A stretch of DNA of 64,000 nt from assembly GCA_005893275.1 (NCBI GenBank), contig VBOW01000013.1, positions 1 to 64,000 of the forward strand. Direction: 5' to 3'. Below are positions 1 through 64,000 of the stretch, piece by piece. The notes beneath the pieces were generated by a model. It was given only the letters and a program-made list of their open reading frames with translations. It did no database searches and was not told where the DNA came from. The number at the start of each line of letters is the position of its first letter. Position 1 is the stretch's first letter. Position numbers and translations under genes: made by a program. The DNA is from Candidatus Eisenbacteria bacterium (lineage in GTDB: Bacteria > Eisenbacteria > RBG-16-71-46 > SZUA-252).

Positions 1-1
1 G

Positions 2-250
2 CGGCCCGCGGGCAGTAAGACCACCCCCACCACGCCACAGCACCTCAAGTCCCCGAGCCGCCCCGAGCATGGATCCGGTGGCGGTGAAAAGAAGCAGGGC
101 GGGCCGGCGCCGAAGTCGACGCAGACGCTCCGATCTACGCAGCAAGCCGCTCTCTATGCCTGTCCTATGCACCCAGAGGTAACCGACAGCATCCCATCGA
201 AGTGTCCGAAATGTGGAATGACGTTGGTGCGGAAGAAGGAGAGGCAATGA
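2..250 (+). CDS. Heavy-metal-binding domain protein, C-terminal part
   Basis: Only the last 82 codons are in the window; the frame is open to the left edge. A Pro/Gly/Lys-rich linker leads to a C-terminal zinc-ribbon-like module with YACPMHPEV followed by KCPKCGMTL. This is the heavy-metal-binding domain found on copper and silver efflux proteins such as P-type ATPases and CusB-like adaptors. The Cys pairs, the His and the Met are the likely metal ligands. Its stop codon overlaps the start of the following TolC-like gene (ATGA), so the two are probably translated together. The missing N-terminus could be a membrane-fusion protein or another efflux component; this cannot be told from here. Confidence 0.75.
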   Translation, partial: RPAGSKTTPTTPQHLKSPSRPEHGSGGGEKKQGGPAPKSTQTLRSTQQAALYACPMHPEVTDSIPSKCPKCGMTLVRKKERQ

Positions 251-1590
251 TGCGCGCAACAACGTGCCTCGTTGTCGCGGCTCTCCTGGCCGGTGTGCCG
301 CTCCGCGCGCTGGCGAACGACACCTCCCGACCCTCCCTCACGGAGCTTGTTCGCGAACGGACGGGCGTGACGGTGGGATGGCCGTTGAACGACCGGGCCG
401 AGGCCCAAGCACTCCTCCGAGACTCTTTGACTGCAGACCGGGCCGTGCGGGTTGCGCTCTTGAACAGCCGCGAACTGCGAGCGGCTTTCGGCGAGGTCGG
501 TATCACGCAAGCGGACTACCGTCAGGCTCTACTGCCGAAGAATCCTCAGCTCGAGGGCGAGATCCGCTTCGGCGGCGGCGGACGCCGTCCGGGGGAGATC
601 ATCGTCATGCAGGATCTCACCTCGCTCTTGCTCACGCCGGCTCGTCGACGCGCCTCCAGCAGCGCCCTGCGTCAATCCACGTTGCGAGCCGCGGACGCGG
701 CGACGGCGCTCGTGGCGGAGACCCGGTCCGCCTTCTACGGCGTGCAGGCCGGGAACCAGGTTCAAGGGTTGTGGGAGAGGGCGGTCGAGGCGGCGCAGGC
801 GGGCGCCGATCTGGCTCAGCGGCAGCACGCCGTCGGGAATATAACGGATCTTGACCTCGAGAACGAGCAGGCCGTCTACGAGCAGGCCAAGGTCGAGCTC
901 GCGCGGAGTCGGACCGAAGCGCTCATCGCGCGGGAACGCCTCAACCGGGCGATGGGCGTCTGGGGCGAGCGGACCGCGTGGGTAGTTGCCAGCGAGCTTC
1001 CGGGTCTGCCGGCCGAAGAGGCGCCGCTCGACTCCGTCGAGAGTGCGGCCGTACTCCAGCGCCTCGATCTGGCGGCGGCGGAGGCGGAAATCCAGGCGCT
1101 GGCGCGGTCGGTTCCGCTCGCCCGGTTCTCGCAGTTCCCGGAGCTTCGCGCGGGCGCGCACTTCGAGCGTGAGCCGGAGGGGACCCGGACCACCGGACCG
1201 GCCGTCGAGCTTGCTTTTCCATTGTTCGATCGCGGGCAGGCAGCGGTGGCGCGCGCGAAGGCGCAGATCCAACAGGCCGAGGACCGACGCGACGCACTCG
1301 CGATCAGCATCCGATCCCAGGTGCGCGCCGCACGCGATCGCTTCAGTGCAGCGCGCCAAGTGGTGGAGTACTACCATGACGTTATCCTGCCCCGCCGCAC
1401 CCGCATCGTGGAACAGACGCAGCTCCAGTTCAACGGGATGCTCGTTGGCGTGAACCAGCTCATCCAGGCGAAGCAGCGTGAAATCAGCGCGCAACGCGAG
1501 TACATCGAAGCCCAACGCGAATATTGGCTGGCCCGGACGGAGCTGGATCGCGCACTCGGCGCTTCCATTCCGGGCGCCGACGGGAAATGA
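247..1590 (+). CDS. TolC-family outer-membrane efflux channel (CusC/CzcC-like)
   Basis: About 447 residues. ATG 247 is chosen because it overlaps the upstream stop and begins a clear signal peptide (residues 1-23, ending near LRALA). The body has two long helical repeats rich in Ala, Arg and Glu separated by short strand segments, the pattern of trimeric outer-membrane factors that form the exit duct of tripartite RND pumps. No pump or adaptor gene is visible downstream; the upstream partial gene could belong to the adaptor. The next genes encode a multicopper oxidase and a cytochrome c, so copper is the likely substrate by context. The family assignment is firm; the substrate is inferred. 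Confidence 0.85.
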   Translation: MMRATTCLVVAALLAGVPLRALANDTSRPSLTELVRERTGVTVGWPLNDRAEAQALLRDSLTADRAVRVALLNSRELRAAFGEVGITQADYRQALLPKNPQLEGEIRFGGGGRRPGEIIVMQDLTSLLLTPARRRASSSALRQSTLRAADAATALVAETRSAFYGVQAGNQVQGLWERAVEAAQAGADLAQRQHAVGNITDLDLENEQAVYEQAKVELARSRTEALIARERLNRAMGVWGERTAWVVASELPGLPAEEAPLDSVESAAVLQRLDLAAAEAEIQALARSVPLARFSQFPELRAGAHFEREPEGTRTTGPAVELAFPLFDRGQAAVARAKAQIQQAEDRRDALAISIRSQVRAARDRFSAARQVVEYYHDVILPRRTRIVEQTQLQFNGMLVGVNQLIQAKQREISAQREYIEAQREYWLARTELDRALGASIPGADGK

Positions 1591-1600
1591 GGTGCGATTG

Positions 1601-2893
1601 GTGATCACACGTCGAAACCTGCTCAAGACCGCATCGGTTGCGTTCGGGGGCGCGGGCCTCATGGGGATCGCCCGCCTGCTGGGCGCTGCCCCCACCGAAG
1701 GCACGGCTCAATCGGGTGCCAGCTCCGGTCAGGCTGCCCCGGCAGCTCCGGCTTCGAGAAGAGGGAGCTATGCCCCCGTCATCACACCGAACGGCACCAG
1801 TCTCCCGTGGAAATGGGAGAACGGTGCGAAGGCGTTTCACCTCGTCGCTGAACCGGTCAAGCGCGAGTTCGCTCCGGGACTCGCTGTCAACTGCTGGGGA
1901 TACAACGGCCAGACGCCCGGCCCCACGATCGAGGCAGTGGAAGGCGACCGCGTCCGAATCTACGTGACGAACAAACTCCCTGAGCCCACATCCGTGCACT
2001 GGCACGGGATGATCTTACCGAACGGGATGGACGGGGTCGCCGGTCTCAACCAGAAGCCCATCCAGCCGGGCGAGACGTTCAAATACGAGTTCACGCTGCG
2101 ACAGCATGGCACCCAGATGTACCATCCGCATTTCGACGAGATGGTGCAGATGGCGATGGGGATGATGGGGTTCTTCGTCATCCATCCGCGGGAGGCCAAA
2201 GATCCGCCCGTCGACCGTGATTTTGCGATCATGCTTTCCGAATGGTTCGTGAAGCCCGGTTCGGCCACGCCCGACCCGACGGTGATGTCCGACTTCAACC
2301 TCCTGACGTTCAATAGTCGCGTCTTCCCCGGCACCGAGCCGCTCGTGGTTCGTCGAGGTCAGCGCGTTCGCATCCGGCTTGGGAATCTGAGCAGCATGGA
2401 CGCCCACCCGATCCACCTCCACGGCCATAGCTTCCGTGTGACGGGTACGGACGGTGGCCCGACGCCGCGATCGGCCCAGCTGCCGGAGGCGACGGTCATG
2501 GTACCGGTCGGGACGACGCGCGATATCGAGTTCGCCGCGGAACATCCCGGCGACTGGGCACTCCACTGTCACATCACGCACCACGTGATGAACCAGATGG
2601 GCCACGGCATCCCGAATATGCTGGCCGTGAAGACGGCAGGCCTCGAGGAGAAGGTCAACCAAGTGGTGCCGGGGACGATGATCATGGGCCAGAACGGCAT
2701 GGGCGGGATGATGGAGATGGGCGCGCCCCGCAACAGCATTCCGATGCGCAGCGGGGAAGGACCTTTCGGCCGCATCGATATGGGAGGAATGTTCACCATT
2801 GTGAAGATCCGGGATGGCATTACGTCTTTTAACGACCCAGGCTGGTACCGACATCCGGCTGGAACCTTGGCGGAGCCGACCTCGAAGATGTGA
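1601..2893 (+). CDS. Tat-exported multicopper oxidase
   Basis: About 430 residues. GTG 1601 is chosen: it lies 8 nt after a GAGG ribosome site and places the twin-arginine motif TRRNLLKTA at residues 3-11, so the enzyme is exported folded. All four copper-site motifs are visible: HWHG (133-136), HPH (175-177), HPIHLHGH (269-276) and HCHITHH (322-328) with the type-1 Cys323 and a candidate axial Met333. A Met-rich stretch (about 360-382, GQNGMGGMMEM) resembles the Met-rich copper-binding elements of CueO/CopA-type cuprous oxidases. Probable role: oxidation of Cu(I) in the periplasm. It follows the TolC-like gene by 10 nt and precedes a cytochrome c gene. Confidence 0.9.
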   Translation: MITRRNLLKTASVAFGGAGLMGIARLLGAAPTEGTAQSGASSGQAAPAAPASRRGSYAPVITPNGTSLPWKWENGAKAFHLVAEPVKREFAPGLAVNCWGYNGQTPGPTIEAVEGDRVRIYVTNKLPEPTSVHWHGMILPNGMDGVAGLNQKPIQPGETFKYEFTLRQHGTQMYHPHFDEMVQMAMGMMGFFVIHPREAKDPPVDRDFAIMLSEWFVKPGSATPDPTVMSDFNLLTFNSRVFPGTEPLVVRRGQRVRIRLGNLSSMDAHPIHLHGHSFRVTGTDGGPTPRSAQLPEATVMVPVGTTRDIEFAAEHPGDWALHCHITHHVMNQMGHGIPNMLAVKTAGLEEKVNQVVPGTMIMGQNGMGGMMEMGAPRNSIPMRSGEGPFGRIDMGGMFTIVKIRDGITSFNDPGWYRHPAGTLAEPTSKM

Positions 2894-3028
2894 TTTGGAT
2901 TCCCAGTGTTCATTCAAGCAGAAAGGAGATCTCCCTCTTCAGCTCGATTTCGGTCATAGGGAATGCGCTCCGGCTGAAGCGCGAGAACCTGTGAGCGGCG
3001 GACGTCGCGCGCTGCGAGGGAGGGTGTC

Positions 3029-3832
3029 ATGAAGTGGATCCTGGCTGCTCTGGTCGCAGCGGTGGTGCTCGGGGGAGCGGCCTATATCTTCGTGTTCCGA
3101 CCGCACCTGCCTCCAGCCGAACGCGGGCGAAGGCTGGCCGAGAGTACCGGGTGCTTTGCTTGCCACGGTCCCGATGGGATTCGCGGCGTCGCGAATCCTG
3201 GGCGCACGGAGCGCACGGTGCCCAGTTTTGAGGGGGACGTCATGATGTACGCCCATTCCCCCGAGGAAATTCACGAGTGGATCCACAACGGCGTCAACGC
3301 GAAGCGCGCGGTGAGCCAGACGTGGCGCGCCGAGCGAGACAGCGGCACCCTCAAGATGCCCGCGTTCAAGGGCCGCATGACGGAAGAACGAATGCACGAC
3401 CTGGTCGCGTACGTGATGGCAATGTCGGGCATGCCGAGTCCCGAGGATTCGCTGAGCGCCCGTGGCCTCGAGCGCGCGGGCGCGCTCGGCTGCGTGGGTT
3501 GCCACGGCGCAGGTGGCCGTCTTGCGAAGCCCAACAAGGGGTCCCTCAAGGGCTATGTCCCTTCGTGGGACGGTCAGGACTTTCCAGATCTGGTGCGCGA
3601 CAGCACCGAGTTTCGAGAGTGGGTCGAGCGGGGGGTCAGCCGGCGCTTCGAGCGCGATCCGCTCGCGCAGTTCTTTCTGCGCCGGGCGGTGCTTCACATG
3701 CCCGCGTATGCGAGACGGCTCGAGTTGGGCGACGTGGAAGCGCTCTGGACGTACGTCCAGTGGCTGCGGTCTCAGGGATCCCACGAGGCACACGAGCACG
3801 AGGCGCACCACAAGGGGGGCACCGATGATTGA
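3029..3832 (+). CDS. Membrane-anchored diheme cytochrome c
   Basis: 267 residues. An N-terminal anchor (about 4-26) precedes two c-type heme modules: CFACH at 42-46 with a likely Met ligand in KMPAF, and CVGCH at 155-159 with a likely Met ligand in HMPAY. It therefore looks like a tandem duplication of class I cytochrome domains facing the periplasm. A purine-rich ribosome site (GAGGGAGGG) precedes ATG 3029. The last 8 nt overlap the next gene. Sitting between a multicopper oxidase and a His-rich envelope protein, it could accept electrons from, or give them to, the oxidase; that partnership is inference from context. The C-terminus is rich in His and Glu. Confidence 0.88.
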   Translation: MKWILAALVAAVVLGGAAYIFVFRPHLPPAERGRRLAESTGCFACHGPDGIRGVANPGRTERTVPSFEGDVMMYAHSPEEIHEWIHNGVNAKRAVSQTWRAERDSGTLKMPAFKGRMTEERMHDLVAYVMAMSGMPSPEDSLSARGLERAGALGCVGCHGAGGRLAKPNKGSLKGYVPSWDGQDFPDLVRDSTEFREWVERGVSRRFERDPLAQFFLRRAVLHMPAYARRLELGDVEALWTYVQWLRSQGSHEAHEHEAHHKGGTDD

Positions 3833-5126
3833 CCGCGCTCGATGGTGGGTCTGCCTCGCGGCGGCCGTCGGCCTCGCATTCCCTCATCCGGCGCTGGCCC
3901 AGACGCATCATCACACCGCCGCGCCCGCCGATTCCATGGCGCATCATCACCACCACGAGATGACGATGAAGGGAATGTACGGTCCTTATCCGATGACGCG
4001 CGAAGCCTCCGGGACCGCATGGCAGCCCGACCTGGCCCGGCATCGCGGGATCCACACGATGAGGGGACCGTGGATGCTGATGCTCCACGGAGCGGGCGAC
4101 CTCGTCTTCGATCATCAGGGAGGAAAACGAGGGGACGAGAAGGTGTTCAGCGGCAACATGGTGATGGGCATGGCGCGGCGTGCTCTCGGGCTCGGCACGC
4201 TCGGATTGCGCGCCATGATGTCCGCCGAGCCGGCGACGATCGGGAAGGGCGGCTATCCGCTGCTGCTCCAAACCGGCGAGACCGCGAACGGCCTCACGCC
4301 GCTCATCGACCGCCAGCATCCGCATGACCTCTTCATGGAGCTGGCGACGTCCTATAGCGTCGCGAGCGGAAACCGCTCCCTGTTCCTCTACGGCGGGTTG
4401 CCCGGCGAGCCTGCGCTGGGTCCGCCCGCGTTCATGCATCGCTTCTCGGGCGCGGCCTTTCCCGAGGCTCCGATCACCCACCACTGGCTCGACTCGTCGC
4501 ACATCACGTTCGGGGTCCTTACGGCGGGAGCCGTCTTGGGCGGACTGAAGCTCGAGGCATCGGCGTTTCGCGGGCGAGAGCCCGACCAGAACCGCTTCGG
4601 CATCGAATCCCCAAAGCTCGACTCGCACTCGTTTCGCGTCTCTCTGAATCCCGCGCCCGCCTGGGCGCTCCAGGTGAGCTACGGGCGGCTGAAGAGCCCC
4701 GAGCAGCTCGAGCCGGACCTCGATACGGACCGCACGACCGCCTCCGTGATCTACGCCCGGGAATGGAGATCGGGGCACCTGGAGTCGACCGTCGGATGGG
4801 GACGAAATCGCAATCGCCCCGGCGCGATTCTCGACGCGCTTGACGGGGAGGTCGCGGCTCAGCTGAGAGAGAAACACATGCTCTTCGCCCGGATCGAGCG
4901 CGTCGAGAAAGACGAGCTCTTTCCGGAGGGGGACCCGCGCGCCGGGCGCGTCTTCCAGGTCGGAAAGGCGAGCGCCGGCTATCGCTTCGATTTCTGGAAG
5001 AGCGCGAGCGTGGCGACCGGGCTGGGTGCGCTGGTCAGCGCGGTCCGGGTGCCGTCGACACTCCGGGACACCTACGGAAAGGACCCCGCCTCGGTGATGA
5101 TCTTCGCGCACGCGGAGCTGCGCTGA
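3825..5126 (+). CDS. His-rich envelope protein of copper cluster, probable outer-membrane barrel
   Basis: 433 residues. ATG 3825 overlaps the cytochrome stop and starts a signal peptide ending near PALAQ. The mature N-terminus is exceptionally His/Met-rich (clusters HHH and HHHHHEMTM). The rest is made of alternating hydrophobic strands with polar turns and Gly/Arg-rich segments, as expected of an outer-membrane beta-barrel, and it ends in a strand with Leu-Arg at the C-terminus. I recognise it only as a conserved protein type seen beside copper-resistance genes and cannot name a family. A metal-binding or porin role is suggested by its composition and operon position. Confidence 0.7.
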   Translation: MIDRARWWVCLAAAVGLAFPHPALAQTHHHTAAPADSMAHHHHHEMTMKGMYGPYPMTREASGTAWQPDLARHRGIHTMRGPWMLMLHGAGDLVFDHQGGKRGDEKVFSGNMVMGMARRALGLGTLGLRAMMSAEPATIGKGGYPLLLQTGETANGLTPLIDRQHPHDLFMELATSYSVASGNRSLFLYGGLPGEPALGPPAFMHRFSGAAFPEAPITHHWLDSSHITFGVLTAGAVLGGLKLEASAFRGREPDQNRFGIESPKLDSHSFRVSLNPAPAWALQVSYGRLKSPEQLEPDLDTDRTTASVIYAREWRSGHLESTVGWGRNRNRPGAILDALDGEVAAQLREKHMLFARIERVEKDELFPEGDPRAGRVFQVGKASAGYRFDFWKSASVATGLGALVSAVRVPSTLRDTYGKDPASVMIFAHAELR

Positions 5127-5150
5127 GGTAGGCGACCCGCCGCAGGACCG

Positions 5151-6572
5151 TTACGCCGTCTTGACCGCGTGAACCAGCCTCGCGACGGAATCCTTGGCGT
5201 CCCCGAAAAGCATCATCGCGTTTGGGTTGTAGAAAAGCTCGTTCTCGATTCCCGCGAAGCCGGGCTTCAAGCTCCGTTTCAGGATAATGATGTGCTTCGC
5301 CTTGTCCGCGTCCAGGATCGGCATCCCATAGATCGGGCTCGAAGGATCGTTCCGTGCCGCGGGGTTCACGACGTCGTTGGCGCCGATGATCAGCGCCACG
5401 TCCGCGCGCTCGAACTCGGGATTGATCGCTTCGAGGTCGTAGAGCTCCGGGTAAGGCACGTTCGCCTCCGCGAGGAGCACGTTCATGTGCCCCGGCATGC
5501 GCCCCGCGACCGGATGGATCGCGTATTTCACGTCGACACCGCGCGATTTCAGGATATCCGCGAGCTCGCGGACGCTGTGCTGCGCCTGTGCGACCGCGAG
5601 GCCATAGCCCGGGATCACGATGACCGATCGCGCGTACGCGAGCATGGTCGCCGCGTCTTCCACCGAAACCTCGCGCACAGCCTTGCCCGCCGCGGCGCCC
5701 GCGCGCGCGGCGGCCGGCCCCGCCCCTTTCCCCCCGGCACCGAACGCGCCGAAGAGCACGTTCGTGATCGGACGGTTCATGGCCTTGCACATGAGGTAGG
5801 TAAGGAGGGTGCCCGAGGCGCCGACGAGCGTCCCGCTGATGATGAGGACGTGGTTGTGGAGCGAAAAGCCCGTGGCCGCGGTCGCGAGTCCCGTGAAGGA
5901 GTTCAAGAGCGAGATGACGACCGGCATGTCTCCGCCGCCGATCGGAATGACGAACAGCACGCCGAACAGGAGCGCCGCCGCGGCGAACCATGCATAGACC
6001 ATCGGGTCCGGCCGGCCCGTCACGGCAAGCCAGACCGAGACGGCGAGGATACCGAGGAAGAGTACGAAATTGAGGGGCTTCTGAAGCGGATAGGTCACCG
6101 CGCGTTCGGTCACGAGACCCTGGAGCTTCCCGAAGGCGACGATGCTGCCGGTGAATGAGATGGCGCCGATTAGGGCGCCCAGGAGAATCGTGACGCCGCT
6201 TACGGGCGGAACCGAAAGCCCCGCCCGCGCGAAACGGAGATACTCGAGGCTCGAGACGATCGCCGCGGCGCCCCCTCCCGATCCATTGAAGAGCGCCACC
6301 ATCTGCGGCATCGCCGTCATCGCAACCCGGGCTGCGGCGATCGTGCCGATCAAGCCGCCGAGAACGATTCCGGCGAAGATCGTCCCGTAGCTCAGAATCT
6401 GGCGGTCCAGCAGGGTCGCCACGATGGCGAGGAGCATTCCGATGGAGGCGAGGAGGTTTCCGTTCCGCGCCGATTTCGGGGAGCTGAGCTGCTTGATCCC
6501 GATGATGAACAGGACGGAGGCGATCAGGTAGACGACGCGTATGGCGTTCGGCGGAAGATGCGGGAGGGACAC
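5151..6572 (-). CDS. pntB: NAD(P) transhydrogenase subunit beta
   Basis: 473 residues, the usual length. The N-terminal half has about eight to nine transmembrane helices of the proton channel (domain II). The C-terminal third is the NADP(H)-binding domain III, including VIVIPGYGLAVAQAQH and the later VALIIGANDVVNPA segment typical of PntB. It couples proton entry to hydride transfer from NADH to NADP+. The start is GTG 6572, two bases past the stop of the preceding small subunit. It is the last gene of a three-gene minus-strand operon of the split-alpha type known from Rhodospirillum rubrum. It converges with the copper operon, leaving about 24 nt between stop codons. Confidence 0.96.
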   Translation of the reverse strand: MSLPHLPPNAIRVVYLIASVLFIIGIKQLSSPKSARNGNLLASIGMLLAIVATLLDRQILSYGTIFAGIVLGGLIGTIAAARVAMTAMPQMVALFNGSGGGAAAIVSSLEYLRFARAGLSVPPVSGVTILLGALIGAISFTGSIVAFGKLQGLVTERAVTYPLQKPLNFVLFLGILAVSVWLAVTGRPDPMVYAWFAAAALLFGVLFVIPIGGGDMPVVISLLNSFTGLATAATGFSLHNHVLIISGTLVGASGTLLTYLMCKAMNRPITNVLFGAFGAGGKGAGPAAARAGAAAGKAVREVSVEDAATMLAYARSVIVIPGYGLAVAQAQHSVRELADILKSRGVDVKYAIHPVAGRMPGHMNVLLAEANVPYPELYDLEAINPEFERADVALIIGANDVVNPAARNDPSSPIYGMPILDADKAKHIIILKRSLKPGFAGIENELFYNPNAMMLFGDAKDSVARLVHAVKTA

Positions 6573-6573
6573 G

Positions 6574-6870
6574 TCAGCGTCCGCCCGGGGTCTTGGCCGA
6601 GAACATCCGGAGCATCCGGTCGGTGACGAGGAACCCTCCGACCACGTTGATCGTTCCGAGGACGACCGCGAGAAAGCCCAGGACGGTCACGAGCGGCCCT
6701 TGGGGCGCTCCCGCGACCAGCATGGCTCCCACGAGAACGATTCCGTGGATCGCGTTCGTGCCCGACATGAGCGGGGTGTGAAGGATCACGGGCACCTTGG
6801 AGATGATTTCATAGCCGATGAAGATGGCGAGGATGAAGATGGTGAGGTCGTTGAGCAGCGCCTCGATCAC
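6574..6870 (-). CDS. pntAB: NAD(P) transhydrogenase subunit alpha part 2 (membrane part)
   Basis: 98 residues, mostly hydrophobic, with three predicted transmembrane helices (IFILAIFIGYEI, then GIVLVGAMLVA, then TVLGFLAVVLGTINVVGGF). This is the alpha-subunit membrane segment, which is a separate polypeptide in split transhydrogenases. GTG 6870 is the start because it overlaps the stop of the upstream alpha part 1 gene (GTGA) and gives the standard length. It ends in RMLRMFSAKT, typical of the family, before pntB begins. Confidence 0.93.
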   Translation of the reverse strand: MIEALLNDLTIFILAIFIGYEIISKVPVILHTPLMSGTNAIHGIVLVGAMLVAGAPQGPLVTVLGFLAVVLGTINVVGGFLVTDRMLRMFSAKTPGGR

Positions 6871-8057
6871 TGCGGGCTCCTCGCCGGAGACCCGGCCGCC
6901 GCGAGCGTCCCTTCCGCCCGCGCCCGCGTCGCCGGATGAACGATCTGCCCGTCGCGGGTCACGCAGGTCCCCTTGGTGATGTCGTCCGACCAATCGGGGG
7001 TGAGGGTTCCATCCTTCGTGATATGGAGGAGGAAGCTCGTGATGTTCTTGGAATACATCTGCGTCGCGTGCACCGGCACCGTGCTCGCGAGCCGCACCGG
7101 GCCGTGGATCGTCACGTCGTGGCGCACGACGGTTTCCCCTGGTTGAGTCAGCTCGCAGTTTCCGCCCATGTCCGCCGCCAGGTCCACAACGACCGATCCC
7201 GGCTTCATCCTCGCGACTTGATCGGTCGAGATGAGCCGCGGCGCCGGCATCCCCGGAACGCGGGCGGTCGTGATGATGACATCGGCGTGGGCAATTCGCT
7301 CCCCGAGAAGCTCCATCCCTTTGCGCTGCGCTTCGGCGGAGAGCGGCTTGGCGTAGCCCTGCTCGTCCTGCGCCTCGCTCGCTTCGAGCCGGGGTCCCAC
7401 GAAGGTCGCCCCCAGGCTCTCCACCTCCTCCTTCACGGCGGGCCGGACATCGTAGGCCTCGACGACGGCGCCCAGCCTCCGCGCCGTCGCGATCGCTTGG
7501 AGACCCGCGACTCCGGCCCCCACGATGAGAACGCGCGAGGGGGCGACCGTTCCGGCCGCGGTCACAAGCATGGGAAAGAGTCGCGGCAGCGTGTCGCCCG
7601 CGATGAGGACCGCCTTGTAGCCCGCCAGGGTGCTCATCGAGGAAAGCGCGTCCATCGGCTGCGCGCGCGTGGTGCGCGGCATCATATCCATGCTGAAGCT
7701 GGTCACGCGTCGCTTGGCGAGCATCCGCACCGTATCGATGTGGCTCAACGGACGGAGCATGCAAATGAGGGTGGAGCCTTCCGCGAGGAGATCCGCTTCG
7801 TGAAGGTGCAGCGAGGGGTTCGGAAGCGGCGGCTGGATCTTGAGGACGATCTCCGAACGGGACCAGAGGTCCGCCGTGTTCGTGGCAATGCCCGCGCCCG
7901 CCTCCTGAAATTTGGCGTCGGGAATGAAGGCGCCCGCCCCCGCCCCCGCCTCGACGTGGACGTCGTAGCCGGCGGTCTTGATTCGGCGGACCGAATCGGG
8001 CGTGAGGGCGACGCGACGTTCGCCCGGTCCGATCTCCTTCGGGATGCCGACCTTCAT
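6867..8057 (-). CDS. pntAA: NAD(P) transhydrogenase subunit alpha part 1 (NAD-binding)
   Basis: 396 residues. This is the soluble domain I that binds NAD(H), related to alanine dehydrogenase. It opens with MKVGIPKEIGPGERRVALTP and contains the Rossmann motif VGAGVAGLQAIATARRLG followed by VVEAYDVRP. ATG 8057 is preferred over earlier codons because the homology begins exactly there. It heads the operon; the 94-nt gap to the divergent DinB-fold gene must carry its promoter, but I could not pick clear -35/-10 boxes there. Confidence 0.95.
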   Translation of the reverse strand: MKVGIPKEIGPGERRVALTPDSVRRIKTAGYDVHVEAGAGAGAFIPDAKFQEAGAGIATNTADLWSRSEIVLKIQPPLPNPSLHLHEADLLAEGSTLICMLRPLSHIDTVRMLAKRRVTSFSMDMMPRTTRAQPMDALSSMSTLAGYKAVLIAGDTLPRLFPMLVTAAGTVAPSRVLIVGAGVAGLQAIATARRLGAVVEAYDVRPAVKEEVESLGATFVGPRLEASEAQDEQGYAKPLSAEAQRKGMELLGERIAHADVIITTARVPGMPAPRLISTDQVARMKPGSVVVDLAADMGGNCELTQPGETVVRHDVTIHGPVRLASTVPVHATQMYSKNITSFLLHITKDGTLTPDWSDDITKGTCVTRDGQIVHPATRARAEGTLAAAGSPARSPQ

Positions 8058-8151
8058 CGGTGAACGGCTCCTGGAAATGCCGCAGGTCAATCCAGTAGGA
8101 TGACAGTTCGACGAATCGAGAACCGCATCCTACCAAAAGAGGGAGAACCTT

Positions 8152-8712
8152 GTGAAACGATTCCCAAGCGCGCGCCGGACCCGATCGCGCCGCATCGCGA
8201 TCACGCCGGAGGTTCGCGCCTATGTGAGAAAGATCGACGCCTACCGTGCGGGCCGCAATCCGATAGGTCTGATGAAGACCGCGCCCGCCAAATTCGCGCG
8301 GGCCGTCGCCGGGCTGAGCGCGGCTCAAATGCGACGGCGGCCCTCGCGGGGCAAGTGGAGCATCATCGAGATCCTCGGGCATCTCCACGACACGGAGGTC
8401 GTATACGGCTATCGGTATCGGCTTTCGCTTTCCCAGCCCGGCTCGGACATTCTGGGCTACGACCAGGCGCGCTGGGCGGACGAGCTTCGCCACCGCCGGA
8501 GCAAGGCGAAGCGGCTGCTCGAACAGATACGGATTCTACGCGAGGGGAATCTCGATGCGGTCCTGCGCGTGCCGCGTCGTTCCTGGAAGCGTTACGGCAT
8601 GCACAGCGAGCGGGGTAAGGAGACCGTGCAAAGGACGCTCGAGCTGATCGCCGGCCACGACCTGAACCACATCGACCAGATTCGGGCGATCAGGAACAAA
8701 TACGGCTGGTAG
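8152..8712 (+). CDS. DinB-fold metal-dependent protein
   Basis: 186 residues. It starts at GTG 8152, 6 nt after GGGAG. After a basic N-terminus it matches the DinB/YfiT-like four-helix bundle: KWSIIEILGHLHDTE, then MHSERG, then AGHDLNHIDQI. The His residues in these three segments would bind the catalytic metal. Family members include thiol-dependent transferases and many of unknown substrate, so no reaction is assigned. It stands alone between divergent and convergent neighbours; its stop is only about 10 nt from the stop of the opposite gene. Confidence 0.85.
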   Translation: MKRFPSARRTRSRRIAITPEVRAYVRKIDAYRAGRNPIGLMKTAPAKFARAVAGLSAAQMRRRPSRGKWSIIEILGHLHDTEVVYGYRYRLSLSQPGSDILGYDQARWADELRHRRSKAKRLLEQIRILREGNLDAVLRVPRRSWKRYGMHSERGKETVQRTLELIAGHDLNHIDQIRAIRNKYGW

Positions 8713-8721
8713 GCGCCCGAC

Positions 8722-9453
8722 CTAGGTAGCCTTGGCCCAGGCGCCGCGCGTGGCGTCGACGAAGGCGCGGAGAAGCCTTCGCGTCATCTCCGATTCGGGC
8801 ATCCGCTCGGGGTGCCAGTGCACGCCGATGAAGAAAGGATGATCGGTCCGCTCGATCGCCTCGATGATCCCGTCCGGGCTTCGCGCCGCGACGCGGAATC
8901 CGGCCGCGACTTCACCGATCCCCTGGTGGTGGTAGGAATTCACCGTCGCGGAATCCACGCCGAGCGCCCGCGCGAGAATCGTCCCCGGCTCGATCCGGAT
9001 CGGATGGTCCGGGGAAACGCCCTCCGGCTCGTCCTCATGCTCGAGGGCTCCCGGCACGTCTTCGGGTATGTGTTGCAACAGCGACCCGCCGAACGCGACG
9101 TTCAACGTCTGCGCGCCGAGACAAATCCCCAATGCCGCCATGCCCCGGTCTTTCGCCTCGCGCACGTAGGCGAAATCAGAGGTCGTCCGCTCCCGGGGAG
9201 CGAGTCGGTCGGGGTGGCGGGCGGCCTGGCCGTAATGCTTCGGATCGATGTCGGCGCCGCCGGTCAACACGAGGCCCTCCACCCGCTCCAGTAGCTCGCG
9301 CGCCTCCTCCCGGTTCCCGACGAGTGGAAGAATCACCGGCAAGGCGCCGCTCTGCGAAATCAACGAGGCGTAGCGGGAATAGAGGAAGTAGGCGTCGCCG
9401 AAGGGCTCGGTGGATCTCAGGTTGGGGCAGATTCCGATGAGCGGTTTCGACAT
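8722..9453 (-). CDS. Gamma-glutamyl-GABA hydrolase-like class I amidotransferase (peptidase C26)
   Basis: 243 residues. Visible motifs are GLVLTGGADIDPKHYG, the nucleophile elbow GICLGAQ with the catalytic Cys, and VHWHPERMPESE with the catalytic His and Glu. This is the PuuD-like family that cleaves gamma-glutamyl amide bonds. ATG 9453 lies 4 nt beyond the stop of the upstream gene and starts at the conserved KPLIGICPN. It is the last gene of a four-gene minus-strand operon. The physiological substrate is unknown; no polyamine pathway genes are nearby. Confidence 0.88.
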   Translation of the reverse strand: MSKPLIGICPNLRSTEPFGDAYFLYSRYASLISQSGALPVILPLVGNREEARELLERVEGLVLTGGADIDPKHYGQAARHPDRLAPRERTTSDFAYVREAKDRGMAALGICLGAQTLNVAFGGSLLQHIPEDVPGALEHEDEPEGVSPDHPIRIEPGTILARALGVDSATVNSYHHQGIGEVAAGFRVAARSPDGIIEAIERTDHPFFIGVHWHPERMPESEMTRRLLRAFVDATRGAWAKAT

Positions 9454-9457
9454 GCGC

Positions 9458-10492
9458 TCAATACCCCCGTTGCGCATCGACCCGGTTCAGGAGAGGAAGC
9501 CCGGCCGCGTCGCGGCGCAGGTTTTCACGGAAGAGCGCCATGGCGCGCGGCCAGAAGCCCGTCGAGTTGCCCGAAACGTGAGGCGTCAGGATCACGTTGT
9601 CGAGCGTATAGAGTCCGCTCTCGCGCGGCAAGGGCTCCGTCTCGAAGACGTCGAGCGCCGCTCCCCCAATCCAACCCTTCCGAAGCGCCTCCTCCAGATC
9701 CCGCTCGCGCACGATCTTTCCTCGCGCGACGTTCACGAACCAGGCTCCCCGCTTCATCCTCCCGAACGCGGCCGCGTCGAACAGACCCTGCGTCTCGGGG
9801 GTGAGCGCGGCCGCGATGACAACGGCGTCGGACGCCTCGAGCATGCGGCCCAGATCTTGGGGACCCATCACGGCATCGACGCGCGGTTCTTCTCCTGGCA
9901 GGCCGAGGGCCGAGAGCAGAGACGGCTCCCAGGCGGGGGGGCGTTCCGGATGCCGGCGAACGGCGAGGACGCGCATGCCGAACGCGAGCGCGCGGCGCGC
10001 GATCTCGCGCCCGATCGCGCCGTAGCCGAAAAGTCCGAGCGTCCGCCCGTGGAGCTCGTGCGGTCGTCCCGCGCCCGCAAACCAGCGGTCGCGATCCAGG
10101 CCGGTCGTGATCTGATCCGCGATGGCTGTCCGGAACCGGCGCGCGAGCGCGACGAGGACCCCGAGCGTGTGCTCCGCGATGGGAATCGCATGGACCCCGC
10201 GCGAATTGGTGAGGATGATGTTCCCCTGGGTGACGCTCGGCGTGAGGTAGGCGCCGACCCCCGCGGCGGGGGCGTGAAGCCAACGCAGCCGCCGGGCCCG
10301 CGCCACCGTGGCTTCACCGGGAGCCCACGAAAAGACGATCTCGGCTCCGGAGACCGCGTCTCCCAGCTCTTCCTTCGAGCCTGCGCGCGCGATCTCGAGA
10401 TCGGGGAAGTCGCGGCGCAACCGCTCGACCTCTTCGTCCGGAATGGTCCACGCCTCCGAAGCGTGGAACAGGCCGAGGAGAAGCCGCCGCAC
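9458..10492 (-). CDS. D-2-hydroxyacid dehydrogenase (NAD-dependent)
   Basis: 344 residues, GTG start. It has the two-domain formate/glycerate dehydrogenase fold: LGLFGYGAIGREIARRAL gives the GxGxxG NAD-binding turn, FVNVARGKIV carries the conserved Arg, and ILTPHVSGNS carries the catalytic His. A substrate such as glyoxylate, hydroxypyruvate or a branched oxoacid cannot be told apart from sequence alone. It sits 22 nt after the DUF885 gene and 4 nt before the amidotransferase-like gene, so the three are probably co-transcribed. Confidence 0.88.
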   Translation of the reverse strand: MRRLLLGLFHASEAWTIPDEEVERLRRDFPDLEIARAGSKEELGDAVSGAEIVFSWAPGEATVARARRLRWLHAPAAGVGAYLTPSVTQGNIILTNSRGVHAIPIAEHTLGVLVALARRFRTAIADQITTGLDRDRWFAGAGRPHELHGRTLGLFGYGAIGREIARRALAFGMRVLAVRRHPERPPAWEPSLLSALGLPGEEPRVDAVMGPQDLGRMLEASDAVVIAAALTPETQGLFDAAAFGRMKRGAWFVNVARGKIVRERDLEEALRKGWIGGAALDVFETEPLPRESGLYTLDNVILTPHVSGNSTGFWPRAMALFRENLRRDAAGLPLLNRVDAQRGY

Positions 10493-10514
10493 GCGCCGGG
10501 ATCCCCGCCTGGGC

Positions 10515-12290
10515 CTACAGCGTCGGGCCGCTGTCGCGGAGCAGGATTCGCCTCAGGAGCGCGACCGGAAGAGCCCCCTGCGAGAGGATGCGCGCATGGA
10601 ACCTGGCCAAATCGAAGCCCGGCCCTTCCGCGCGCGCGACGTCGTCACGCAGCTTGCGGATCTGGAGCGCGCCGAGCGTGTAGACGATGTAGGTCGGGTC
10701 GAAGGCGGCGCGGTAGGCCTCGCGCTCCGCGTTGGCCTCCTCCATGTGCGCGTGCTGCATGAACAGAGCGATCGCCTCGTCCATGGTCATCCCGCGCGTG
10801 TGGACGCGGATTCCCACCTGGAAGCGGCACGCGCGCACCAGAGCCCATCGCAGCATTCCGAACTCGATCCTCGGGTCGTCCTTCTTGTACCCGTGATCCA
10901 CGAGCGCCTGTTCCACGTAGAGCCCCCAGCCTTCCGCGAAGCTCCCGCAGCCCATGGTCCGCCGCACCAGGCTCGGCGCCCGTTTGGCATAGAGGAAGTG
11001 GACGTAGTGTCCGGGGTAGGACTCATGAATGGACACCGAGGGAAGCGTCCATCGGCTGTAGCCCTGAAGATGCTGCTCCACGCGCGCGGAATCCCAGGTC
11101 CGGTTCGGAAGGGTGATGTTGTAATAGGCCTCACTCGCCCTCTTCTCGAACGGCCCGGGCGCGTCGAGGCTCGCGAACGACCGCTCCGCCGCGAAGGAAG
11201 GGGTCGGCCGCACGATACAGCGCACCTCCGAGGGAACATCGATGAACTTGGAGGTGATGCAGAACGAACGGATATCCTCGAGGAGGCTCGTCGCGTAGGG
11301 AATGAGACTGTCCGCGGAAGGGTGGTCCCGCCGCATCGACTCGATCAGCTCGTCCAGGCCGACGTTCGGGTTCACCCGCTTGGCCGCGGCCGCGTAGCGA
11401 GCCTCGAGGCGATCGAGCTCCCGCTCGCCCACCTCGAGCAGGGTATCGAGCGGCAGGTCGACCATCTCGTCGTAGTGGAGCTTCTTGCGATAGCGCTCCT
11501 CGCCCAGGACGTACGAGCCCTGGGCGCGCGGGGTGAGATCCTCCCGCATCCACTTGATGTAATCCCGGGTCGCCGCCTCCGCCGCCGACTTCGCCTCCTC
11601 GTAGGCCTTGAGCAATGCGGAGTCCTTGACGGCGGTAAATGCGACCGGCACTTCACGCTCGAGAAATTCGATCGAGCCCTCGAAATCCTCGCCGGCGAAC
11701 TGCGCGAACAGGGCGGGCGGATTCTTGATGTTCTGTTTCCCGCTCTCGAGAAGGCGCGGCACCTGCCGGAGTCGCGCGATCACCGAGCGGAGCCGCGCCT
11801 CGGGGGGCGCGAAGCTGCGGGCGACAAGGGAGAAGATGCCCCCCGCGTAGTTATACGTGCTCGGATCGTTCTCCCAACGGCGGATCTCGGTGAGATCGAA
11901 GAGATGCCCTTCGACCTGGCGGCTGAAGAGGTCGTAGTCGATCCGCGTGGAGTCGCTCAACCCTCCGGCGTCGATCCGCTTCAGCCCGGCGAGCACGCGG
12001 CGGGTCCGGGCTGTCTCCCCGTCGATGGCGGCCCGCGAGCGGTCCTCCAGGAGCGAGTCGTACCGGTGCAGGCCCGAGGTTGTCGCGAACGAGGGCTCGA
12101 ACGCAAAGAACCCTCGCAGGTAGTCGGCGGCGAGCGCGGCGAACGCCCTCTCGGCGGGGTTGCCCGAGACGGCGCCCGGGGCCAGCGGGTCCTTGGCCCG
12201 CGAGGAAGGGGGAGCCGGTGACGGCGTGGCCGCGAGGGCGGGCAGGGCCAGCCCCAGGACCAGTAAGCTACGCGTAAATCGGGAGCTCAT
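10515..12290 (-). CDS. DUF885 family secreted zinc-peptidase-like protein
   Basis: 591 residues. ATG 12290 follows AGGAGG by 9 nt and overlaps the preceding stop (ATGA), which settles the start. A signal peptide (SRFTRSLLVLGLALPALAA) leads to a long helical protein whose signature is SIHESYPGHYVHF, the HExxxGH-type metal-binding motif of DUF885. This family is usually linked to metallopeptidase-like folds. It is likely exported. Substrate unknown. The preceding operon gene is a TauE-like permease and the next a hydroxyacid dehydrogenase, which does not define a pathway. Confidence 0.88.
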   Translation of the reverse strand: MSSRFTRSLLVLGLALPALAATPSPAPPSSRAKDPLAPGAVSGNPAERAFAALAADYLRGFFAFEPSFATTSGLHRYDSLLEDRSRAAIDGETARTRRVLAGLKRIDAGGLSDSTRIDYDLFSRQVEGHLFDLTEIRRWENDPSTYNYAGGIFSLVARSFAPPEARLRSVIARLRQVPRLLESGKQNIKNPPALFAQFAGEDFEGSIEFLEREVPVAFTAVKDSALLKAYEEAKSAAEAATRDYIKWMREDLTPRAQGSYVLGEERYRKKLHYDEMVDLPLDTLLEVGERELDRLEARYAAAAKRVNPNVGLDELIESMRRDHPSADSLIPYATSLLEDIRSFCITSKFIDVPSEVRCIVRPTPSFAAERSFASLDAPGPFEKRASEAYYNITLPNRTWDSARVEQHLQGYSRWTLPSVSIHESYPGHYVHFLYAKRAPSLVRRTMGCGSFAEGWGLYVEQALVDHGYKKDDPRIEFGMLRWALVRACRFQVGIRVHTRGMTMDEAIALFMQHAHMEEANAEREAYRAAFDPTYIVYTLGALQIRKLRDDVARAEGPGFDLARFHARILSQGALPVALLRRILLRDSGPTL

Positions 12291-13078
12291 TGCAGCGATC
12301 CTCCTGAGCGTTCGGATGGACACGGGACGTTATCACGCCGTCGGCCGAAAATCATCTGGGCGGAGACCGGCACGAGGAAGAGCGCGAAGAGCCTCGATAG
12401 GAACGAGGCCTCGATGCGATGCGCGAGGAGCGCGCCGAGCAGGGCGCCCGCGGCTCCCCCCGCCATCAACCCAGGCAGGAGTGCCCGGACGACGTGGCCG
12501 TGACGGGCGTGGCTCAGAGCCCCGACGATCCCGGTCGGAAGGATCATGAGCAGCGAGACCCCCTGCGCGACGTGTTGGGGGATGCGCTGACCGAGCACCA
12601 GGATCGGGACGAGGATCGTGCCGCCTCCGACCCCGAGCAGGCCGCCCAGGGCTCCAACGACGGCGCCGAGCAGGATGTTCCAGGGAGGGGCCCAGACGCG
12701 GTGCGCGTCCGCGTGCGACGGCGCCGCGACCAGGATCCGGACCGCCGTGGCGAGGATCAGGATGCCGAACGCCTGACGCAGCTTTCGCGCGGTCAGCTTC
12801 CGGGCGAGCGCGGCTCCCGCCAGCACGCCGGGGACCGCTCCCACGGCGAGGTAGAGCGCGAGGGCGAAATCGAGATTTCCCTGAAGGAAGTAAGGGATGG
12901 CGGCGACCAGCGCGGTCACCGTAATGAACGCGAGCGAGGTCCCCTGGGCCTCGTGCTGCTCCACGTGAACGAGGTGGACGAGGAGCGGGACGAGCAGAAT
13001 CCCACCCCCGACGCCCATGAGCCCGCCCAGGGCGCCGGCCAGAAGCCCGAAGACAAACGGCATGACGCTCGTCCGCAT
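12287..13078 (-). CDS. TauE/SafE-family membrane permease
   Basis: About 263 residues from ATG 13078; a slightly shorter version from ATG 13063 is possible. It has about eight transmembrane helices arranged as two related halves, each opening with the same Gly-rich signature: GALGGLMGVGGGILLVPLLV and GALGGLLGVGGGTILVPILV. This is the TauE/SafE/YfcA fold, associated with export of sulfite or organosulfonates, though most members are untested. It heads the minus-strand operon and is divergent from the sensor kinase gene, with 90 nt between. Confidence 0.88.
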   Translation of the reverse strand: MRTSVMPFVFGLLAGALGGLMGVGGGILLVPLLVHLVHVEQHEAQGTSLAFITVTALVAAIPYFLQGNLDFALALYLAVGAVPGVLAGAALARKLTARKLRQAFGILILATAVRILVAAPSHADAHRVWAPPWNILLGAVVGALGGLLGVGGGTILVPILVLGQRIPQHVAQGVSLLMILPTGIVGALSHARHGHVVRALLPGLMAGGAAGALLGALLAHRIEASFLSRLFALFLVPVSAQMIFGRRRDNVPCPSERSGGSLQ

Positions 13079-13115
13079 GGAAGCGCGCACCCTAGCACAG
13101 CTTCCGGCCCGCGCG

Positions 13116-13145
13116 TTGACATTGCGCACCGCCGGTCGCTACCCT
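13116..13145 (+). promoter_or_regulatory. Predicted sigma-70 promoter for kinase/NtrC operon
   Basis: TTGACA (13116-13121), 18 nt spacer, TACCCT (13140-13145). The -35 box is perfect and the -10 keeps the TA...T bases. A start near 13152 would leave a short leader before ATG 13169. Confidence 0.5.
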
Positions 13146-13168
13146 TGCTGAAGCGCATAAGCGCGCCC

Positions 13169-14533
13169 ATGGTCAATTTGCCTCCCATCAAACCATCTCG
13201 CCTCCTGTGGACCCTGCTGTTCCTCGGGGCGCTCCTCGTGCTCGTCAACGGGACTGTGATTTACGCGATCCAGACGGCCCACCATTTTCTGGATGAAGAG
13301 CTGGGGAAGCGTTTCGAGGCGACCGCCCATACAGCCGCCCTGCTGATCCGGTCGGACCAGCTCGACGCGCTCTTTCCCGTGGGCGCCGACTCCCTGCGGG
13401 CCGATTTCGACGTGGCGATGGACTCGGTCGAGGCGGCGGAGACCGTGCGGGACCAGTGGCGTCGGCTCGCCGGCGGGGCGGGAGCCTCGAACATCATTCT
13501 GCTCGACCCCGATCATCAGGTCGTGCTCGCGTTGCGGCAATCCACGTCGAGCAACGTGAGCCGGGCCACCCTCGACGAAGCCGCGTTCGCGCGCGCGATG
13601 ATCGGGGAAGCGGCCCACTCCCGGCTCTTCGAGGAAGGGGACACCTATCTCAAGGCCGGCTACGCCCCGGTGATCCAGTACGATGGACGCATCGTGGGCG
13701 CGGTGGTGGTCGAGGGGGGGTCCAGCGCCTTCCGCCCGCTCGAGCAGGTGAAGGCGTCTCTCTACGGGGCCGCGTTTCTCGCATCGATCCTGGTCGTGCT
13801 CGTCGGGCTGGGCTACGTGCGGACGCAAGCGCGGCTGGCCCGGGTCGAGGAGCGGATGAACCACGCGGACCTCCTCGCCACCGTCGGGCAGGTCGCGGCC
13901 GGAGTGGCTCACGAGATCCGCAATCCTCTGGCCGTGCTTCGCGGCGCTTCGTCGCGGTTGCAGAAGCTGGAGCATCTTTCCGCCGGGGAGCGGAAAGAGC
14001 TCCTCGCCATGCTCGAGGAGGAAGTTCACCGCATGGGGAACGTCGTCCAGAACTTTCTCGATCTCTCCCGCCGCCCCGACACCGAAGCCACGATCTTCGT
14101 CCTGCGCCCGGTTCTCGAGCGTTCGATGGAGATCATCAACGTGGAGCTCTCGCGGTGCGGCGTCCGCTCGGCGGTGCGCTGGGAAGCCGAGGATGGGGTT
14201 TGCATCCGAGGGCGGCCGCAGGCCATGCACCATCTCTTCCTGAATCTCGCGCTCAACGCGCGGGACGCGATGCCCGAGGGAGGGGAGCTCACGATCCTGG
14301 TTCAAGCACGAAAGTCCGAACTGCGGATATACTTTCAGGACAGCGGCCCCGGAGTTCCTCGGACCATCCGCTCGAGGATCTTCGAGCCGTTCTTCACCAC
14401 GCGGGCCGAGGGGACCGGCCTCGGCCTGGCCTTTGTGGAGCGGATCGTGCTCGAGCACGGCGGGACGATTTCCGTCGGCGCGTCACCTAGCGGCGGCGCC
14501 CAATTCCGGATCATTCTTCCGATCGAGACCTGA
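13169..14533 (+). CDS. Membrane sensor histidine kinase (NtrB-class partner)
   Basis: 454 residues. ATG 13169 starts just before the first transmembrane helix (LLWTLLFLGALLVLVNGTVIYAI). A periplasmic sensing segment of about 150 residues follows, then a second helix (GAAFLASILVVLVGLGYV), the dimerisation/phospho-acceptor segment GVAHEIRNPLAVLRG with His248, and the ATPase domain with DSGPGVP, FEPFFTTR and GTGLGLAFVERI. Downstream by 3 nt is a sigma-54 response regulator, so the pair forms a two-component system. The periplasmic ligand is unknown. The cognate target is probably the sigma-54 promoter just after the regulator. Confidence 0.92.
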   Translation: MVNLPPIKPSRLLWTLLFLGALLVLVNGTVIYAIQTAHHFLDEELGKRFEATAHTAALLIRSDQLDALFPVGADSLRADFDVAMDSVEAAETVRDQWRRLAGGAGASNIILLDPDHQVVLALRQSTSSNVSRATLDEAAFARAMIGEAAHSRLFEEGDTYLKAGYAPVIQYDGRIVGAVVVEGGSSAFRPLEQVKASLYGAAFLASILVVLVGLGYVRTQARLARVEERMNHADLLATVGQVAAGVAHEIRNPLAVLRGASSRLQKLEHLSAGERKELLAMLEEEVHRMGNVVQNFLDLSRRPDTEATIFVLRPVLERSMEIINVELSRCGVRSAVRWEAEDGVCIRGRPQAMHHLFLNLALNARDAMPEGGELTILVQARKSELRIYFQDSGPGVPRTIRSRIFEPFFTTRAEGTGLGLAFVERIVLEHGGTISVGASPSGGAQFRIILPIET

Positions 14534-14536
14534 GAG

Positions 14537-15919
14537 ATGCCTGACCGGATCCTGATTGCCGAAGACAACAAGAATCTCTGCCGGATTCTGGAAAACGCGC
14601 TGAGCGAAGCGGGGTACGAGGTGGTCGTCGCGCTCGGCGGAGACGCCGCGGTCCACGAGATCAAGTCCCATCCCTTCGATCTCGTGATCTCCGACATGCG
14701 CATGCCGGGCGCCTCGGGGACGGTCGTATTCCAGGAAGCGCGCGCGCAGGAGTATCAGCCGGACGTGATCCTCATGACGGCCTTCGGGGACACGAGAGAG
14801 GCGGTGCGTCTCATGAGAGACGGAGCCGCCGATTACATTCTCAAGGATTTCGATCCCGAGGAGCTCGTGACCCGCGTGGGGCAGGTGCTCGAGCGGAGGC
14901 GGCTCAAGCAGGAATCCACCGTCCTCAAGGGACGCATCGAGACCCTGAAAGAGCAGATCAGCCTCCACCAATTCGACATGATCGTGGGGCAGAGCCGGGC
15001 GATGCAGGACGCCCTGAGCTTGGCGGAGCGGGTCGCGCGCACCGATGCAAACGTCCTGCTGCTGGGGGAGAGCGGAACGGGGAAGGAGGTCTTCGCCCAG
15101 GCGATCCACGCGGCGAGCAAGCGCTCGGACGCTCCCTTTGTGCCGGTGAATTGCGGCGCTCTCCCGGAGACCCTCCTGGAATCGGAGCTCTTCGGCCATG
15201 AGCGGGGCGCGTTCACGGGGGCGATTCGGACCAAGCCGGGCCGCTTCGAGTTCGCCGAAGGGGGCACCGTCTTCCTGGACGAGATCGGCGAGGTACCGCA
15301 GAGCATTCAGGTGAAGCTGCTCCGTGTTTTGCAGGATAGAACCTACGTGCGGGTCGGCGGTGAGGAAATGCGCCGCGCCGACGTGCGTGTGATCGCGGCG
15401 ACCAACCGGAATCTCGAGGAGATGATTCATATGGGAAGATTCCGGGAGGATCTCTACTACCGGCTGAATGTCTTCCCGATCCGCCTGATGCCGCTGCGGG
15501 ACCGGCGCGAGGACATTCCCGCGCTGGTCGAGTTTTTCCTGAAGCAGCAAGAAAGATCGCTGGAGGAAATCGCCCCCGACGCGCTCGAGCATCTTCGGGC
15601 GTACGAGTTTCCCGGAAATATCCGCGAGCTGCAAAACCTGATCGAGCGCGCGTGCATTCTTGCGGGCACCGGAAGGATCGAGCGTGTGCACTTCCCGATC
15701 GGGAAAACACGCCTCACGGCGGATCCGGCCGAGCTCCTCTCTCTGGGCTTGAGTCTCGATCAAATTGAGAAGCGCCTCATCAAGGAGGCGCTGGAGCGCG
15801 CTCAGGGCAACAAGACCAAAGCGGCGTCGCTCCTGGGGATCTCGCGCCGGGCGCTTTACTCGCGCATGGAGAGTCACGGGATTCCGATCGGGGGAGCCGA
15901 ATCGGAGCCGGCGGACTGA
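14537..15919 (+). CDS. Sigma-54-dependent response regulator (NtrC family)
   Basis: 460 residues in the standard order. The receiver domain has phospho-acceptor Asp53 and conserved Lys103. The AAA+ domain has Walker A LGESGTGKE (about 176-184) and an intact GAFTGA loop (224-229) that contacts sigma-54. The C-terminal Fis-type helix-turn-helix contains GNKTKAASLLGISRRALYSRM. It follows the kinase gene by 3 nt. With all key residues present it should be an active enhancer-binding protein. A sigma-54 promoter and an upstream inverted repeat lie in the following intergenic region, so the secreted protein gene downstream is the best candidate target. Confidence 0.95.
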   Translation: MPDRILIAEDNKNLCRILENALSEAGYEVVVALGGDAAVHEIKSHPFDLVISDMRMPGASGTVVFQEARAQEYQPDVILMTAFGDTREAVRLMRDGAADYILKDFDPEELVTRVGQVLERRRLKQESTVLKGRIETLKEQISLHQFDMIVGQSRAMQDALSLAERVARTDANVLLLGESGTGKEVFAQAIHAASKRSDAPFVPVNCGALPETLLESELFGHERGAFTGAIRTKPGRFEFAEGGTVFLDEIGEVPQSIQVKLLRVLQDRTYVRVGGEEMRRADVRVIAATNRNLEEMIHMGRFREDLYYRLNVFPIRLMPLRDRREDIPALVEFFLKQQERSLEEIAPDALEHLRAYEFPGNIRELQNLIERACILAGTGRIERVHFPIGKTRLTADPAELLSLGLSLDQIEKRLIKEALERAQGNKTKAASLLGISRRALYSRMESHGIPIGGAESEPAD

Positions 15920-15971
15920 ATTCGGCCGCCCCGGCCGGAAGCTCACCGGGGATCCGCCACGTAATACCGAA

Positions 15972-15990
15972 CCGTACGTACCGGGTACGG
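15972..15990 (+). promoter_or_regulatory. Inverted repeat, candidate enhancer site (UAS)
   Basis: CCGTAC (15972-15977), 7-nt gap, GTACGG (15985-15990): a perfect dyad about 125 nt upstream of the sigma-54 -24 element, the distance expected for binding of an NtrC-type activator. The protein that binds it is inferred from adjacency. Confidence 0.4.
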
Positions 15991-16115
15991 CGCGGGCCAA
16001 TCCCGGCATGCAGCTTGTCCGGGTCCCACCCCCCGTCACCTTGGGCGGATTTGTAACCCCATCAGCCGCCGAATCTTCTCTGAATCGCTCGAAGCCGAGC
16101 CCATAAGCTCAAGCC

Positions 16116-16130
16116 TGGCATAGAGGTTGC
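16116..16130 (+). promoter_or_regulatory. Sigma-54 (-24/-12) promoter
   Basis: TGGCATAGAGGTTGC: GG at -24 and GC at -12 with exactly 10 bases between, close to the TGGCAC-N5-TTGC consensus. Transcription would begin near 16142, ahead of the Ala/Pro-rich secreted protein gene and just after a gene for a sigma-54 activator. Confidence 0.75.
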
Positions 16131-16173
16131 GAAACTATTGGGGGATATGGTCCCCCCCGACCGTGCTTCATTC

Positions 16174-17514
16174 ATGCCGATGAGCCGCCGGACTGTGCCC
16201 GCCGCCCGCGCGGGAGCGCTTCCTATGGCGGTCTGCTCGTTCATGGTTTTGATCATGCTCGGCGCGCCAGCGGCGGCCGCTGCCCCGCCAGCCGTGGCGG
16301 GGGACTCGATCCAGGTAGCCACCACGACGCCTCCCGCGGCGGGGACGGCGGAAAAGGGATCGGCCGTCGAAGCTCCTCATTCAGCGCCCGCGCCTTCGCC
16401 GCCCCCAAGCGCTCCGCCGGACTCCATCGTTGCCGGAACCGCTGTCAAGGATTCGGCGGGCGCGGCACCTGCCGGCGGCGGTGCCCAGGCCAAGGATGCG
16501 CCGCAGGTCGAGCACACGGATGCCGAGGCCGCCCCCCCGGGGAAAACGCCCGAAGCCGCGATCATCCCGGCGGCCGCGGGAAGCCTGCCCGAATCCGCGG
16601 CCAAGCCACCGAAGGCGAACACCAACGGGCCGGGGGTGAAGGCGCGCCCCAAGGGCGGGACACACCCCGTCGCGGTTCAGGGCCTGAAGAGCGCGCCCAA
16701 GACCCCCGCGGTCGCGAGATCCACGCCTTCCCGGCTGCCTCCGACAAACGGAGCCGCCCCGAGCGTGGTCCTTCCGCACGATGGACCTTCCGAATCGGAT
16801 CGGGTCAGCGCCGAGCTGGAACGCACCGATCGATTCGTCGGTCGGGCGCAGCGCTCGTTCCTCATCTCCAAGAATGCCCGCGCCATGAAGCTGTTTACCT
16901 CGGCGATTGATTTCCAGTCGGATTCACGCGACGCCTACAAGGTGCGTCAGTACGCTCGCGCGGAGCGCCTGACCCTCGCGGCGCGGGATTTCGCGGACCG
17001 CGCTTCGCGCATGGTGGGTCCGCCACGAGAGGATCCCGACTACGTCGAGCACATCATGAGGCGCACCGACGACGCGCTGGAGCGGACGAAGGACGTGCTG
17101 AGGAATGGCGCCGGCCGCGACGCCTGGCATCGCCACGACGAGTTGAGGAGCGAGCAGAAGGAGGCATGGAAGACCTTCAAGGGCGGCGAGATCGGACTGG
17201 CCTACAAACAAACGCTTGACGTTCGTGAGGGGGTCCTCGCCCTTCTCCGGCAGCTCCAGGACCTTCCGGTTCCGCGCGAGACGGCCGAGAAGGCCATCGG
17301 CGGGGCGCAAGCGGCGCTCGAGCAGGCCAACAAGGAGCTGGGACCGAAGCCCAACGTCGAAGCTGTGCGCCTTGTCCGGCTCGCGAGCGAGTACCTCGCG
17401 AAGGCGCGCCAGTCCTTCCAGCGTGGGAGCTATCGCTCGGCGCTCCTCCAGGCGAAGGTGGTCGAGCGCCACGCGGAGCACGCGGTGGACGTCGGCCGGC
17501 CGCGGTCGAGTTAG
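16174..17514 (+). CDS. Secreted Ala/Pro-rich protein with C-terminal helical domain
   Basis: About 446 residues from ATG 16174. Earlier codons at 16138-16147 fall at or before the predicted sigma-54 transcription start, so a downstream ATG (16174 or 16180) is preferred. A signal peptide (LPMAVCSFMVLIMLGAPAAAAA) leads into about 190 residues of low-complexity Ala/Pro/Lys linker. A charged alpha-helical domain of about 220 residues (from roughly SAELERTDRFVGRAQ) follows, with heptad-like spacing. I do not recognise the family. The export signal and linker suggest an envelope protein. Its stop overlaps that of the opposite-strand phosphatase gene by 4 nt. Control by the preceding NtrC-type system is inferred. 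Confidence 0.65.
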   Translation: MPMSRRTVPAARAGALPMAVCSFMVLIMLGAPAAAAAPPAVAGDSIQVATTTPPAAGTAEKGSAVEAPHSAPAPSPPPSAPPDSIVAGTAVKDSAGAAPAGGGAQAKDAPQVEHTDAEAAPPGKTPEAAIIPAAAGSLPESAAKPPKANTNGPGVKARPKGGTHPVAVQGLKSAPKTPAVARSTPSRLPPTNGAAPSVVLPHDGPSESDRVSAELERTDRFVGRAQRSFLISKNARAMKLFTSAIDFQSDSRDAYKVRQYARAERLTLAARDFADRASRMVGPPREDPDYVEHIMRRTDDALERTKDVLRNGAGRDAWHRHDELRSEQKEAWKTFKGGEIGLAYKQTLDVREGVLALLRQLQDLPVPRETAEKAIGGAQAALEQANKELGPKPNVEAVRLVRLASEYLAKARQSFQRGSYRSALLQAKVVERHAEHAVDVGRPRSS

Positions 17515-19190
17515 TCGCGGCGAATCACCGCGACCGTGACGTCGTCGCCGGGTTTCCCTTCGCTCGAGAATTCACGGACAGCGCGGATCAGCGATTCGAC
17601 CAGCCGCTCCGGCGCGAGCGTCCGGTTCTTCTGCAGAAACGACGCAAGGCGATCCTCGCCGAACTCCTCCCCCGAATCGTCTCTCGCTTCGGTCACGCCG
17701 TCGCTGTAAAGCACGAGGATGTCCTCGGGAGCCATGCGCATGGTGGCCGACTCGTAACTCGCGTCCGGGAACATGCCCAGCAGGAGACCTCCGACCGATA
17801 GCTTCTCCGTTTCTCCGGAAGCACGGACGAGGAAGGGGGGATTGTGCCCCGCGTTCACGTAGCAGATCTCCCCGTTCGAGCAATCGATCGCGATCAGCAC
17901 GAGCGTAATGAAACGCTCTCCCCGTACGGCGTGGTGGATCGAGCGGTTGAGCCGCGTCATCACGGTCGGCAGCTCCCGCTCGGATTCGACGTGCGCGCGG
18001 ACGCTCGCGTGAAGGTTGGTCATCAGGAGCGCCGCGGGCATCCCCTTGCCAGCCACGTCTCCCAGGCCGACGGTGAGCCAGGAGCCTCCGCTGTCGATGA
18101 AATCGAAATAGTCACCCCCCACGTCCGAGGAAGGGATGTTCTTCCCCGCGACGCGGTAGGGAGAACGATGGAGCGGCTCCGTCGGGAGGAGCGACTGCTG
18201 GATGTTCGCGGCTCGCTTCAGCTCCTCTTCCATCTGCTTCCTGTGCTGCAGGGCCTCGAACGATTTGGTCTCGAGAATCTTCACCGCCGCGAGGTGGCCG
18301 ATGTGGGTGAGGATGAGGAGATCCGTGTGCTCGAACGGAATCGGCGCGGCGATGTTGTCGACGTAGAGGACGCCGAGGACGTCGTCCTCGTGCCAGAGCG
18401 GAACGCACATCGCCGAGTGGATCCTCTGGCGGATGACGCTCTGCTGCTCTTTGAAGCGTACGTCGCTTTGGGCGTCGCTCGTGAGAATCGCGGTGCGGTC
18501 GTCGATCGCGCGGCGGGCGATGCTCCGGCTGACGAGAATCTCCTGCCCCACGGTCCGGCCGCGCTGCTTGGTGGCCTTGGGGATCAGCTCCTGGCCGTCC
18601 TCTCCGCGCAGGACCAGCACGGTCCGATCGGAGCGAAGAACATCCGAGGTCAGGTCCACGATGAACTGAAACAGCTCGGCCATCGGCTTGTGCGCGAGGA
18701 GCGCCGGGCCCAACCGTTCCATGCCCTCGAAAAACTGGGCCATGCGCTGCGGTGACGCGCCGGTCGCCGCGATCGCCTTGATGTTCGTGCCGGTTTGGGA
18801 GGCGCCCACGAGATCCGCGAGAGGCACGGCCTGAACCAGGCCCGGCGCCTTCGTGTCGGCCACGCGCGCGGAGGTCCCCGGATCCGGCTCGGGGGCGAAC
18901 TGGATCTGGCACGGGCCGATCTCGATCCGGTCCCCCGGATTCAGCCGCGATAGCCCCTGGATCAGGCTCCCGTTCACCTTCGTCCCGTTTTTGCTCTTCA
19001 GATCCTGGATCCAGTAGTCTCCCTCCCGGAGGACGATCTCCGCGTGCCTCCGGGAAACCGCGGAATCGTTGACGACGATTCTGTTCTCGGGTGCGCGGCC
19101 GAGCGGGAAGGGGCCTTCCCCCTGGATGCGGACGAGCTCATGCTCGCGGCCCGGGACGCGGATCACAAGGGATGGGCCGGATTGGCTCAT
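17511..19190 (-). CDS. FHA-GAF-SpoIIE-type PP2C phosphatase
   Basis: 559 residues. Domain 1 (about 15-100) is an FHA phosphopeptide-binding domain with PLGRAPENRIV, SRRHAEI and SKNGTKVNG. Domain 2 (about 150-310) is a GAF sensor. After a helical linker (EELKRAANIQQSLLP) comes the PP2C/SpoIIE domain with SDVGGDYFDF, GDVAGKGMPAALLM and DILVLYSDGVTEARD, which hold the metal-binding Asp residues. It should dephosphorylate Ser/Thr proteins in response to a bound phosphoprotein and a small signal, as in RsbU-type cascades. No anti-sigma or anti-anti-sigma gene is adjacent. It is read alone, converging with the secreted protein gene. Confidence 0.92.
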   Translation of the reverse strand: MSQSGPSLVIRVPGREHELVRIQGEGPFPLGRAPENRIVVNDSAVSRRHAEIVLREGDYWIQDLKSKNGTKVNGSLIQGLSRLNPGDRIEIGPCQIQFAPEPDPGTSARVADTKAPGLVQAVPLADLVGASQTGTNIKAIAATGASPQRMAQFFEGMERLGPALLAHKPMAELFQFIVDLTSDVLRSDRTVLVLRGEDGQELIPKATKQRGRTVGQEILVSRSIARRAIDDRTAILTSDAQSDVRFKEQQSVIRQRIHSAMCVPLWHEDDVLGVLYVDNIAAPIPFEHTDLLILTHIGHLAAVKILETKSFEALQHRKQMEEELKRAANIQQSLLPTEPLHRSPYRVAGKNIPSSDVGGDYFDFIDSGGSWLTVGLGDVAGKGMPAALLMTNLHASVRAHVESERELPTVMTRLNRSIHHAVRGERFITLVLIAIDCSNGEICYVNAGHNPPFLVRASGETEKLSVGGLLLGMFPDASYESATMRMAPEDILVLYSDGVTEARDDSGEEFGEDRLASFLQKNRTLAPERLVESLIRAVREFSSEGKPGDDVTVAVIRRD

Positions 19191-19235
19191 GATCGGGTGG
19201 CTCGAAAGACGAGGCGCATGGCCCGTCCCGAGCTC

Positions 19236-20411
19236 CTAGTCCGCTCTGGACGCCGGCGTAGGAAGCGCGGAAACAGCGTCCGGAGCGGCCGAGGATGAAG
19301 GCATCTGCGCCCGCGGGCCGCCGGTTCCTTCCCCGCCGGCCCGCCGCATCTGCGCGACCGCTTCGTTCACGGGCACTCGGGTGAAAACCCCGAATTTGCG
19401 TTCTACCCCTGTCCCCGAGGTCTCGCCGAGCAGGGTAAAGTGACGAAGCCCCGTGTTGCGACAAATGAGGTCGATCTCCTCGGAGGCGCGCGACCCGCTT
19501 TCCCAAATCAGGGCATGTCCGACGAGGGCCTCCAGCTGCTCGACGAGAGTGCGGGCGGGGCCCTGGAGATCGGGCGAAGGTTTCGGGGGAAGGAAGTGCC
19601 AGAAGACGGTCAGCCCGAGAACCACGTCGAATCGGCGCGTCCTGGGGTAGGACTCGAACGGTCCCTGCCACAACTCGACATCGAGCCCATACATCTGCCT
19701 CAAGCTCGCTGCGACCTCGAAATGCTGCGCGTCGCTTTCGACTCCGACCGCGTCGAAGCCCTGCCGAGCCAGGTGAAAGGAGTAGTAGCCGATGTTGCAG
19801 CCGACATCCAAGACCGAGGGTCGGCCGCGGATCGGGCCCAGGAATCCTCGAATGAGGTCGAGGCGATCGGTCCCTTTGCGGCTGGACTTCCGGCGGCGGA
19901 ACAGCTCGTGATCGATCGGAGTGTAGAACGACTTGCGCTTCTGCCGCGCCACGGCGCGCATCAGCGGCTCCGTTGGGCGGGCGGACCAGCGTGAGGCGGC
20001 GTCGGGACGCAACCCCGCGCGGATCCAGCTCTTTCCCTGAACTTTGTACACGCAGCAGCGCAGGTGTCCGTCCTCGAGGATGAGCCGGTCGCGGTCGTAC
20101 CATCCGACCGTCGGGGGCGGCTGCATCCAACCCCGCGCGTAGCGACGAATGCGCCGGGCCACCTCCTCCTCCCAGACACGGCGGTCCGCGGGGCCGTTTC
20201 CAGTCTGGCCGGCGCTGGTCCGCGCGTACTCCCAGTAGGCGTCGAGTCCCCCCCGGCGCTGAAGCACGGCTCGTACGGCGCTCATGTGCGGCTCGAGGTT
20301 CACGAGCGGGACTTCGGACCACGGGGCGGAAGCTGCTGGGAACGGTCCCGAGAAGATCAAGTCGAGCGGAACCTTGTACACGGTGGGCCGGATTGAATTC
20401 GCCATGCCCAT
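19236..20411 (-). CDS. Class I SAM-dependent methyltransferase (DUF1698/CmoB-like)
   Basis: About 391 residues; ATG 20411 or 20405 is chosen because earlier in-frame codons run into a non-conserved leader. The core is a Rossmann methyltransferase: VLDVGCNIGYYSFHLARQGF (motif I) followed by AVGVESD, with VVLGLTVFWHF later. The IDHELF...RRKSS...DRL lead-in resembles CmoB-type tRNA or small-molecule alkyltransferases, but the N-terminal 180 residues are not something I can name. Substrate unknown. It is divergent from the EF-G paralogue. Confidence 0.7.
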   Translation of the reverse strand: MGMANSIRPTVYKVPLDLIFSGPFPAASAPWSEVPLVNLEPHMSAVRAVLQRRGGLDAYWEYARTSAGQTGNGPADRRVWEEEVARRIRRYARGWMQPPPTVGWYDRDRLILEDGHLRCCVYKVQGKSWIRAGLRPDAASRWSARPTEPLMRAVARQKRKSFYTPIDHELFRRRKSSRKGTDRLDLIRGFLGPIRGRPSVLDVGCNIGYYSFHLARQGFDAVGVESDAQHFEVAASLRQMYGLDVELWQGPFESYPRTRRFDVVLGLTVFWHFLPPKPSPDLQGPARTLVEQLEALVGHALIWESGSRASEEIDLICRNTGLRHFTLLGETSGTGVERKFGVFTRVPVNEAVAQMRRAGGEGTGGPRAQMPSSSAAPDAVSALPTPASRAD

Positions 20412-20522
20412 TGAGTGTGGCGGTGCCGACACCGAAGTTCTACTCAAAAGAAAACGGCTTCTCCAAGCGGGCGGAGAATCGCTAGGCTGTCGAAGGGAGC
20501 CGCTTCCCGCGGCTCCGGCCGC

Positions 20523-20551
20523 TTGCGATCGGCGTAGCGATGTGGTATTCT
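20523..20551 (+). promoter_or_regulatory. Predicted sigma-70 promoter of EF-G paralogue
   Basis: TTGCGA (20523-20528), 17-nt spacer, TATTCT (20546-20551). Transcription would start near 20558, giving a leader of about 50 nt before GTG 20610. Confidence 0.5.
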
Positions 20552-20609
20552 CGTAAGCTAGGTAGGCGCTTGATCTTACTCCAGTTAACCACACGTACGA
20601 GGCAATCCA

Positions 20610-22700
20610 GTGAAGGACCTCCAACCCTCCAGCATTCGTAACATCGCGCTCGTCTCTCCCCACGGAGCAGGGAAGACCTCCCTGGCCGAATCACTCCTCT
20701 TTCGCACCAAGACGACCACCCGCCACGGAAAGGTGGAGGAAGGGACGACCGCCCTCGATACGTCTCCCGAGGAAGTCCATCGCAAGATTTCGATCAGTCT
20801 TGGCATCGCTCCGATCGAATGGCGCGAGACGAAGATCAACCTCATCGATACGCCCGGTTACGCCGACTTCGTCGGGGAGATGGTCGCCGGCCTCCGCGCC
20901 GCCGATGCCGCCGTCTTTTGCATCAAGGCGTCGGCCGGGATCGAGGCGGGGAGCGAATCGGTCTGGGACCGCGTCGAGGAGCGCCGATGCCCGGCGCTTT
21001 GCCTCGTCACGCAGATGGAACGAGAGCACGCCGGCTTCTCCAAGGCGCTCGAAAACGCCTCGCGGCGGCTGGGGAAGAGGTTCGTCGCGACCGCCTGGCC
21101 GATCGGGGAGGGGGATACGTTTCGGGGCCTTGTGGACCTCGTCTCGATGAAGGCCTACCTATTCGAGAAGGACGGATCCGCCAAGGAGGCCCCGATCCCG
21201 CCTGAAATCGAGGCCGAGGCGCAAAAGGCGCGCAACGCCCTCGTCGACGCGGCCGCGGAAGCCGACGACTCCCTCCTGGAGAAGTTCCTCGGCGGCGAAG
21301 AGCTTTCCGTCGAGGAGGTGCGCCGAGGGGTCCGCGGCGGGCTGCTCAAGAAGAGCTTCGTGCCGGCGCTTCCGGTGGCGGCGTATCCGATGATGGGAAT
21401 CGACCACGTGCTGGACACCTTCGCCTGGCTCATGCCCTCGCCCTTGGACTGCGGGCCGGTTGCCGGGACGAAGCCGGGGACCGACGAGAAGGTCGAATGT
21501 AAGCCCGAGCCGGGCGCGCATCTCGCGGCGCTCATCTTCAAGACGAGCAGCGAGACTCACGCGGGGGATCTCTCGATGATCCGGGTGCTCGCGGGAACGC
21601 TCTCGCCCGGCAAGGAAGTCTGGAACGCGAGCGCGCAACGCGCGGAGAAGATCGGCCAGCTCTTTTTCGTGCTCGGCAAAGAGCGAAAGGACGCCGGGCA
21701 GATCATCGCCGGCGACATCGGCGCGGCCGTCAAGCTCCGCGAGAGCCACACCGGACAGACGCTCTGCGACAAGAGCGCGACCATACTGCTCCCGCCGATT
21801 CCTTTCCCGCATCACGAGCTGGAGGTGGCGATCTTCGTGAAGAACAAGGCGGACGAGGAGAAAATGGGATCCGGCCTGCACAAGCTTCGCGAGGAGGACC
21901 CGACGCTGCACGTCCACGTCGATTCCTCGCTTCACCAGACTCTCCTTCAGGGCACCGGCGATTTGCAGGTCGATGTGGTCGTCGAAAAGCTCCAGCGCCG
22001 GTTCGGTGTCCACGTCGACCTCATGAAGCCGCGCATCCCCTACCGGGAAACGATCCGGAGGTCGGTGAGCAAGCAAGGTCGCCATAAGAAACAGACCGGC
22101 GGCCGGGGGCAATTCGGCGACGTCCACGTGCGGCTCGAGCCGTTGAAGCCGGGCTCGGGTTTCGAATTCGTCGACGAGGTCGTCGGGGGCGCCGTGCCGA
22201 GAAACTACATCCCCGCCGTGGAGAAGGGGATCGTGGAGGCGATGCAGGAGGGGGTTCTCGCGGGGTATCCGGTCGTGGACGTGCGGGCCGCCCTCTACGA
22301 CGGCTCCTACCACACGGTCGATTCGTCCGAAATGGCGTTCAAGATCGCCGGGTCGCTCGCCTTCAAGGAGGGCGCGAGAGAGGCCGGCCCCGTTCTCCTC
22401 GAGCCGATCGTGGAGATCGAGGTGCACGTCCCCAAGGAGTTCGTCGGCGCCGTCACCGGGGACCTTTCCTCCAAGCGCGGGAAAATACTCGGGATGGGCG
22501 CCGACGGGCGCTACGACGTCATCCGCGCCCACGTCCCGCAGGCGGAGCTCTACAAGTACTCCACCCATCTTCGTTCCCTCACGCAAGGACGCGCTTCACA
22601 CAAGACCAAGTTCTCCCATTACGAGGAGATCCCGCGCGAAATCGCGGAGAAGGTCGTCAGCCAAGCCCGTGCCGAAAAAGAGGCCATGGCGTCCGCCTGA
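20610..22700 (+). CDS. Elongation factor G-like GTPase (EF-G paralogue)
   Basis: 696 residues, GTG start. It keeps the five-domain EF-G layout: P-loop SPHGAGKT (16-23), NLIDTPGYADF (G3, about 77-87), domain IV with GGRGQFGDVHVRLEP, and domain V ending in THLRSLTQGRASHKTKFSHYEEIP. Two GTPase elements deviate: switch I reads RKISIS instead of RGITI, and the guanine-specificity motif G4 reads TQME (134-137) instead of NKMD. It is thus an EF-G-like family member rather than the housekeeping translocase. A role in recycling, stress or specialised translation is possible but unproven. Promoter boxes lie just upstream. Confidence 0.88.
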   Translation: MKDLQPSSIRNIALVSPHGAGKTSLAESLLFRTKTTTRHGKVEEGTTALDTSPEEVHRKISISLGIAPIEWRETKINLIDTPGYADFVGEMVAGLRAADAAVFCIKASAGIEAGSESVWDRVEERRCPALCLVTQMEREHAGFSKALENASRRLGKRFVATAWPIGEGDTFRGLVDLVSMKAYLFEKDGSAKEAPIPPEIEAEAQKARNALVDAAAEADDSLLEKFLGGEELSVEEVRRGVRGGLLKKSFVPALPVAAYPMMGIDHVLDTFAWLMPSPLDCGPVAGTKPGTDEKVECKPEPGAHLAALIFKTSSETHAGDLSMIRVLAGTLSPGKEVWNASAQRAEKIGQLFFVLGKERKDAGQIIAGDIGAAVKLRESHTGQTLCDKSATILLPPIPFPHHELEVAIFVKNKADEEKMGSGLHKLREEDPTLHVHVDSSLHQTLLQGTGDLQVDVVVEKLQRRFGVHVDLMKPRIPYRETIRRSVSKQGRHKKQTGGRGQFGDVHVRLEPLKPGSGFEFVDEVVGGAVPRNYIPAVEKGIVEAMQEGVLAGYPVVDVRAALYDGSYHTVDSSEMAFKIAGSLAFKEGAREAGPVLLEPIVEIEVHVPKEFVGAVTGDLSSKRGKILGMGADGRYDVIRAHVPQAELYKYSTHLRSLTQGRASHKTKFSHYEEIPREIAEKVVSQARAEKEAMASA

Positions 22701-22719
22701 GGCGGCCCAAGGAGCGTTC

Positions 22720-24933
22720 ATGCGCCGCATCGCGCCCTCGCGCCCGCCCATCCAGCCTCTGCTCCTCGCCGCGATGGTCGGGTTCGCCCCCCTTGCGTCC
22801 CGCACGGCCGAGGACCCGCACGCCCGGTACGCGCCGCCCGCGGCGCGCAGCGCCCACGTCATCACCCCGGCCGCCGCCGCCCGCCTCGAGCAGAGCGAGC
22901 GCGCCGCCCTCTGGGTCTATTTCACGGACAAGGGCGAAACCGGCGCGCGCGAGTTCGCCGGGGCGGTGCGCCAGGCCGGCGCGCGCGTGACCGATCGCGC
23001 CCGTTCGCGCCGCGCCCGTGAGACGCGGGGGCGCTTCGTGCCGGACTACTATGACGTGCCGGTGTCGCCGCGCTATCTCGACGCGGTGCGATCCACCGGC
23101 GCCCTGGTCCGCCACGCCTCCCGATGGCTTAACGCCGTGAGCGTCGAGGCGGACGGGGCCGCGGCGAGGCGGATCGCGACGCTCCCCTTCGTGCGGTCGA
23201 TCGAGCCGGTCGCCTATTCGAAGCGGGTCGCGCCGGTTGGCCCGGTCTTCCCGATGAAGCTTGAGCCCGCCCCGTCGATTCCCGAAAGGGGGCAGAGCTC
23301 GGGAATTCCTACCGGCCCGAAGCCCGGGCAGGCGCCCGCGCTCGATCCTCCCGCGGGGTACGGCAGCTCCATCACCCAGCTCAGCGGGATCAACGCCAAG
23401 GCGGCTCAGGATTCCGGGTATACGGCCGCGGGCGTCCTGGTCGCGATGCTCGACACCGGATTCAACAAGGCGCACAACGCGACCGTGCAGCTCAAGCGGG
23501 TCGCGGAGTACGATTTCGTCTTCCACGACGGGGAGACCGCGAACCAGGGGAACGACGTCGCCGCGGCCTGGGATCACGGCACCGGCACGTGGTCGGTGCT
23601 CGGGGGCTACTACCCGAACAACCTGATCGGCCCGGCGTACAACGCCTCCTTTCTCCTCGCGAAAACAGAGGACGTGCGGACCGAGACCCCGATCGAGGAG
23701 GACAACTGGATGGCCGCCGTCGAGTGGGCGGACAGCATCGGGGCGGATGTCATCTCATCGTCGCTCGCGTACTTCGCGTTCGACAACGCAGCCGATAACC
23801 ACACCTACAGCCAGCTGGACGGCAGGACGACCACCGTCACGAAAGCGGCGGCGCTCGCCGCGCGGCGTGGGATCGTGGTGGCGAATGCGATGGCCAACTC
23901 GGGACCTTTGAACGGCTCGCTCCAGGCGCCGGCGGACGCGGACAGCATCCTCTCGACCGGCGCGGTGGACGCGAGCGACGTGATCGCGGGTTTTTCGAGC
24001 CGGGGACCGACGGCCGACGGCCGTGGGAAGCCCGAGGTTGTGGCGCAGGGGGTGAACACCACCTGGGCGGTGGCCAGCAGCACCACGCTCGTCGCGACCG
24101 CGAGCGGCACATCGCTCGCGACCCCCCTCATCGGCGGCGCGGCGGCCCAGGTCCGCGAGGCGCACCCCGAGTGGACCGTGCAGGAGATCCGGTACGCGCT
24201 CAAGGTCACCGCGGACAAGGCCGGCACGCCCGACAGCACGACCTACGGCTGGGGAAGGCCCAACGTGGTCGCCGCCATCTACAGCTCGCCCCTGGGCGGT
24301 CCCGTGTACCCCAAGCCCTTCAACCTGACCTTTCCCGTGAACAACGGGGTCGTGACGTCGCCCCCGTTCGTTTTCCGCTGGAGAGGGACGGTGGATCCTA
24401 ACGGGGACGCGCTGACGTATCGGATCAAGATCTTGAAAGCACCCTCGGATTCCTCCGTCTTCGACGCGATGACGACCGACACCTCGATCACCTTCCCGGG
24501 CTACCTCGGGCCTAGCACGACCTACCGCTGGTATGTGAATGCCAACGATCCGGCGGGTCACCCCCGCGAGAGCCGTGACCGCTTCACGTTCGTCACCAGC
24601 TCGACCACCGGCGTCGAGCTCTCTCCGCCGGCGGCGGGCGTCGTTCTCTATCCCAACCGGCCGAACCCGCTCCGGTCCTCGACCATGATCCCCTTCGGCA
24701 TCGCGGCCTCGTCCCAGGGCGCCGTGGCCCGCGTTACCCTGAGAATCTTCGACGCCGCCGGGCGTCTTGTGCGCACGCTGCTGGACAACGAGGCGACCGC
24801 CCTCCCGGTGGCCCGATTCGAGGCATGGGACGGGTTGGATGAGAAGGGGCGACGCGTGGGCTCGGGAATCTATTATTATCGCCTCACCGCGGCAGGGAAG
24901 GATCTCTCCCGCCGGATGGTCGTGTTGCGCTGA
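22720..24933 (+). CDS. Secreted subtilisin-like serine protease with FlgD/T9SS-type C-terminal domain
   Basis: 737 residues. ATG 22720 is chosen for its AAGGAG site 5 nt upstream and the signal peptide that follows. After a propeptide-like segment the S8 domain shows the triad: Asp245 (AMLDTGF), His286 (WDHGTG) and Ser465 (SGTSLATP). A fibronectin-like module (FVFRWRGTVDPNGDALTYRIK) is followed by a last domain of about 90 residues opening with VVLYPNRPNP and containing IFDAAGRLVRTL and SGIYYYRLTA. This is the FlgD-Ig/T9SS-type tail common in FCB-group secreted proteins. It is likely secreted and surface-attached. It follows the EF-G paralogue by 19 nt. Confidence 0.9.
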   Translation: MRRIAPSRPPIQPLLLAAMVGFAPLASRTAEDPHARYAPPAARSAHVITPAAAARLEQSERAALWVYFTDKGETGAREFAGAVRQAGARVTDRARSRRARETRGRFVPDYYDVPVSPRYLDAVRSTGALVRHASRWLNAVSVEADGAAARRIATLPFVRSIEPVAYSKRVAPVGPVFPMKLEPAPSIPERGQSSGIPTGPKPGQAPALDPPAGYGSSITQLSGINAKAAQDSGYTAAGVLVAMLDTGFNKAHNATVQLKRVAEYDFVFHDGETANQGNDVAAAWDHGTGTWSVLGGYYPNNLIGPAYNASFLLAKTEDVRTETPIEEDNWMAAVEWADSIGADVISSSLAYFAFDNAADNHTYSQLDGRTTTVTKAAALAARRGIVVANAMANSGPLNGSLQAPADADSILSTGAVDASDVIAGFSSRGPTADGRGKPEVVAQGVNTTWAVASSTTLVATASGTSLATPLIGGAAAQVREAHPEWTVQEIRYALKVTADKAGTPDSTTYGWGRPNVVAAIYSSPLGGPVYPKPFNLTFPVNNGVVTSPPFVFRWRGTVDPNGDALTYRIKILKAPSDSSVFDAMTTDTSITFPGYLGPSTTYRWYVNANDPAGHPRESRDRFTFVTSSTTGVELSPPAAGVVLYPNRPNPLRSSTMIPFGIAASSQGAVARVTLRIFDAAGRLVRTLLDNEATALPVARFEAWDGLDEKGRRVGSGIYYYRLTAAGKDLSRRMVVLR

Positions 24934-25002
24934 GCCACGGATGGTCGGTCCCCTGATTCCCTGATCGCGCCTCCGATTCGGGGGCGGTCGCGAGGTCGAG
25001 CC

Positions 25003-25755
25003 GTGTCGGGTCATTCGAAGTGGAGCACCATCAAGCGGAAGAAGGGCGCTACCGACGCCAAGCGCGGGAAGGTCTTCACCAAGTACATCAAGGAAATCAC
25101 GGTCGCGGCGAGAGCGGGGGGCGGCGACCCGGGCAGCAACCCTCGGCTTCGGACGGCCATCGCCGGCGCCAAGTCGGTAAACATGCCCGCCGAGAACATC
25201 GACCGGGCGGTCAAGAAAGGCACCGGCGAGCTGCCCGGCGTCTCGTACGAGGAGGTCACGTACGAGGGGTACGGACCGGGCGGGATCGCGATCTTGATCG
25301 AGGCTCTGACCGACAACCGCAATCGGACGACCGGCGAGATCCGTCACATCCTCACAAAGAGCGGCGGCCGGATGGCGGAGGCCGGCAGCGTGCAGTGGAT
25401 GTTCCACCAGAAGGGCGCAATCGCGATCCCGAAGTCCGCGGCCGATGAGGAGACCGTGCTCAACGTCGTGTTGGACGCAGGGGCGGAGGATGCGAGCACG
25501 GACGATCCCGACGTTTACGAGATCACCACCCCGCCCCAAGCCTTCGAGGCGGTGAAGGCGGCGCTCCAAGCGAAGAACGTCCCCGTGCAATCGGCCGAGC
25601 TGGCCAAGGTGCCCCAGACCACGATCACGCTCAGCGAGAGGGACGCCGAGCAGGCCTTGAAGCTCATGGAGGCTCTCGAGGACAATGACGACGTCCAGCG
25701 GGTCTCGTCCAATCTCGACATCACGGACGAGGTCCTCTCCCGCATCCAAGCCTAG
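25003..25755 (+). CDS. YebC/PmpR family DNA- or ribosome-associated regulator
   Basis: 250 residues with the full YebC signature: SGHSKWSTIKRKKGATDAKR at the N-terminus, GGGDPGSNPRLRTAI, the acidic middle domain and the C-terminal QRVSSNLDI. Family members are described as transcription regulators, and recently as factors easing ribosome stalling. GTG 25003 gives the standard N-terminus. It heads the ruvC-ruvA-ruvB-queA run, a common gene order. It overlaps the only canonical start available to ruvC. Confidence 0.95.
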   Translation: MSGHSKWSTIKRKKGATDAKRGKVFTKYIKEITVAARAGGGDPGSNPRLRTAIAGAKSVNMPAENIDRAVKKGTGELPGVSYEEVTYEGYGPGGIAILIEALTDNRNRTTGEIRHILTKSGGRMAEAGSVQWMFHQKGAIAIPKSAADEETVLNVVLDAGAEDASTDDPDVYEITTPPQAFEAVKAALQAKNVPVQSAELAKVPQTTITLSERDAEQALKLMEALEDNDDVQRVSSNLDITDEVLSRIQA

Positions 25756-26314
25756 CGCCCCCGGCGGCGCGGGCGGCCCCACGGTCCGGGGGGCCGACCC
25801 CGGGCCGGGCGCCACGCTCATCCTCGGCGTGGATCCCGGCAGCCGGGTGACCGGCTACGGTTTCATCATCCACGAGCGGGGCGTCGCCCGATGCGAGCGG
25901 TCGGGGGTCATCGCCCCGCGCGTGAGCCTCTCCTTTCCCGACCGCCTCCTCGCGATCCACGACGCCCTCGAAGCGCTTCTGGCCGACATGCACCCGACCG
26001 AGGTGGCCGTCGAGAGCGCGTTCGTGCGGAAGAGCGCCGCGGCCGCCCTTCAGATCGGGCATGTGCGCGGGGTGGTGATCGTCGCCGCGCGGAGAAGCGG
26101 CGCCGAGGTTTTCGAGTACACCGCGCCGGAGGTCAAGATGGCGGTCGTGCGCAACGGGGGCGCCCAGAAAGCGCAGGTCGCGTTCATGGTTCGCAGGCTC
26201 CTGCCGGGGCTCGTGAAGCTCAAAGAAGACGAGGCCGACGCGCTCGCCGTCGCGCTCTGCCACATGCACCGCGGCCGGGCCCGGGCGCTCGGGATCGCGG
26301 CGGGGGCTTCGTGA
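25685..26314 (+). CDS. ruvC: Holliday junction resolvase RuvC
   Basis: The conserved protein begins near ILGVDPGSRVTGYG (first catalytic Asp), continues with VAVESAFV (catalytic Glu) and ends with KEDEADALAVALCH (two acidic residues), so it should cut Holliday junctions resolved with RuvAB. The start is unsettled. The only ATG ahead of the first strand (25685) lies inside yebC and adds about 46 low-complexity residues; GTG 25829 would remove part of strand 1. A rare codon such as ATC or CTC next to the homology start is also possible. Its stop overlaps the ruvA start (GTGA). Confidence 0.85.
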   Translation: MTTSSGSRPISTSRTRSSPASKPSAPGGAGGPTVRGADPGPGATLILGVDPGSRVTGYGFIIHERGVARCERSGVIAPRVSLSFPDRLLAIHDALEALLADMHPTEVAVESAFVRKSAAAALQIGHVRGVVIVAARRSGAEVFEYTAPEVKMAVVRNGGAQKAQVAFMVRRLLPGLVKLKEDEADALAVALCHMHRGRARALGIAAGAS

Positions 26315-26919
26315 TCGCGGCGGTCCACGGCCCCCTCGTCGCCAAGATGCCGACCGCGGCCCTCGTGCAGGTCGGCGGCGTCACGCTCAAGCTTCAGATC
26401 TCGGTTTCATGCTTCGAGACCTTGCCGGCGGCAGGGCGCGAAGTCCATCTCCTCACGTATCTCCACGTCCGCGAGGACGCGCTTCAGCTTTTTGGCTTCA
26501 CGGACGAGCAGGAGCGGAGCCTCTTCGAAAGCCTCATCTCCATTTCGGGCATCGGTCCGAGGCTCGCGATCGGCATCCTGAGCGGCGCGACGGCCGCCAG
26601 GCTCCGCGAAGGGATCGAGGCGGGGGACACCGAGTTCCTCGTGACCCTCCCCGGCGTGGGAAAGAAGCTCGCCCAGAGGCTCGTCGTCGAGCTTCGCGAG
26701 AAATTCGCGCCCGGAGTCCCTGCGAAGGCGCCGATGGCCTCCGGCGCCCCCGGCGCGCTCCACGTGGGCACGGGTGGAGACGCCGCGGCGGCGCTCGTTT
26801 CGCTCGGCTTCACCCGCCTGCAGGCGCAGAGCGCGGTGAACGAGGCCCTGCAAGAGTTGGGGGCCGACGCTTCGGTCGAGGAGGTCATCCGGAAGGCTTT
26901 GCGCCAGGGTGCGCGCTGA
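26311..26919 (+). CDS. ruvA: Holliday junction branch-migration protein RuvA
   Basis: 202 residues. GTG 26311 overlaps the ruvC stop. It has the N-terminal OB fold ([20 protein letters not shown]), two helix-hairpin-helix motifs ([16 protein letters not shown] and [18 protein letters not shown]) and the C-terminal RuvB-binding domain ([16 protein letters not shown]). It binds four-way junctions and loads RuvB. Confidence 0.96.
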
Positions 26920-26947
26920 TGGGAAGCTCGCGAGGGATGCCGGGGAA

Positions 26948-27997
26948 ATGAAAGAGCACGAGCGGATCACCGATCCGGAGCCGGTCGGCAACGAGCGCGA
27001 TCTCGACCGCACGCTGAGGCCGCAATCGCTCGATGAGTTCGTCGGGCAGGAATCGCTCCGCGAGCAGCTTCGAATCGCGGTCGAGGCCGCGCGCGGACGC
27101 GGCGAGGCGCTCGATCATCTGCTCTTCCACGGCCCGCCCGGGTTGGGGAAGACCACCCTGGCCTCGATCCTCGCCCACGAGATGCGCGTTCCCATCGTCC
27201 AGACCTCCGGCCCCGTTCTCGAGCGCGCGGCCGACCTCGCGGGGCTCCTGACGAATCTCGAGGAGCGGGCGGTGCTCTTCATCGACGAGATTCACCGGAT
27301 GAACCCGGTCGTCGAAGAGTACCTTTATCCCGCGATCGAGGACTTCCGTCTGGATATCATGATCGATCGGGGGCCGAGCGCCCGCTCGGTGCGCATCGAC
27401 TTGAAGCGCTTCTCCCTGATCGGCGCGACCACGAGGACGGGGCTCTTGAGCGCCCCCTTGCGCGGTCGCTTCGGCATGACCGCGCGGCTCGACTACTACT
27501 CCACGGAAGAGCTGGCCCGGATCATCACGCGGTCGGCGAAGCTCCTCGGCGTGCCGGTGGATGAAGCCGGCGCGCGCGAGCTGGCCTCGCGCTCGCGCGG
27601 GACGCCGCGCGTCGGGAACCGCCTCCTCCGCCGCGTTCGCGACTTTGCCGAGACGCGCGCGCAGGGGAAGATCACGGCCAAGGTCGCGCGCGACGCCCTG
27701 GCGCTTCTCGAGGTGGACGAGCGCGGGCTGGACGATATGGACCGGCGGATGCTCGAGGCGATCGTGGTCAAGTACCAGGGCGGCCCGGTCGGCCTGTCGA
27801 CGATCGCGGTCGTGGTCGGAGAAGAGCCGGACACCTTGGAGGACGTTTACGAGCCCTACCTGATCCAGGAGGGGTTCTTGAAGCGGACCGCGCGGGGGCG
27901 TGAGGCTACCGACCTCGCGTTCGTGCACCTCGGGATCGCGCCTCCCAAGCGCGCCCAGGCCGCGGATCCGGAATCACCGCAGAGCACCCTCTTCTAG
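26948..27997 (+). CDS. ruvB: Holliday junction helicase RuvB
   Basis: 349 residues from ATG 26948. Typical Ruv[15 protein letters not shown], Walker [14 protein letters not shown] (about 60-72), Walker [21 protein letters not shown], sensor 1 [18 protein letters not shown] with the Arg finger, and the winged-helix C-terminus. It is the ATP-driven motor of branch migration. The C-terminal tail is slightly long and overlaps the frame in which queA is read. Confidence 0.96.
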
Positions 27998-28010
27998 AGT
28001 CCGGATTCCC

Positions 28011-29105
28011 CTGAACGCGCCGCACCGGCCCAAGACATCCGACTTTCACTACCACCTGCCCAAGGACCGCATCGCGCAGCACCCCACCCCCTCGCGCGAT
28101 GGGTCTCGCTTGATGGGTCTCGACCGCGCGACCGGAGCGATCCGGCATCATTCGTTCCGCGAGCTGCCCTCCCTCTTGAATCGAGAGGATCTCCTCATCG
28201 TGAACGATACGCGCGTCCTTCCCGCGCGTCTCTTCGCGAAGGTGACCGGCGGCGCGGGCGCGGCGGCGCCGCGCGACCTCGAAGTCGAGGTGCTGCTCCT
28301 TCGCCAGGAGCCCGCCCACCCCTCCGAGCGCGTCTGGTCCGCCTTGGCCAGGCCGGCCAAGGCGCTCCGGCCCGGCGCCTCGCTTCAGTTCACGGATCCC
28401 TCGTATCGCGGCCGGGTTCTCGGGCTTGGGGAGCGCGGCGTGCGCCATGTCGCGTTCACGGCGGCGGACGCCGAGGCCCCCGCGTTCGAGGCCTGGCTGA
28501 CGCGCGTGGGACACGTGCCGCTTCCGCCCTACATCGATCGTCCCGACGAACCGGAAGACCGGGAGCGCTACCAGACGATCTTTGCGCGCGAGCCGGGTTC
28601 GGTCGCGGCGCCCACGGCGGCGCTCCATTTCACCGACGAGACCCTGGTCGCGCTGCGGGAGCGCGGGGTCGAGATCGCCTTCGTCACCCTGCACGTCGGC
28701 TCGGGGACATTCCGGCCGGTCGCTGCGGAGCATCCCGAGGGGCATGCGCTTGATCCCGAGCCCTACCGCATTCCGCCGGAGACCGTCGCCGCCCTTCGAA
28801 AGAGTCGCGCGCTCGGCGGACGCGTGGTCGCGGTCGGGACGACCTGCGTGCGGGCGCTCGAGTCTTGGGCGCGGGACGGCGAGCCCGGTGAGGGGGCGTG
28901 GCGCGACACGGGGCTCTTCATCTTTCCCCCGTTCGAGTTCCGCGTCGTGAGCGGCATGGTCACGAACTTCCATCTGCCGCGCTCGAGCCTCCTCATGCTC
29001 GTCTGTGCCCTCGCCGGGCTCGACCGGGTCCTCCACGCCTACGAGGTCGCGATCGCGGAGGGGTACCGCTTCTATTCCTACGGCGATGCAATGTTCGTGA
29101 TCTAG
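28011..29105 (+). CDS. queA: S-adenosylmethionine:tRNA ribosyltransferase-isomerase
   Basis: About 364 residues. The family begins at SDFHYHLPKDRIAQHP and shows DLLIVNDTRVLPARL, GSVAAPTAALHFT and VTNFHLPRSSLLMLVCALAG. It transfers and isomerises the ribosyl group of SAM onto 7-aminomethyl-7-deazaguanine in tRNA to give epoxyqueuosine. There is no ATG, GTG or TTG near the homology start. CTG 28011 (or ATT 28005) is the closest candidate, while ATG 27900 would add 37 unlikely residues read through ruvB. It closes the yebC-ruv operon. Confidence 0.88.
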   Translation: MNAPHRPKTSDFHYHLPKDRIAQHPTPSRDGSRLMGLDRATGAIRHHSFRELPSLLNREDLLIVNDTRVLPARLFAKVTGGAGAAAPRDLEVEVLLLRQEPAHPSERVWSALARPAKALRPGASLQFTDPSYRGRVLGLGERGVRHVAFTAADAEAPAFEAWLTRVGHVPLPPYIDRPDEPEDRERYQTIFAREPGSVAAPTAALHFTDETLVALRERGVEIAFVTLHVGSGTFRPVAAEHPEGHALDPEPYRIPPETVAALRKSRALGGRVVAVGTTCVRALESWARDGEPGEGAWRDTGLFIFPPFEFRVVSGMVTNFHLPRSSLLMLVCALAGLDRVLHAYEVAIAEGYRFYSYGDAMFVI

Positions 29106-29142
29106 CGGGTGGTTTCGTTCTGCACGGTCGCTCGCATTTCGC

Positions 29143-29169
29143 TCAAGTTTCTGCCGGACCTGCCGATCA
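29143..29169 (+). promoter_or_regulatory. Sigma-28 (FliA)-type promoter
   Basis: TCAAGTTT (29143-29150), spacer of exactly 11 nt, GCCGATCA (29162-29169). This differs from the TAAAGTTT-N11-GCCGATAA consensus at two or three positions. It points into the flagellar-type genes that follow, and a sigma-28 gene lies 2.4 kb downstream in the same direction. Confidence 0.75.
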
Positions 29170-29372
29170 AGCGGGGGCTGTCCCCGCCCTACCTCAGCTT
29201 CCTGAACCCATTCTGATTTAGCATCTTACGATGTTTGCCGTGGCTCTGTGCGCGGCCGGCACGGGCGTTGCCTTTTGCCTGCGTGAGAGCGCGTCTCGCC
29301 GCCGAGGCATCGAGGCTCGGGGTCCGGACGCGCGGGGATGTTTCGGGGGAGGACGAGGACAAGGAGGGGCCC

Positions 29373-29531
29373 ATGTCTCGCACCAAGCCACGCCGCAAGC
29401 AGTCGGACCGAAACCGGAGAGAGGCACCCGCGCTCCGTGACGCGCGGGTCATGGAAGAGATCAAGAACCGGCGCTACCTCGCCTTCGTTCGCGCGATCGT
29501 GAACGGGGCCTACGCCCGCGCCGCGCGATAG
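29373..29531 (+). CDS. Small basic protein at head of flagellar-type operon
   Basis: 52 residues. AAGGAGG stands 5 nt before ATG 29373, so the start is well supported. The first half is Arg/Lys-rich; the second half is a likely helix (RVMEEIKNRRYLAFVRAI) ending VNGAYARAAR. The VRAIVNGAY end loosely recalls the I-x-NG-x-Y motif in the anti-sigma factor FlgM, and the sigma-28-type promoter upstream is where flgM often sits. It is much shorter than FlgM, so this is only a suggestion. It ends 4 nt before the FliN-like gene. Confidence 0.6.
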   Translation: MSRTKPRRKQSDRNRREAPALRDARVMEEIKNRRYLAFVRAIVNGAYARAAR

Positions 29532-29535
29532 AACG

Positions 29536-29844
29536 ATGTCACGCCTCCTCAGCCATGCCGAGATCGAAGCGCTCCTCGCCAGCGGCCCCATGGTGCCGGC
29601 TCCGACGGAGCGGCTCCGGATCGTGATCGAGGCCGGACGCGCCGAGATCCCGTTCGGAGCGTTGCCCTCCCTCACACCCGGCACGCTTCTGCCGCTGGAT
29701 GGAGCCCCGGGCGACCCGGTCCAGGTCGTCGCGAACGGAACGACGATCGCCCATGGACACCTCGTCGCGAGCGAGGGACGCCTGTGCGTGCGCATCGAGA
29801 CGCTCGCGAAGCCGGGATCCGCGGTGGAGAGGGATCCGCGATGA
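29536..29844 (+). CDS. FliN/FliM-like flagellar motor switch protein (SpoA domain)
   Basis: 102 residues. The N-terminus LLSHAEIEALLAS resembles the conserved CheY-binding start of FliM/FliN (LSQ-EIDALL). The rest is one SpoA (SPOA) domain: LRIVIEAGRAEIPFGALPSLTPGTLLPLDG then VQVVANGTTIAHGHLVASEGRLCVRI. FliN-type proteins form the rotor C-ring. Its stop overlaps the next start (ATGA), so it is translationally coupled to the FliO-like gene. Confidence 0.85.
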   Translation: MSRLLSHAEIEALLASGPMVPAPTERLRIVIEAGRAEIPFGALPSLTPGTLLPLDGAPGDPVQVVANGTTIAHGHLVASEGRLCVRIETLAKPGSAVERDPR

Positions 29845-30191
29845 ACGCCTACTTCGTGTACGCGATCGCGGCGTTCGCAGCCTCGGCGACGCTCCTTGGG
29901 GCGATCCGCTTCTTTGGCCGCCGCTCGGACGACGCGCGGGACGGAGAGACCTTCCCGGAGCCGCCGCGCATCGAGGTCCTGAGCCGTACGGCCGTCGGAT
30001 CCGGGCGTTCCCTGGTGCTCGTCCAATTCGAGGGGCGACGCATCCTGCTCGGCCTCACCCGGGGGCAGTGGACCGCGCTCGCCGATCTGGGGCGAGCCCC
30101 CCAGAGCCAGGATCCCGCTTCGACCATCGACGCCGAGTTGAACCGAGCCCTGAAGGCGGACCGCCTACGCCGAGGACGGAGAAGCTCGTGA
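29841..30191 (+). CDS. FliO-like flagellar export protein
   Basis: 116 residues. One N-terminal transmembrane helix (YFVYAIAAFAASATLLGAI) is followed by a small beta domain, IEVLSRTAVGSGRSLVLVQFEGRRILLGL, the typical FliO pattern. FliO helps assemble the FliP ring of the flagellar export gate. Its position directly after a FliN-like gene fits the usual fliN-fliO order, but the genes that normally follow (fliP, fliQ, fliR) are missing. Confidence 0.8.
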   Translation: MNAYFVYAIAAFAASATLLGAIRFFGRRSDDARDGETFPEPPRIEVLSRTAVGSGRSLVLVQFEGRRILLGLTRGQWTALADLGRAPQSQDPASTIDAELNRALKADRLRRGRRSS

Positions 30192-30383
30192 GGGCGGGTT
30201 CAACCCGAGCACGCGGCGCCGCCGGACGGATTCTTTGCGGTCGCCCGCCCGTCGCCGCAGATCTGGCCGCGTGGAATGGGACGCGTCAGAGCTCAATCCT
30301 CATGGATTCAGGGGCTTATCTCCACGGCACAACGCTTGCTCGATAGACCAGCCATGCCACGCGAACCAGGGGAACTCAGGCTC

Positions 30384-31340
30384 ATGACGAGCGAAGGAAC
30401 CGCGAACGGAGCGGCGAAACGCCGCGCCCGCGCACGGAGCGCGAAGAACGCGCGACCGGAAGGCAAGGCGCCCCGGACGCCGGCCGCGGCGCGCAAGCAA
30501 GCGGAGCCGCCGCCCGAATCGCGTCCCCGCCGGAAGGTGCTCGCGGTCACGAGCGGCAAAGGAGGCGTCGGCAAGACGAATATCGCGACGAACCTCGCGA
30601 TCGCGCTCGCGCGGCAGGGAGTGCGCGTGCTCGTGCTGGACGGCGACTTCGGTCTTGCGAACGTCGATCTCCTTCTGGGAATCGCCCCTCAGTACGACCT
30701 TCAGGACCTGGTCCTGGGAGACCGAGCGATCGAGGACATCGTCCTGGAAGGGCCGGACGGGATCCGGATCGTTCCCGCCAGCAGCGGGGTCGAGGAGCTC
30801 GCGAACCTGGACGAATACCGAACGGAGTGCGTGCTCCGGTCGCTCGCGAACGTCGAAGAGGACGTGGACATGATCCTGATCGACGCGCCTTCCGGAATCG
30901 GCGCGCACGCCGTCTCGCTCTCTCAAGCCGCGGACCAAATCATCGTCGTGACCACGCCCGAGCCGACCGCCTTTTCGGATGCGTATGCCATGATCAAGGT
31001 GCTCTCTCAACGCCCGCTCAAGTGCACGCCCGCCCTGCTCGTGAACCAGGCGAACTCCGAGGACGAGGCGCTCGAAGTCTCCCGCCGCGTGCAATCGGTG
31101 GCGAAGCGCTTTCTCAATCTCGATATCGAGTACTGGGGCTTCGTCCTGGCCGACGAATCCGTCCCCAAGTCGGTCGTGCGCCAGGAGCCCTTTCTCTCGA
31201 CCTATCCCTATTCACCCGCGTCGAGCTGCATCTACCGGCTCGCCGGCCGCGTCCTGGGGCAAACCCCGAAGAGAAAAGGGCAGCCGGTCTCCGGGCCCCA
31301 GGGGCCCGTGACCCCGGACGAAGTGCCGGAGGGGGTCTAG
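30384..31340 (+). CDS. MinD/ParA-family ATPase, FlhG/FleN-like
   Basis: About 318 residues. ATG 30384 is preferred (purine-rich site upstream); ATG 30354 is possible. A basic, Ala-rich extension of about 55 residues precedes the deviant Walker A TSGKGGVGKTNIATNLA. Then come VLDGDFGLANVDLLLG, DMILIDAPSGIG and LLVNQANSEDEALEV, typical of FlhG/FleN, which set flagellar number and place with FlhF. No flhF is nearby. Between the FliO-like gene and this one lie about 190 nt with no recognisable coding remnant. Confidence 0.85.
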   Translation: MTSEGTANGAAKRRARARSAKNARPEGKAPRTPAAARKQAEPPPESRPRRKVLAVTSGKGGVGKTNIATNLAIALARQGVRVLVLDGDFGLANVDLLLGIAPQYDLQDLVLGDRAIEDIVLEGPDGIRIVPASSGVEELANLDEYRTECVLRSLANVEEDVDMILIDAPSGIGAHAVSLSQAADQIIVVTTPEPTAFSDAYAMIKVLSQRPLKCTPALLVNQANSEDEALEVSRRVQSVAKRFLNLDIEYWGFVLADESVPKSVVRQEPFLSTYPYSPASSCIYRLAGRVLGQTPKRKGQPVSGPQGPVTPDEVPEGV

Positions 31341-31343
31341 GCG

Positions 31344-31589
31344 ATGCGTGAGCTGATCAAGAAATGGACCACCATCGCGGCCGCCGCGGTCACGGTGACC
31401 GTGATCGGGACGGAGTGGATGTCCGGCACGCCGTGGCCCCTCCTCACCCTGCGCGCGGGGCTCGCCCTCGGGATCATCGTCCTGGCCGGATGGGGCGCTG
31501 GCCTAGTTCTCATGCGCACGGCGCTGCGGCGCTACTACGAACAATGGCGGATGGCTCAGGCCGAATCGCGGCCGCGGTCGGAACCCTAG
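31344..31589 (+). CDS. Small membrane protein in flagellar-type operon
   Basis: 81 residues starting 3 nt after the ATPase gene. Two predicted transmembrane helices (about 11-25 and 35-57, LALGIIVLAGWGAGLVLM) are followed by an Arg-rich cytoplasmic tail. I do not recognise it. Small two-helix proteins are often found between flhG and fliA, which supports it being a real operon member. Confidence 0.65.
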   Translation: MRELIKKWTTIAAAAVTVTVIGTEWMSGTPWPLLTLRAGLALGIIVLAGWGAGLVLMRTALRRYYEQWRMAQAESRPRSEP

Positions 31590-31606
31590 GCGGGAGGCTC
31601 ACGATC

Positions 31607-32380
31607 ATGTCATCCAGCTCCTCCGTGCTCCATCGACTGCAGGGCCATGCCCCGCGCTCCAAGAACCGCAAGGAGCGCAAGAAGGAAGCCGCGCTCAGCA
31701 AGTACGCGCCGCTCGTGAAGTACGTCGTGGACCGGCTCGCCCTCCATCTGCCGAAATCGGTGGAGCGGGACGATCTGATCTCGGCCGCGATCATCGGGCT
31801 CTTCGACGCGCTCGAGAAATACGATTCATCCAAGGGAACCAAGTTCGAGACCTACGCCATCTGGAGGATCCGGGGCGCGATCCTGGACGAGCTGAGGTCC
31901 CTCGACTGGGCATCGCGCTCGATACGCCGGAAGGCGCGAAACGTCGAGGAGGTGGCGCGCGACCTGGGCCAGCGCCTGGGAAGGGCCGCGACGGAGGAGG
32001 AGGTTGCGGACGCGCTCAACTTGAGCCCGACCGAGCTGTCCCGGCTCCTGGACGAGGTCCACGGCACGGCGCTTCTCTCCCTGTCGAAATCGGTGTCCGG
32101 GGACGAGGACCAGGACTACATCCAGCTCGAGGACATCGTCGACGACCCCACCCATAAGGACGCGCTGGAGGTCATGGAGACCGACGAAGCGCGGGAGGTC
32201 CTTCTCGACACCATCGACCACCTGCCCGAACAGCAGAGGCTGGTGGTCGCCCTGTACTACTACGAGGAAATGACGCTGAAAGAGATCGGAGAAGCGCTCC
32301 ACATCTCCGAGTCCCGCGTCTCCCAGATCCACACACGCGCCGTGAAGACCTTGAAGGCGCGTCTCGGGCGGGTGCTCTAG
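31607..32380 (+). CDS. fliA: RNA polymerase sigma-28 factor (FliA/WhiG family)
   Basis: 257 residues. GGGAGG lies 9 nt before ATG 31607. Region 2 reads KYAPLVKYVVDRLALHLPKSV then ERDDLISAAIIGLFDALEKY and FETYAIWRIRGAILDELRSL; region 3 follows; region 4 is LPEQQRLVVALYYYEEMTLKEIGEAL then SESRVSQIHTRAV. This is the flagellar/WhiG sigma family. A promoter of matching type stands at 29143-29169 upstream of its own operon, which suggests self-regulation. Confidence 0.93.
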   Translation: MSSSSSVLHRLQGHAPRSKNRKERKKEAALSKYAPLVKYVVDRLALHLPKSVERDDLISAAIIGLFDALEKYDSSKGTKFETYAIWRIRGAILDELRSLDWASRSIRRKARNVEEVARDLGQRLGRAATEEEVADALNLSPTELSRLLDEVHGTALLSLSKSVSGDEDQDYIQLEDIVDDPTHKDALEVMETDEAREVLLDTIDHLPEQQRLVVALYYYEEMTLKEIGEALHISESRVSQIHTRAVKTLKARLGRVL

Positions 32381-32384
32381 TCCG

Positions 32385-33290
32385 ATGAAGACCGCCGACC
32401 TGAAATCCATGGACCGCGTGCATCTGAAAAAGGTGACGGAGGCGATGGTCGCCCTGCCGACCCTCCCCTTGGTCGCCTCCAGGCTGCTCGAATCGATCGC
32501 GGATCCGGATGCGGCTTCCTCCGAGGAGATCGGCGCGGTCATCGCGCTGGATCCTTCGCTCACCGCGCGGACGCTTAAGCTCGCCAATTCCGACTTCTAC
32601 GGATTCCCGCGGAAGGTCGGCACCGTGGACCTGGCCGTGGTCGTCCTGGGGCGGGATACGATCCGCGACCTCGTCCTGAGCGCCGCGGTGTTCCAGACGC
32701 TCGACCCGACGTGGCGAACGCTGACGGGCCTGTGGAGCCATTCGCTCGCGTGCGGCGTGGCGGCGCGCGCCCTGGCCGACCGGTGCCGCTACCGGCTCGA
32801 CGGCGAGGCCTTCGCGGCCGGCGTGCTCCACGACATCGGCAAGGTCGCGCTTCGTCAGAACTACCCCGAGCGATTCGAAGCCGCGATGGCGCTCGTGAGG
32901 GACCAGGGGATTTCCATGGTGGAAGCCGAGCGCGGGGTTCTGGGCTCGGACCACGCCGAAGTGGGGGGCTGGCTGGCGGAGCGTTGGGGACTGCCCGACG
33001 ATCTCGTGGAAGCCATCGCCTGCCACCATCGGCCCGAGCAGGCGCGGCTCAACCAGGAGCTGACGTCGCTCGTTCACATCGCCGACTCCCTCGCCGGGCG
33101 GACCGGAAACTCTTGGCCGCTCGAGGGGAAGAACGGTGAGATCTCGGTGTACGCCTGGGAGTGCGTTGAGCCGGGTGCTGCGGAGCGCGAGGCGCTGCTC
33201 GAAGACCTCGTCCCGTTCATCCGGCGCGCCGTGGAGCGGGAGCAGGAGCTCTTCCGCCACTTCCGCGACCCGCAGGAGGCAGAGACATGA
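32385..33290 (+). CDS. HDOD-domain signalling protein
   Basis: 301 residues. The HDOD fold spans most of the chain: TLPLVASRLLESIADPDAAS, VIALDPSLTARTLKLANS, and GVLHDIGKVAL with the HD pair kept, followed by AERWGLPDDLVEAIACHH. HDOD proteins are linked to c-di-GMP and chemotaxis or motility control and are often fused to or beside sigma-28 genes. It starts 4 nt after fliA and overlaps the next small gene by 4 nt. Confidence 0.88.
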   Translation: MKTADLKSMDRVHLKKVTEAMVALPTLPLVASRLLESIADPDAASSEEIGAVIALDPSLTARTLKLANSDFYGFPRKVGTVDLAVVVLGRDTIRDLVLSAAVFQTLDPTWRTLTGLWSHSLACGVAARALADRCRYRLDGEAFAAGVLHDIGKVALRQNYPERFEAAMALVRDQGISMVEAERGVLGSDHAEVGGWLAERWGLPDDLVEAIACHHRPEQARLNQELTSLVHIADSLAGRTGNSWPLEGKNGEISVYAWECVEPGAAEREALLEDLVPFIRRAVEREQELFRHFRDPQEAET

Positions 33291-33637
33291 CGGTTGCCGC
33301 AACGAAACGCCGGGGGCGCACCTTCGAGATCCGCGTGCGGTTCGAGCCGGGACTCGGGGCTTCGCTCTACGCATCGCTCAAGTCGGGGGAGGTGGCGCCG
33401 CTCACCGTGACGCGCATCCTCGGTCGGGGCCGCACGCTCCTTCGCTTCCACGGATACACGCTGATGGCGAACGGCGCGCCGGACTGGAAGCCGGGGGAAA
33501 CCTTCCCGGTCTATGTGAAGCATCTCGGCCCCCCGCTCGTGCTCGCGCGGGTGGGCGACCGGACTCAAGAAGGTTCGTCATCCGTGACCACGGTCGATTC
33601 GGCCGTGGTGCCCGGATACGAGGAGCGGCCGAGCTAG
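33287..33637 (+). CDS. Hypothetical beta-rich protein (FliK-like module?)
   Basis: 116 residues, ATG overlapping the HDOD stop. Sequence features are short alternating strands: VTRILGRGRTLLRFHGYTLMA then WKPGETFPVYVKHLGPPLVLARV. This pattern (strand, gRtLLrf-G, LkpGe-f-vyV) recalls modules in flagellar hook-length proteins, but similarity is weak and I cannot assign it. No signal peptide or membrane segment. Operon position suggests a motility or signalling role. Confidence 0.6.
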   Translation: MTVAATKRRGRTFEIRVRFEPGLGASLYASLKSGEVAPLTVTRILGRGRTLLRFHGYTLMANGAPDWKPGETFPVYVKHLGPPLVLARVGDRTQEGSSSVTTVDSAVVPGYEERPS

Positions 33638-33671
33638 CCCAAGGCGCGTCGGGGCGTCCAAGGAGGGGGTT

Positions 33672-34925
33672 ATGAAGCAGCGTAATGGAGCGGGGTCGAA
33701 GCGTCTCGTCGAGGCTACCCAGCGGTTCATCCGGTCCGAGCAGAAGCTCCTCGAGGTCCTGTTCGCCCGCCGGATCTTGCGCAAGGCCGATTGCGAGCAT
33801 TTCGCGAAGGATCTCGATCTCTCCGCGTCGAAGAAGCGCTCCTCGGATGTTTTCGGGAGCGCGATCGCGATCAACAAGAAGCTGATGGCCGCTCTGTCGG
33901 GCTCGAAGGCCGGCGCGCGCGCCGCCAAGGCCACGGCGATCGACGTCCTCTACGAGATGAGCCGGGTCGTTCAGACGGTCGAGGATCCCCCGGAGGCGCT
34001 CCGGCAGATGCTTGTCCGCATGCGCGAGGGAATCGCGTTCGAGAACGCCACGCTGTTCGTCACCGACCGCGCGACGGGGAAGCTCGAGCCGGTCGCGACC
34101 GTGGGCGAGCCGATCGATCTCATCGGTCATGTCAACTTCGATCGTGGAAGGGGTTTCTCCTCGTGGGTCGCGCAGCAGCGGAAGCCGGTCCTCCTGAACG
34201 ACCTTCACCGCGAAGGAGGGACGAGCGCCCCTTCGGTCCGCTCGTTCCTCTCGGTGCCGATCGTGCTCCAGGGTGAATCGATGGGAGTCATCAACCTCAG
34301 TCACTCGCGCCCCGAGGCCTTCGATGAGGAAAGCCAGAAGCTCCTGTCGCTCATGGGCCACCAGATCGCGGGCGTGGTGAATCGCGTGATCCTGCGCCGG
34401 GAAATGGAGCGCCTCCAGACGACCGACGATCTCACGTCGCTCTACAACAAGCGTCACTTCGACCTGAGCCTCGGGGCCGAGATCGAAAAGGCGAGGCGGT
34501 ACGGACACACGCTTTCGGTCATGGTGCTCGACATCGACAATTTCAAAGCCTTGAACGAGCGGCACGGCCAGCCGGTCGGGAACGAAGTGCTTTCCGATTT
34601 CGGCAAACTATTGAAAAAGTTCGCCCGCACCACGGATTGCGTCGCCCGCTATTCGGGGGAGGAATTCATGATCATGCTGCCGCATACCGACGCGAAGGAA
34701 GCGAAGTGCGCGGCGGAGCGGCTCCGGTCCATCGTGGAGTCGCATTCGTTCCCCCGCCGGAAGCGGCTCACCGTGAGCGTGGGAATCGCCACGTTCCCCG
34801 TGGATGCGAACGAGCCGACCGCGCTCATCGTCCGGGCGGACCAGGCCCTCTACCAGTCGCGGCGCGGCACGCTGAAGCCGGTGCCGGCTCCGGCGTTCGA
34901 TGCGGAAGCGAACACGATCAACTGA
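33672..34925 (+). CDS. GAF-GGDEF diguanylate cyclase
   Basis: 417 residues; AGGAGGGGG just upstream of ATG 33672. A helical N-terminus is followed by a GAF domain (about 90-240; GRGFSSWVAQQRKPVLLND) and a C-terminal GGDEF domain opening with DDLTSLYNKRHFD. The active-site loop reads SGEEF (328-332) rather than GGEEF, a variant that can still be active. The metal-binding Asp is in VLDIDNFKALNE. It probably makes c-di-GMP in response to a small ligand. It sits between motility genes and the hybrid kinase. Confidence 0.88.
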   Translation: MKQRNGAGSKRLVEATQRFIRSEQKLLEVLFARRILRKADCEHFAKDLDLSASKKRSSDVFGSAIAINKKLMAALSGSKAGARAAKATAIDVLYEMSRVVQTVEDPPEALRQMLVRMREGIAFENATLFVTDRATGKLEPVATVGEPIDLIGHVNFDRGRGFSSWVAQQRKPVLLNDLHREGGTSAPSVRSFLSVPIVLQGESMGVINLSHSRPEAFDEESQKLLSLMGHQIAGVVNRVILRREMERLQTTDDLTSLYNKRHFDLSLGAEIEKARRYGHTLSVMVLDIDNFKALNERHGQPVGNEVLSDFGKLLKKFARTTDCVARYSGEEFMIMLPHTDAKEAKCAAERLRSIVESHSFPRRKRLTVSVGIATFPVDANEPTALIVRADQALYQSRRGTLKPVPAPAFDAEANTIN

Positions 34926-34944
34926 GGTCGCTGAAACGCGAGCC

Positions 34945-36795
34945 ATGACCCAGAACCCTCCCCAGAGTGAGGGAAAGGCCGCGCCCGTTCCGGCGGACGC
35001 CCCCGCGGAGAGCCCGGCGGCGTCCCGGGTCCGGCCGCGCGAGTCTGGGCTTGCCGAGGAGCCGCGCCCGCAACCCCGAATCCTCGTGGTCGATGACGAA
35101 CCCCACGTCGTCCAGATCTTCCAGGACCTCCTGGCCCAGCGGGGGTACGAGGTAGTCTCGAGCACCGACGGCGACGACGCCATCGTGAAGGTGACGGCCG
35201 GCCGCTTCGATCTCGTGCTGACCGACATCAACCTTCCCGGGGTCGACGGGCTCGAGGTGGTCCGCGCGGCCAAGGCCGCCGACAAAGATACCTGCGTCAT
35301 TCTGATCACGGGATATGCCTCCACCACGACGGCGATCGATGCGCTCCGTCAGGGTGCCTACGACTACATCACGAAGCCCTTCGATCTTTGGGAGACCGCG
35401 AAGGCGATCGAGCGCGGTCTCGAGAGCCGGTTCCTCGTGATCGAAAACCGCCGCCTCGTTACGATTCTCGAGGAGGCGAACGACGAGCTTCAACGGCACG
35501 AGGAGATCCTGAGCCGCCTGGTGAAGGAAGCGACGAGACGGATTACCTCGCTCTACGAGGCCGGCAAGGAGATCAGCACGAGCCTGAACCGGCAGGCAAC
35601 GCTCGCGGTCATCGTGAACCAGGTGTCGAGGCTCGCGAACGCGGAATCGAGCCTCGTCTTCCTCTACGATACCGAGGCGGGAGAATATGTCGCCGAGGCG
35701 GGCGCGGGCGCGGGCGCGGGCGTTCCCCAGGAACGCCTCAGGGATTTCCGTTTTGGGATCGGCGTCGGCCTCCACGGACAGGCGGTGCGCAACGCCTCCC
35801 CGGTGCGCTGCGCCAACGTCGGCCAGACCGTGGGCGTCGAGCCGTTCCTCTCGGAGCTCGAGGTTTCCTCCGTGCTCGTCGTTCCACTGCGCTCGAACGA
35901 GGCCGTCTTCGGCACGATCACCGCCCTCAACTGGGGCGGGCGCGCGTTCACGCCCGACGATCAGGAGGTCCTCACGATGTTCGCGAGCCAGGCGTCGATC
36001 GCGGTCACGAACGCCATCCTCTATGAGCGGACGAAGGAGCTGGACCGCATGAAGTCGGAGTTCGTGGCGGTCGTTTCGCACGAGGTGCGCACGCCGCTCA
36101 CGTCGATCAAGGGGTCCCTGGAGCTTCTGGGGGACGAACGTTTCCACGTGCTCCCCCCTCCCCAACGGGAGCTTCTGAGCATCTGCCAGGCGAACGCGGA
36201 GCGGCTGATCAGCCTGATCAACGACATCCTCGACTTTTCGAAGCTCGAGTCCTCCAAGCTCTCTCTCAACTTCGAGAGCGTCGCGGTCGGCAAGATCGTG
36301 CCGGAGGCGGTGGACCATATTCGAAACCTCGCCGCGATGAAGGGAGTCGCGATCGACGTCCACGTGGAGGGCTCCGCGGGCGTGATCGAGGCAGACCCGA
36401 TGCGCGTGGCGCAGGTGATCACGAATCTTCTCGGAAACGCGATCAAGTTCTCGCCCGAGAAGAGCAAGATCGAGGTCTGGGTGCGCGGGACCGAGAGCGA
36501 GGTCATTGTCGACGTGAGGGATCACGGCAAAGGAATCACCCAGCGCGACATGAGCCGGCTTTTCCAGCGCTTCGCCCAGCTCGACTCCTCCACCACTCGG
36601 AAAGCGGGCGGCACCGGACTCGGGCTTGTCATCTCGAAGGGCATCGTCGAGCAGCACGGCGGAAAGATTTGGGCCGAGTCGAGCATGGGTAAGGGCTCGA
36701 CCTTCTCGTTCTCACTCCCGCGCACAAGGGAGACGAGCGCGTCCTCCGCGGAAGACTCCGCCGGGGAAGGCGCGCGCGATCTGATCGCGCCCTAG
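34945..36795 (+). CDS. Receiver-GAF-histidine kinase hybrid
   Basis: 616 residues from ATG 34945. The N-terminal receiver domain has Asp94 (VLTDINLPGVDG) and TKPFD with the conserved Lys. A coiled linker, then a GAF domain (about 220-365), HisKA with His379 (VSHEVRTPLTSIKGS) and HATPase_c with VRDHGKGI and GGTGLGLVIS follow. No membrane segments, so it is a cytoplasmic relay. The GAF domain contains an in-frame GCGGGC repeat (four copies, 35698-35721) giving alternating Ala-Gly. It follows the GGDEF gene by 19 nt and ends the signalling run. Confidence 0.9.
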   Translation: MTQNPPQSEGKAAPVPADAPAESPAASRVRPRESGLAEEPRPQPRILVVDDEPHVVQIFQDLLAQRGYEVVSSTDGDDAIVKVTAGRFDLVLTDINLPGVDGLEVVRAAKAADKDTCVILITGYASTTTAIDALRQGAYDYITKPFDLWETAKAIERGLESRFLVIENRRLVTILEEANDELQRHEEILSRLVKEATRRITSLYEAGKEISTSLNRQATLAVIVNQVSRLANAESSLVFLYDTEAGEYVAEAGAGAGAGVPQERLRDFRFGIGVGLHGQAVRNASPVRCANVGQTVGVEPFLSELEVSSVLVVPLRSNEAVFGTITALNWGGRAFTPDDQEVLTMFASQASIAVTNAILYERTKELDRMKSEFVAVVSHEVRTPLTSIKGSLELLGDERFHVLPPPQRELLSICQANAERLISLINDILDFSKLESSKLSLNFESVAVGKIVPEAVDHIRNLAAMKGVAIDVHVEGSAGVIEADPMRVAQVITNLLGNAIKFSPEKSKIEVWVRGTESEVIVDVRDHGKGITQRDMSRLFQRFAQLDSSTTRKAGGTGLGLVISKGIVEQHGGKIWAESSMGKGSTFSFSLPRTRETSASSAEDSAGEGARDLIAP

Positions 36796-36810
36796 GGCGT
36801 CCCCGGGCTA

Positions 36811-36839
36811 TTGACTTAGCCCGCCTCCCATACGACATT
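36811..36839 (+). promoter_or_regulatory. Possible promoter of wecB-like gene
   Basis: TTGACT (36811-36816), 17 nt, GACATT (36834-36839). The -10 is weak. If used, transcription would begin at or within a few bases of GTG 36847, giving a leaderless or nearly leaderless message. Confidence 0.3.
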
Positions 36840-36846
36840 CCGACGC

Positions 36847-37956
36847 GTGAAGACCGTCCTCAGCGTCTTCGGCACGCGCCCCGAAGCCATCAAGATGGCG
36901 CCGGTCTTGAAATCCTTGGCCGGCGAACGGGATATCCGGTCCCTCACTTGTGTCACCGCCCAGCACCGCGAGATGCTCGACCAGGTGCTGAGCCTCTTCT
37001 CGATCCGTCCCGACGAAGACCTCGATTTGATGCGCGACGGGCAGTCGCTCGCCGAAATCACGACGCGGGCCTTGACCGAGCTCGAGGGCCACCTTGCGCG
37101 CGTGAAGCCCGATCTCCTCCTGGTGCAGGGAGACACCACGACCACGATGGCGGCTTCGATCGCGGCCTTCTACGCGCGCGTTCCGGTCGGACACATCGAG
37201 GCGGGTCTCCGCACGGGGAATCCCGGGTATCCTTTTCCGGAGGAGGTGAATCGGAGGATCACGTCCGTGCTCGCACGCCATCACTTCGCGCCCACCGAGC
37301 GCGCGCGGCGGAACCTCCTTGCGGAGGGGGTGGCGGACGATTGCATCGTGGTGACCGGAAACACCGTCATCGACGCGCTGCTGGACGTGGTGGGGATGAA
37401 GCCTTCGCGCGCCCCCAAGCTCCCGCTACGCGGCATTCGGATGGTCCTCGTCACGGCGCACCGACGCGAAAACTTCGGCCCTCCGCTGCTTGAGATCACG
37501 GGGGCGATTCGCGATCTCGCGGGCAGCTATCCCGACGTCGATCTCGTTTACCCGGTGCATCGGAACCCGAACGTCGATCGGCCCGTCCGGAAGGAGCTTT
37601 CCCACGTGCCCGGCGTCCACCTGATCGACCCGCTCGAGTACAAGGCATTCGCGGACCTCATGGCGGAGTCGTATCTCATTCTCACTGATTCCGGCGGCAT
37701 CCAAGAGGAAGCACCGTCGCTCGGGAAGCCGGTCCTCGTTCTGCGGGATGAGACGGAGCGGCCGGAGGCGGTCGAGGCGGGCACCGTCAAGCTCGTGGGC
37801 CCACACCGGGCGGCGATCGTATCGGCAGCGAAGGAGCTGCTGGACTCGAAGGACGCGTACGCGAGCATGGCGCGCGCCGTGAATCCCTACGGGGACGGAA
37901 AAGCGTCCGGGCGTATTGTGGGGCGCATACGGGCGGCGCTCGGGCTTTATCGCTGA
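36847..37956 (+). CDS. wecB: UDP-N-acetylglucosamine 2-epimerase (non-hydrolysing)
   Basis: 369 residues, GTG start. The GT-B-like fold shows VFGTRPEAIKMAPVL, VQGDTTTTMAASIAAFYARV, HIEAGLRTGNPGYPFPEE, VTAHRRENFG and LTDSGGIQEEAPSLGKPVLV. It converts UDP-GlcNAc to UDP-ManNAc for surface polysaccharides. It lies 8 kb before the exopolysaccharide locus and may feed it, but is separated from it by the lasso cluster. Confidence 0.93.
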   Translation: MKTVLSVFGTRPEAIKMAPVLKSLAGERDIRSLTCVTAQHREMLDQVLSLFSIRPDEDLDLMRDGQSLAEITTRALTELEGHLARVKPDLLLVQGDTTTTMAASIAAFYARVPVGHIEAGLRTGNPGYPFPEEVNRRITSVLARHHFAPTERARRNLLAEGVADDCIVVTGNTVIDALLDVVGMKPSRAPKLPLRGIRMVLVTAHRRENFGPPLLEITGAIRDLAGSYPDVDLVYPVHRNPNVDRPVRKELSHVPGVHLIDPLEYKAFADLMAESYLILTDSGGIQEEAPSLGKPVLVLRDETERPEAVEAGTVKLVGPHRAAIVSAAKELLDSKDAYASMARAVNPYGDGKASGRIVGRIRAALGLYR

Positions 37957-37978
37957 GCCGTGGCCAGGGCGGCCGGAC

Positions 37979-38797
37979 CTACCGCTGAGGTCCGGCTCCC
38001 ACGCCGGCGCCCATGAACCTCAGCCCCACCCACCGCAGCTGATCCAAGCCGAACTTCGCGTCCTCGGCTGCCTCTTCGTCCTGGGAGCCCACCGTCTCCT
38101 CGAACGCGGCGAGCGCGTGCTCGAATTGGCGCATGCCGGAAGCCTCGCCGAGCAGGTGGCGCCCGATCCCCCTGTAGCCATAGTAGAGGATGACGCCGAA
38201 ATCGCCTCCGGGCCTGATGTAGCCGTCCGGCTTGGTGGCGGGCGCCGCGACCGCCTGGAGGGCGAGCCCGAGGGCGGCCTCGAACCCGGACAGAGCTTCC
38301 ACAAGGTTTCCCAACGATAGCTGGTGCATTCCCGCCGCCCAGTAGGCCATCCCGCGGCGATCGGGCGGTTTCCCCAGCTCCTGGCGCCACACGATGCAGT
38401 CGTACGCCGCACGGAGTCCTGCCTCGAAATGGCGTCGCTCGCGGAGCGAATCATCGCCCGGCCAGCACTCGGCGAGGTCCGCGGCGAGGTTATACGAAAG
38501 CCGGTTCGCGAAATCGATGCACTCGCGGGCCTCGTCGGTGTCGGACCTCGCCCGGGCCAGCTCCGCTTGCCGGAGCCCCTCGGCGATACCCACGCGCGCG
38601 ATCCGGATTACATCGTCGAGGCTCCGCTTCGCGTCGCTCCGCTCCGGGAGAGCCCGCCTCACGAGGCCGTGGAGCTTCCGCCTCTGCTCGGGATCCGCGG
38701 TCCCTTGGATGAAGGAGACGACTCTGCCCGCGCCGCCCTCTTCGAAGAGGGTGCTAAGCTGGTCGAGGGCCCGCTCGTCTTCGTCTTTCGGCGTCAC
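37979..38797 (-). CDS. Hypothetical helical (TPR-like) protein
   Basis: About 272 residues; GTG 38797 is chosen because it begins one base after the stop of the upstream secreted-protein gene. The chain is almost wholly alpha-helical, with repeated Ala/Leu/Glu patterns such as GLRQAELARARSDTDEA and GNLVEALSGFEAALGLA, suggestive of TPR-like repeats. No signal peptide. Family unknown. The tight coupling suggests it works with the secreted protein encoded before it. Confidence 0.6.
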   Translation of the reverse strand: MTPKDEDERALDQLSTLFEEGGAGRVVSFIQGTADPEQRRKLHGLVRRALPERSDAKRSLDDVIRIARVGIAEGLRQAELARARSDTDEARECIDFANRLSYNLAADLAECWPGDDSLRERRHFEAGLRAAYDCIVWRQELGKPPDRRGMAYWAAGMHQLSLGNLVEALSGFEAALGLALQAVAAPATKPDGYIRPGGDFGVILYYGYRGIGRHLLGEASGMRQFEHALAAFEETVGSQDEEAAEDAKFGLDQLRWVGLRFMGAGVGAGPQR

Positions 38798-38798
38798 T

Positions 38799-39941
38799 TC
38801 AGTTACAGTCCCACGCCCCGTTGATCCTCTTGGCGATCGCGCCCGTTCCGCTCCCCGCACACGGAGTAGCCTTCGTGCAGTCCGAGCAATAAATGATTGT
38901 CCCGTTTGGGCTCCCTGAGAGAACGTTACCCAGATTGGCGAACGTGCTGCCGGTGGAATGGATCGCACCTTCAACCTTGAGATTTCCAGCTCCAGTTCCG
39001 GAGCCACCGACCTCGAGGCGGTAGTAGCTGGACGGCGCTACGGCATCCCCACAACGAACACCTGGGGTACCGCTGATGCCGGTGAAAACGGCGGCGCTCA
39101 GCCCGTTCGGGCTAATGATCACCCTGGGCGTGTTCACATCGGCGATGAAGAAGTTGTTTTTATTATCCTTCTGGAACATCGGATAGGTGGTCCACGGGAA
39201 AGCATTAGATCGCCAATGTATCTGGCCTCTGGGCGCCAACGAGATAATCGGCCCCGCCCAAGTTGTCGTGTCACCCGCCGCGTACATGAGCGATTCGAGG
39301 ATCGCCAGTGTGAAGCCCCCGGCGTTAAGCGAGGGCGAATAGTAGCGGACGTTCTTGAAATTAACCCAGTTGAGAAAACTCGGGTCCTGGTCCGCGCCCA
39401 TGTCCATGCGTTTCTGCAGACCACTCTGTAGGGTGTCTCGTGAAGTGTACCAAGACATGTACGATGTCGGATTTCCGCCGTTGACTCCGGCGGCGGTGAT
39501 CGAGCCATAGGCACGGTAACCGAGATTCGGCGGGTTCCTTGCCAGCCATGAGATTTGGGTCCGGCCGTCATTCACCTTCGGTCGCAGCCCCAGCGTCGGA
39601 TCGTTTGGATTACTGGCCTTTGAAATGACTTCGAGCGTGGCGCGGCCGTCTGGTGCCGGTCCACGGGCGATCGTCCAGGCCCCCTGCGACTTCATCAGGA
39701 CGACGACGCTATCGCCAGGCGTGCCGATGTCGATCCCTGAGCATCCGGCGTTGATCTGGATGATCCCCGAAGTTCCGACATAGCTAAGAGCAGAGCTGTA
39801 TCCGGCCTGATCTCCAGAAAAGTAGCGGACGACGAAATCCCCGTTCTTCATGGCCCATAACGCACAACTGCCAGAGCAACCTAGAGCGCTACCAAACCAA
39901 ACGCTTGCTGCCATCGGTACAATGAGAATTCGTAGTTGCAT
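38799..39941 (-). CDS. Secreted protein with Cys-rich C-terminal signature
   Basis: 380 residues from ATG 39941, behind a strong purine-rich ribosome site. A signal peptide (ILIVPMAASVWFGSALGCSG) is followed by a Gly/Ser/Thr/Asn-rich beta-structured region with many Trp and Tyr. The C-terminus has the motif GTIIYCSDCTKATPC, then a Gly-rich stretch and ...RINGAWDCN. I recall this ending from large extracellular or tail-fibre-like proteins in soil bacteria, but cannot name a family. Codon use looks less GC-biased than the neighbours, hinting at acquisition. Likely extracellular; function unknown. Confidence 0.65.
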   Translation of the reverse strand: MQLRILIVPMAASVWFGSALGCSGSCALWAMKNGDFVVRYFSGDQAGYSSALSYVGTSGIIQINAGCSGIDIGTPGDSVVVLMKSQGAWTIARGPAPDGRATLEVISKASNPNDPTLGLRPKVNDGRTQISWLARNPPNLGYRAYGSITAAGVNGGNPTSYMSWYTSRDTLQSGLQKRMDMGADQDPSFLNWVNFKNVRYYSPSLNAGGFTLAILESLMYAAGDTTTWAGPIISLAPRGQIHWRSNAFPWTTYPMFQKDNKNNFFIADVNTPRVIISPNGLSAAVFTGISGTPGVRCGDAVAPSSYYRLEVGGSGTGAGNLKVEGAIHSTGSTFANLGNVLSGSPNGTIIYCSDCTKATPCAGSGTGAIAKRINGAWDCN

Positions 39942-40313
39942 TCCTCCTCCCCTTCCAATACCGGCTTGTCCCCGGCCACCCACTCTGCCCGGGGATTTTC
40001 CATTTCGTGGTGTAACGAAGGCTCCGGTGGTGGAACCGCGTTTTCATCTGGTATGAAACGTGGAGGTGAAACGAAATCGCATCGTCGAACCGACCATCCG
40101 CAGCGCAGCGGGGGCACTCAATTGTCCTCACGAAGCAGACAATCCGTCACAAGCCCGTCAAGGCAGTTTGGGGTTAGGTGACCCGACCGTCAATCTCCAA
40201 ACGGTAGCGTCGTTCGAAATCTCCTCGCCGAGGACACGCGTGACTGCTCAGACTCTGAGGGTAGTAAATCGGCTTGCGCCCCACGGGGTAGGAGTGCAAG
40301 CTTTCGCGAAGTC
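39942..40313. other. Divergent intergenic region (372 nt)
   Basis: Separates the minus-strand secreted-protein gene from the plus-strand lasso genes. It contains a perfect 13-nt palindrome CTCAGACTCTGAG (40247-40259) between weak promoter-like boxes GTGACT and TAGTAA. Frames within it show no ribosome site or family resemblance. No other structure seen. Confidence 0.5.
40247..40259. promoter_or_regulatory. Palindrome upstream of lasso N-B1-B2 operon
   Basis: CTCAGA-C-TCTGAG, a perfect dyad 54 nt before the nucleotidyltransferase start, between weak -35 and -10 candidates. It could be an operator; no regulator gene is adjacent. Confidence 0.3.
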
Positions 40314-41504
40314 ATGGACGATCTGCGCCGCCCCAAACCGCTTCGGACGTCACTCTCCGCCACGGACTCGCTTGTCTTCCGGGTGCTGCGCCTGCGTTTT
40401 CACCCGGAGGAGCGGATGGCAGTCGCGGAGGCGATCGCGTCCCTCTCCGGCGATGACCTCGAGGTGGCGCTCCGCAGAGCGCGCCGGCTCGAGGTGGGTC
40501 CCCTCTTCGCGAAGGAGCTTCTCGCGCTGGATGCTCCTGCCGAGGTCCACACAGCCGCGGCCGGGATCTACCGCGAAAACCTCGCGCGCAATCTATTCCT
40601 CAAGGCCGAGACCGACTCCTGGGTCTCAGCCTTGGAAGCAGCAGGGATTCCTTGCCGGGTTCTCAAAGGGGTGTACCTGTCGGAGCTGCTTTACTCGGAT
40701 CTCGGGGCCAAGTCCTGCGCCGACATCGATCTTCTGGTCCGGCGTGAGGATCTCGACGGCGCGATGGACGTGGCGGCCGTCCGCGGATTCCGACTGGCGG
40801 ACCCCACGTCCGGAGGTCCCGACGACACCGACGCCAAGGCGTACACGCTCGAGTCTACGGGGGACAGGCGGGTTCCATACTTCGTGGACCTCCACTGGGA
40901 GCTGGAGGTGCCGATGCTCATCTCACTCGGGCAGGAGGACTTCTGGCACGCGCCGGGTGCGCGGGCGCCCGGTGGCGCGATGTGCGATTGCGCGCCCGAG
41001 GTTCCGGCCGATCTGCTCGGAGCGTTTCTCTGCCTGCATCTTTGGCACCACAGCATGAGCCTCAAGGCGCTGGTCGACTTCGCGGCATTTGTGAGGCGGT
41101 ACGACGAGGCGATGCCGGGGGTGGAGGCACGATTCAAGCGCACGCGGGCCCGGGACGGCGTCGCTCTCGCCTTGATCCTCGTCTGCCGTGTTTTCGGCGT
41201 GCGCTCCTGCGTTCTCGATCATCGCCACCCGAAACGACTTGTTCTCCCATGGCTCGAGTCCTGCGCGCATTTATCCGTGGAGGCTCGCGGGCGCTATCTG
41301 AACGTCCTCGTCTCGCCGCTTCGGTTGGAGGGCTTTCTGCTCCCATTCGCCGCCACGGCGCGGTACCTCTTCCGGTCTGGGGCGCGCGACGGCGGCTTGC
41401 GACTGCGCGCCCGCGTGACGCGGTTCGGGAGTTCTCTGTCGCGCGCGGCGTCCGGCGGACCCCTCTTTACACAGCGGAAGGTAGATCATGCCAAGCTCGT
41501 CTGA
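40314..41504 (+). CDS. Lasso-cluster nucleotidyltransferase (NTP_transf_5 family)
   Basis: 396 residues. The family core is RVLKGVYLSELLYSDLGAKS followed by CADIDLLVRREDL, with the two metal-binding Asp residues in the DIDLLV segment, and DLHWELEVP further on. Related proteins (for example PadeN) occur in paeninodin-type lasso clusters, where a nucleotidyltransferase is thought to modify the peptide. Here it overlaps the B1 gene by 17 nt and so belongs to the N-B1-B2 operon. The nucleotide and the acceptor are unknown. Confidence 0.82.
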   Translation: MDDLRRPKPLRTSLSATDSLVFRVLRLRFHPEERMAVAEAIASLSGDDLEVALRRARRLEVGPLFAKELLALDAPAEVHTAAAGIYRENLARNLFLKAETDSWVSALEAAGIPCRVLKGVYLSELLYSDLGAKSCADIDLLVRREDLDGAMDVAAVRGFRLADPTSGGPDDTDAKAYTLESTGDRRVPYFVDLHWELEVPMLISLGQEDFWHAPGARAPGGAMCDCAPEVPADLLGAFLCLHLWHHSMSLKALVDFAAFVRRYDEAMPGVEARFKRTRARDGVALALILVCRVFGVRSCVLDHRHPKRLVLPWLESCAHLSVEARGRYLNVLVSPLRLEGFLLPFAATARYLFRSGARDGGLRLRARVTRFGSSLSRAASGGPLFTQRKVDHAKLV

Positions 41505-41769
41505 GCGCTGGAAGATCGCCCCCGAGGTGGCGCACGAATCGTTCGGGGACGCGGCAGTCGTATTGAACCTCCGCTCGGGGGTGTACTACACGCTGAACGA
41601 GGTCGCCGCCCGGGCTTGGGAGAAACTGGGGAAGCCAGTCGATCTGCCTGGGCTTACCGACGCGCTCTCGACGATGTTTCAGGTCGAGCGAAGCGTTCTC
41701 GCAGAGGATCTAGAGGCCCTGCTTACCGAGCTCGAGCGGCTTCAGCTCGTCGTGAGGGTCTGTTCGTGA
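41488..41769 (+). CDS. PqqD-like RiPP recognition element (lasso B1)
   Basis: 93 residues. It has the winged-helix RRE pattern: IAPEVAHESFGDAAVVLNLR then GVYYTLNEVAARAWEKLG, and a C-terminal helix pair. In lasso systems B1 binds the precursor leader through the YxxP motif and delivers it to the B2 protease. The gene overlaps the nucleotidyltransferase by 17 nt and the B2 gene by 4 nt (GTGA). Confidence 0.88.
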   Translation: MPSSSERWKIAPEVAHESFGDAAVVLNLRSGVYYTLNEVAARAWEKLGKPVDLPGLTDALSTMFQVERSVLAEDLEALLTELERLQLVVRVCS

Positions 41770-42242
41770 GGCTGTGGCGGATCGCGCTCGCCCTCCGCGC
41801 GCTCAGGTGGGTAATCGTCGTGGAATGGCAGCGGCGGTGGCTGGGATTCGGTGACTTGGTCGCTGGAGTCGAAAGCCGGCGGCTCGGTGCTCGATCAGCA
41901 ATCGCGGCCTCGACCGCGCGCTCGGCGGTGCGGCGCGTCTCCCACCTCCTACCGCTTCGTCGTTCCTGCCTGCGCGAGTCGCTCGCGTCGGTGGGGCTTC
42001 TCCGGAGCCTGGGTCATCCCGCGCGACTCGCGATCGGTGTGAAGGCCCCGGGAGATTCCCTCGACGCGCACGCCTGGGTGGAAGTGGATGGGAAAGCGGT
42101 GGGGGACGGGACGCGGGACTACCGCGTGCTCGCGCGTTCGCCGGCCTTTCCTTTCGGTGCCGCCTCGGGGGCGAGCAATCTTTCTAACGCACCCGATGCC
42201 GAGTCGAGGTTGCCCACTCCCGTGCGCACGGACAGCGTATAG
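41766..42242 (+). CDS. Lasso leader peptidase (B2, transglutaminase-like)
   Basis: 158 residues from GTG 41766. The McjB-type triad is visible: Cys68 (RRSCLRES), His102 (LDAHAWVEV) and Asp114 (VGDG), with the same 12-residue His-to-Asp spacing as in McjB. It removes the leader so the core N-terminus can be cyclised. The last 40 codons overlap the 3' end of the convergent kinase gene by 124 nt. All catalytic residues lie before the overlap. Confidence 0.88.
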   Translation: MRLWRIALALRALRWVIVVEWQRRWLGFGDLVAGVESRRLGARSAIAASTARSAVRRVSHLLPLRRSCLRESLASVGLLRSLGHPARLAIGVKAPGDSLDAHAWVEVDGKAVGDGTRDYRVLARSPAFPFGAASGASNLSNAPDAESRLPTPVRTDSV

Positions 42243-43060
42243 GATGGGGTGAGCCTGGCTGCCCGCGCCAGAAGTTTGAAATGCTTCCGCCGCTCGGCGT
42301 GCGACAAAACCCGCCTCGTGTAGAGGTTATCCAGAAGCCTCGTCAACGCCTCCGCTGACCCCAATTGTTTGATTCGCCAGGGCTTTCCGCGGCTATGCCT
42401 CGGGTCGAGGAAGACAAACGCGTGGATGCCGGATTGCCTCGTGACGCACCTTAGGCCCATGTCGCGAACGTCTAGGAGACATTTTCCGTCGGTGGTCGGC
42501 TCCTCAAGCGCCCGCTCGTCGCGCGTTATCAGCGCGGGATCGACTCGAATGTGCGGATTGCTTCCGGGGCACCGAGCGGCTCCGCCATAGATGCGAATTG
42601 GGACGATTTCGTCGGAAATCACTTCGAGGCCCCGGCGGGCCGATGCCAACACAAGGCTCGATTTGCCTGCGCCCGGGGATCCCAGAAGCACCACCGCCGC
42701 TCCGTTTCGCGCGAGCGCCCCGCCATGGAGAACCGCGTAGCCGCGTCGCGCGAGGACTAAAGCGAGTCCCGTGTTCACCAGCCCCGCGGTCGCGTTTCGT
42801 GCACGCCGGGCAAGGTCGATCCGTAGCGAGGTCCTTGTCACCTTCAGGAGCGCGACGCTGTCTCGGTATATCGTATGCATCCTTGGCGAGCGAGCCCACC
42901 AAACCCGGAGCGATGGTCCCTCCTGCGGTAACGGAGCCAGACCGGGGGGTTTGGGCGTCGGACCTTCCCGAATGCGGATTACTACTCCTCGATGATGCTG
43001 AGCCGCCGGCGCGCGAGAGGTGCGGAGCCGGAGCCCGAACAGACGCTTCGGGAGGATCAA
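42119..43060 (-). CDS. HPr-kinase-like lasso peptide kinase
   Basis: 313 residues from TTG 43060; ATG 42880 would give a shorter form lacking part of the N-domain. The core HGGALARNGAAVVLLG with P-loop GSPGAGKSS (127-135) and VISDE (148-151) is the HprK fold. Homologues in lasso clusters (ThcoK, PadeK) phosphorylate a C-terminal Ser of the precursor. The gene follows the precursor gene by 26 nt in the same direction. Here the precursor ends Ser-Ser-Leu, so the acceptor may be an internal or penultimate Ser. The 3' end overlaps B2 on the other strand. Confidence 0.82.
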   Translation of the reverse strand: MILPKRLFGLRLRTSRAPAAQHHRGVVIRIREGPTPKPPGLAPLPQEGPSLRVWWARSPRMHTIYRDSVALLKVTRTSLRIDLARRARNATAGLVNTGLALVLARRGYAVLHGGALARNGAAVVLLGSPGAGKSSLVLASARRGLEVISDEIVPIRIYGGAARCPGSNPHIRVDPALITRDERALEEPTTDGKCLLDVRDMGLRCVTRQSGIHAFVFLDPRHSRGKPWRIKQLGSAEALTRLLDNLYTRRVLSHAERRKHFKLLARAARLTPSYTLSVRTGVGNLDSASGALERLLAPEAAPKGKAGERASTR

Positions 43061-43086
43061 AGGGCTAGAGGCGGGATGCTATCGAA

Positions 43087-43272
43087 TCAGAGGCTGGAAC
43101 CGGTTGTGAGCAGGTCGTCAGGCGAAACACCGACGGCCTTCGTGCGGCTGAACACCGACCCTGCCTCTTCCACTTTTGGTTTGGAATAGGGGCGACCCTG
43201 CTGCGGGCTTGTTTCCGTCTTTGCTGTGGGTTTCTCTTTTGCCTGCAGCCCGTTACGCTGAAACAGTCTCAT
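43087..43272 (-). CDS. Lasso peptide precursor
   Basis: 61 residues from ATG 43272, 7 nt after GAGGAG (43280-43285). The leader (1-45) ends with the RRE-binding motif YSKPKVEEAG (Y29, P32, V34, G38) and Thr44 at position -2, the hallmarks of lasso leaders. The predicted core (46-61) is AVGVSPDDLLTTGSSL. Ala1 would link to Asp7 or Asp8, giving a 7- or 8-residue ring and an 8- or 9-residue tail. The tail lacks aromatic plug residues; Leu9, Leu10 and Leu16 are the bulkiest. It overlaps the cyclase stop by 20 nt and precedes the kinase gene. No second precursor was seen. Confidence 0.85.
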   Translation of the reverse strand: MRLFQRNGLQAKEKPTAKTETSPQQGRPYSKPKVEEAGSVFSRTKAVGVSPDDLLTTGSSL

Positions 43273-44971
43273 GATGTCGCTCCTCATTCAAAACAGCGCG
43301 GATCCATCGGTCCATTGCGACGATGCGCCACAGCGCCGGATCGACGCTGCGTCCCTGAAGCGCGTCGGCGAGCATGGGGCGCAGCCGACTCTCCTCCACG
43401 TAATCACCGAGCGATCGAACTCCATCTTTATACATCACTTCCAGCCGAGGGCCAAGATATTTTCGGAGGGTCCAGTCAAAGTAAGGACGGTAGCTTGTTT
43501 TGGGAACAGCGCTACGTAGATCGTGTGGGAGAAGATTGCCCAACGCGCGCCGCATCATGATCTTCGTATGGCCTCTGGCGAAGCGGTGGTCCAAAGGTAC
43601 AGAAACGACAAACCGGACGAGCGCCGGATCAAAATACGGGTGGCGCCCCTCGATACCGAATAAGCGCTCCAAAGTCCGGGTCCCTTCCAACGCGAGACCA
43701 ACCGGGGCTGCGTGAACGCGCTCAGCCTCACGTTCCTCGAAAAGCGCTCCGGGCAGGTGTACCCGAAGGCGATCCCTCAAGCCGGTGCGACGGGCGAGCT
43801 CGGGCCGAATCCATCCCGGAATTCGAGTCGGCCTCATGGGTAGGAATTTCGCGATGAGCGGTGTGATGCACTCGCGGACCAAGCGGCGCTGGCTGTGCCT
43901 GCGCGACAGCGCATACCACTCTTGGGCGAGCCTGACCCAGCGGAACCGCAGCACCAACTCGGCCAGATAGGCGCCCGAGGGAGTGAATATCCCGTCGGCG
44001 TCGTGTCCATCCAAAAGGACCCGGGCCCCCGCCTCTTGCGCCGCCGCATAGATTGCTGTTGCGGGCGCGATGTTGACGGTCACGATGGACGGCTCGCCCA
44101 ATCGGGTCATGAAGGAGTCCAGGTGGGATAGAGGAGAGGTGTCCTCCACTCGCACGGGACGCCAGGGAACCCCGTGTTCTGCGGCAGTGCGCATGGCAAG
44201 GCTGGTTTCGTCGCATTGCGTTAGTTCCTCGAAAGCCAATGTGAGCGCGACGCGCGGCATGCGCGAGATTGCCCCGCTGCGGGCCAGGGACGCGGCCATA
44301 CCCAGAACCCCCGAGGAATCGACGCCTCCGCTCAAGAGCATTCCTGTGGGCGACCTGTCCGCGAGCGTTGTACGTACCGCCCGGCCCAAAAGGTGACGAA
44401 AGACTTCGTCCAAGTCTTCCGCGCGGGTGCTGCCCATCCACGCGCCCGTCCAGGGGCTCCAGTAGCGTTCAACGCTGAGGCCGTCACGCCTGGCCGTGAG
44501 CACCGAAGCGGGGCTCAGGCGGAGGATGCCTTTGTGGAACGACCTACCCTCGGTGGGAATTCCTGTCGCGAGATACTCCGCGACGGCGATTTCATCGAGG
44601 CCTGGATTGGGTAGGCGTTCGACGAGCGCCGGAATCTCGCTCGCGAGGAGTAGCCGCTCGCGCGAGGCGTGGTAGTACAGCGGCCGCGCGCCGTAATGGT
44701 CGCGGTACGCGCGGAGGGTCTGGCCCTCGCGATCCCATACAGCGAAGGCGAAGCCCCCGCACCAAGTGTCGGATTTCCCGTCTGCGAGCGGCGGCGAGGT
44801 CTCGCCCGGGTAGGTGAGGGGAAGGCCGTCGAGGGGAAATACGCCATCGGGCGCCGAGGTTTCCGGCCGGAAAGTACCGGGATCGCCGGGCTCCCCTGTG
44901 CACTGGACCTTCGCCACCGATCCGTCATCCCGCAGCGTGGCTTCGAGAACTACCCCATGCGTATGCGCCAT
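43253..44971 (-). CDS. Lasso cyclase (asparagine synthetase-like, McjC type)
   Basis: 572 residues. The N-terminal part is a glutaminase-like domain without the catalytic Cys at position 2. The C-terminal synthetase domain has the ATP pyrophosphatase loop LSGGVDSSGVLG (213-224) and later GHDADGIF. It activates an Asp or Glu side chain by adenylation and closes the macrolactam over the threaded tail. It heads a C-A-K operon (cyclase, precursor, kinase) on the minus strand, with overlapping ends. No ABC transporter is adjacent. Confidence 0.9.
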   Translation of the reverse strand: MAHTHGVVLEATLRDDGSVAKVQCTGEPGDPGTFRPETSAPDGVFPLDGLPLTYPGETSPPLADGKSDTWCGGFAFAVWDREGQTLRAYRDHYGARPLYYHASRERLLLASEIPALVERLPNPGLDEIAVAEYLATGIPTEGRSFHKGILRLSPASVLTARRDGLSVERYWSPWTGAWMGSTRAEDLDEVFRHLLGRAVRTTLADRSPTGMLLSGGVDSSGVLGMAASLARSGAISRMPRVALTLAFEELTQCDETSLAMRTAAEHGVPWRPVRVEDTSPLSHLDSFMTRLGEPSIVTVNIAPATAIYAAAQEAGARVLLDGHDADGIFTPSGAYLAELVLRFRWVRLAQEWYALSRRHSQRRLVRECITPLIAKFLPMRPTRIPGWIRPELARRTGLRDRLRVHLPGALFEEREAERVHAAPVGLALEGTRTLERLFGIEGRHPYFDPALVRFVVSVPLDHRFARGHTKIMMRRALGNLLPHDLRSAVPKTSYRPYFDWTLRKYLGPRLEVMYKDGVRSLGDYVEESRLRPMLADALQGRSVDPALWRIVAMDRWIRAVLNEERHHETVSA

Positions 44972-44998
44972 CGATGCAAGCTACCACAGATCGGGGCA

Positions 44999-45017
44999 TT
45001 ACCGCTCAGGGCGGTAA
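44999..45017. promoter_or_regulatory. Inverted repeat between lasso cyclase and exporter genes
   Basis: TTACCGC (44999-45005), 5-nt loop, GCGGTAA (45011-45017). It is a perfect 7-bp dyad in the divergent region, 18 nt ahead of the -35 box of the exopolysaccharide promoter and 27 nt upstream of the cyclase start. Candidate operator for either operon. Confidence 0.4.
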
Positions 45018-45035
45018 ATTTCCGGCCATAGTGAG

Positions 45036-45064
45036 TTGACAGCGCCGAGGGGGCGTGGTAGCTA
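45036..45064 (+). promoter_or_regulatory. Sigma-70 promoter of exopolysaccharide operon
   Basis: TTGACA (45036-45041, perfect), 17-nt spacer, TAGCTA (45059-45064). Transcription would start near 45071, ahead of the Wza-type gene at 45150. Confidence 0.65.
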
Positions 45065-45149
45065 TCGGCGATAGGAGTGGCTTGAGCAGTGCACGGCGCG
45101 GCCACGCGTGGGATATTGGATTTGGCAGTAGTCATACCCAGGGACGGAG

Positions 45150-47615
45150 TTGAAAACGACGCGCCCATCGATAACCCTGCCGCCCTCGACGCTTGTCTTA
45201 TCGGCAATCGTGCTTTTCCTGGCGTGCGCCCCCCTGGCGCGCGCCCAGTCTCAAGCCGACGTCGAGAAGAAACTTCAAGACACCGGCTACAAAGAGCCCC
45301 AGGTTCGCCAGAAGATCCAGGAGTCGGGTCTCACCCCGGAACAGGTCCGCCAAAGGCTCAGGGACGCCGGATACAACCCGGCGGCCCTCGATCGTTACAT
45401 GCCGGGGGGCACTGCTGGGAAGCCGACCGTGCCTGCGACATCCCAGCCCGTCCCCCCTGAAACGGCCCCGGAGCCCGAGCTCCAAGGGCCGCCCCAGCCG
45501 GAGCAGTCACCGGAGCCTCCCGCGGAGCTCACGCCTGAGAACCTCCCCGAGTTCACCAAGGAGATCCTGAGTCGTGTGCCCTCGGCCGCGCCGGTCCTGC
45601 CCTTCGGTTACGACATTTTTCACTATGCGCCTTCCACCTTCGAGCCGCTCGCGACCGGACCCGTCGATCCCGACTATCCGATCGGCCCGGGTGACGAGGT
45701 CATCGTCTCCGTCTGGGGCGATAACCAGTACACGCACGCCGCAGTCGTGAGCCGCGAGGCCACGATCTCGGTGCCCGACATCGGCCAGGTCGTCTTGAAC
45801 GGCCTCACGCTCGAGCAGGCGAAGCGTCTGATCACCGATCGGCTCTCCACGGTTTACTCTGGCATTCGCGCGCGCCGTCCTTCGACCTTCGTGGACGTGA
45901 CGCTCGGAAAGCTGCGGACGATCCAGGTTTTCATTCTGGGAGATGTCGCGCGACCCGGCGGCTACACGATTTCTTCGGTCTCGACAGTGCTGAACGCGCT
46001 CTATAACGCAGGCGGGCCGACGTCGCGGGGATCGATGCGCGACGTGCGAATCATCCGACACAACCAGCTCTACCGCCGGGTGGATCTCTACGGCTACATC
46101 CTCACCGGAAGCCGTGCCGAAGACGTCAGACTGCAGAGCGGCGACGTGGTGTTCGTGCCGCCGATCGGGAAGACCGTGGCGATCTTGGGAGAAGTGCACC
46201 GTCCCGCGATCTATGAAGTCAGACCCGAGGAGCGCTTTCATCAGCTCCTTGGACTTAGCGGCGGTGTGCTCACGACAGCTTTGCTGGATCGCATGCAGAT
46301 CGATCGGATCATTCCGTTCTCAGAGCGCGATTCACTCCCTGGCATCGATCGCGTCGCGATCGACATGCCTTTGCGCGCGATTCTAGCCGACAGCACACGC
46401 GATCCCGAGATTCTGGACCGGGACATCATCCAGATATTTCGTATAGGTGACGTTCGGAAGAACACCGTGGCGATTTTGGGATCGGTGGTCTTTCATCCCG
46501 GCACGTTCCAGATCAAACACGGGATGCGGGTATCCGATCTGGTGCAAGCTGCCGGCGGGCTCGCGTCGGATACCTATCTCGACCGAGCCTTCTTGGTTCG
46601 CACCGCGCCCGATCTCTCGAAGGGTATCCACGCCTTCAACATCGGAAAGGCGGTGGCCAAGGATCCCGAAAACGATATCGAGCTGGAAGAGCTGGACGAG
46701 GTCTACGTCGCTTCGGTCTGGGACATTCGTGACCACCACAAAGTGCGGATCGAGGGGAGCGTCCGCAAGCCGGGGCAATATGACTATCTCGACGGGATGA
46801 CGATCATGGACCTCATATTCACTTCGGGGGGTCTTAAGGAGTCCGCGTCGAAGCTCCAAGCCGAGGTCTCTAGGATCGACTCGGCGGCCATCGCCACGAC
46901 CAAGGCTGCACGGATCTACCACGTGCCGATCTCCGAGGACTACGGCATCCACTCCAAGGATTCGAGCTTCGTGCTCCAGGAGAACGACGAGATTTTTGTT
47001 CGCGAAATTCCCGATTGGCAGCTCCAGCGGAACGTGACCATCAGCGGAGAGGTGAAGTACCCAGGCGTCTATTCGCTCAAAGCGAGAGATGAGCGGTTGT
47101 CGTCTTTGCTTGTGCGGGCGGGCGGCCTAAAGCCGGGAGCCTATCCACGCGCGGCTACATTCACTCGGACAACGGGGTACGCGGGAAGGCTGGCAGTGGA
47201 CGTGGAGAGTGTCGCGCGGAATCACAAGCACCGGCACGACCTGGTACTCGAGGACGGCGATGTGATCGATATCCCCAAGGAGCCGAAAACCGTCAAGGTT
47301 GAGGGGGAAGTGGGCTCCCCCTCGAGCAGCGTGCTCTATGAGCCGGGCCGGTCCATCGGCCACTACGTGGATCAGGCAGGGGGTTACACCGAAAAATCAG
47401 ACAAGGGTCGGGTGCGGTTCGAGCTGCCAAACGGAAGGGTGAAGAAGGCCAGGAAGTTTTGGTTCGATCCCAGTCCCGAGCCGGGTGCCGTCGTGTTCGT
47501 TCCCGCCAAGCCCACTCCCGAGAAGAAGGAGACGCTGAAGGATATCGCGACGATCGTCGGCATCCTCTCGGGTGCGGCGACCACGATCATCCTGGTGCAC
47601 GAGGCCACGAAGTGA
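45150..47615 (+). CDS. Wza-type polysaccharide exporter with six SLBB units
   Basis: 821 residues, TTG start. Signal peptide to about residue 32, then two or three short helical repeats (LQDTGYKEPQVRQKIQESG and related, about 38-84) and a Pro-rich linker. The polysaccharide export domain starts at YPIGPGDEVIVSVWG (about 176-190). Six SLBB-like units follow, each opening with a G-V/E-x-x-P-G step (FILGDVARPGGY, AILGEVHRPA, AILGSVVFHPG, RIEGSVRKPGQY, TISGEVKYPGVY, KVEGEVGSP). A C-terminal membrane helix ends the protein. It would form the outer-membrane exit pore for the capsule or exopolysaccharide. It heads the operon and overlaps the Wzz gene (GTGA). Confidence 0.9.
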   Translation: MKTTRPSITLPPSTLVLSAIVLFLACAPLARAQSQADVEKKLQDTGYKEPQVRQKIQESGLTPEQVRQRLRDAGYNPAALDRYMPGGTAGKPTVPATSQPVPPETAPEPELQGPPQPEQSPEPPAELTPENLPEFTKEILSRVPSAAPVLPFGYDIFHYAPSTFEPLATGPVDPDYPIGPGDEVIVSVWGDNQYTHAAVVSREATISVPDIGQVVLNGLTLEQAKRLITDRLSTVYSGIRARRPSTFVDVTLGKLRTIQVFILGDVARPGGYTISSVSTVLNALYNAGGPTSRGSMRDVRIIRHNQLYRRVDLYGYILTGSRAEDVRLQSGDVVFVPPIGKTVAILGEVHRPAIYEVRPEERFHQLLGLSGGVLTTALLDRMQIDRIIPFSERDSLPGIDRVAIDMPLRAILADSTRDPEILDRDIIQIFRIGDVRKNTVAILGSVVFHPGTFQIKHGMRVSDLVQAAGGLASDTYLDRAFLVRTAPDLSKGIHAFNIGKAVAKDPENDIELEELDEVYVASVWDIRDHHKVRIEGSVRKPGQYDYLDGMTIMDLIFTSGGLKESASKLQAEVSRIDSAAIATTKAARIYHVPISEDYGIHSKDSSFVLQENDEIFVREIPDWQLQRNVTISGEVKYPGVYSLKARDERLSSLLVRAGGLKPGAYPRAATFTRTTGYAGRLAVDVESVARNHKHRHDLVLEDGDVIDIPKEPKTVKVEGEVGSPSSSVLYEPGRSIGHYVDQAGGYTEKSDKGRVRFELPNGRVKKARKFWFDPSPEPGAVVFVPAKPTPEKKETLKDIATIVGILSGAATTIILVHEATK

Positions 47616-48544
47616 GCGAAGGCCCCACCGGGGCCGGGACCGTAGCGAGCTTGTGGGAGCGCCGGAGGCTCCTCGCGGTGACGACGTTGGGTGCGGGGGC
47701 CGCGGCCGTCGTGCTTTCGCTTCTGCTCCCCCCGCGGTATCAAGCGGTCGTAACCATCATCCCCGCCATGACCCCGGATAGGATGTCGCAGTTCGGCACC
47801 ATGGTGGGCCCTAGTCTGGAAGACTTGGCGTTCCAGGCGAGCGTGAGGTCGGGTTCTTCCGTAATGTATCCGTCGATTGTCCGCAGCCGTCGGCTCCTGG
47901 AGCAGGTTCTCGCAATGCGATTTCCGACGGGACGCGACTTGCCGCCGCGAACGCTCATCGATCTGATCCAGCCGCGCGGGTCCGGGGCGATGCGTACCGA
48001 GCTGGCGGTCCGAGCCCTGCAGCGTCGCGTGGACGCGACCCTGGACCGCAGGACCGGGGTGCTCACCATTCGGGTGGACTCGCCCTTTCCCCCGGTGGCA
48101 TCGGGAATCGCCAACGCCCTTTCCTCCCTTCTTCAGGACTTCGTTGTTCACTCGCTCACGTCTCAAGCGGGTGAGAACCGGAAATTCATCGAAGGTCGGC
48201 TTCAGGACGTAGCCCTGGACTTGGCTCACGCGGAGGAGGAGCTCAGGCTCTTTCGCGAGCGAAACCTCCGCATCGGTAACTCGCCTCGCCTCCTACTCGA
48301 GGAGGGCCGGTTGATCCGCGGTGTTCGCGAGCATGAGGAGATCTACATTGCTCTGAAACGCCAGTTCGAGCTGACCAAGGTGCAGGAGCAGCGCGACGTC
48401 CCGGTCCTGAACGTCCTCGACGCCGCCGCCGTTCCCGTCCTTCGCAGCGCTCCGAAGCGCGTAGCTACAGTCCTGGTGGGGCTGCTGCTCGGATTCGGGC
48501 TGGGCGCTGGGCTCGTCGTAACGGCGAATTCGGCGAGGCGATGA
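47612..48544 (+). CDS. Wzz/GumC-type chain-length determinant (copy 1)
   Basis: 310 residues from GTG 47612 overlapping the exporter stop. Transmembrane helices near both ends (LAVTTLGAGAAAVVLSLLL and ATVLVGLLLGFGLGAGLVV) bracket a periplasmic coiled-coil domain. Landmarks VMYPSIVRSRRLLEQVL and LRIGNSPRLLLEE recur almost word for word in the second copy at 61476. No C-terminal tyrosine kinase domain. It sets chain length and bridges the polymerase to the exporter. Confidence 0.88.
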   Translation: MSEGPTGAGTVASLWERRRLLAVTTLGAGAAAVVLSLLLPPRYQAVVTIIPAMTPDRMSQFGTMVGPSLEDLAFQASVRSGSSVMYPSIVRSRRLLEQVLAMRFPTGRDLPPRTLIDLIQPRGSGAMRTELAVRALQRRVDATLDRRTGVLTIRVDSPFPPVASGIANALSSLLQDFVVHSLTSQAGENRKFIEGRLQDVALDLAHAEEELRLFRERNLRIGNSPRLLLEEGRLIRGVREHEEIYIALKRQFELTKVQEQRDVPVLNVLDAAAVPVLRSAPKRVATVLVGLLLGFGLGAGLVVTANSARR

Positions 48545-49344
48545 GATCGATCGAGCGCAGCGGCTACGCGATGACGGAGGATCTTGAATCGCCAGAGGTG
48601 GTCTCTGTGCTCGCCGAGATGGAGACCTTTCAGTCCGAGTTCGTCGCCGCAACGCGTAGCATCTGGACGCCCCGCTTCCCGTTTTCCGGGGAATGTCTGT
48701 ACGGCTGGAGCCGCAGGTGGGAATACCCGTACTGCTGGCTTAACCTGCCCGCTCGGCTCCCGGCCAAGGTCCTCGACGCGGGCTCGGGTATCACGTTCTT
48801 CCCCTTCTTCCTTGAGCAGAGGGGTTTCGAGGTCCATTGCGCGGACGTGCGCAGGGGGCTGAGCCGCGCGTTCGACGCGGCGAACCAGGCACTGAAATCT
48901 CGCGTTTCCTTTCGGACCCTTTCCATAAGCCGTCTCGAACAATCGGACAACACGTTCGACGCCGTGGTTTGCGTGAGCGTTCTCGAGCATGTCTCGGACA
49001 GGCTGAAAGCGGTGCGCGAAATGGCGCGCGTGCTCCGCCCGGGCGGCCGCCTCGTCCTAACATGCGACATCAGCCTCGATCGCTGCGGGAGCATCCTTCC
49101 CGAGGATTTTGCGGTCATGCTTGAGGAGCTTCGGAGCGTGCTCCTGTCCGTCTACCCCCTGGACCTCCACCGTCCGCCTGGCCTCTTGACGACGAATATG
49201 GCACGTGCCACCGAGCCATGGCGCCTCCCCTGGCGAACCCCGACGGGTTGGCTCGCCCGTGCGATCCATCGCATTCGCTTCAGCGATGAGTTTCGATCGA
49301 TCGCAGTCGTGGGCTCAGTGTGGATAAAGCCGGATCGCGTGTGA
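48541..49344 (+). CDS. Class I SAM-dependent methyltransferase
   Basis: 267 residues, ATG overlapping the previous stop (ATGA). Motif I is VLDAGSGITFFPFFLEQRGF; then FDAVVCVSVLEHVSD and ARVLRPGGRLVLTCDI, typical of Methyltransf_11. In this operon it probably methylates a sugar of the exported polysaccharide or its lipid-linked precursor, but the acceptor is not known. Confidence 0.85.
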   Translation: MRSIERSGYAMTEDLESPEVVSVLAEMETFQSEFVAATRSIWTPRFPFSGECLYGWSRRWEYPYCWLNLPARLPAKVLDAGSGITFFPFFLEQRGFEVHCADVRRGLSRAFDAANQALKSRVSFRTLSISRLEQSDNTFDAVVCVSVLEHVSDRLKAVREMARVLRPGGRLVLTCDISLDRCGSILPEDFAVMLEELRSVLLSVYPLDLHRPPGLLTTNMARATEPWRLPWRTPTGWLARAIHRIRFSDEFRSIAVVGSVWIKPDRV

Positions 49345-50828
49345 CTTCAGAGGCGCTCACGGCACTGCCGAGTCCTTTTGAGGCGCTCGGCGGTCGCGTC
49401 TCCCGAAACATAGTTTGGACGCTGGCTTCGGATCTGGTGGCACGCGGAACGTCACTAGGCCTAGCGTTTTTTTGCGCGCGAACCCTCCCGGTGGCAGGAT
49501 TCGGCCTGTTCGCGCTCACACAGAACGTGGCCCAGTACCTGTGGCTGTTTGGTGACGCTTTCGCGAACAGCGGCTATGCGGCGCGCGAGGTCGCACGGGC
49601 CGGTCCGGGGATGTCGGGGGTCGCGGGTCAGTTGTACGCAATACGGGCGGTCGCGGGGCTACTTCTGGCCCTGCTCGCTGTCGCCGTGGGAATCGCCCTG
49701 CCGGTCGGTGGAGGGGGCAGATTCCTCGTCCTGGCGACGTCGATCTATTTTCTCGCATATTCGACGTTTCCCGACTGGGTGGCGCGTGGGGTGCAAGACT
49801 TCAAAGCCCTGGCCCTTGCCAATCTGCTCACCTCCGGAACCATGGTGCTGCTTGTGGTAACGATGTTCCTCGGATCCCCGGGTCCCGCCTTGGCCTGCGG
49901 GATCTGGGCGGCTTCGCTCGTTCCTGGGACGGTTGTGCTTACCGTCGTCCTTTCGGTTCGGCACGGACTTCGGTTCCGGCCTCCCTGGGCGGGAACGGCG
50001 TGGCGCTTTCACGCATCGCGTTCCTTCATCTTCTCGCTCGGCGCTATCGGCGCGATGGGACTGACGCTCTTGCCCGCGCTCCTGCTCGGACTGCTGTCTA
50101 CTGCCGAGCAGGTAGGGCTCTTCGCGGCGGGTTTCCGGATCGTCACTGCGCTGGTGGGCCTGGGCGCGGTGATCTGGTGGCCCGTATATCCGGCCCTGGC
50201 CTCGACGGCACAGGAGTCGAAAGAGTTTCGCTCCCTATTCGAGGGATTCCTGACCGCCATGCTCACCGTTTCTCTCCCCGCCGCGCTAGGGCTGAGCATC
50301 TTCGCGGAGGAGATTGTGCACACGGTGTTCGGATCGCGATACGTGGGCGCTGTTCCGATCCTTCGCTTGATGGCTTGGTCGGTTCCGCTTTATTTCCTGG
50401 CCACGGTCTTCGAGATCACCATCCTCGCGACTGGGGGCGAGTCGAGGCGCGTTCGTGTGTACGCCACGGGAGTGGCGGTGCTCGCGCTCGGCTCGGTGCT
50501 TCTGATCCCGGCCTGGGGCGCTATGGGTGCCGCTGCCGCCCACCTGGGAGCACTCGCCGTGGCCGTCACGGCCTTCTTTGGATCCATGAGGGGCCTGGTC
50601 CGAGCGGGGTGGCTCCGGACCACGGGTAGCAGGATCGCTCTGGGAGCGGGTGGGCTCGCCTTGCTATGGATGGTGCTCCGGCAGGCGAAGGTGGTCGGCG
50701 TCTGGGGCCTTGTTTCTCTCGGAGCGATTTTTTACGTCGTCTTCGTCGTGAGATCGGGGATCTTGCCGCTCGCGTTATTCGTTCCGGCAGCCTATCGGCG
50801 CGGCGCAGACTCCCCAGGACCCGCCTGA
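49341..50828 (+). CDS. Wzx-type oligosaccharide flippase
   Basis: 495 residues from GTG 49341, which overlaps the methyltransferase stop (GTGA). It has 12-14 transmembrane helices of the MOP/PST superfamily, with TLPVAGFGLFALTQNVAQYL in the first pair and EEIVHTVFGSRYVGAVPILR in the middle loop. It should flip undecaprenyl-linked repeat units across the inner membrane. A second, MurJ-like flippase is encoded at 62485. Confidence 0.85.
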   Translation: MTSEALTALPSPFEALGGRVSRNIVWTLASDLVARGTSLGLAFFCARTLPVAGFGLFALTQNVAQYLWLFGDAFANSGYAAREVARAGPGMSGVAGQLYAIRAVAGLLLALLAVAVGIALPVGGGGRFLVLATSIYFLAYSTFPDWVARGVQDFKALALANLLTSGTMVLLVVTMFLGSPGPALACGIWAASLVPGTVVLTVVLSVRHGLRFRPPWAGTAWRFHASRSFIFSLGAIGAMGLTLLPALLLGLLSTAEQVGLFAAGFRIVTALVGLGAVIWWPVYPALASTAQESKEFRSLFEGFLTAMLTVSLPAALGLSIFAEEIVHTVFGSRYVGAVPILRLMAWSVPLYFLATVFEITILATGGESRRVRVYATGVAVLALGSVLLIPAWGAMGAAAAHLGALAVAVTAFFGSMRGLVRAGWLRTTGSRIALGAGGLALLWMVLRQAKVVGVWGLVSLGAIFYVVFVVRSGILPLALFVPAAYRRGADSPGPA

Positions 50829-50840
50829 CAGGAAGGCGAG

Positions 50841-51842
50841 ATGACCCCGTTCGTATCCATCGTTCTCTCGGTCCGGAACGAAGGGAGGTTCCTCGCTGGG
50901 ACCTTGGAGCGGGTCCTCGCCCAGGATTACCCTGCGGACAGGATGGAAATCCTGGTTGTGGACGGGGCATCGGCGGACGGTACGCCGGAGATCGTGACCC
51001 GAATGGCCGCGCATGATTCGCGACTCCGCCTATTACAAAATCCTTCGATGCACGTCGCGGAAGGTCTGAACCATGGAATCGGCGCCTCCCGTGGAGACAT
51101 CGTCGTGCGGGTCGATGGCCACTGCGCGATCCCGCCGCAGTACGTGAGCACGTGCGTCCGGCTGCTGCAGCAGGGGGTTGCGGACTGCGTCGGCGGGCCG
51201 CCCCGCGCCGTCGGAACGGGATGGATGGGCACCGCCATTGCGCTGGCCATGAGCTCTCGGTTCGGGGTTGGTGGCGCTTCCTTCCGCTACACCGAACGCG
51301 CACGATACGTGGATCACGTCCCCTTCGGCGCCTATTGGCGCCGAACATTCGATCGCGTCGGTCTCTTCGACCCCGATCTGGTGCGAAATCAGGACGACGA
51401 GTTCAGTTACCGCCTCCTCCAGGCCGGCGGCCGCATCTTCGTGGACCCCGCGATCTCCGCGGAATATTGGAGCCGGTCTACCCTCGGCGGGTTGTGGTGC
51501 CAGTACTTCGGGTACGGCTACTACAAGGTCCTCGTCATCCGGAAGCGCTGTGGGAGACCATCGTCGGTACGCCAGCTGGTGCCCCCAGCGGTCATCCTGT
51601 GCCTGCTCGCGAGCGCGGTTGCGTCGGCAGCCACGGGACGCCCTGAGCTTCTCGGGGTCGTGTGGGGAGGGTACGCAGCGTTCGTGGGTGTGGGAACCAT
51701 GGTCACGCTGATTCGACGGCGCCGATGGCAGGCGGTGTTCTTGCCCGTGGTTTTTGCGACGATGCATCTCGCGTACGGATCTGGATTCCTGACCTCTCTC
51801 ATCGTTGGGGCCCCTGGGGGTAGGCGACGCAACCGTGCGTAA
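50841..51842 (+). CDS. Family 2 glycosyltransferase (ExoA-like)
   Basis: 333 residues. GT-A fold: VSIVLSVRNEGRFLAGTLE, VVDGASADGTPEIV, VRVDGHCAIPP (DxD-like site) and RNQDDEFSYRLLQAGG. Two or three hydrophobic helices near the C-terminus anchor it to the inner membrane. It adds a sugar to the growing lipid-linked unit. The resemblance is to succinoglycan ExoA-type enzymes. Confidence 0.88.
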   Translation: MTPFVSIVLSVRNEGRFLAGTLERVLAQDYPADRMEILVVDGASADGTPEIVTRMAAHDSRLRLLQNPSMHVAEGLNHGIGASRGDIVVRVDGHCAIPPQYVSTCVRLLQQGVADCVGGPPRAVGTGWMGTAIALAMSSRFGVGGASFRYTERARYVDHVPFGAYWRRTFDRVGLFDPDLVRNQDDEFSYRLLQAGGRIFVDPAISAEYWSRSTLGGLWCQYFGYGYYKVLVIRKRCGRPSSVRQLVPPAVILCLLASAVASAATGRPELLGVVWGGYAAFVGVGTMVTLIRRRRWQAVFLPVVFATMHLAYGSGFLTSLIVGAPGGRRRNRA

Positions 51843-53157
51843 GAATGTCAGGCGGAAACATGCTCTTTTGATCGCCTACCAGTTCCCACCAGTCGGGGGA
51901 ATGAGCCCAAAGATCGCGAGGAATTACGTCGCGGCATTGGCGGGGGATGGCTACGACGTCGACGTGGTCACGCCCGCCGCCTCACCGGACCATCCCGTTT
52001 ATCGCATCGACCATTCGAGCCAGGGGCACGACTGCATCGAGGGGGTAACTCTGCACCGAACGTACCCGGGGCCGCTCTATCGGCTGGCATGTCGAGCCGC
52101 ACGGAAACCGCGGGTCGCAGCCACGCCGGCCACGCCGGCGAACGCGGATGCCGCTCGCGCGGCCTACCGCCGATTGATCCGTCCGTGGATGATTCCGGAC
52201 GGGCGCGCAGACTGGCTCCCGTGGGCCATCGCGAAGGCCACGAGTCTGATCCTGAGGCGACCCTACGACCTGCTCGTGACCTATGCCTTCCCGTACACCT
52301 GCCACTTTGTGGGCTTCGCCCTCCGACCATGGATTCGAGGCCCGTGGATCCTCAACCAGGGGGACCTCTGGTCATTCTCTCCAGGCGTAAACCTGCCGCG
52401 TTGGCGGCTCGCTATCGACCGCATGTTGGAGCGTGCGGTTCTGATCCGGGGGACCAGAATCATCGTAACCAACGACGAGATGATCGCGGGCTATCGTGAG
52501 CACTTCCCGGAAGTGCCCGAGTCCCGGTTTGCGGTGATTCCGATCGGATACGACCGGCAGACCTACGAGCGGAGCGCTCCGGAGATCTCGGCCCGCTTTC
52601 GCTTCGCGTACACGGGTGCCTTACCCGTCTACGGACGAGGCCTGTACACGTTTCTGGAGGGCCTTGCCCGCGCCAGACGGGAGGAATCGATCGATGCCGA
52701 GTGCGTCATCGCGGGCACGATGCCTCAGGAGATCCGGGACTTCGCCTCAAGACTCGGTCTCGGCGATGCGGTTGAATTCCGTGGATTCCAGCCGAGCTCC
52801 GCCGTCGCGGCTCTTCAGCTTGGAGCCCACGTCCTCGTGATGGTCGGCATGCCCAAGGGGCTGCAGGTGCCCTCCAAGGTGTACGAGTATTTTGCCGCGA
52901 AGCGGCCGATTCTTGGGGTGCGCTGCGACGAGGCGGACATCGCCGCTCGGAGCGTGTCGCGTCACAACCGGGGGCTATCAGTGCCCGACGATGTCGGGGA
53001 GGTTGAGCGTGCCATCGCCAGCCTCCACAAGATGTGGAAATCGGGATCCCTGGACCGCTCCTTCGATCTCGCGGGCGTGCCTGCCCACGACTGGGACGAG
53101 GTGGGCCGCAGGTTCTTGGCCGCCGTTCAGGAGGCAGAGCGTGCCTGGCATGCCTGA
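51835..53157 (+). CDS. Family 4-type glycosyltransferase
   Basis: 440 residues from GTG 51835, overlapping the previous gene by 8 nt. GT-B fold: N-terminal IAYQFPPVGGMSPKIARNYV and C-terminal FAYTGALPVYGRGLYTFLEG, then VPSKVYEYFAAKRPILGV with the donor-site Glu. Sugar specificity unknown. Part of the same polysaccharide operon. Confidence 0.85.
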   Translation: MRKNVRRKHALLIAYQFPPVGGMSPKIARNYVAALAGDGYDVDVVTPAASPDHPVYRIDHSSQGHDCIEGVTLHRTYPGPLYRLACRAARKPRVAATPATPANADAARAAYRRLIRPWMIPDGRADWLPWAIAKATSLILRRPYDLLVTYAFPYTCHFVGFALRPWIRGPWILNQGDLWSFSPGVNLPRWRLAIDRMLERAVLIRGTRIIVTNDEMIAGYREHFPEVPESRFAVIPIGYDRQTYERSAPEISARFRFAYTGALPVYGRGLYTFLEGLARARREESIDAECVIAGTMPQEIRDFASRLGLGDAVEFRGFQPSSAVAALQLGAHVLVMVGMPKGLQVPSKVYEYFAAKRPILGVRCDEADIAARSVSRHNRGLSVPDDVGEVERAIASLHKMWKSGSLDRSFDLAGVPAHDWDEVGRRFLAAVQEAERAWHA

Positions 53158-53216
53158 GGCAACGTTCGCGCGCGCGACGGTCGTGGGGCATCGAACGAGC
53201 GCTGGGTGAGCTGACC

Positions 53217-54227
53217 ATGGCGCACATCATTTATCTTTACCGACACATGTCGGAGTATATCCAGATTGATCTGGACCTACTTCGCGAACGGCACTCGGTT
53301 ACCGTCGTCGAGTGCGCCTCGCGCTGGCCGCACCCGCTACTACTGTTCAGGCTTGTCACGCAAGCTGACTTGGTCGTTGCATGGTTTGCCAGCTGGCACT
53401 CCTTTGTGCCTGCTGTCCTGTGTCGGCAGCTAGGGAAGCCCTTTGTGGTCTGCACCGGTGGCTACGACACTGCGCGCCTGCCCGGGATCGATTACGGGCA
53501 CCAGCGGGGCGGTTTCAGGCGTTTTGTGGCGCTGATCACCATGCGGCTCGCGGACCGGCTGATCGTAGCTTCGGAGGCGAGCCGCCTGGAAGTGCTGGGG
53601 CTAGGACTGCCTGCTCCAAAGCTCATGCTCGGCGGCCATGGTCTTGACCCCGCGCGCTATCCTGTCTCTGCGCTCCCACGGGAGAATTTGGTCGTCACCG
53701 TTTGCGGCGTCAATCGAAGCAACCTCAGGCGCAAGGGGCTGGAAGCTTTCGTGCGCACTGCAGCGTACTGTCCGGATCAGCGGTTCGTGGTGGTGGGCGC
53801 GTGGATGGATGACACCATCGTTCGCCTGCGCGCCATGGCCCAGCCAAACGTCCGCTTCACCGGATGGGTTTCACACAATGAAAAGGTGGCGTGGCTCTCT
53901 CGCGCGAGCGTGATCATGCAGCCATCGCTCCACGAAGCGTTTGGACTATCGGTCGCGGAGGGGATGCTGTGCGGTGCCGTGCCTGTGGTCACGGCAAATG
54001 GTGCCCTCCCTGAGTTGGTGGGCGACTGTGGCGTCCTCGTCAGATCGCAGGATCCGAGAGACCTTGCCGAGGGAGTGGGTCGGGCGCTCGCCCTCGGACC
54101 CGCTGCCGGTGCGCGAGCGCGAACGCGGGTGCTCGAACGGTTCAATCTCGATCGCCGACGCCGGACACTCGAATCGGTGATCTCTGGTGAACTCGGCGAT
54201 CCCCGGGGCTCGGCCTTACAGCAGTAA
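53217..54227 (+). CDS. Family 4 glycosyltransferase
   Basis: 336 residues from ATG 53217. GT-B fold: VCTGGYDTARLPGIDYG, LGGHGLDPARYPV, and the donor site MQPSLHEAFGLSVAEGMLCG followed by GALPELVGDCGVLV. It is the last plus-strand gene of the first exopolysaccharide operon and converges with the GT-C gene 9 nt away. Confidence 0.87.
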   Translation: MAHIIYLYRHMSEYIQIDLDLLRERHSVTVVECASRWPHPLLLFRLVTQADLVVAWFASWHSFVPAVLCRQLGKPFVVCTGGYDTARLPGIDYGHQRGGFRRFVALITMRLADRLIVASEASRLEVLGLGLPAPKLMLGGHGLDPARYPVSALPRENLVVTVCGVNRSNLRRKGLEAFVRTAAYCPDQRFVVVGAWMDDTIVRLRAMAQPNVRFTGWVSHNEKVAWLSRASVIMQPSLHEAFGLSVAEGMLCGAVPVVTANGALPELVGDCGVLVRSQDPRDLAEGVGRALALGPAAGARARTRVLERFNLDRRRRTLESVISGELGDPRGSALQQ

Positions 54228-54236
54228 TCCGCATCG

Positions 54237-55961
54237 TCAGGGCGACCGCCCGGCCGCCTGTGTTCGCAGCGCCGGGCGCGCCGCCGCGCTGTCCCCGTAC
54301 AGGGAGGTGGCCAGGACAGGGATGCAGTGGAGCTCCGACCGGCGCGGGTGGCTCTCCCAAAAGTCGCGCCGCAAGAACAGGGCCCGGTCCATCGTCTGAT
54401 AGGGTCCGTTGAGCAGGAATAGGTAATTCGCCTGGAACTCCGGATCGTCGACGAGCGTCCGGAGCATCTGGTTGCGGTAGGAGAGCAGTTCCCGCGCCGA
54501 TCCTCCCGCTCTCAGCCTCTTCGCGGAGACGTACCCGTCGATGACGTCCGGCTTCCGGGACAGCACATAGCGCATGTCCGTCTTCGAGTCGGGCGGGCCG
54601 GCGGGATCGAATCGGCCCTCGCGGGCGATGTGGGCGTCGTTCAGCCCCAGGATGTCTATATACACGACCCGATCGATCGCGAAGGGCAGTTCCCCGGCCA
54701 TGCCGGTGGCCACCACCGTGCCGGGCCGGGTGTATACCCGGAACCAGTGGATGAGGGAGGAATCGGGCCGAGTCCGAAACACGTTGGGACCGTGGGGCAG
54801 TTTAGACAGGTCGCGTCCCATCATCCCGTGTGGCGCTATCAAGAGCGCCGAATTGATCGATGCCACGGCGAGCGCCGCTGCAGCGTAGCGAACCGCCGGC
54901 TGTCGTGGGAACAGCCGTACGAGTCCCAGCCCTCCCAGGGCCGCCAGGAGAGGGGACACGTGGACCATGTGCCGCCAGTAGGGGAAGGCCGAATAGTTGT
55001 CTCCGCCCACCTTCAAAACGTAGGCGAGATACGCCACCAGTAACGCGGCGACGCCCAAGGTCCAGATGCTGAGGCGCTCCGATTCCAGCGTCCGGGCCGC
55101 TCCGACGGTCGCGGCGATTGCGAAGGCGAGCCAGAGCTGGTGGGCAATCGCCCATTCGGCCACGTAGCGCGCCCCATACAGGACATGCATTACCCCCGCG
55201 CCGCTGGCCTTGGCGTAGTAGGTGTTGGGCAGCCAGGCCTGGAACAGCTCGAGGCGAAGGACTGTGAGAAACACGGTGGCGAGCAGGGTGACGATGACCG
55301 TGATGCCGTAGGGCCGGGCGTGTCGGCCGCTCCGCCTTGCGACGATCACCCCGAGTGCTTGGGTCGCCAGTGCCACCAGGGGCCCTTCCGGTCGGAGTAG
55401 GACAAGGGCGGCGCAGGCGAGGGCGAGGAACAATGCTGAGCGGCGCGAGGCGGGGTAGGGCCACGTCAAGATGATCACGAGGCCGAATACGAACGGCAGG
55501 GCTTCCATCCCCGATCCTGAGTACCAGCAGACCGACAAGTTCAGGGCGAGGAAGAGGGCGGCGATGCGGCAGGCCGCGCCGTCCTCGGCAGCCAGCGGAT
55601 GGTTTGCGTCCCCAGCTCGCGCGAGCCGCGCGGGAGCGGCGAGCAGGAGCGCGACAGCCGCCAGGTGAGACGCCACGCCAAACACCTTGGACAGCGCCAC
55701 GGGGCCAAGGGACAGTTTCGCGCCCAGGGCGAGGAGCAACACCCAGAGAAGGCTCGTGTATCCCTCCACGCGGCCATCGCCGAGATTCCACGCGCCCAAG
55801 CCGTGCCCCTGAGCCAAGTGGGCGGCGTAACGGAATGAGATGAACGCGTCCTCCAGGGTGTTGGGGAGGAACAGGAGATCCAGCAGCAACGCGATCGAAA
55901 GGAGGGCTGCGGCGAATACCCACGCGCGACGTGGGGCATGATCCGATCCGAGAACGGCCAT
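54237..55961 (-). CDS. GT-C-type membrane glycosyltransferase
   Basis: 574 residues. About 10-11 transmembrane helices and a soluble C-terminal part. The first loop, NTLEDAFISFRYAAHLAQG then RVEGYTSLLWVLLLAL, is the signature of membrane GT-C proteins related to mycobacterial arabinofuranosyl- and mannosyltransferases; the acidic pair there is the likely catalytic site. LFQAWLPNTYYAK is also typical. It would use a polyprenyl-phosphate sugar on the periplasmic side, perhaps to decorate the polymer. Confidence 0.75.
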   Translation of the reverse strand: MAVLGSDHAPRRAWVFAAALLSIALLLDLLFLPNTLEDAFISFRYAAHLAQGHGLGAWNLGDGRVEGYTSLLWVLLLALGAKLSLGPVALSKVFGVASHLAAVALLLAAPARLARAGDANHPLAAEDGAACRIAALFLALNLSVCWYSGSGMEALPFVFGLVIILTWPYPASRRSALFLALACAALVLLRPEGPLVALATQALGVIVARRSGRHARPYGITVIVTLLATVFLTVLRLELFQAWLPNTYYAKASGAGVMHVLYGARYVAEWAIAHQLWLAFAIAATVGAARTLESERLSIWTLGVAALLVAYLAYVLKVGGDNYSAFPYWRHMVHVSPLLAALGGLGLVRLFPRQPAVRYAAAALAVASINSALLIAPHGMMGRDLSKLPHGPNVFRTRPDSSLIHWFRVYTRPGTVVATGMAGELPFAIDRVVYIDILGLNDAHIAREGRFDPAGPPDSKTDMRYVLSRKPDVIDGYVSAKRLRAGGSARELLSYRNQMLRTLVDDPEFQANYLFLLNGPYQTMDRALFLRRDFWESHPRRSELHCIPVLATSLYGDSAAARPALRTQAAGRSP

Positions 55962-56026
55962 CCGGTTTCCCGCTTCCGCGCGTCACCAGACAAACGGTGG
56001 GGAAGTGGGCGAGCAGTGGCACGCGC

Positions 56027-57505
56027 TCACTCGCGTGCCGCCGTCGGCGCCAGCATCGTCGCTGGTCGCGGGGCCGTCCGCTGAGCGGCCCGCGACTGTA
56101 CCATTCGGATGGCGATCCAGGCAGGCACGATGTCTGCCAGGAGCGATTCCGTGCTGGTCGCAATCGCTCCTTCCACACAAACAATCAGAGCCAAATACGC
56201 GTATCCGTAGTACACGACGCCCGCCGGGCCCCCGCCGAGCGCCATGCGATGGGCGGCCTTCATGATGGCTCCCAGCAACCAGAACCCCGCTATGATTCCG
56301 ATAACGTGGAAGTTCGCGTAGAGTTCGCCTGCTAGGGAAGGCGAACAGTATGTCAAATTGGTGAAGTACACGTCGGGCATGAACTGCTGCGCGAAGACCA
56401 GGCCGTAGCTCATCGGCTTTTCCGGCCACCACGCACGCGGGATGAAGAACACGAAGAGGTCGGTCAGAGTCCCGCCGAGCTGGAACGGCACCTCGCGTCC
56501 CGCCCGATGGAGGACGGCCACGAAGCTGTCGGCGTCATAGCCGCGGCCGAGGATGTTGCCCTGCGCGAACCAACCAGCGACGCCCGAGCCGCCGAGTCGG
56601 TCGGCAATCTGTTGGAGACCTCCGGTGCCGGACGCTCGGTACGCGTAGAAGACCGGGAACAGCGCGGCGAAAATCAGGGCCACCACGGCGAGATGGAGGA
56701 CATTTAAGCGTCGGCGCAGAAAATGCACATAGAGCAGGATCGGTACGACGCCGCGGAGCAGAAGGTACTTCGAGCCGGTGAAGACATAAAGACCGAGTAC
56801 CAAGGCGAGGCCGGGGATCACGACGAGCATCGGCCGCCGGGCTCCGGGTCGAGTGAACTCGTACACTGCAAGCAGGTGAAAACCGACAACCGCGAACTCC
56901 ATGAGCACGATCTTCCAGTAGTTGCCCAACCCGCCTTCGGTGAATGCGAACATGAGATTCTCTGTAACAGCGCGGAAACCGCCGAAGGTGGTCGCAAAGG
57001 AGGTTGCCCCGAAAAGGCCGATCAAAAACCAGGCGAGCGCCACGGCTCTCACGCGGCGGGCAGGCCAGGGGGCCCACGATTGTACAGCCCGGCCCAGCCG
57101 GCGACCCCAGCGGTCGCCTAGGCCCGAAGAATAGCCGAGGTGGAGTAGGACTAGGCCGAGGGCCGAGTAGAAGAAGTTCCAACCCACAAGGCTCTGGAAG
57201 TAGCTCGACTTGGGGTCCTGCAGCACAGGCAAGTAGATACTACTCTGGAAGGTCAGGATCGCGATCCCGCGGACACCCATCGTGAGAGTGAAATAGAGAA
57301 CAAAAGGGTAGATCGCTTCGCCCGGGTCGATGCCGCGCCGGAGCCGAAGAGCCAGAGGTACGGTCACCGCCGCGACGAAGCACGAGATGGACAAACCGAG
57401 GAATGCCGGGGTCGAGATCAGCGAAGCGATGAGGGTCGCGGCGGCGAGCGCGAAGACGGCGATAATGCCGGCCTGCTTCAACCCAAGGTCACGCATGTGT
57501 GCCAT
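56027..57505 (-). CDS. Wzy-like polysaccharide polymerase (O-antigen polymerase type)
   Basis: 492 residues with 11-12 transmembrane helices and a long loop (about residues 305-365, with ADRLGGSGVAGWF and FFIPRAWWPEKP). Arrangement and composition match the oligosaccharide-repeat-unit polymerases, which are poorly conserved at the sequence level, so the call rests on topology and context (Wzx, Wzz, Wza and GT genes around it). It lies upstream of the GT-C gene on the same strand. Confidence 0.7.
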   Translation of the reverse strand: MAHMRDLGLKQAGIIAVFALAAATLIASLISTPAFLGLSISCFVAAVTVPLALRLRRGIDPGEAIYPFVLYFTLTMGVRGIAILTFQSSIYLPVLQDPKSSYFQSLVGWNFFYSALGLVLLHLGYSSGLGDRWGRRLGRAVQSWAPWPARRVRAVALAWFLIGLFGATSFATTFGGFRAVTENLMFAFTEGGLGNYWKIVLMEFAVVGFHLLAVYEFTRPGARRPMLVVIPGLALVLGLYVFTGSKYLLLRGVVPILLYVHFLRRRLNVLHLAVVALIFAALFPVFYAYRASGTGGLQQIADRLGGSGVAGWFAQGNILGRGYDADSFVAVLHRAGREVPFQLGGTLTDLFVFFIPRAWWPEKPMSYGLVFAQQFMPDVYFTNLTYCSPSLAGELYANFHVIGIIAGFWLLGAIMKAAHRMALGGGPAGVVYYGYAYLALIVCVEGAIATSTESLLADIVPAWIAIRMVQSRAAQRTAPRPATMLAPTAARE

Positions 57506-57534
57506 CCACCACTCTCAGAAACGCCCAATTTCAT

Positions 57535-57563
57535 TTGACCTGCCGTTGCTCGGTGGCATAGAA
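57535..57563 (+). promoter_or_regulatory. Predicted sigma-70 promoter of DegT/sugar-transferase genes
   Basis: TTGACC (57535-57540), 17 nt, ATAGAA (57558-57563); with an 18-nt spacer the -10 reads TAGAAA. Start near 57570. Downstream, TAAGG precedes ATG 57596, which is out of frame with the conserved protein. Confidence 0.45.
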
Positions 57564-57825
57564 AGAAGCCCGGGGGCTCATTGAGCTAAGGTACCATGCG
57601 CTCTATCGGATCCACAGCATCGACGGATCGGCAAAGCCAGGTGGGAGGGACCCCACGACGAAGACCCCAGGGGAAGGCAGCGCACCGGTTCGCCGCGAGT
57701 TCCTCGTCTTCGGCCGCCCCTTCGTCGCCGAGGAAGAGATCCGCGAGGTAGTCGACACCCTCCGCTCCGGATGGATCGGGTTCGGCCCGAAAACGCTCCG
57801 GTTCGAGGCAGACTTCGCGAGCTAC

Positions 57826-58890
57826 GTGCATGCCTCCCACGCGGTCGCGGTCAATTCCTGCACGGCGGCCCTCCATTTGGCTCTACTCGCCGCCGGTGTG
57901 GGGCCGGGCGACGAGGTCATCACGACCCCGCTCACGTTTGCGGCCACTGCGAACGTGATCACCCACGCGGGGGCCAGGCCGGTCTTCGTCGACGTGGATC
58001 GCGCGACGCAAAACCTTCGACCGGACCTTGTCGAGGCCGCCCTGACCCCTCGCACCAAGGCGATCCTGCCGGTCCACATGGCGGGGTGGCCGTGCGACCT
58101 GGAATCCATTTCTCGCATCGCGGAACGGAACGGAATTCCCGTCATCGAGGACGCGGCGCACGCCATCGAGGCGTGGTACAAGGGGCGAAAGGTCGGCGCG
58201 ATCTCCGCGATGACGGCGTTCAGCTTTTATGCGACCAAGAGCCTGACCACGGCGGAAGGCGGGATGCTCACCACCGAAGACGGCGCACTCGCGAATCGGA
58301 TCCGCACGCTCCGCCTGCACGGACTGGACAGGGACGCGTGGAAACGTTACTCGCAGGGAGGCTTTCTCCCGTACGAGACCGTCGAGCCGGGGTACAAATA
58401 CAACATGACCGATGTTCAAGCCTCGATGGGCATTCACCAGCTCGCGAGGATCGAGAACAGCCTAACGAAGCGAGAGCGCCTGTGGTGTCTGCTCGACCAG
58501 GGCCTCAGGGATCTGGAAGAGCTGAGGATTCCAGCGTTCCCCCAGGAAGCGGGAAGCCGGCATGCACGCCATCTTTACACGATCCACCTCGAGCTCGAGC
58601 GGCTCGAAATCGATCGCGACGAGTTCATCCGCGCTCTCGCGGCGGAAAACATCGGGGCTGGGGTCCACTTCATACCGATCCACCTTCATGCCTATTACCG
58701 GGACGCGTACGGATACCGCCGAGGTGACTATCCCTGTGCCGAATGGATCGGCGACCGCACGGTCTCGCTGCCGCTTTCGGCGGGGATGTCGGAGGAGGAC
58801 GTGGCGGACGTTGTGGCGGCCGTGCACAAGGTCGCGGTCCGGCACCGGAGAAAACCTGTATTTCAGGCAGCCGGGGAGGCTGCCATTTAG
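57826..58890 (+). CDS. DegT/DnrJ/EryC1/StrS-family sugar aminotransferase
   Basis: 354 residues from GTG 57826, but homology clearly extends upstream in the same frame (FLVFGRPFVAEEEIREV and SGWIGFGPKTLRFEADF, from about 57700). No ATG, GTG or TTG precedes that in frame, so the 5' end is unusual or frameshifted. PLP-enzyme landmarks are VIEDAAHAIEAWYKG, the Lys-bearing SFYATKSLTTAEGGML and GYKYNMTDVQASMG. It makes an amino sugar nucleotide for the polysaccharide. It precedes the initiating sugar transferase. Confidence 0.87.
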   Translation: MHASHAVAVNSCTAALHLALLAAGVGPGDEVITTPLTFAATANVITHAGARPVFVDVDRATQNLRPDLVEAALTPRTKAILPVHMAGWPCDLESISRIAERNGIPVIEDAAHAIEAWYKGRKVGAISAMTAFSFYATKSLTTAEGGMLTTEDGALANRIRTLRLHGLDRDAWKRYSQGGFLPYETVEPGYKYNMTDVQASMGIHQLARIENSLTKRERLWCLLDQGLRDLEELRIPAFPQEAGSRHARHLYTIHLELERLEIDRDEFIRALAAENIGAGVHFIPIHLHAYYRDAYGYRRGDYPCAEWIGDRTVSLPLSAGMSEEDVADVVAAVHKVAVRHRRKPVFQAAGEAAI

Positions 58891-58912
58891 TCCACACACT
58901 GGGGGAAACGCG

Positions 58913-59611
58913 ATGGATCATCAACCGACTCTAATCGAGGCGGTGGTGGATGAGGCGGCGCTTGCGCCTGACGCCGTCCGCGGTGGTTGGTCGTGGATCG
59001 GACTGGGCATCCGAGATGTCACCGAACGGAGCCTCGCCGCGGCCGCATTAGTCCTGCTTTCACCGATCCTTCTCGCGATCGCAATAGCAATACGGCTCGA
59101 CTCCCCCGGTCCCGCGCTATTTAAGCAAGTTCGCATTGGTCTCAAAGGAAGGCCCTTCACGTTCATCAAGTTTCGGGGAATGTATATCGATGCCCTCGCT
59201 CGATTCCCGGAGCTGTACTCATATCGGTATACGCAGTCCGAGATCGATAACCTGCACTTTCACTCGGAGACGGATCCGCGGGTCACGCGCGTCGGGCGGT
59301 TCATCCGTAGCACGAGCCTGGATGAGCTGCCTAACTTCATAAACGTGGTTTGGGGGGATATGAGCCTTGTGGGTCCAAGGCCGGAGATCCCAGAGATGAT
59401 CCCGTACTACGGAACCGCAGCCGGCGAGATTCTCAGCGTCAAGCCCGGCGTGACCTCGATGGCAAAAGTCATCGGCCGCGACCACCTCAATTTCATGGAG
59501 ACCCTGGCACTAGACTTGGAATACGTGCGAAATCGCGGCTGGGCGAAGGACTTCCGGATCCTTTGTTCTACTCTGGTTCTGGTAGTGACCGGCAGGAGCG
59601 TCGGCCTATAG
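58913..59611 (+). CDS. Undecaprenyl-phosphate sugar phosphotransferase (initiating enzyme)
   Basis: 232 residues from ATG 58913. One membrane-embedded helix ([20 protein letters not shown]) is followed by the PHPT catalytic domain: [25 protein letters not shown], and the tail [20 protein letters not shown] with [13 protein letters not shown]. It is the short WcaJ/PglC-like form that loads the first sugar phosphate onto undecaprenyl phosphate, committing the pathway. Confidence 0.93.
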
Positions 59612-59624
59612 GCGTCTTCCATAG

Positions 59625-61199
59625 CTAGAAGCGAAGAGAAAGCTCGGTCGACCCAAGGAAACGAGCAACATGAAGCCCGGGCACGTGGTCCAGATTGCGG
59701 ACACTCGACCGCCCGATGCGAACCCCGGCGGAAAGGCGCCGGGAAGGATGATAGGAAACGGAAAGGTCACCCCGAAGGGTCCGCTCGACGGTTCCGGAGA
59801 GCGGGACGTTTTCCACCCTCCCGCTGTCCGGAAGCCACGGAGAACCGATGGCGCCTTCCCCTTTGCGAACTCTGGAAACGTCGAGCCCGAAGGTCCAACT
59901 CGGGTGTGGATTCCATGCGGTGGCGTCGTACATCACTTCAACGTCCGGTCCCAGGGGATAGGCGAGTGGGTATCCGTCGCTCTCGAAATTGTGGCCGTGC
60001 CATGTCGAATATGTGAAATTGTATATGCGCGTGAATTCCACGTTTGACGAGATGGCCCCGGCATGCCCCAAGGGGCGGCTGAACTGGGCGCCAAACTGAT
60101 AGCCGATCTCGGTCGGACGATAGGCGGAGCTGAAGCTCAAGTCGTCGATCAGAAGCTCCGAGTACAGGCGGATGTGCTTCGCGGGAATCCAGACGGCGTC
60201 TGCCGTCCAGAGAACATTGTTCAGTTTGAGTCTCTCGACGGAGTCGCTCGAGGCGGGTGAAAAATGAGTCAGTTGCTTCTCGCGTTGTGTGAAGCCCACG
60301 ACCGGGACGAAATAGAGGGGGACCTGCGAGCTTCCGTCAAAGCGCGCCAGCTCAGAGACGCCTATCGCCAGGCGCTTCCCGAGATGGGTCTCCAGCCGAT
60401 GCCCGGCAAGGTAGGTTTGAGCGATCGGGTCGAGCCACGCAACGAACCACGTGAACTGGAGCCGATTGGCAAAGCGGTAGCGAAACTCGGCGAGGTCGAG
60501 CGCAAGGGACCCGTCGTAGAGGCCCAGGGTGCCCGTGACGCCCGGGCCCCAGCGAAGCCACGTATGTCCGACCCGTACCTGGTAGGGATTCGTACCGACG
60601 ACGACGTAAGCTCGATCGAACCACAAGTTGAAGTCCACGTTTTCTATCACTGAGAAGCGGCGTCCGGAAATCGGATTGCCGTGAGGTCCGGGTGAATAGG
60701 TGGCCGCGTAGTACTCCGTGAAGAGGAGAACCCGATTGGCGTAGCCCCCTGCGAATGCCGCTCCGAGCCGGTAATCACGAATGACCCCGGGCGTTCGAGT
60801 GCGGTTCTCTGTGTACCCAAGGCGTATAGACGGTGATGCCTCGATCCGGGACGAGTCTGCGGCGACGCTGAGCAGCGGCCTGGAGGAGCCCGCGTAGTCC
60901 GGACCAAGCTCCCGCTCAGCCCGGATGTAAGCCGGATCGGATTCGCAATCGCAGCCGTGACTCATCAGGTCGCGCAGATACGCGCGACCTGTCCCGATCG
61001 TCCAGGGTCGGGTTTGCTGAAATGCCGCGGAGAAGGAATAGCGTGTCGCGAGCTCTTCGAAGGATCGGTAGAGCGGGCTCTCGGTGGGGATCTCTTCAAG
61101 GTTCAAGTAGGCGGGGTTCGCGGGACGAACCTCGAGGAATGAGATCGTTCCGGTGATCACGATGATAAGAATCCCTGAGCGCAGTAGGGTCCGCCCCAC
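59625..61199 (-). CDS. Wzi-like capsule assembly outer-membrane protein
   Basis: About 524 residues from GTG 61199; earlier codons would run into the divergent operon. After an N-terminal hydrophobic stretch (SGILIIVITGTISFLEV), the chain is rich in aromatic beta strands and ends in ELSLRF, an outer-membrane barrel signature. VGHTWLRWGPGVTGTLGLYD is typical of Wzi/capsule assembly family barrels that hold polysaccharide at the cell surface. The start codon is uncertain because no good ribosome site is visible. Confidence 0.75.
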   Translation of the reverse strand: MGRTLLRSGILIIVITGTISFLEVRPANPAYLNLEEIPTESPLYRSFEELATRYSFSAAFQQTRPWTIGTGRAYLRDLMSHGCDCESDPAYIRAERELGPDYAGSSRPLLSVAADSSRIEASPSIRLGYTENRTRTPGVIRDYRLGAAFAGGYANRVLLFTEYYAATYSPGPHGNPISGRRFSVIENVDFNLWFDRAYVVVGTNPYQVRVGHTWLRWGPGVTGTLGLYDGSLALDLAEFRYRFANRLQFTWFVAWLDPIAQTYLAGHRLETHLGKRLAIGVSELARFDGSSQVPLYFVPVVGFTQREKQLTHFSPASSDSVERLKLNNVLWTADAVWIPAKHIRLYSELLIDDLSFSSAYRPTEIGYQFGAQFSRPLGHAGAISSNVEFTRIYNFTYSTWHGHNFESDGYPLAYPLGPDVEVMYDATAWNPHPSWTFGLDVSRVRKGEGAIGSPWLPDSGRVENVPLSGTVERTLRGDLSVSYHPSRRLSAGVRIGRSSVRNLDHVPGLHVARFLGSTELSLRF

Positions 61200-61275
61200 T
61201 CGGGCATTGTGCTTGAGGCACCAGCCTCCGACAACCCCGAAGTCCAGTGGGGCGGCCAAATTTGTGCCGGACCGG

Positions 61276-61304
61276 TTGACCTCGGTTCGGGACCGTGGTA
61301 TAGC
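61276..61304 (+). promoter_or_regulatory. Sigma-70 promoter of second Wzz/flippase genes
   Basis: TTGACC (61276-61281), 17-nt spacer, TATAGC (61299-61304). The start near 61311 leaves an untranslated leader of about 165 nt before GTG 61476. Confidence 0.6.
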
Positions 61305-61475
61305 TCTGACGGGATTCACCTCTCGGCGATTCTTGCCATCTTGCGCGTTTAAGGGATCGATCGTTGCGCGATCAGGGAGGGAGCGTAAGACGAAGCACGA
61401 ATCCAAGTTCCTTCCGCACCACTTCCACGTGGTTATCGCGATTCCCACCCTTCTCGCCCCCGAGGCGACGAAGGA

Positions 61476-62483
61476 GTGAGGACTGTCGAGCGATCCCCCG
61501 ACGCGGTCTTGCTTTCCGAATACCTGCGGCCGGTCTATCAAGAACGCTGGAATGTCGTGGGCTTCGCGCTTGTCTGCGGAATCTTTCTCTATCTCGCTTC
61601 TTTCCTCCTGCCCCCATCGTACTCGGCAACGACGATAGCAATTCCCATTGGGAATCAGGAAAAGCTGTCCTTGCTTGGGCAGCTTGGCACGGGATTGGAG
61701 GACTTAGGGATTCAGCCCTCCTCTCGTTCCAACTCGCCTGCGATGTATCCCGAAATCGTCAGAAGCAGGCGCCTTCTTGGGCAGGTTCTGAATACGCCGT
61801 GTCCCCCCGCGGTTGATGCGCGTCAGAAACCTCTTCTCGAGGTCCTGAGCGGCCCCAGCCGTGATAGAAAATCCTGGGAGAAGGCCCTCAAAGATGTGAG
61901 GAGGATGGTTTCCGCCTCTCTCGATAAACGCACCGGGGTACTCACCATCGAGGCGCGCGCGAAGAGCCCTGAGATCGCGGCATTCATCGCCAACAAGCTG
62001 GACTCCCTGCTGCAAGAATTTACTGTCCTTGCGTTTACCTCCCAGGCGAGCGCGAATCGAGTGTTTATCGAAGGAAGGCTTCTGGATACAGAGCAATCCC
62101 TTCGAGACGCAGAGGAACGACTGCGCGGCTTCAGGGAGAAGAACTTGCGTATCGGCAATTCCCCTCAGCTACTCATGGAGGATACGAGACTGGTCCGCTT
62201 ACTCCGCGCAGAGGAGGAAGTATTCATCACGTTGAAGAGACAGTATGAAGTCGCGAAGATTCAGGAACGGAAAGATTTGCCCTTCATCAGCGTTCTCGAT
62301 CCGGCTGAGCCACCCGTTTCCAGGAGTTCCCCCAAACGGGGCATGATGGCAGCCGGCGGCGTTCTTATAGGGATCTTGGGCGGATCCTGGTTCGCGATGG
62401 TTCGGTCGAAGGGGCCCGGTCAACCCGAGGATCGCGTACATCGTGACTCGGCATCTCCATCTGTACCGGCCGCCCAGGTGTGA
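61476..62483 (+). CDS. Wzz/GumC-type chain-length determinant (copy 2)
   Basis: 335 residues, GTG start. Same build as the copy at 47612: helices at both ends and shared blocks AMYPEIVRSRRLLGQVL, LRIGNSPQLLMED and EVAKIQERKDLPFISVLDP. It has an extra C-terminal hydrophilic tail. No kinase domain. The two copies may serve two polymers or set two length classes. Confidence 0.87.
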   Translation: MRTVERSPDAVLLSEYLRPVYQERWNVVGFALVCGIFLYLASFLLPPSYSATTIAIPIGNQEKLSLLGQLGTGLEDLGIQPSSRSNSPAMYPEIVRSRRLLGQVLNTPCPPAVDARQKPLLEVLSGPSRDRKSWEKALKDVRRMVSASLDKRTGVLTIEARAKSPEIAAFIANKLDSLLQEFTVLAFTSQASANRVFIEGRLLDTEQSLRDAEERLRGFREKNLRIGNSPQLLMEDTRLVRLLRAEEEVFITLKRQYEVAKIQERKDLPFISVLDPAEPPVSRSSPKRGMMAAGGVLIGILGGSWFAMVRSKGPGQPEDRVHRDSASPSVPAAQV

Positions 62484-62484
62484 G

Positions 62485-64000
62485 GTGAATTTGTCCGAAT
62501 CTGGAGAGCCGGGCGCCCTCGCTATTCGACCCACGAGCCCATTCGCGTGCCAGGAAGCGCGCGCAGAAGTCGCGGCTCGCCGCGGTCCAGGACTTATCGC
62601 ACTTTTCACGACGGTCGCTGGCTTTGGACTCCTGGCCAACGTCCTCGGCTACCTCCGAGAGATTGCCCTCGCGGCTTCCTACGGATCGTCCGCAACCACG
62701 GATGCGTTCTTTGGGGCCGTGTTCATCCCGAACACTCTCTACACGATCATTGCATCCGGGGCCGGTGCGGCCGTCCTCGTGCCTGTGCTGGTGGAGTATC
62801 GACAGAAGGGCGATGCGGAAGCGCGTGAGTTAGCCCTCACATTGCTGAATCTTACCTCCCTCATCCTCCTGATCCTGACGCTCGCGTTGACGCTCACCTC
62901 CTCTTTCTGGATTCGATTGGTTTTCCCCGGTTTCGCGTCCGGCACAAACAGGCTCGCGGTAGACCTCGCCTGGGTCCTCAATCCGTCGGTGCTGTTCCTC
63001 AGCGTCGCCGCAATTCTCGCCGGCGTGCTGAACGCGTTTGGGCACTTCCGCGTCGTGGCGGTCGCTCCCTGTATCGGTAACGTCGTCACCGTCCTGGCGA
63101 TCTGCATGTCTGCGCACTGGGGAGGAATCCAGGGTGCTGCGCTCGGGGTTGCCATTGGTGCGCTGGTACAGTTCGCGGTCATGGCCTGGATGGCGTTCTC
63201 GAGGGCAGTGCGGTACAAGATGCGCTTGAGGATTGGGCATCCGGGGGTCAAAGCATTCGCAGGGATGGCTGCGCCCACAATTGCGTACCTCGTTGTGGCT
63301 TATCTCTCTCTTACAGCCGAGCGGGTCTTCGCCTCGGGGTTCAGCCCTGGAGCGCTTTCGATGCTGAGTTATGCGATGAGGCTTTTTGTTCTCCCGGCAT
63401 CTATTGTAGCCGGATCCATTGCCACGGTTCTGCACACGGAGTTCTCCGTGTTTGCCAGCCGGGGAGAGATGGATCAGCTTGGTGTGAGCTTTCGCCGCGG
63501 TGTGGATCTGGCGATCCTCGTGTTGATACCTGTTTCAATCGGCGCGCTTGTGTTCAGCCGAACGATCGTGGCCGCAGCCTATGGCTATGGAAAATTCTCG
63601 GGCGAGAATGTCGGAACAACTGCCGCGACGTTCGCGGCCTATTCGCTCGGCATCATCCCGCTCGCCCTGGCCACACTCTGTCAGCGACTCTTCTACGCGC
63701 TACGAATGCCCCGCATGCTCCTGATCATTGAGTGTGCTGCCTTCGCCGTTTACCTGATCACGGCGCCAGCGCTCGGCCGCTTGTTCAGCCTTCCCGGGCT
63801 CGCTTTGGCGCGGTCTGGCTCGTTCTTTCTCGTCGGTGGCCTCTCGCTCGCGTTTGCAGTCTCGAGCTTGGCGCCGCAATACCGGCGTGTTTGGCTGATC
63901 GCACAGTTCGGCCGGTGTGGCCTTGCGGCGGTGCCTACGACCCTGTTCTGGATCGCCCTTGCCGCAGAGACAAGCCGGATGGATCCCTCCGCGGCGGGAT
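62485..64000 (+). CDS. MurJ-like lipid flippase (truncated by window end)
   Basis: About 505 residues are visible, cut off at the right edge. GTG 62485 begins directly after the upstream stop; TTG 62491 is an alternative. Multiple transmembrane helices in MOP-superfamily order: GYLREIALAASYG with TTDAFFGAVFIPNTLYTII in the first pair, then SMLSYAMRLFVLPASIVAG and TLCQRLFYALRMPRML. These are MurJ-like landmarks. In this locus it may act as a second undecaprenyl-linked sugar flippase rather than the lipid II flippase. Confidence 0.8.
   Translation, partial: MNLSESGEPGALAIRPTSPFACQEARAEVAARRGPGLIALFTTVAGFGLLANVLGYLREIALAASYGSSATTDAFFGAVFIPNTLYTIIASGAGAAVLVPVLVEYRQKGDAEARELALTLLNLTSLILLILTLALTLTSSFWIRLVFPGFASGTNRLAVDLAWVLNPSVLFLSVAAILAGVLNAFGHFRVVAVAPCIGNVVTVLAICMSAHWGGIQGAALGVAIGALVQFAVMAWMAFSRAVRYKMRLRIGHPGVKAFAGMAAPTIAYLVVAYLSLTAERVFASGFSPGALSMLSYAMRLFVLPASIVAGSIATVLHTEFSVFASRGEMDQLGVSFRRGVDLAILVLIPVSIGALVFSRTIVAAAYGYGKFSGENVGTTAATFAAYSLGIIPLALATLCQRLFYALRMPRMLLIIECAAFAVYLITAPALGRLFSLPGLALARSGSFFLVGGLSLAFAVSSLAPQYRRVWLIAQFGRCGLAAVPTTLFWIALAAETSRMDPSAAG

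Follow-up and report, generated by a model that had tools for sequence, protein, structure and literature searches.

The six contiguous genes between positions 40314 and 44971 of the analysed Candidatus Eisenbacteria DNA (a stretch of 64,000 nucleotides, in the following the window) raise the question of whether they constitute a functional lasso-peptide biosynthetic cluster, and how their arrangement on two converging strands is to be understood. The first-pass annotation had proposed such a cluster at this site; the coordinates and strands were found to be as it had given them, and family searches back each of the enzymes. The genes are:

40314..41504, plus strand: N, NTP_transf_5 nucleotidyltransferase-fold protein, PsmN/BsfN-like (396 aa)
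41488..41769, plus strand: B1, stand-alone RRE (PqqD-like), predicted leader binder (93 aa)
41766..42242, plus strand: B2, McjB-like leader peptidase (158 aa)
42119..43060, minus strand: K, predicted HprK-like peptide kinase (313 aa)
43087..43272, minus strand: A, lasso precursor (61 aa, counted from the second ATG)
43253..44971, minus strand: C, McjC-like lasso cyclase of the asparagine-synthetase fold with a shortened N-terminal domain (572 aa)

Based on its sequence the cluster is complete and looks intact, with N, B1 and B2 facing C, A and K. The plus-strand genes N-B1-B2 are linked by short overlaps, and the strands converge between B2 and K, the 3' ends of which overlap by 124 nt, approximately 32 C-terminal residues of B2 being antisense to K. 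No gene encoding an ABC exporter (D) was found near this cluster or adjoining its closest relative, the locus L145 described below, and in both cases export from unlinked genes is possible.

The proposal had been made to depend on B2 and the cyclase matching the McjB and McjC profiles. B2 was detected by PF13471 (1.1e-21), a family with a single match in the whole genome, and clearly passed the NCBIfam model lasso_biosyn_B2 (NF033537) with 71 bits at a cut-off of 33; its catalytic Cys68 and His102 are retained, as they are in 71 of 71 homologues. For the cyclase the expectation held in part, since the best NCBIfam model was indeed the lasso cyclase NF033535 but the score of 245 bits remained under the cut-off of 525. 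The models for asparagine synthase (156 bits) and the EPS amidotransferase (107 bits) scored lower, and these scores together with the neighbouring B2 and precursor genes speak against C being an asparagine synthetase or an EPS amidotransferase, a role that was rejected. The McjC-like ATP-binding residues (SGG-x-DS at 214-219, D326, D448 and K491) are retained next to an alanine (Ala325) that replaces glycine in the cyclases of the window and L145. In both of these cyclases, furthermore, the N-terminal domain is missing 16 conserved columns which are present in nearly all other homologues.

B1, the RRE expected in a lasso cluster, matched PF05402 (1.6e-13), and its top NCBIfam models were lasso PqqD chaperones, with scores below cut-off. 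N was assigned to PF14907 (5.6e-33), the NTP_transf_5 family found in pseudomycoidin- and bsf-type clusters, and retains the invariant residues G119, D137-x-D139 and H194. A Foldseek search with its AlphaFold model (pLDDT 79) returned weak matches to MNT-type nucleotidyltransferases, the best of them MenT1 (1.7e-3), and also ANT(2'')-Ia.

The kinase departs from most of its homologues in the catalytic motif. With 47 bits against HprK_rel_A, under the curated cut-off of 200, K appears to be a distant HprK-related kinase, and its AlphaFold model (pLDDT 89) matched HprK/P and PEPCK in Foldseek at about 1e-6. An assignment to the EPS/exosortase HprK-related system was not obtained, as the scores for TIGR04352/04353 and TIGR03108 (47, 26 and 107 bits) fell short of the cut-offs (200, 35 and 817 bits). 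The motif of K reads H112-G130-G132-K133-S134-D150-E151. Thus, the His, Lys and first Asp of the His-Lys-Asp-Asp motif of paeninodin/pseudomycoidin-type kinases are kept, while Glu151 stands in place of the second catalytic Asp, which is carried by 97% of 76 homologues; among the homologues compared the D-E motif is otherwise confined to L145 and L095. Since the last Asp of the D-D motif was reported to be important for the activity of BsfK (PMC10368454), K may have a reduced or changed activity.

The precursor gene probably starts at the second ATG (43272), which is preceded at a distance of seven bases by the Shine-Dalgarno sequence GAGGAG; an alternative ATG is located at 43287. The start of A overlaps the stop of C and the Shine-Dalgarno sequence lies inside the C gene, suggesting translational coupling. 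A did not match any family in the profile searches. Its predicted leader ends in RPYSKPKVEEAGSVFSRTK, with Thr at -2 and Lys at -1, and is followed by the core AVGVSPDDLLTTGSSL, the core boundaries of the precursors having been set by the T(-2) rule. The protein thereby shows the YSKP...G...T(-2) pattern of a lasso leader and offers Asp7 and Asp8 in the core, of which Asp8 is conserved in L145. A short open reading frame with the pattern Y-x2-P-x5-G-x5-T and a tail of 10-40 residues occurs once in the 64 kb, compared to a mean of 0.08 in 25 Markov-simulated windows. The same leader motif was detected in register near C in most related loci, mostly between C and K, and the last 35 residues of A are 60% identical to those of the L145 precursor (tblastn 4.5e-8). 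The identification of the precursor by its YxxP...G leader and Thr at -2, as made from the window alone, is therefore borne out by a motif that is rare by chance, recurrent in related loci and conserved in L145. A degenerating cluster was rejected in view of the conserved precursor and the retained catalytic residues.

L145 (contig 43 of genome G224) came to light when 396 genomes from the same phylum as an Acidobacteria record were searched, one of which encoded a 50% identical cyclase. In this Acidobacteriota bin C, A and K share a strand opposite to that of B2, B1 and N, and the two sets again converge between K and B2. The enzymes of L145 are nearest to those of the window among all homologues found, with identities of 49% for C, 54% for B2, 44% for B1, 43% for N (over 361 residues) and 41% for K (over 305 residues); for N and K the matches to other homologues were shorter or weaker, and cyclases elsewhere reach at most 34%. 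Both loci share the six genes, the convergent order, a matching core of 16 residues, the D-E kinase and the shortened cyclase. They differ in the core, where L145 has Lys7, Ser11 and Ser13, in the longer tail of the L145 kinase, in their neighbours and in the end of B2: the L145 gene stops near the position of window residue 126, limiting the B2/K overlap to about 25 nt, and this stop is missing from the window gene.

Sampled searches across the phyla to which one genome each of Gemmatimonadetes, Rokubacteria and Anaerolineales belongs, and across the class of G224, did not detect further members of the clade. Likewise, a single-protein cyclase search of genome contigs and viral contigs gave no match, and no relatives of B2 were found in plasmids. 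The locus of the window and L145 are regarded as a new subfamily with two members within a known kind of lasso cluster, a grouping based on the comparison of their sequences.

A scan of genome contigs with a cyclase alignment, in which profiles built in this analysis were used for the gene calls, yielded at least 79 loci. Among the matches listed, whose cyclases are distant from that of the window (about 30% identity), 65 loci contain B1, B2 and C; K is present in 59 of these, and K together with N in 48. The loci listed span Cyanobacteria, Acidobacteria, Rokubacteria, Nitrospirota, Chloroflexi, Rubrobacter, Mesorhizobium and other Proteobacteria as well as archaeal bins. The order seen most often among them is B1-B2-C-K-N, with all genes on one strand, and three of them have N-B1-B2-C-K on one strand. 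The convergent layout is found in none of the 48 listed loci with K and N and is known only from L145, which agrees with its initial description as unusual. The accompanying statement that the genes of such clusters otherwise share one strand was too strong, since N lies on the opposite strand in 16 of these 48 loci, mostly in Mesorhizobium, and C lies opposite to K-B2-B1 in L077, a locus lacking N. The same applies to the view that the host lineage is far removed from the lineages with such clusters: clusters with K and N occur in many phyla among the loci listed, a Bradymonas cluster of this kind has been characterised (PMC10368454), and related clusters are present in two further genomes of the host phylum.

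With regard to characterised systems, the window cluster shares the HprK-like kinase and the split B1/B2 with the paeninodin (PadeA/K) and pseudomycoidin (PsmK/N) clusters and, with the latter, also the nucleotidyltransferase-like protein (PMC9266682). PadeK phosphorylates the C-terminal Ser of its precursor, and PsmN is required for the hexose on the phosphorylated Ser (PMC9266682). While the C-terminal Ser is the target in both systems, the core of the window ends in SSL and that of L145 in GLL. The bsf cluster of Bradymonas sediminis FA350 resembles the window in gene content (A, B1, B2, C, K and N), in its occurrence outside the Firmicutes and in a core without C-terminal Ser, but has Ile instead of Thr at -2, an ABC transporter and a kinase with D186-D187 instead of D-E; this comparison covers gene content, core and motif residues. 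BsfK phosphorylates the ring residue Ser3 with the aid of B1 (PMC10368454).

Among the related loci a Paenibacillus plasmid cluster (L042) differs from the window by the order N-C-A-K-B1-B2 with an ABC transporter, all on one strand. The same enzyme set with N-B1-B2 in the same order was found in Rubrobacter taiwanensis (L052), a Dehalococcoidia genome (L112) and cyanobacteria (L087), although in these loci all genes lie on one strand, the cyclases are at most about 30% identical to that of the window and have a standard N-terminus, and the kinases have D-D. Since N-B1-B2-C-A-K on one strand exists in L052 and L112, one inversion of the C-A-K block in an ancestor of this order, predating the presence of the cluster in the two lineages, is probably the most economical origin of the layout.

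In host relatives without the cluster, a UDP-GlcNAc 2-epimerase gene, g37982 (minus strand), a DegT aminotransferase gene and an SLBB export gene follow in this order, with extra genes between DegT and SLBB in some of them; the epimerase and DegT of these relatives were named from sequence and not by family search. In the window DegT is missing at this site, and the cluster and one further gene (38802-39983) are in its place, the right-hand border of the insertion falling between 44971 and about 45131. A DegT gene at 57.8 kb was rejected as the displaced neighbour (42% identity). B2 was not found in those other genomes of the host genus or family that were examined. The occupied DegT site and the relatives without the cluster indicate that the cluster is an accessory element inserted into a polysaccharide locus. 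With a G+C content of 64.9%, the cluster equals the window as a whole (65.3%) and shows no compositional hint of a recent arrival. We infer a transfer of the cluster between phyla. Polysaccharide genes surround both loci, encoding SLBB, Wzz, flippase and glycosyltransferase proteins in the window and a sugar transferase, a hexapeptide acyltransferase-like protein and a DUF354 protein at L145.

Taken together, we regard it as probable (roughly 0.8), from what the sequences suggest, that the locus is a functional lasso-peptide biosynthetic cluster of a separate subfamily in which C-A-K is inverted relative to N-B1-B2. It could alternatively be an ordinary paeninodin/pseudomycoidin-type cluster whose gene order was disrupted by a local rearrangement of recent date or by misassembly, so that its layout would be meaningless. 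The 124-nt antisense overlap of B2 and K, the loss of the B2 stop relative to L145 and the absence of the cluster from the sister genomes of the genus would fit such an event. However, the same convergent order in L145, with proteins that are about 50% diverged, indicates that the layout is inherited and old and rules out an artefact of this assembly, and the conserved catalytic residues are intact apart from the Glu of the kinase; this explanation is thus largely refuted and seems very improbable. It also appears rather unlikely, if less so, that the peptide is not a substrate of K and N, and that these two regulate polysaccharide synthesis and lie beside the lasso genes by chance. In favour of this reading, K is only 19% identical to the kinase of the Paenibacillus cluster and has no second Asp, and a C-terminal Ser, as used by PadeK-type kinases (PMC9266682), is absent from the core. 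Nevertheless, K and N accompany B1-B2-C in the 48 of 65 complete loci listed and in many phyla, both are conserved between the window and L145 along with the other cluster genes, and BsfK modifies a ring residue despite the missing C-terminal Ser (PMC10368454). The presence of a lasso gene set with two additional enzymes, as originally proposed, is hence well supported, and the modification of the peptide by them is predicted from sequence.

More weight is to be given to a product other than a classical lasso, although we consider this unlikely too: the peptide may be an unthreaded, branched cyclic macrolactam, or it may serve at the surface or in signalling in connection with the polysaccharide locus. 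The core tails LLTTGSSL (window) and ALSGSGLL (L145) contain no bulky plug residue, which makes an unthreaded branched-cyclic product possible, and the polysaccharide genes around both clusters would suit a role at the surface. On the other hand, both the cyclase and the leader belong to the lasso type, small plug residues are known from other lassos, and the polysaccharide context may merely mark a hot spot of insertion.

For a functional lasso cluster, the likely course of biosynthesis is as follows. B1 would bind the YSKPKV segment of the A leader. With the probable help of B1, K would phosphorylate a hydroxyl residue of the core, and N would attach a further group onto the phosphate. B2 would recognise Thr(-2) and cleave after Lys(-1), and C would activate Asp8 with ATP and link it to the Ala1 amino group, so that a ring of eight residues and a tail of eight residues result, the tail possibly being threaded. 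The cores AVGVSPDDLLTTGSSL and ALGGSGKDALSGSGLL (16 residues each) have A1, G3, S5, D8, L10, T/S11 and L16 in common and suggest that in both an 8-residue ring is closed between Ala1 and Asp8; position 7 is Asp in the window but Lys in L145, which makes Asp8 the expected ring acceptor. Short cores of a similar plan are predicted in three further clusters with K and N, namely KVGTSTADGITGSGIA (L058), GPVGGTADGLTGTGGT (L055) and GGLVGTKEALTSAL (L048). As neither the window core nor that of L145 has a C-terminal Ser, a C-terminal phosphorylation of the paeninodin type is not possible and a residue of the ring or the middle of the tail is the more likely target. The best candidates are Ser5 in the ring and Thr11 in the tail, since positions 5 and 11 are hydroxyl positions common to both cores.

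Kinase-plus-nucleotidyltransferase lasso clusters are accordingly common beyond the Firmicutes and Proteobacteria, foremost in Cyanobacteria and Acidobacteria among the loci listed. Within them, the locus of the window and L145 form a clade of two members with a layout of its own, a shortened cyclase, an altered kinase motif and a short core, which crosses phyla given that the phylum of L145 is the assignment of a genome bin. More speculatively, and with the odds rather against it, the subfamily may be tied to polysaccharide loci, its D-E kinase and N modifying Ser5 or Thr/Ser11 of the 16-residue peptide with a phosphate-linked group, a sugar or a sugar phosphate, and its cyclase working without part of the N-terminal domain. 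If this were true, Ser5 or Thr/Ser11 would represent a tailoring site beyond those described (PMC9266682, PMC10368454). The clade makes it possible to test what NTP_transf_5 proteins attach, which residue a D-E kinase targets and how large a part of the cyclase N-terminal domain ring closure requires.

Beside the lasso cluster, the window contains the following features:

38802-39983, minus strand: gene encoding a protein of 394 aa without Pfam match
45150-62480: large polysaccharide export locus

The codon composition of the former is deviating (GC1 0.53, GC3 0.66). This gene and the lasso cluster together occupy the place of the DegT aminotransferase gene in the host's relatives, and it may have been part of the insertion that brought the cluster. 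The polysaccharide export locus comprises two Wzz-type genes (at 47459 and 61476) together with genes for a flippase-like protein, glycosyltransferases, a DegT protein and a Wzi-like protein.

Related loci were detected within the host's phylum and in cyanobacteria:

L039, G022 contig 522, 476-4175: lasso cluster B1-B2-K-C-A on one strand, host's phylum
L038, G001 contig 14, 8537-12425: co-oriented K, B1, B2 and C genes of lasso type, the third such set in the host's phylum
L092, 8734-9937; L086, 8788-10188; L103, 3310-4144: cyanobacterial clusters, tandem precursor genes 3' of C

L039, whose precursor is ...YEPPAVRDLGTLSELTNGGDCGDDGGGFGGAVSC, lies close to nucleotide-sugar genes, and the cyclase of this locus is very divergent and shortened. 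No leader-motif precursor was detected adjoining the L038 set. Each of these cyanobacterial clusters carries three or four tandem precursor genes with differing cores and almost identical leaders.

Furthermore, B1-B2-C-K clusters were located on contigs from Methanobacteriaceae and Methanothrix bins (L063 and L095), the latter additionally with N and a leader-motif precursor. These represent either archaeal lasso clusters or misbinned contigs.

Approximately half of the related precursor cores listed, from clusters spanning many phyla, have Ser or Thr at core position 5, which may indicate either a ring position that is commonly modified or a structural requirement.
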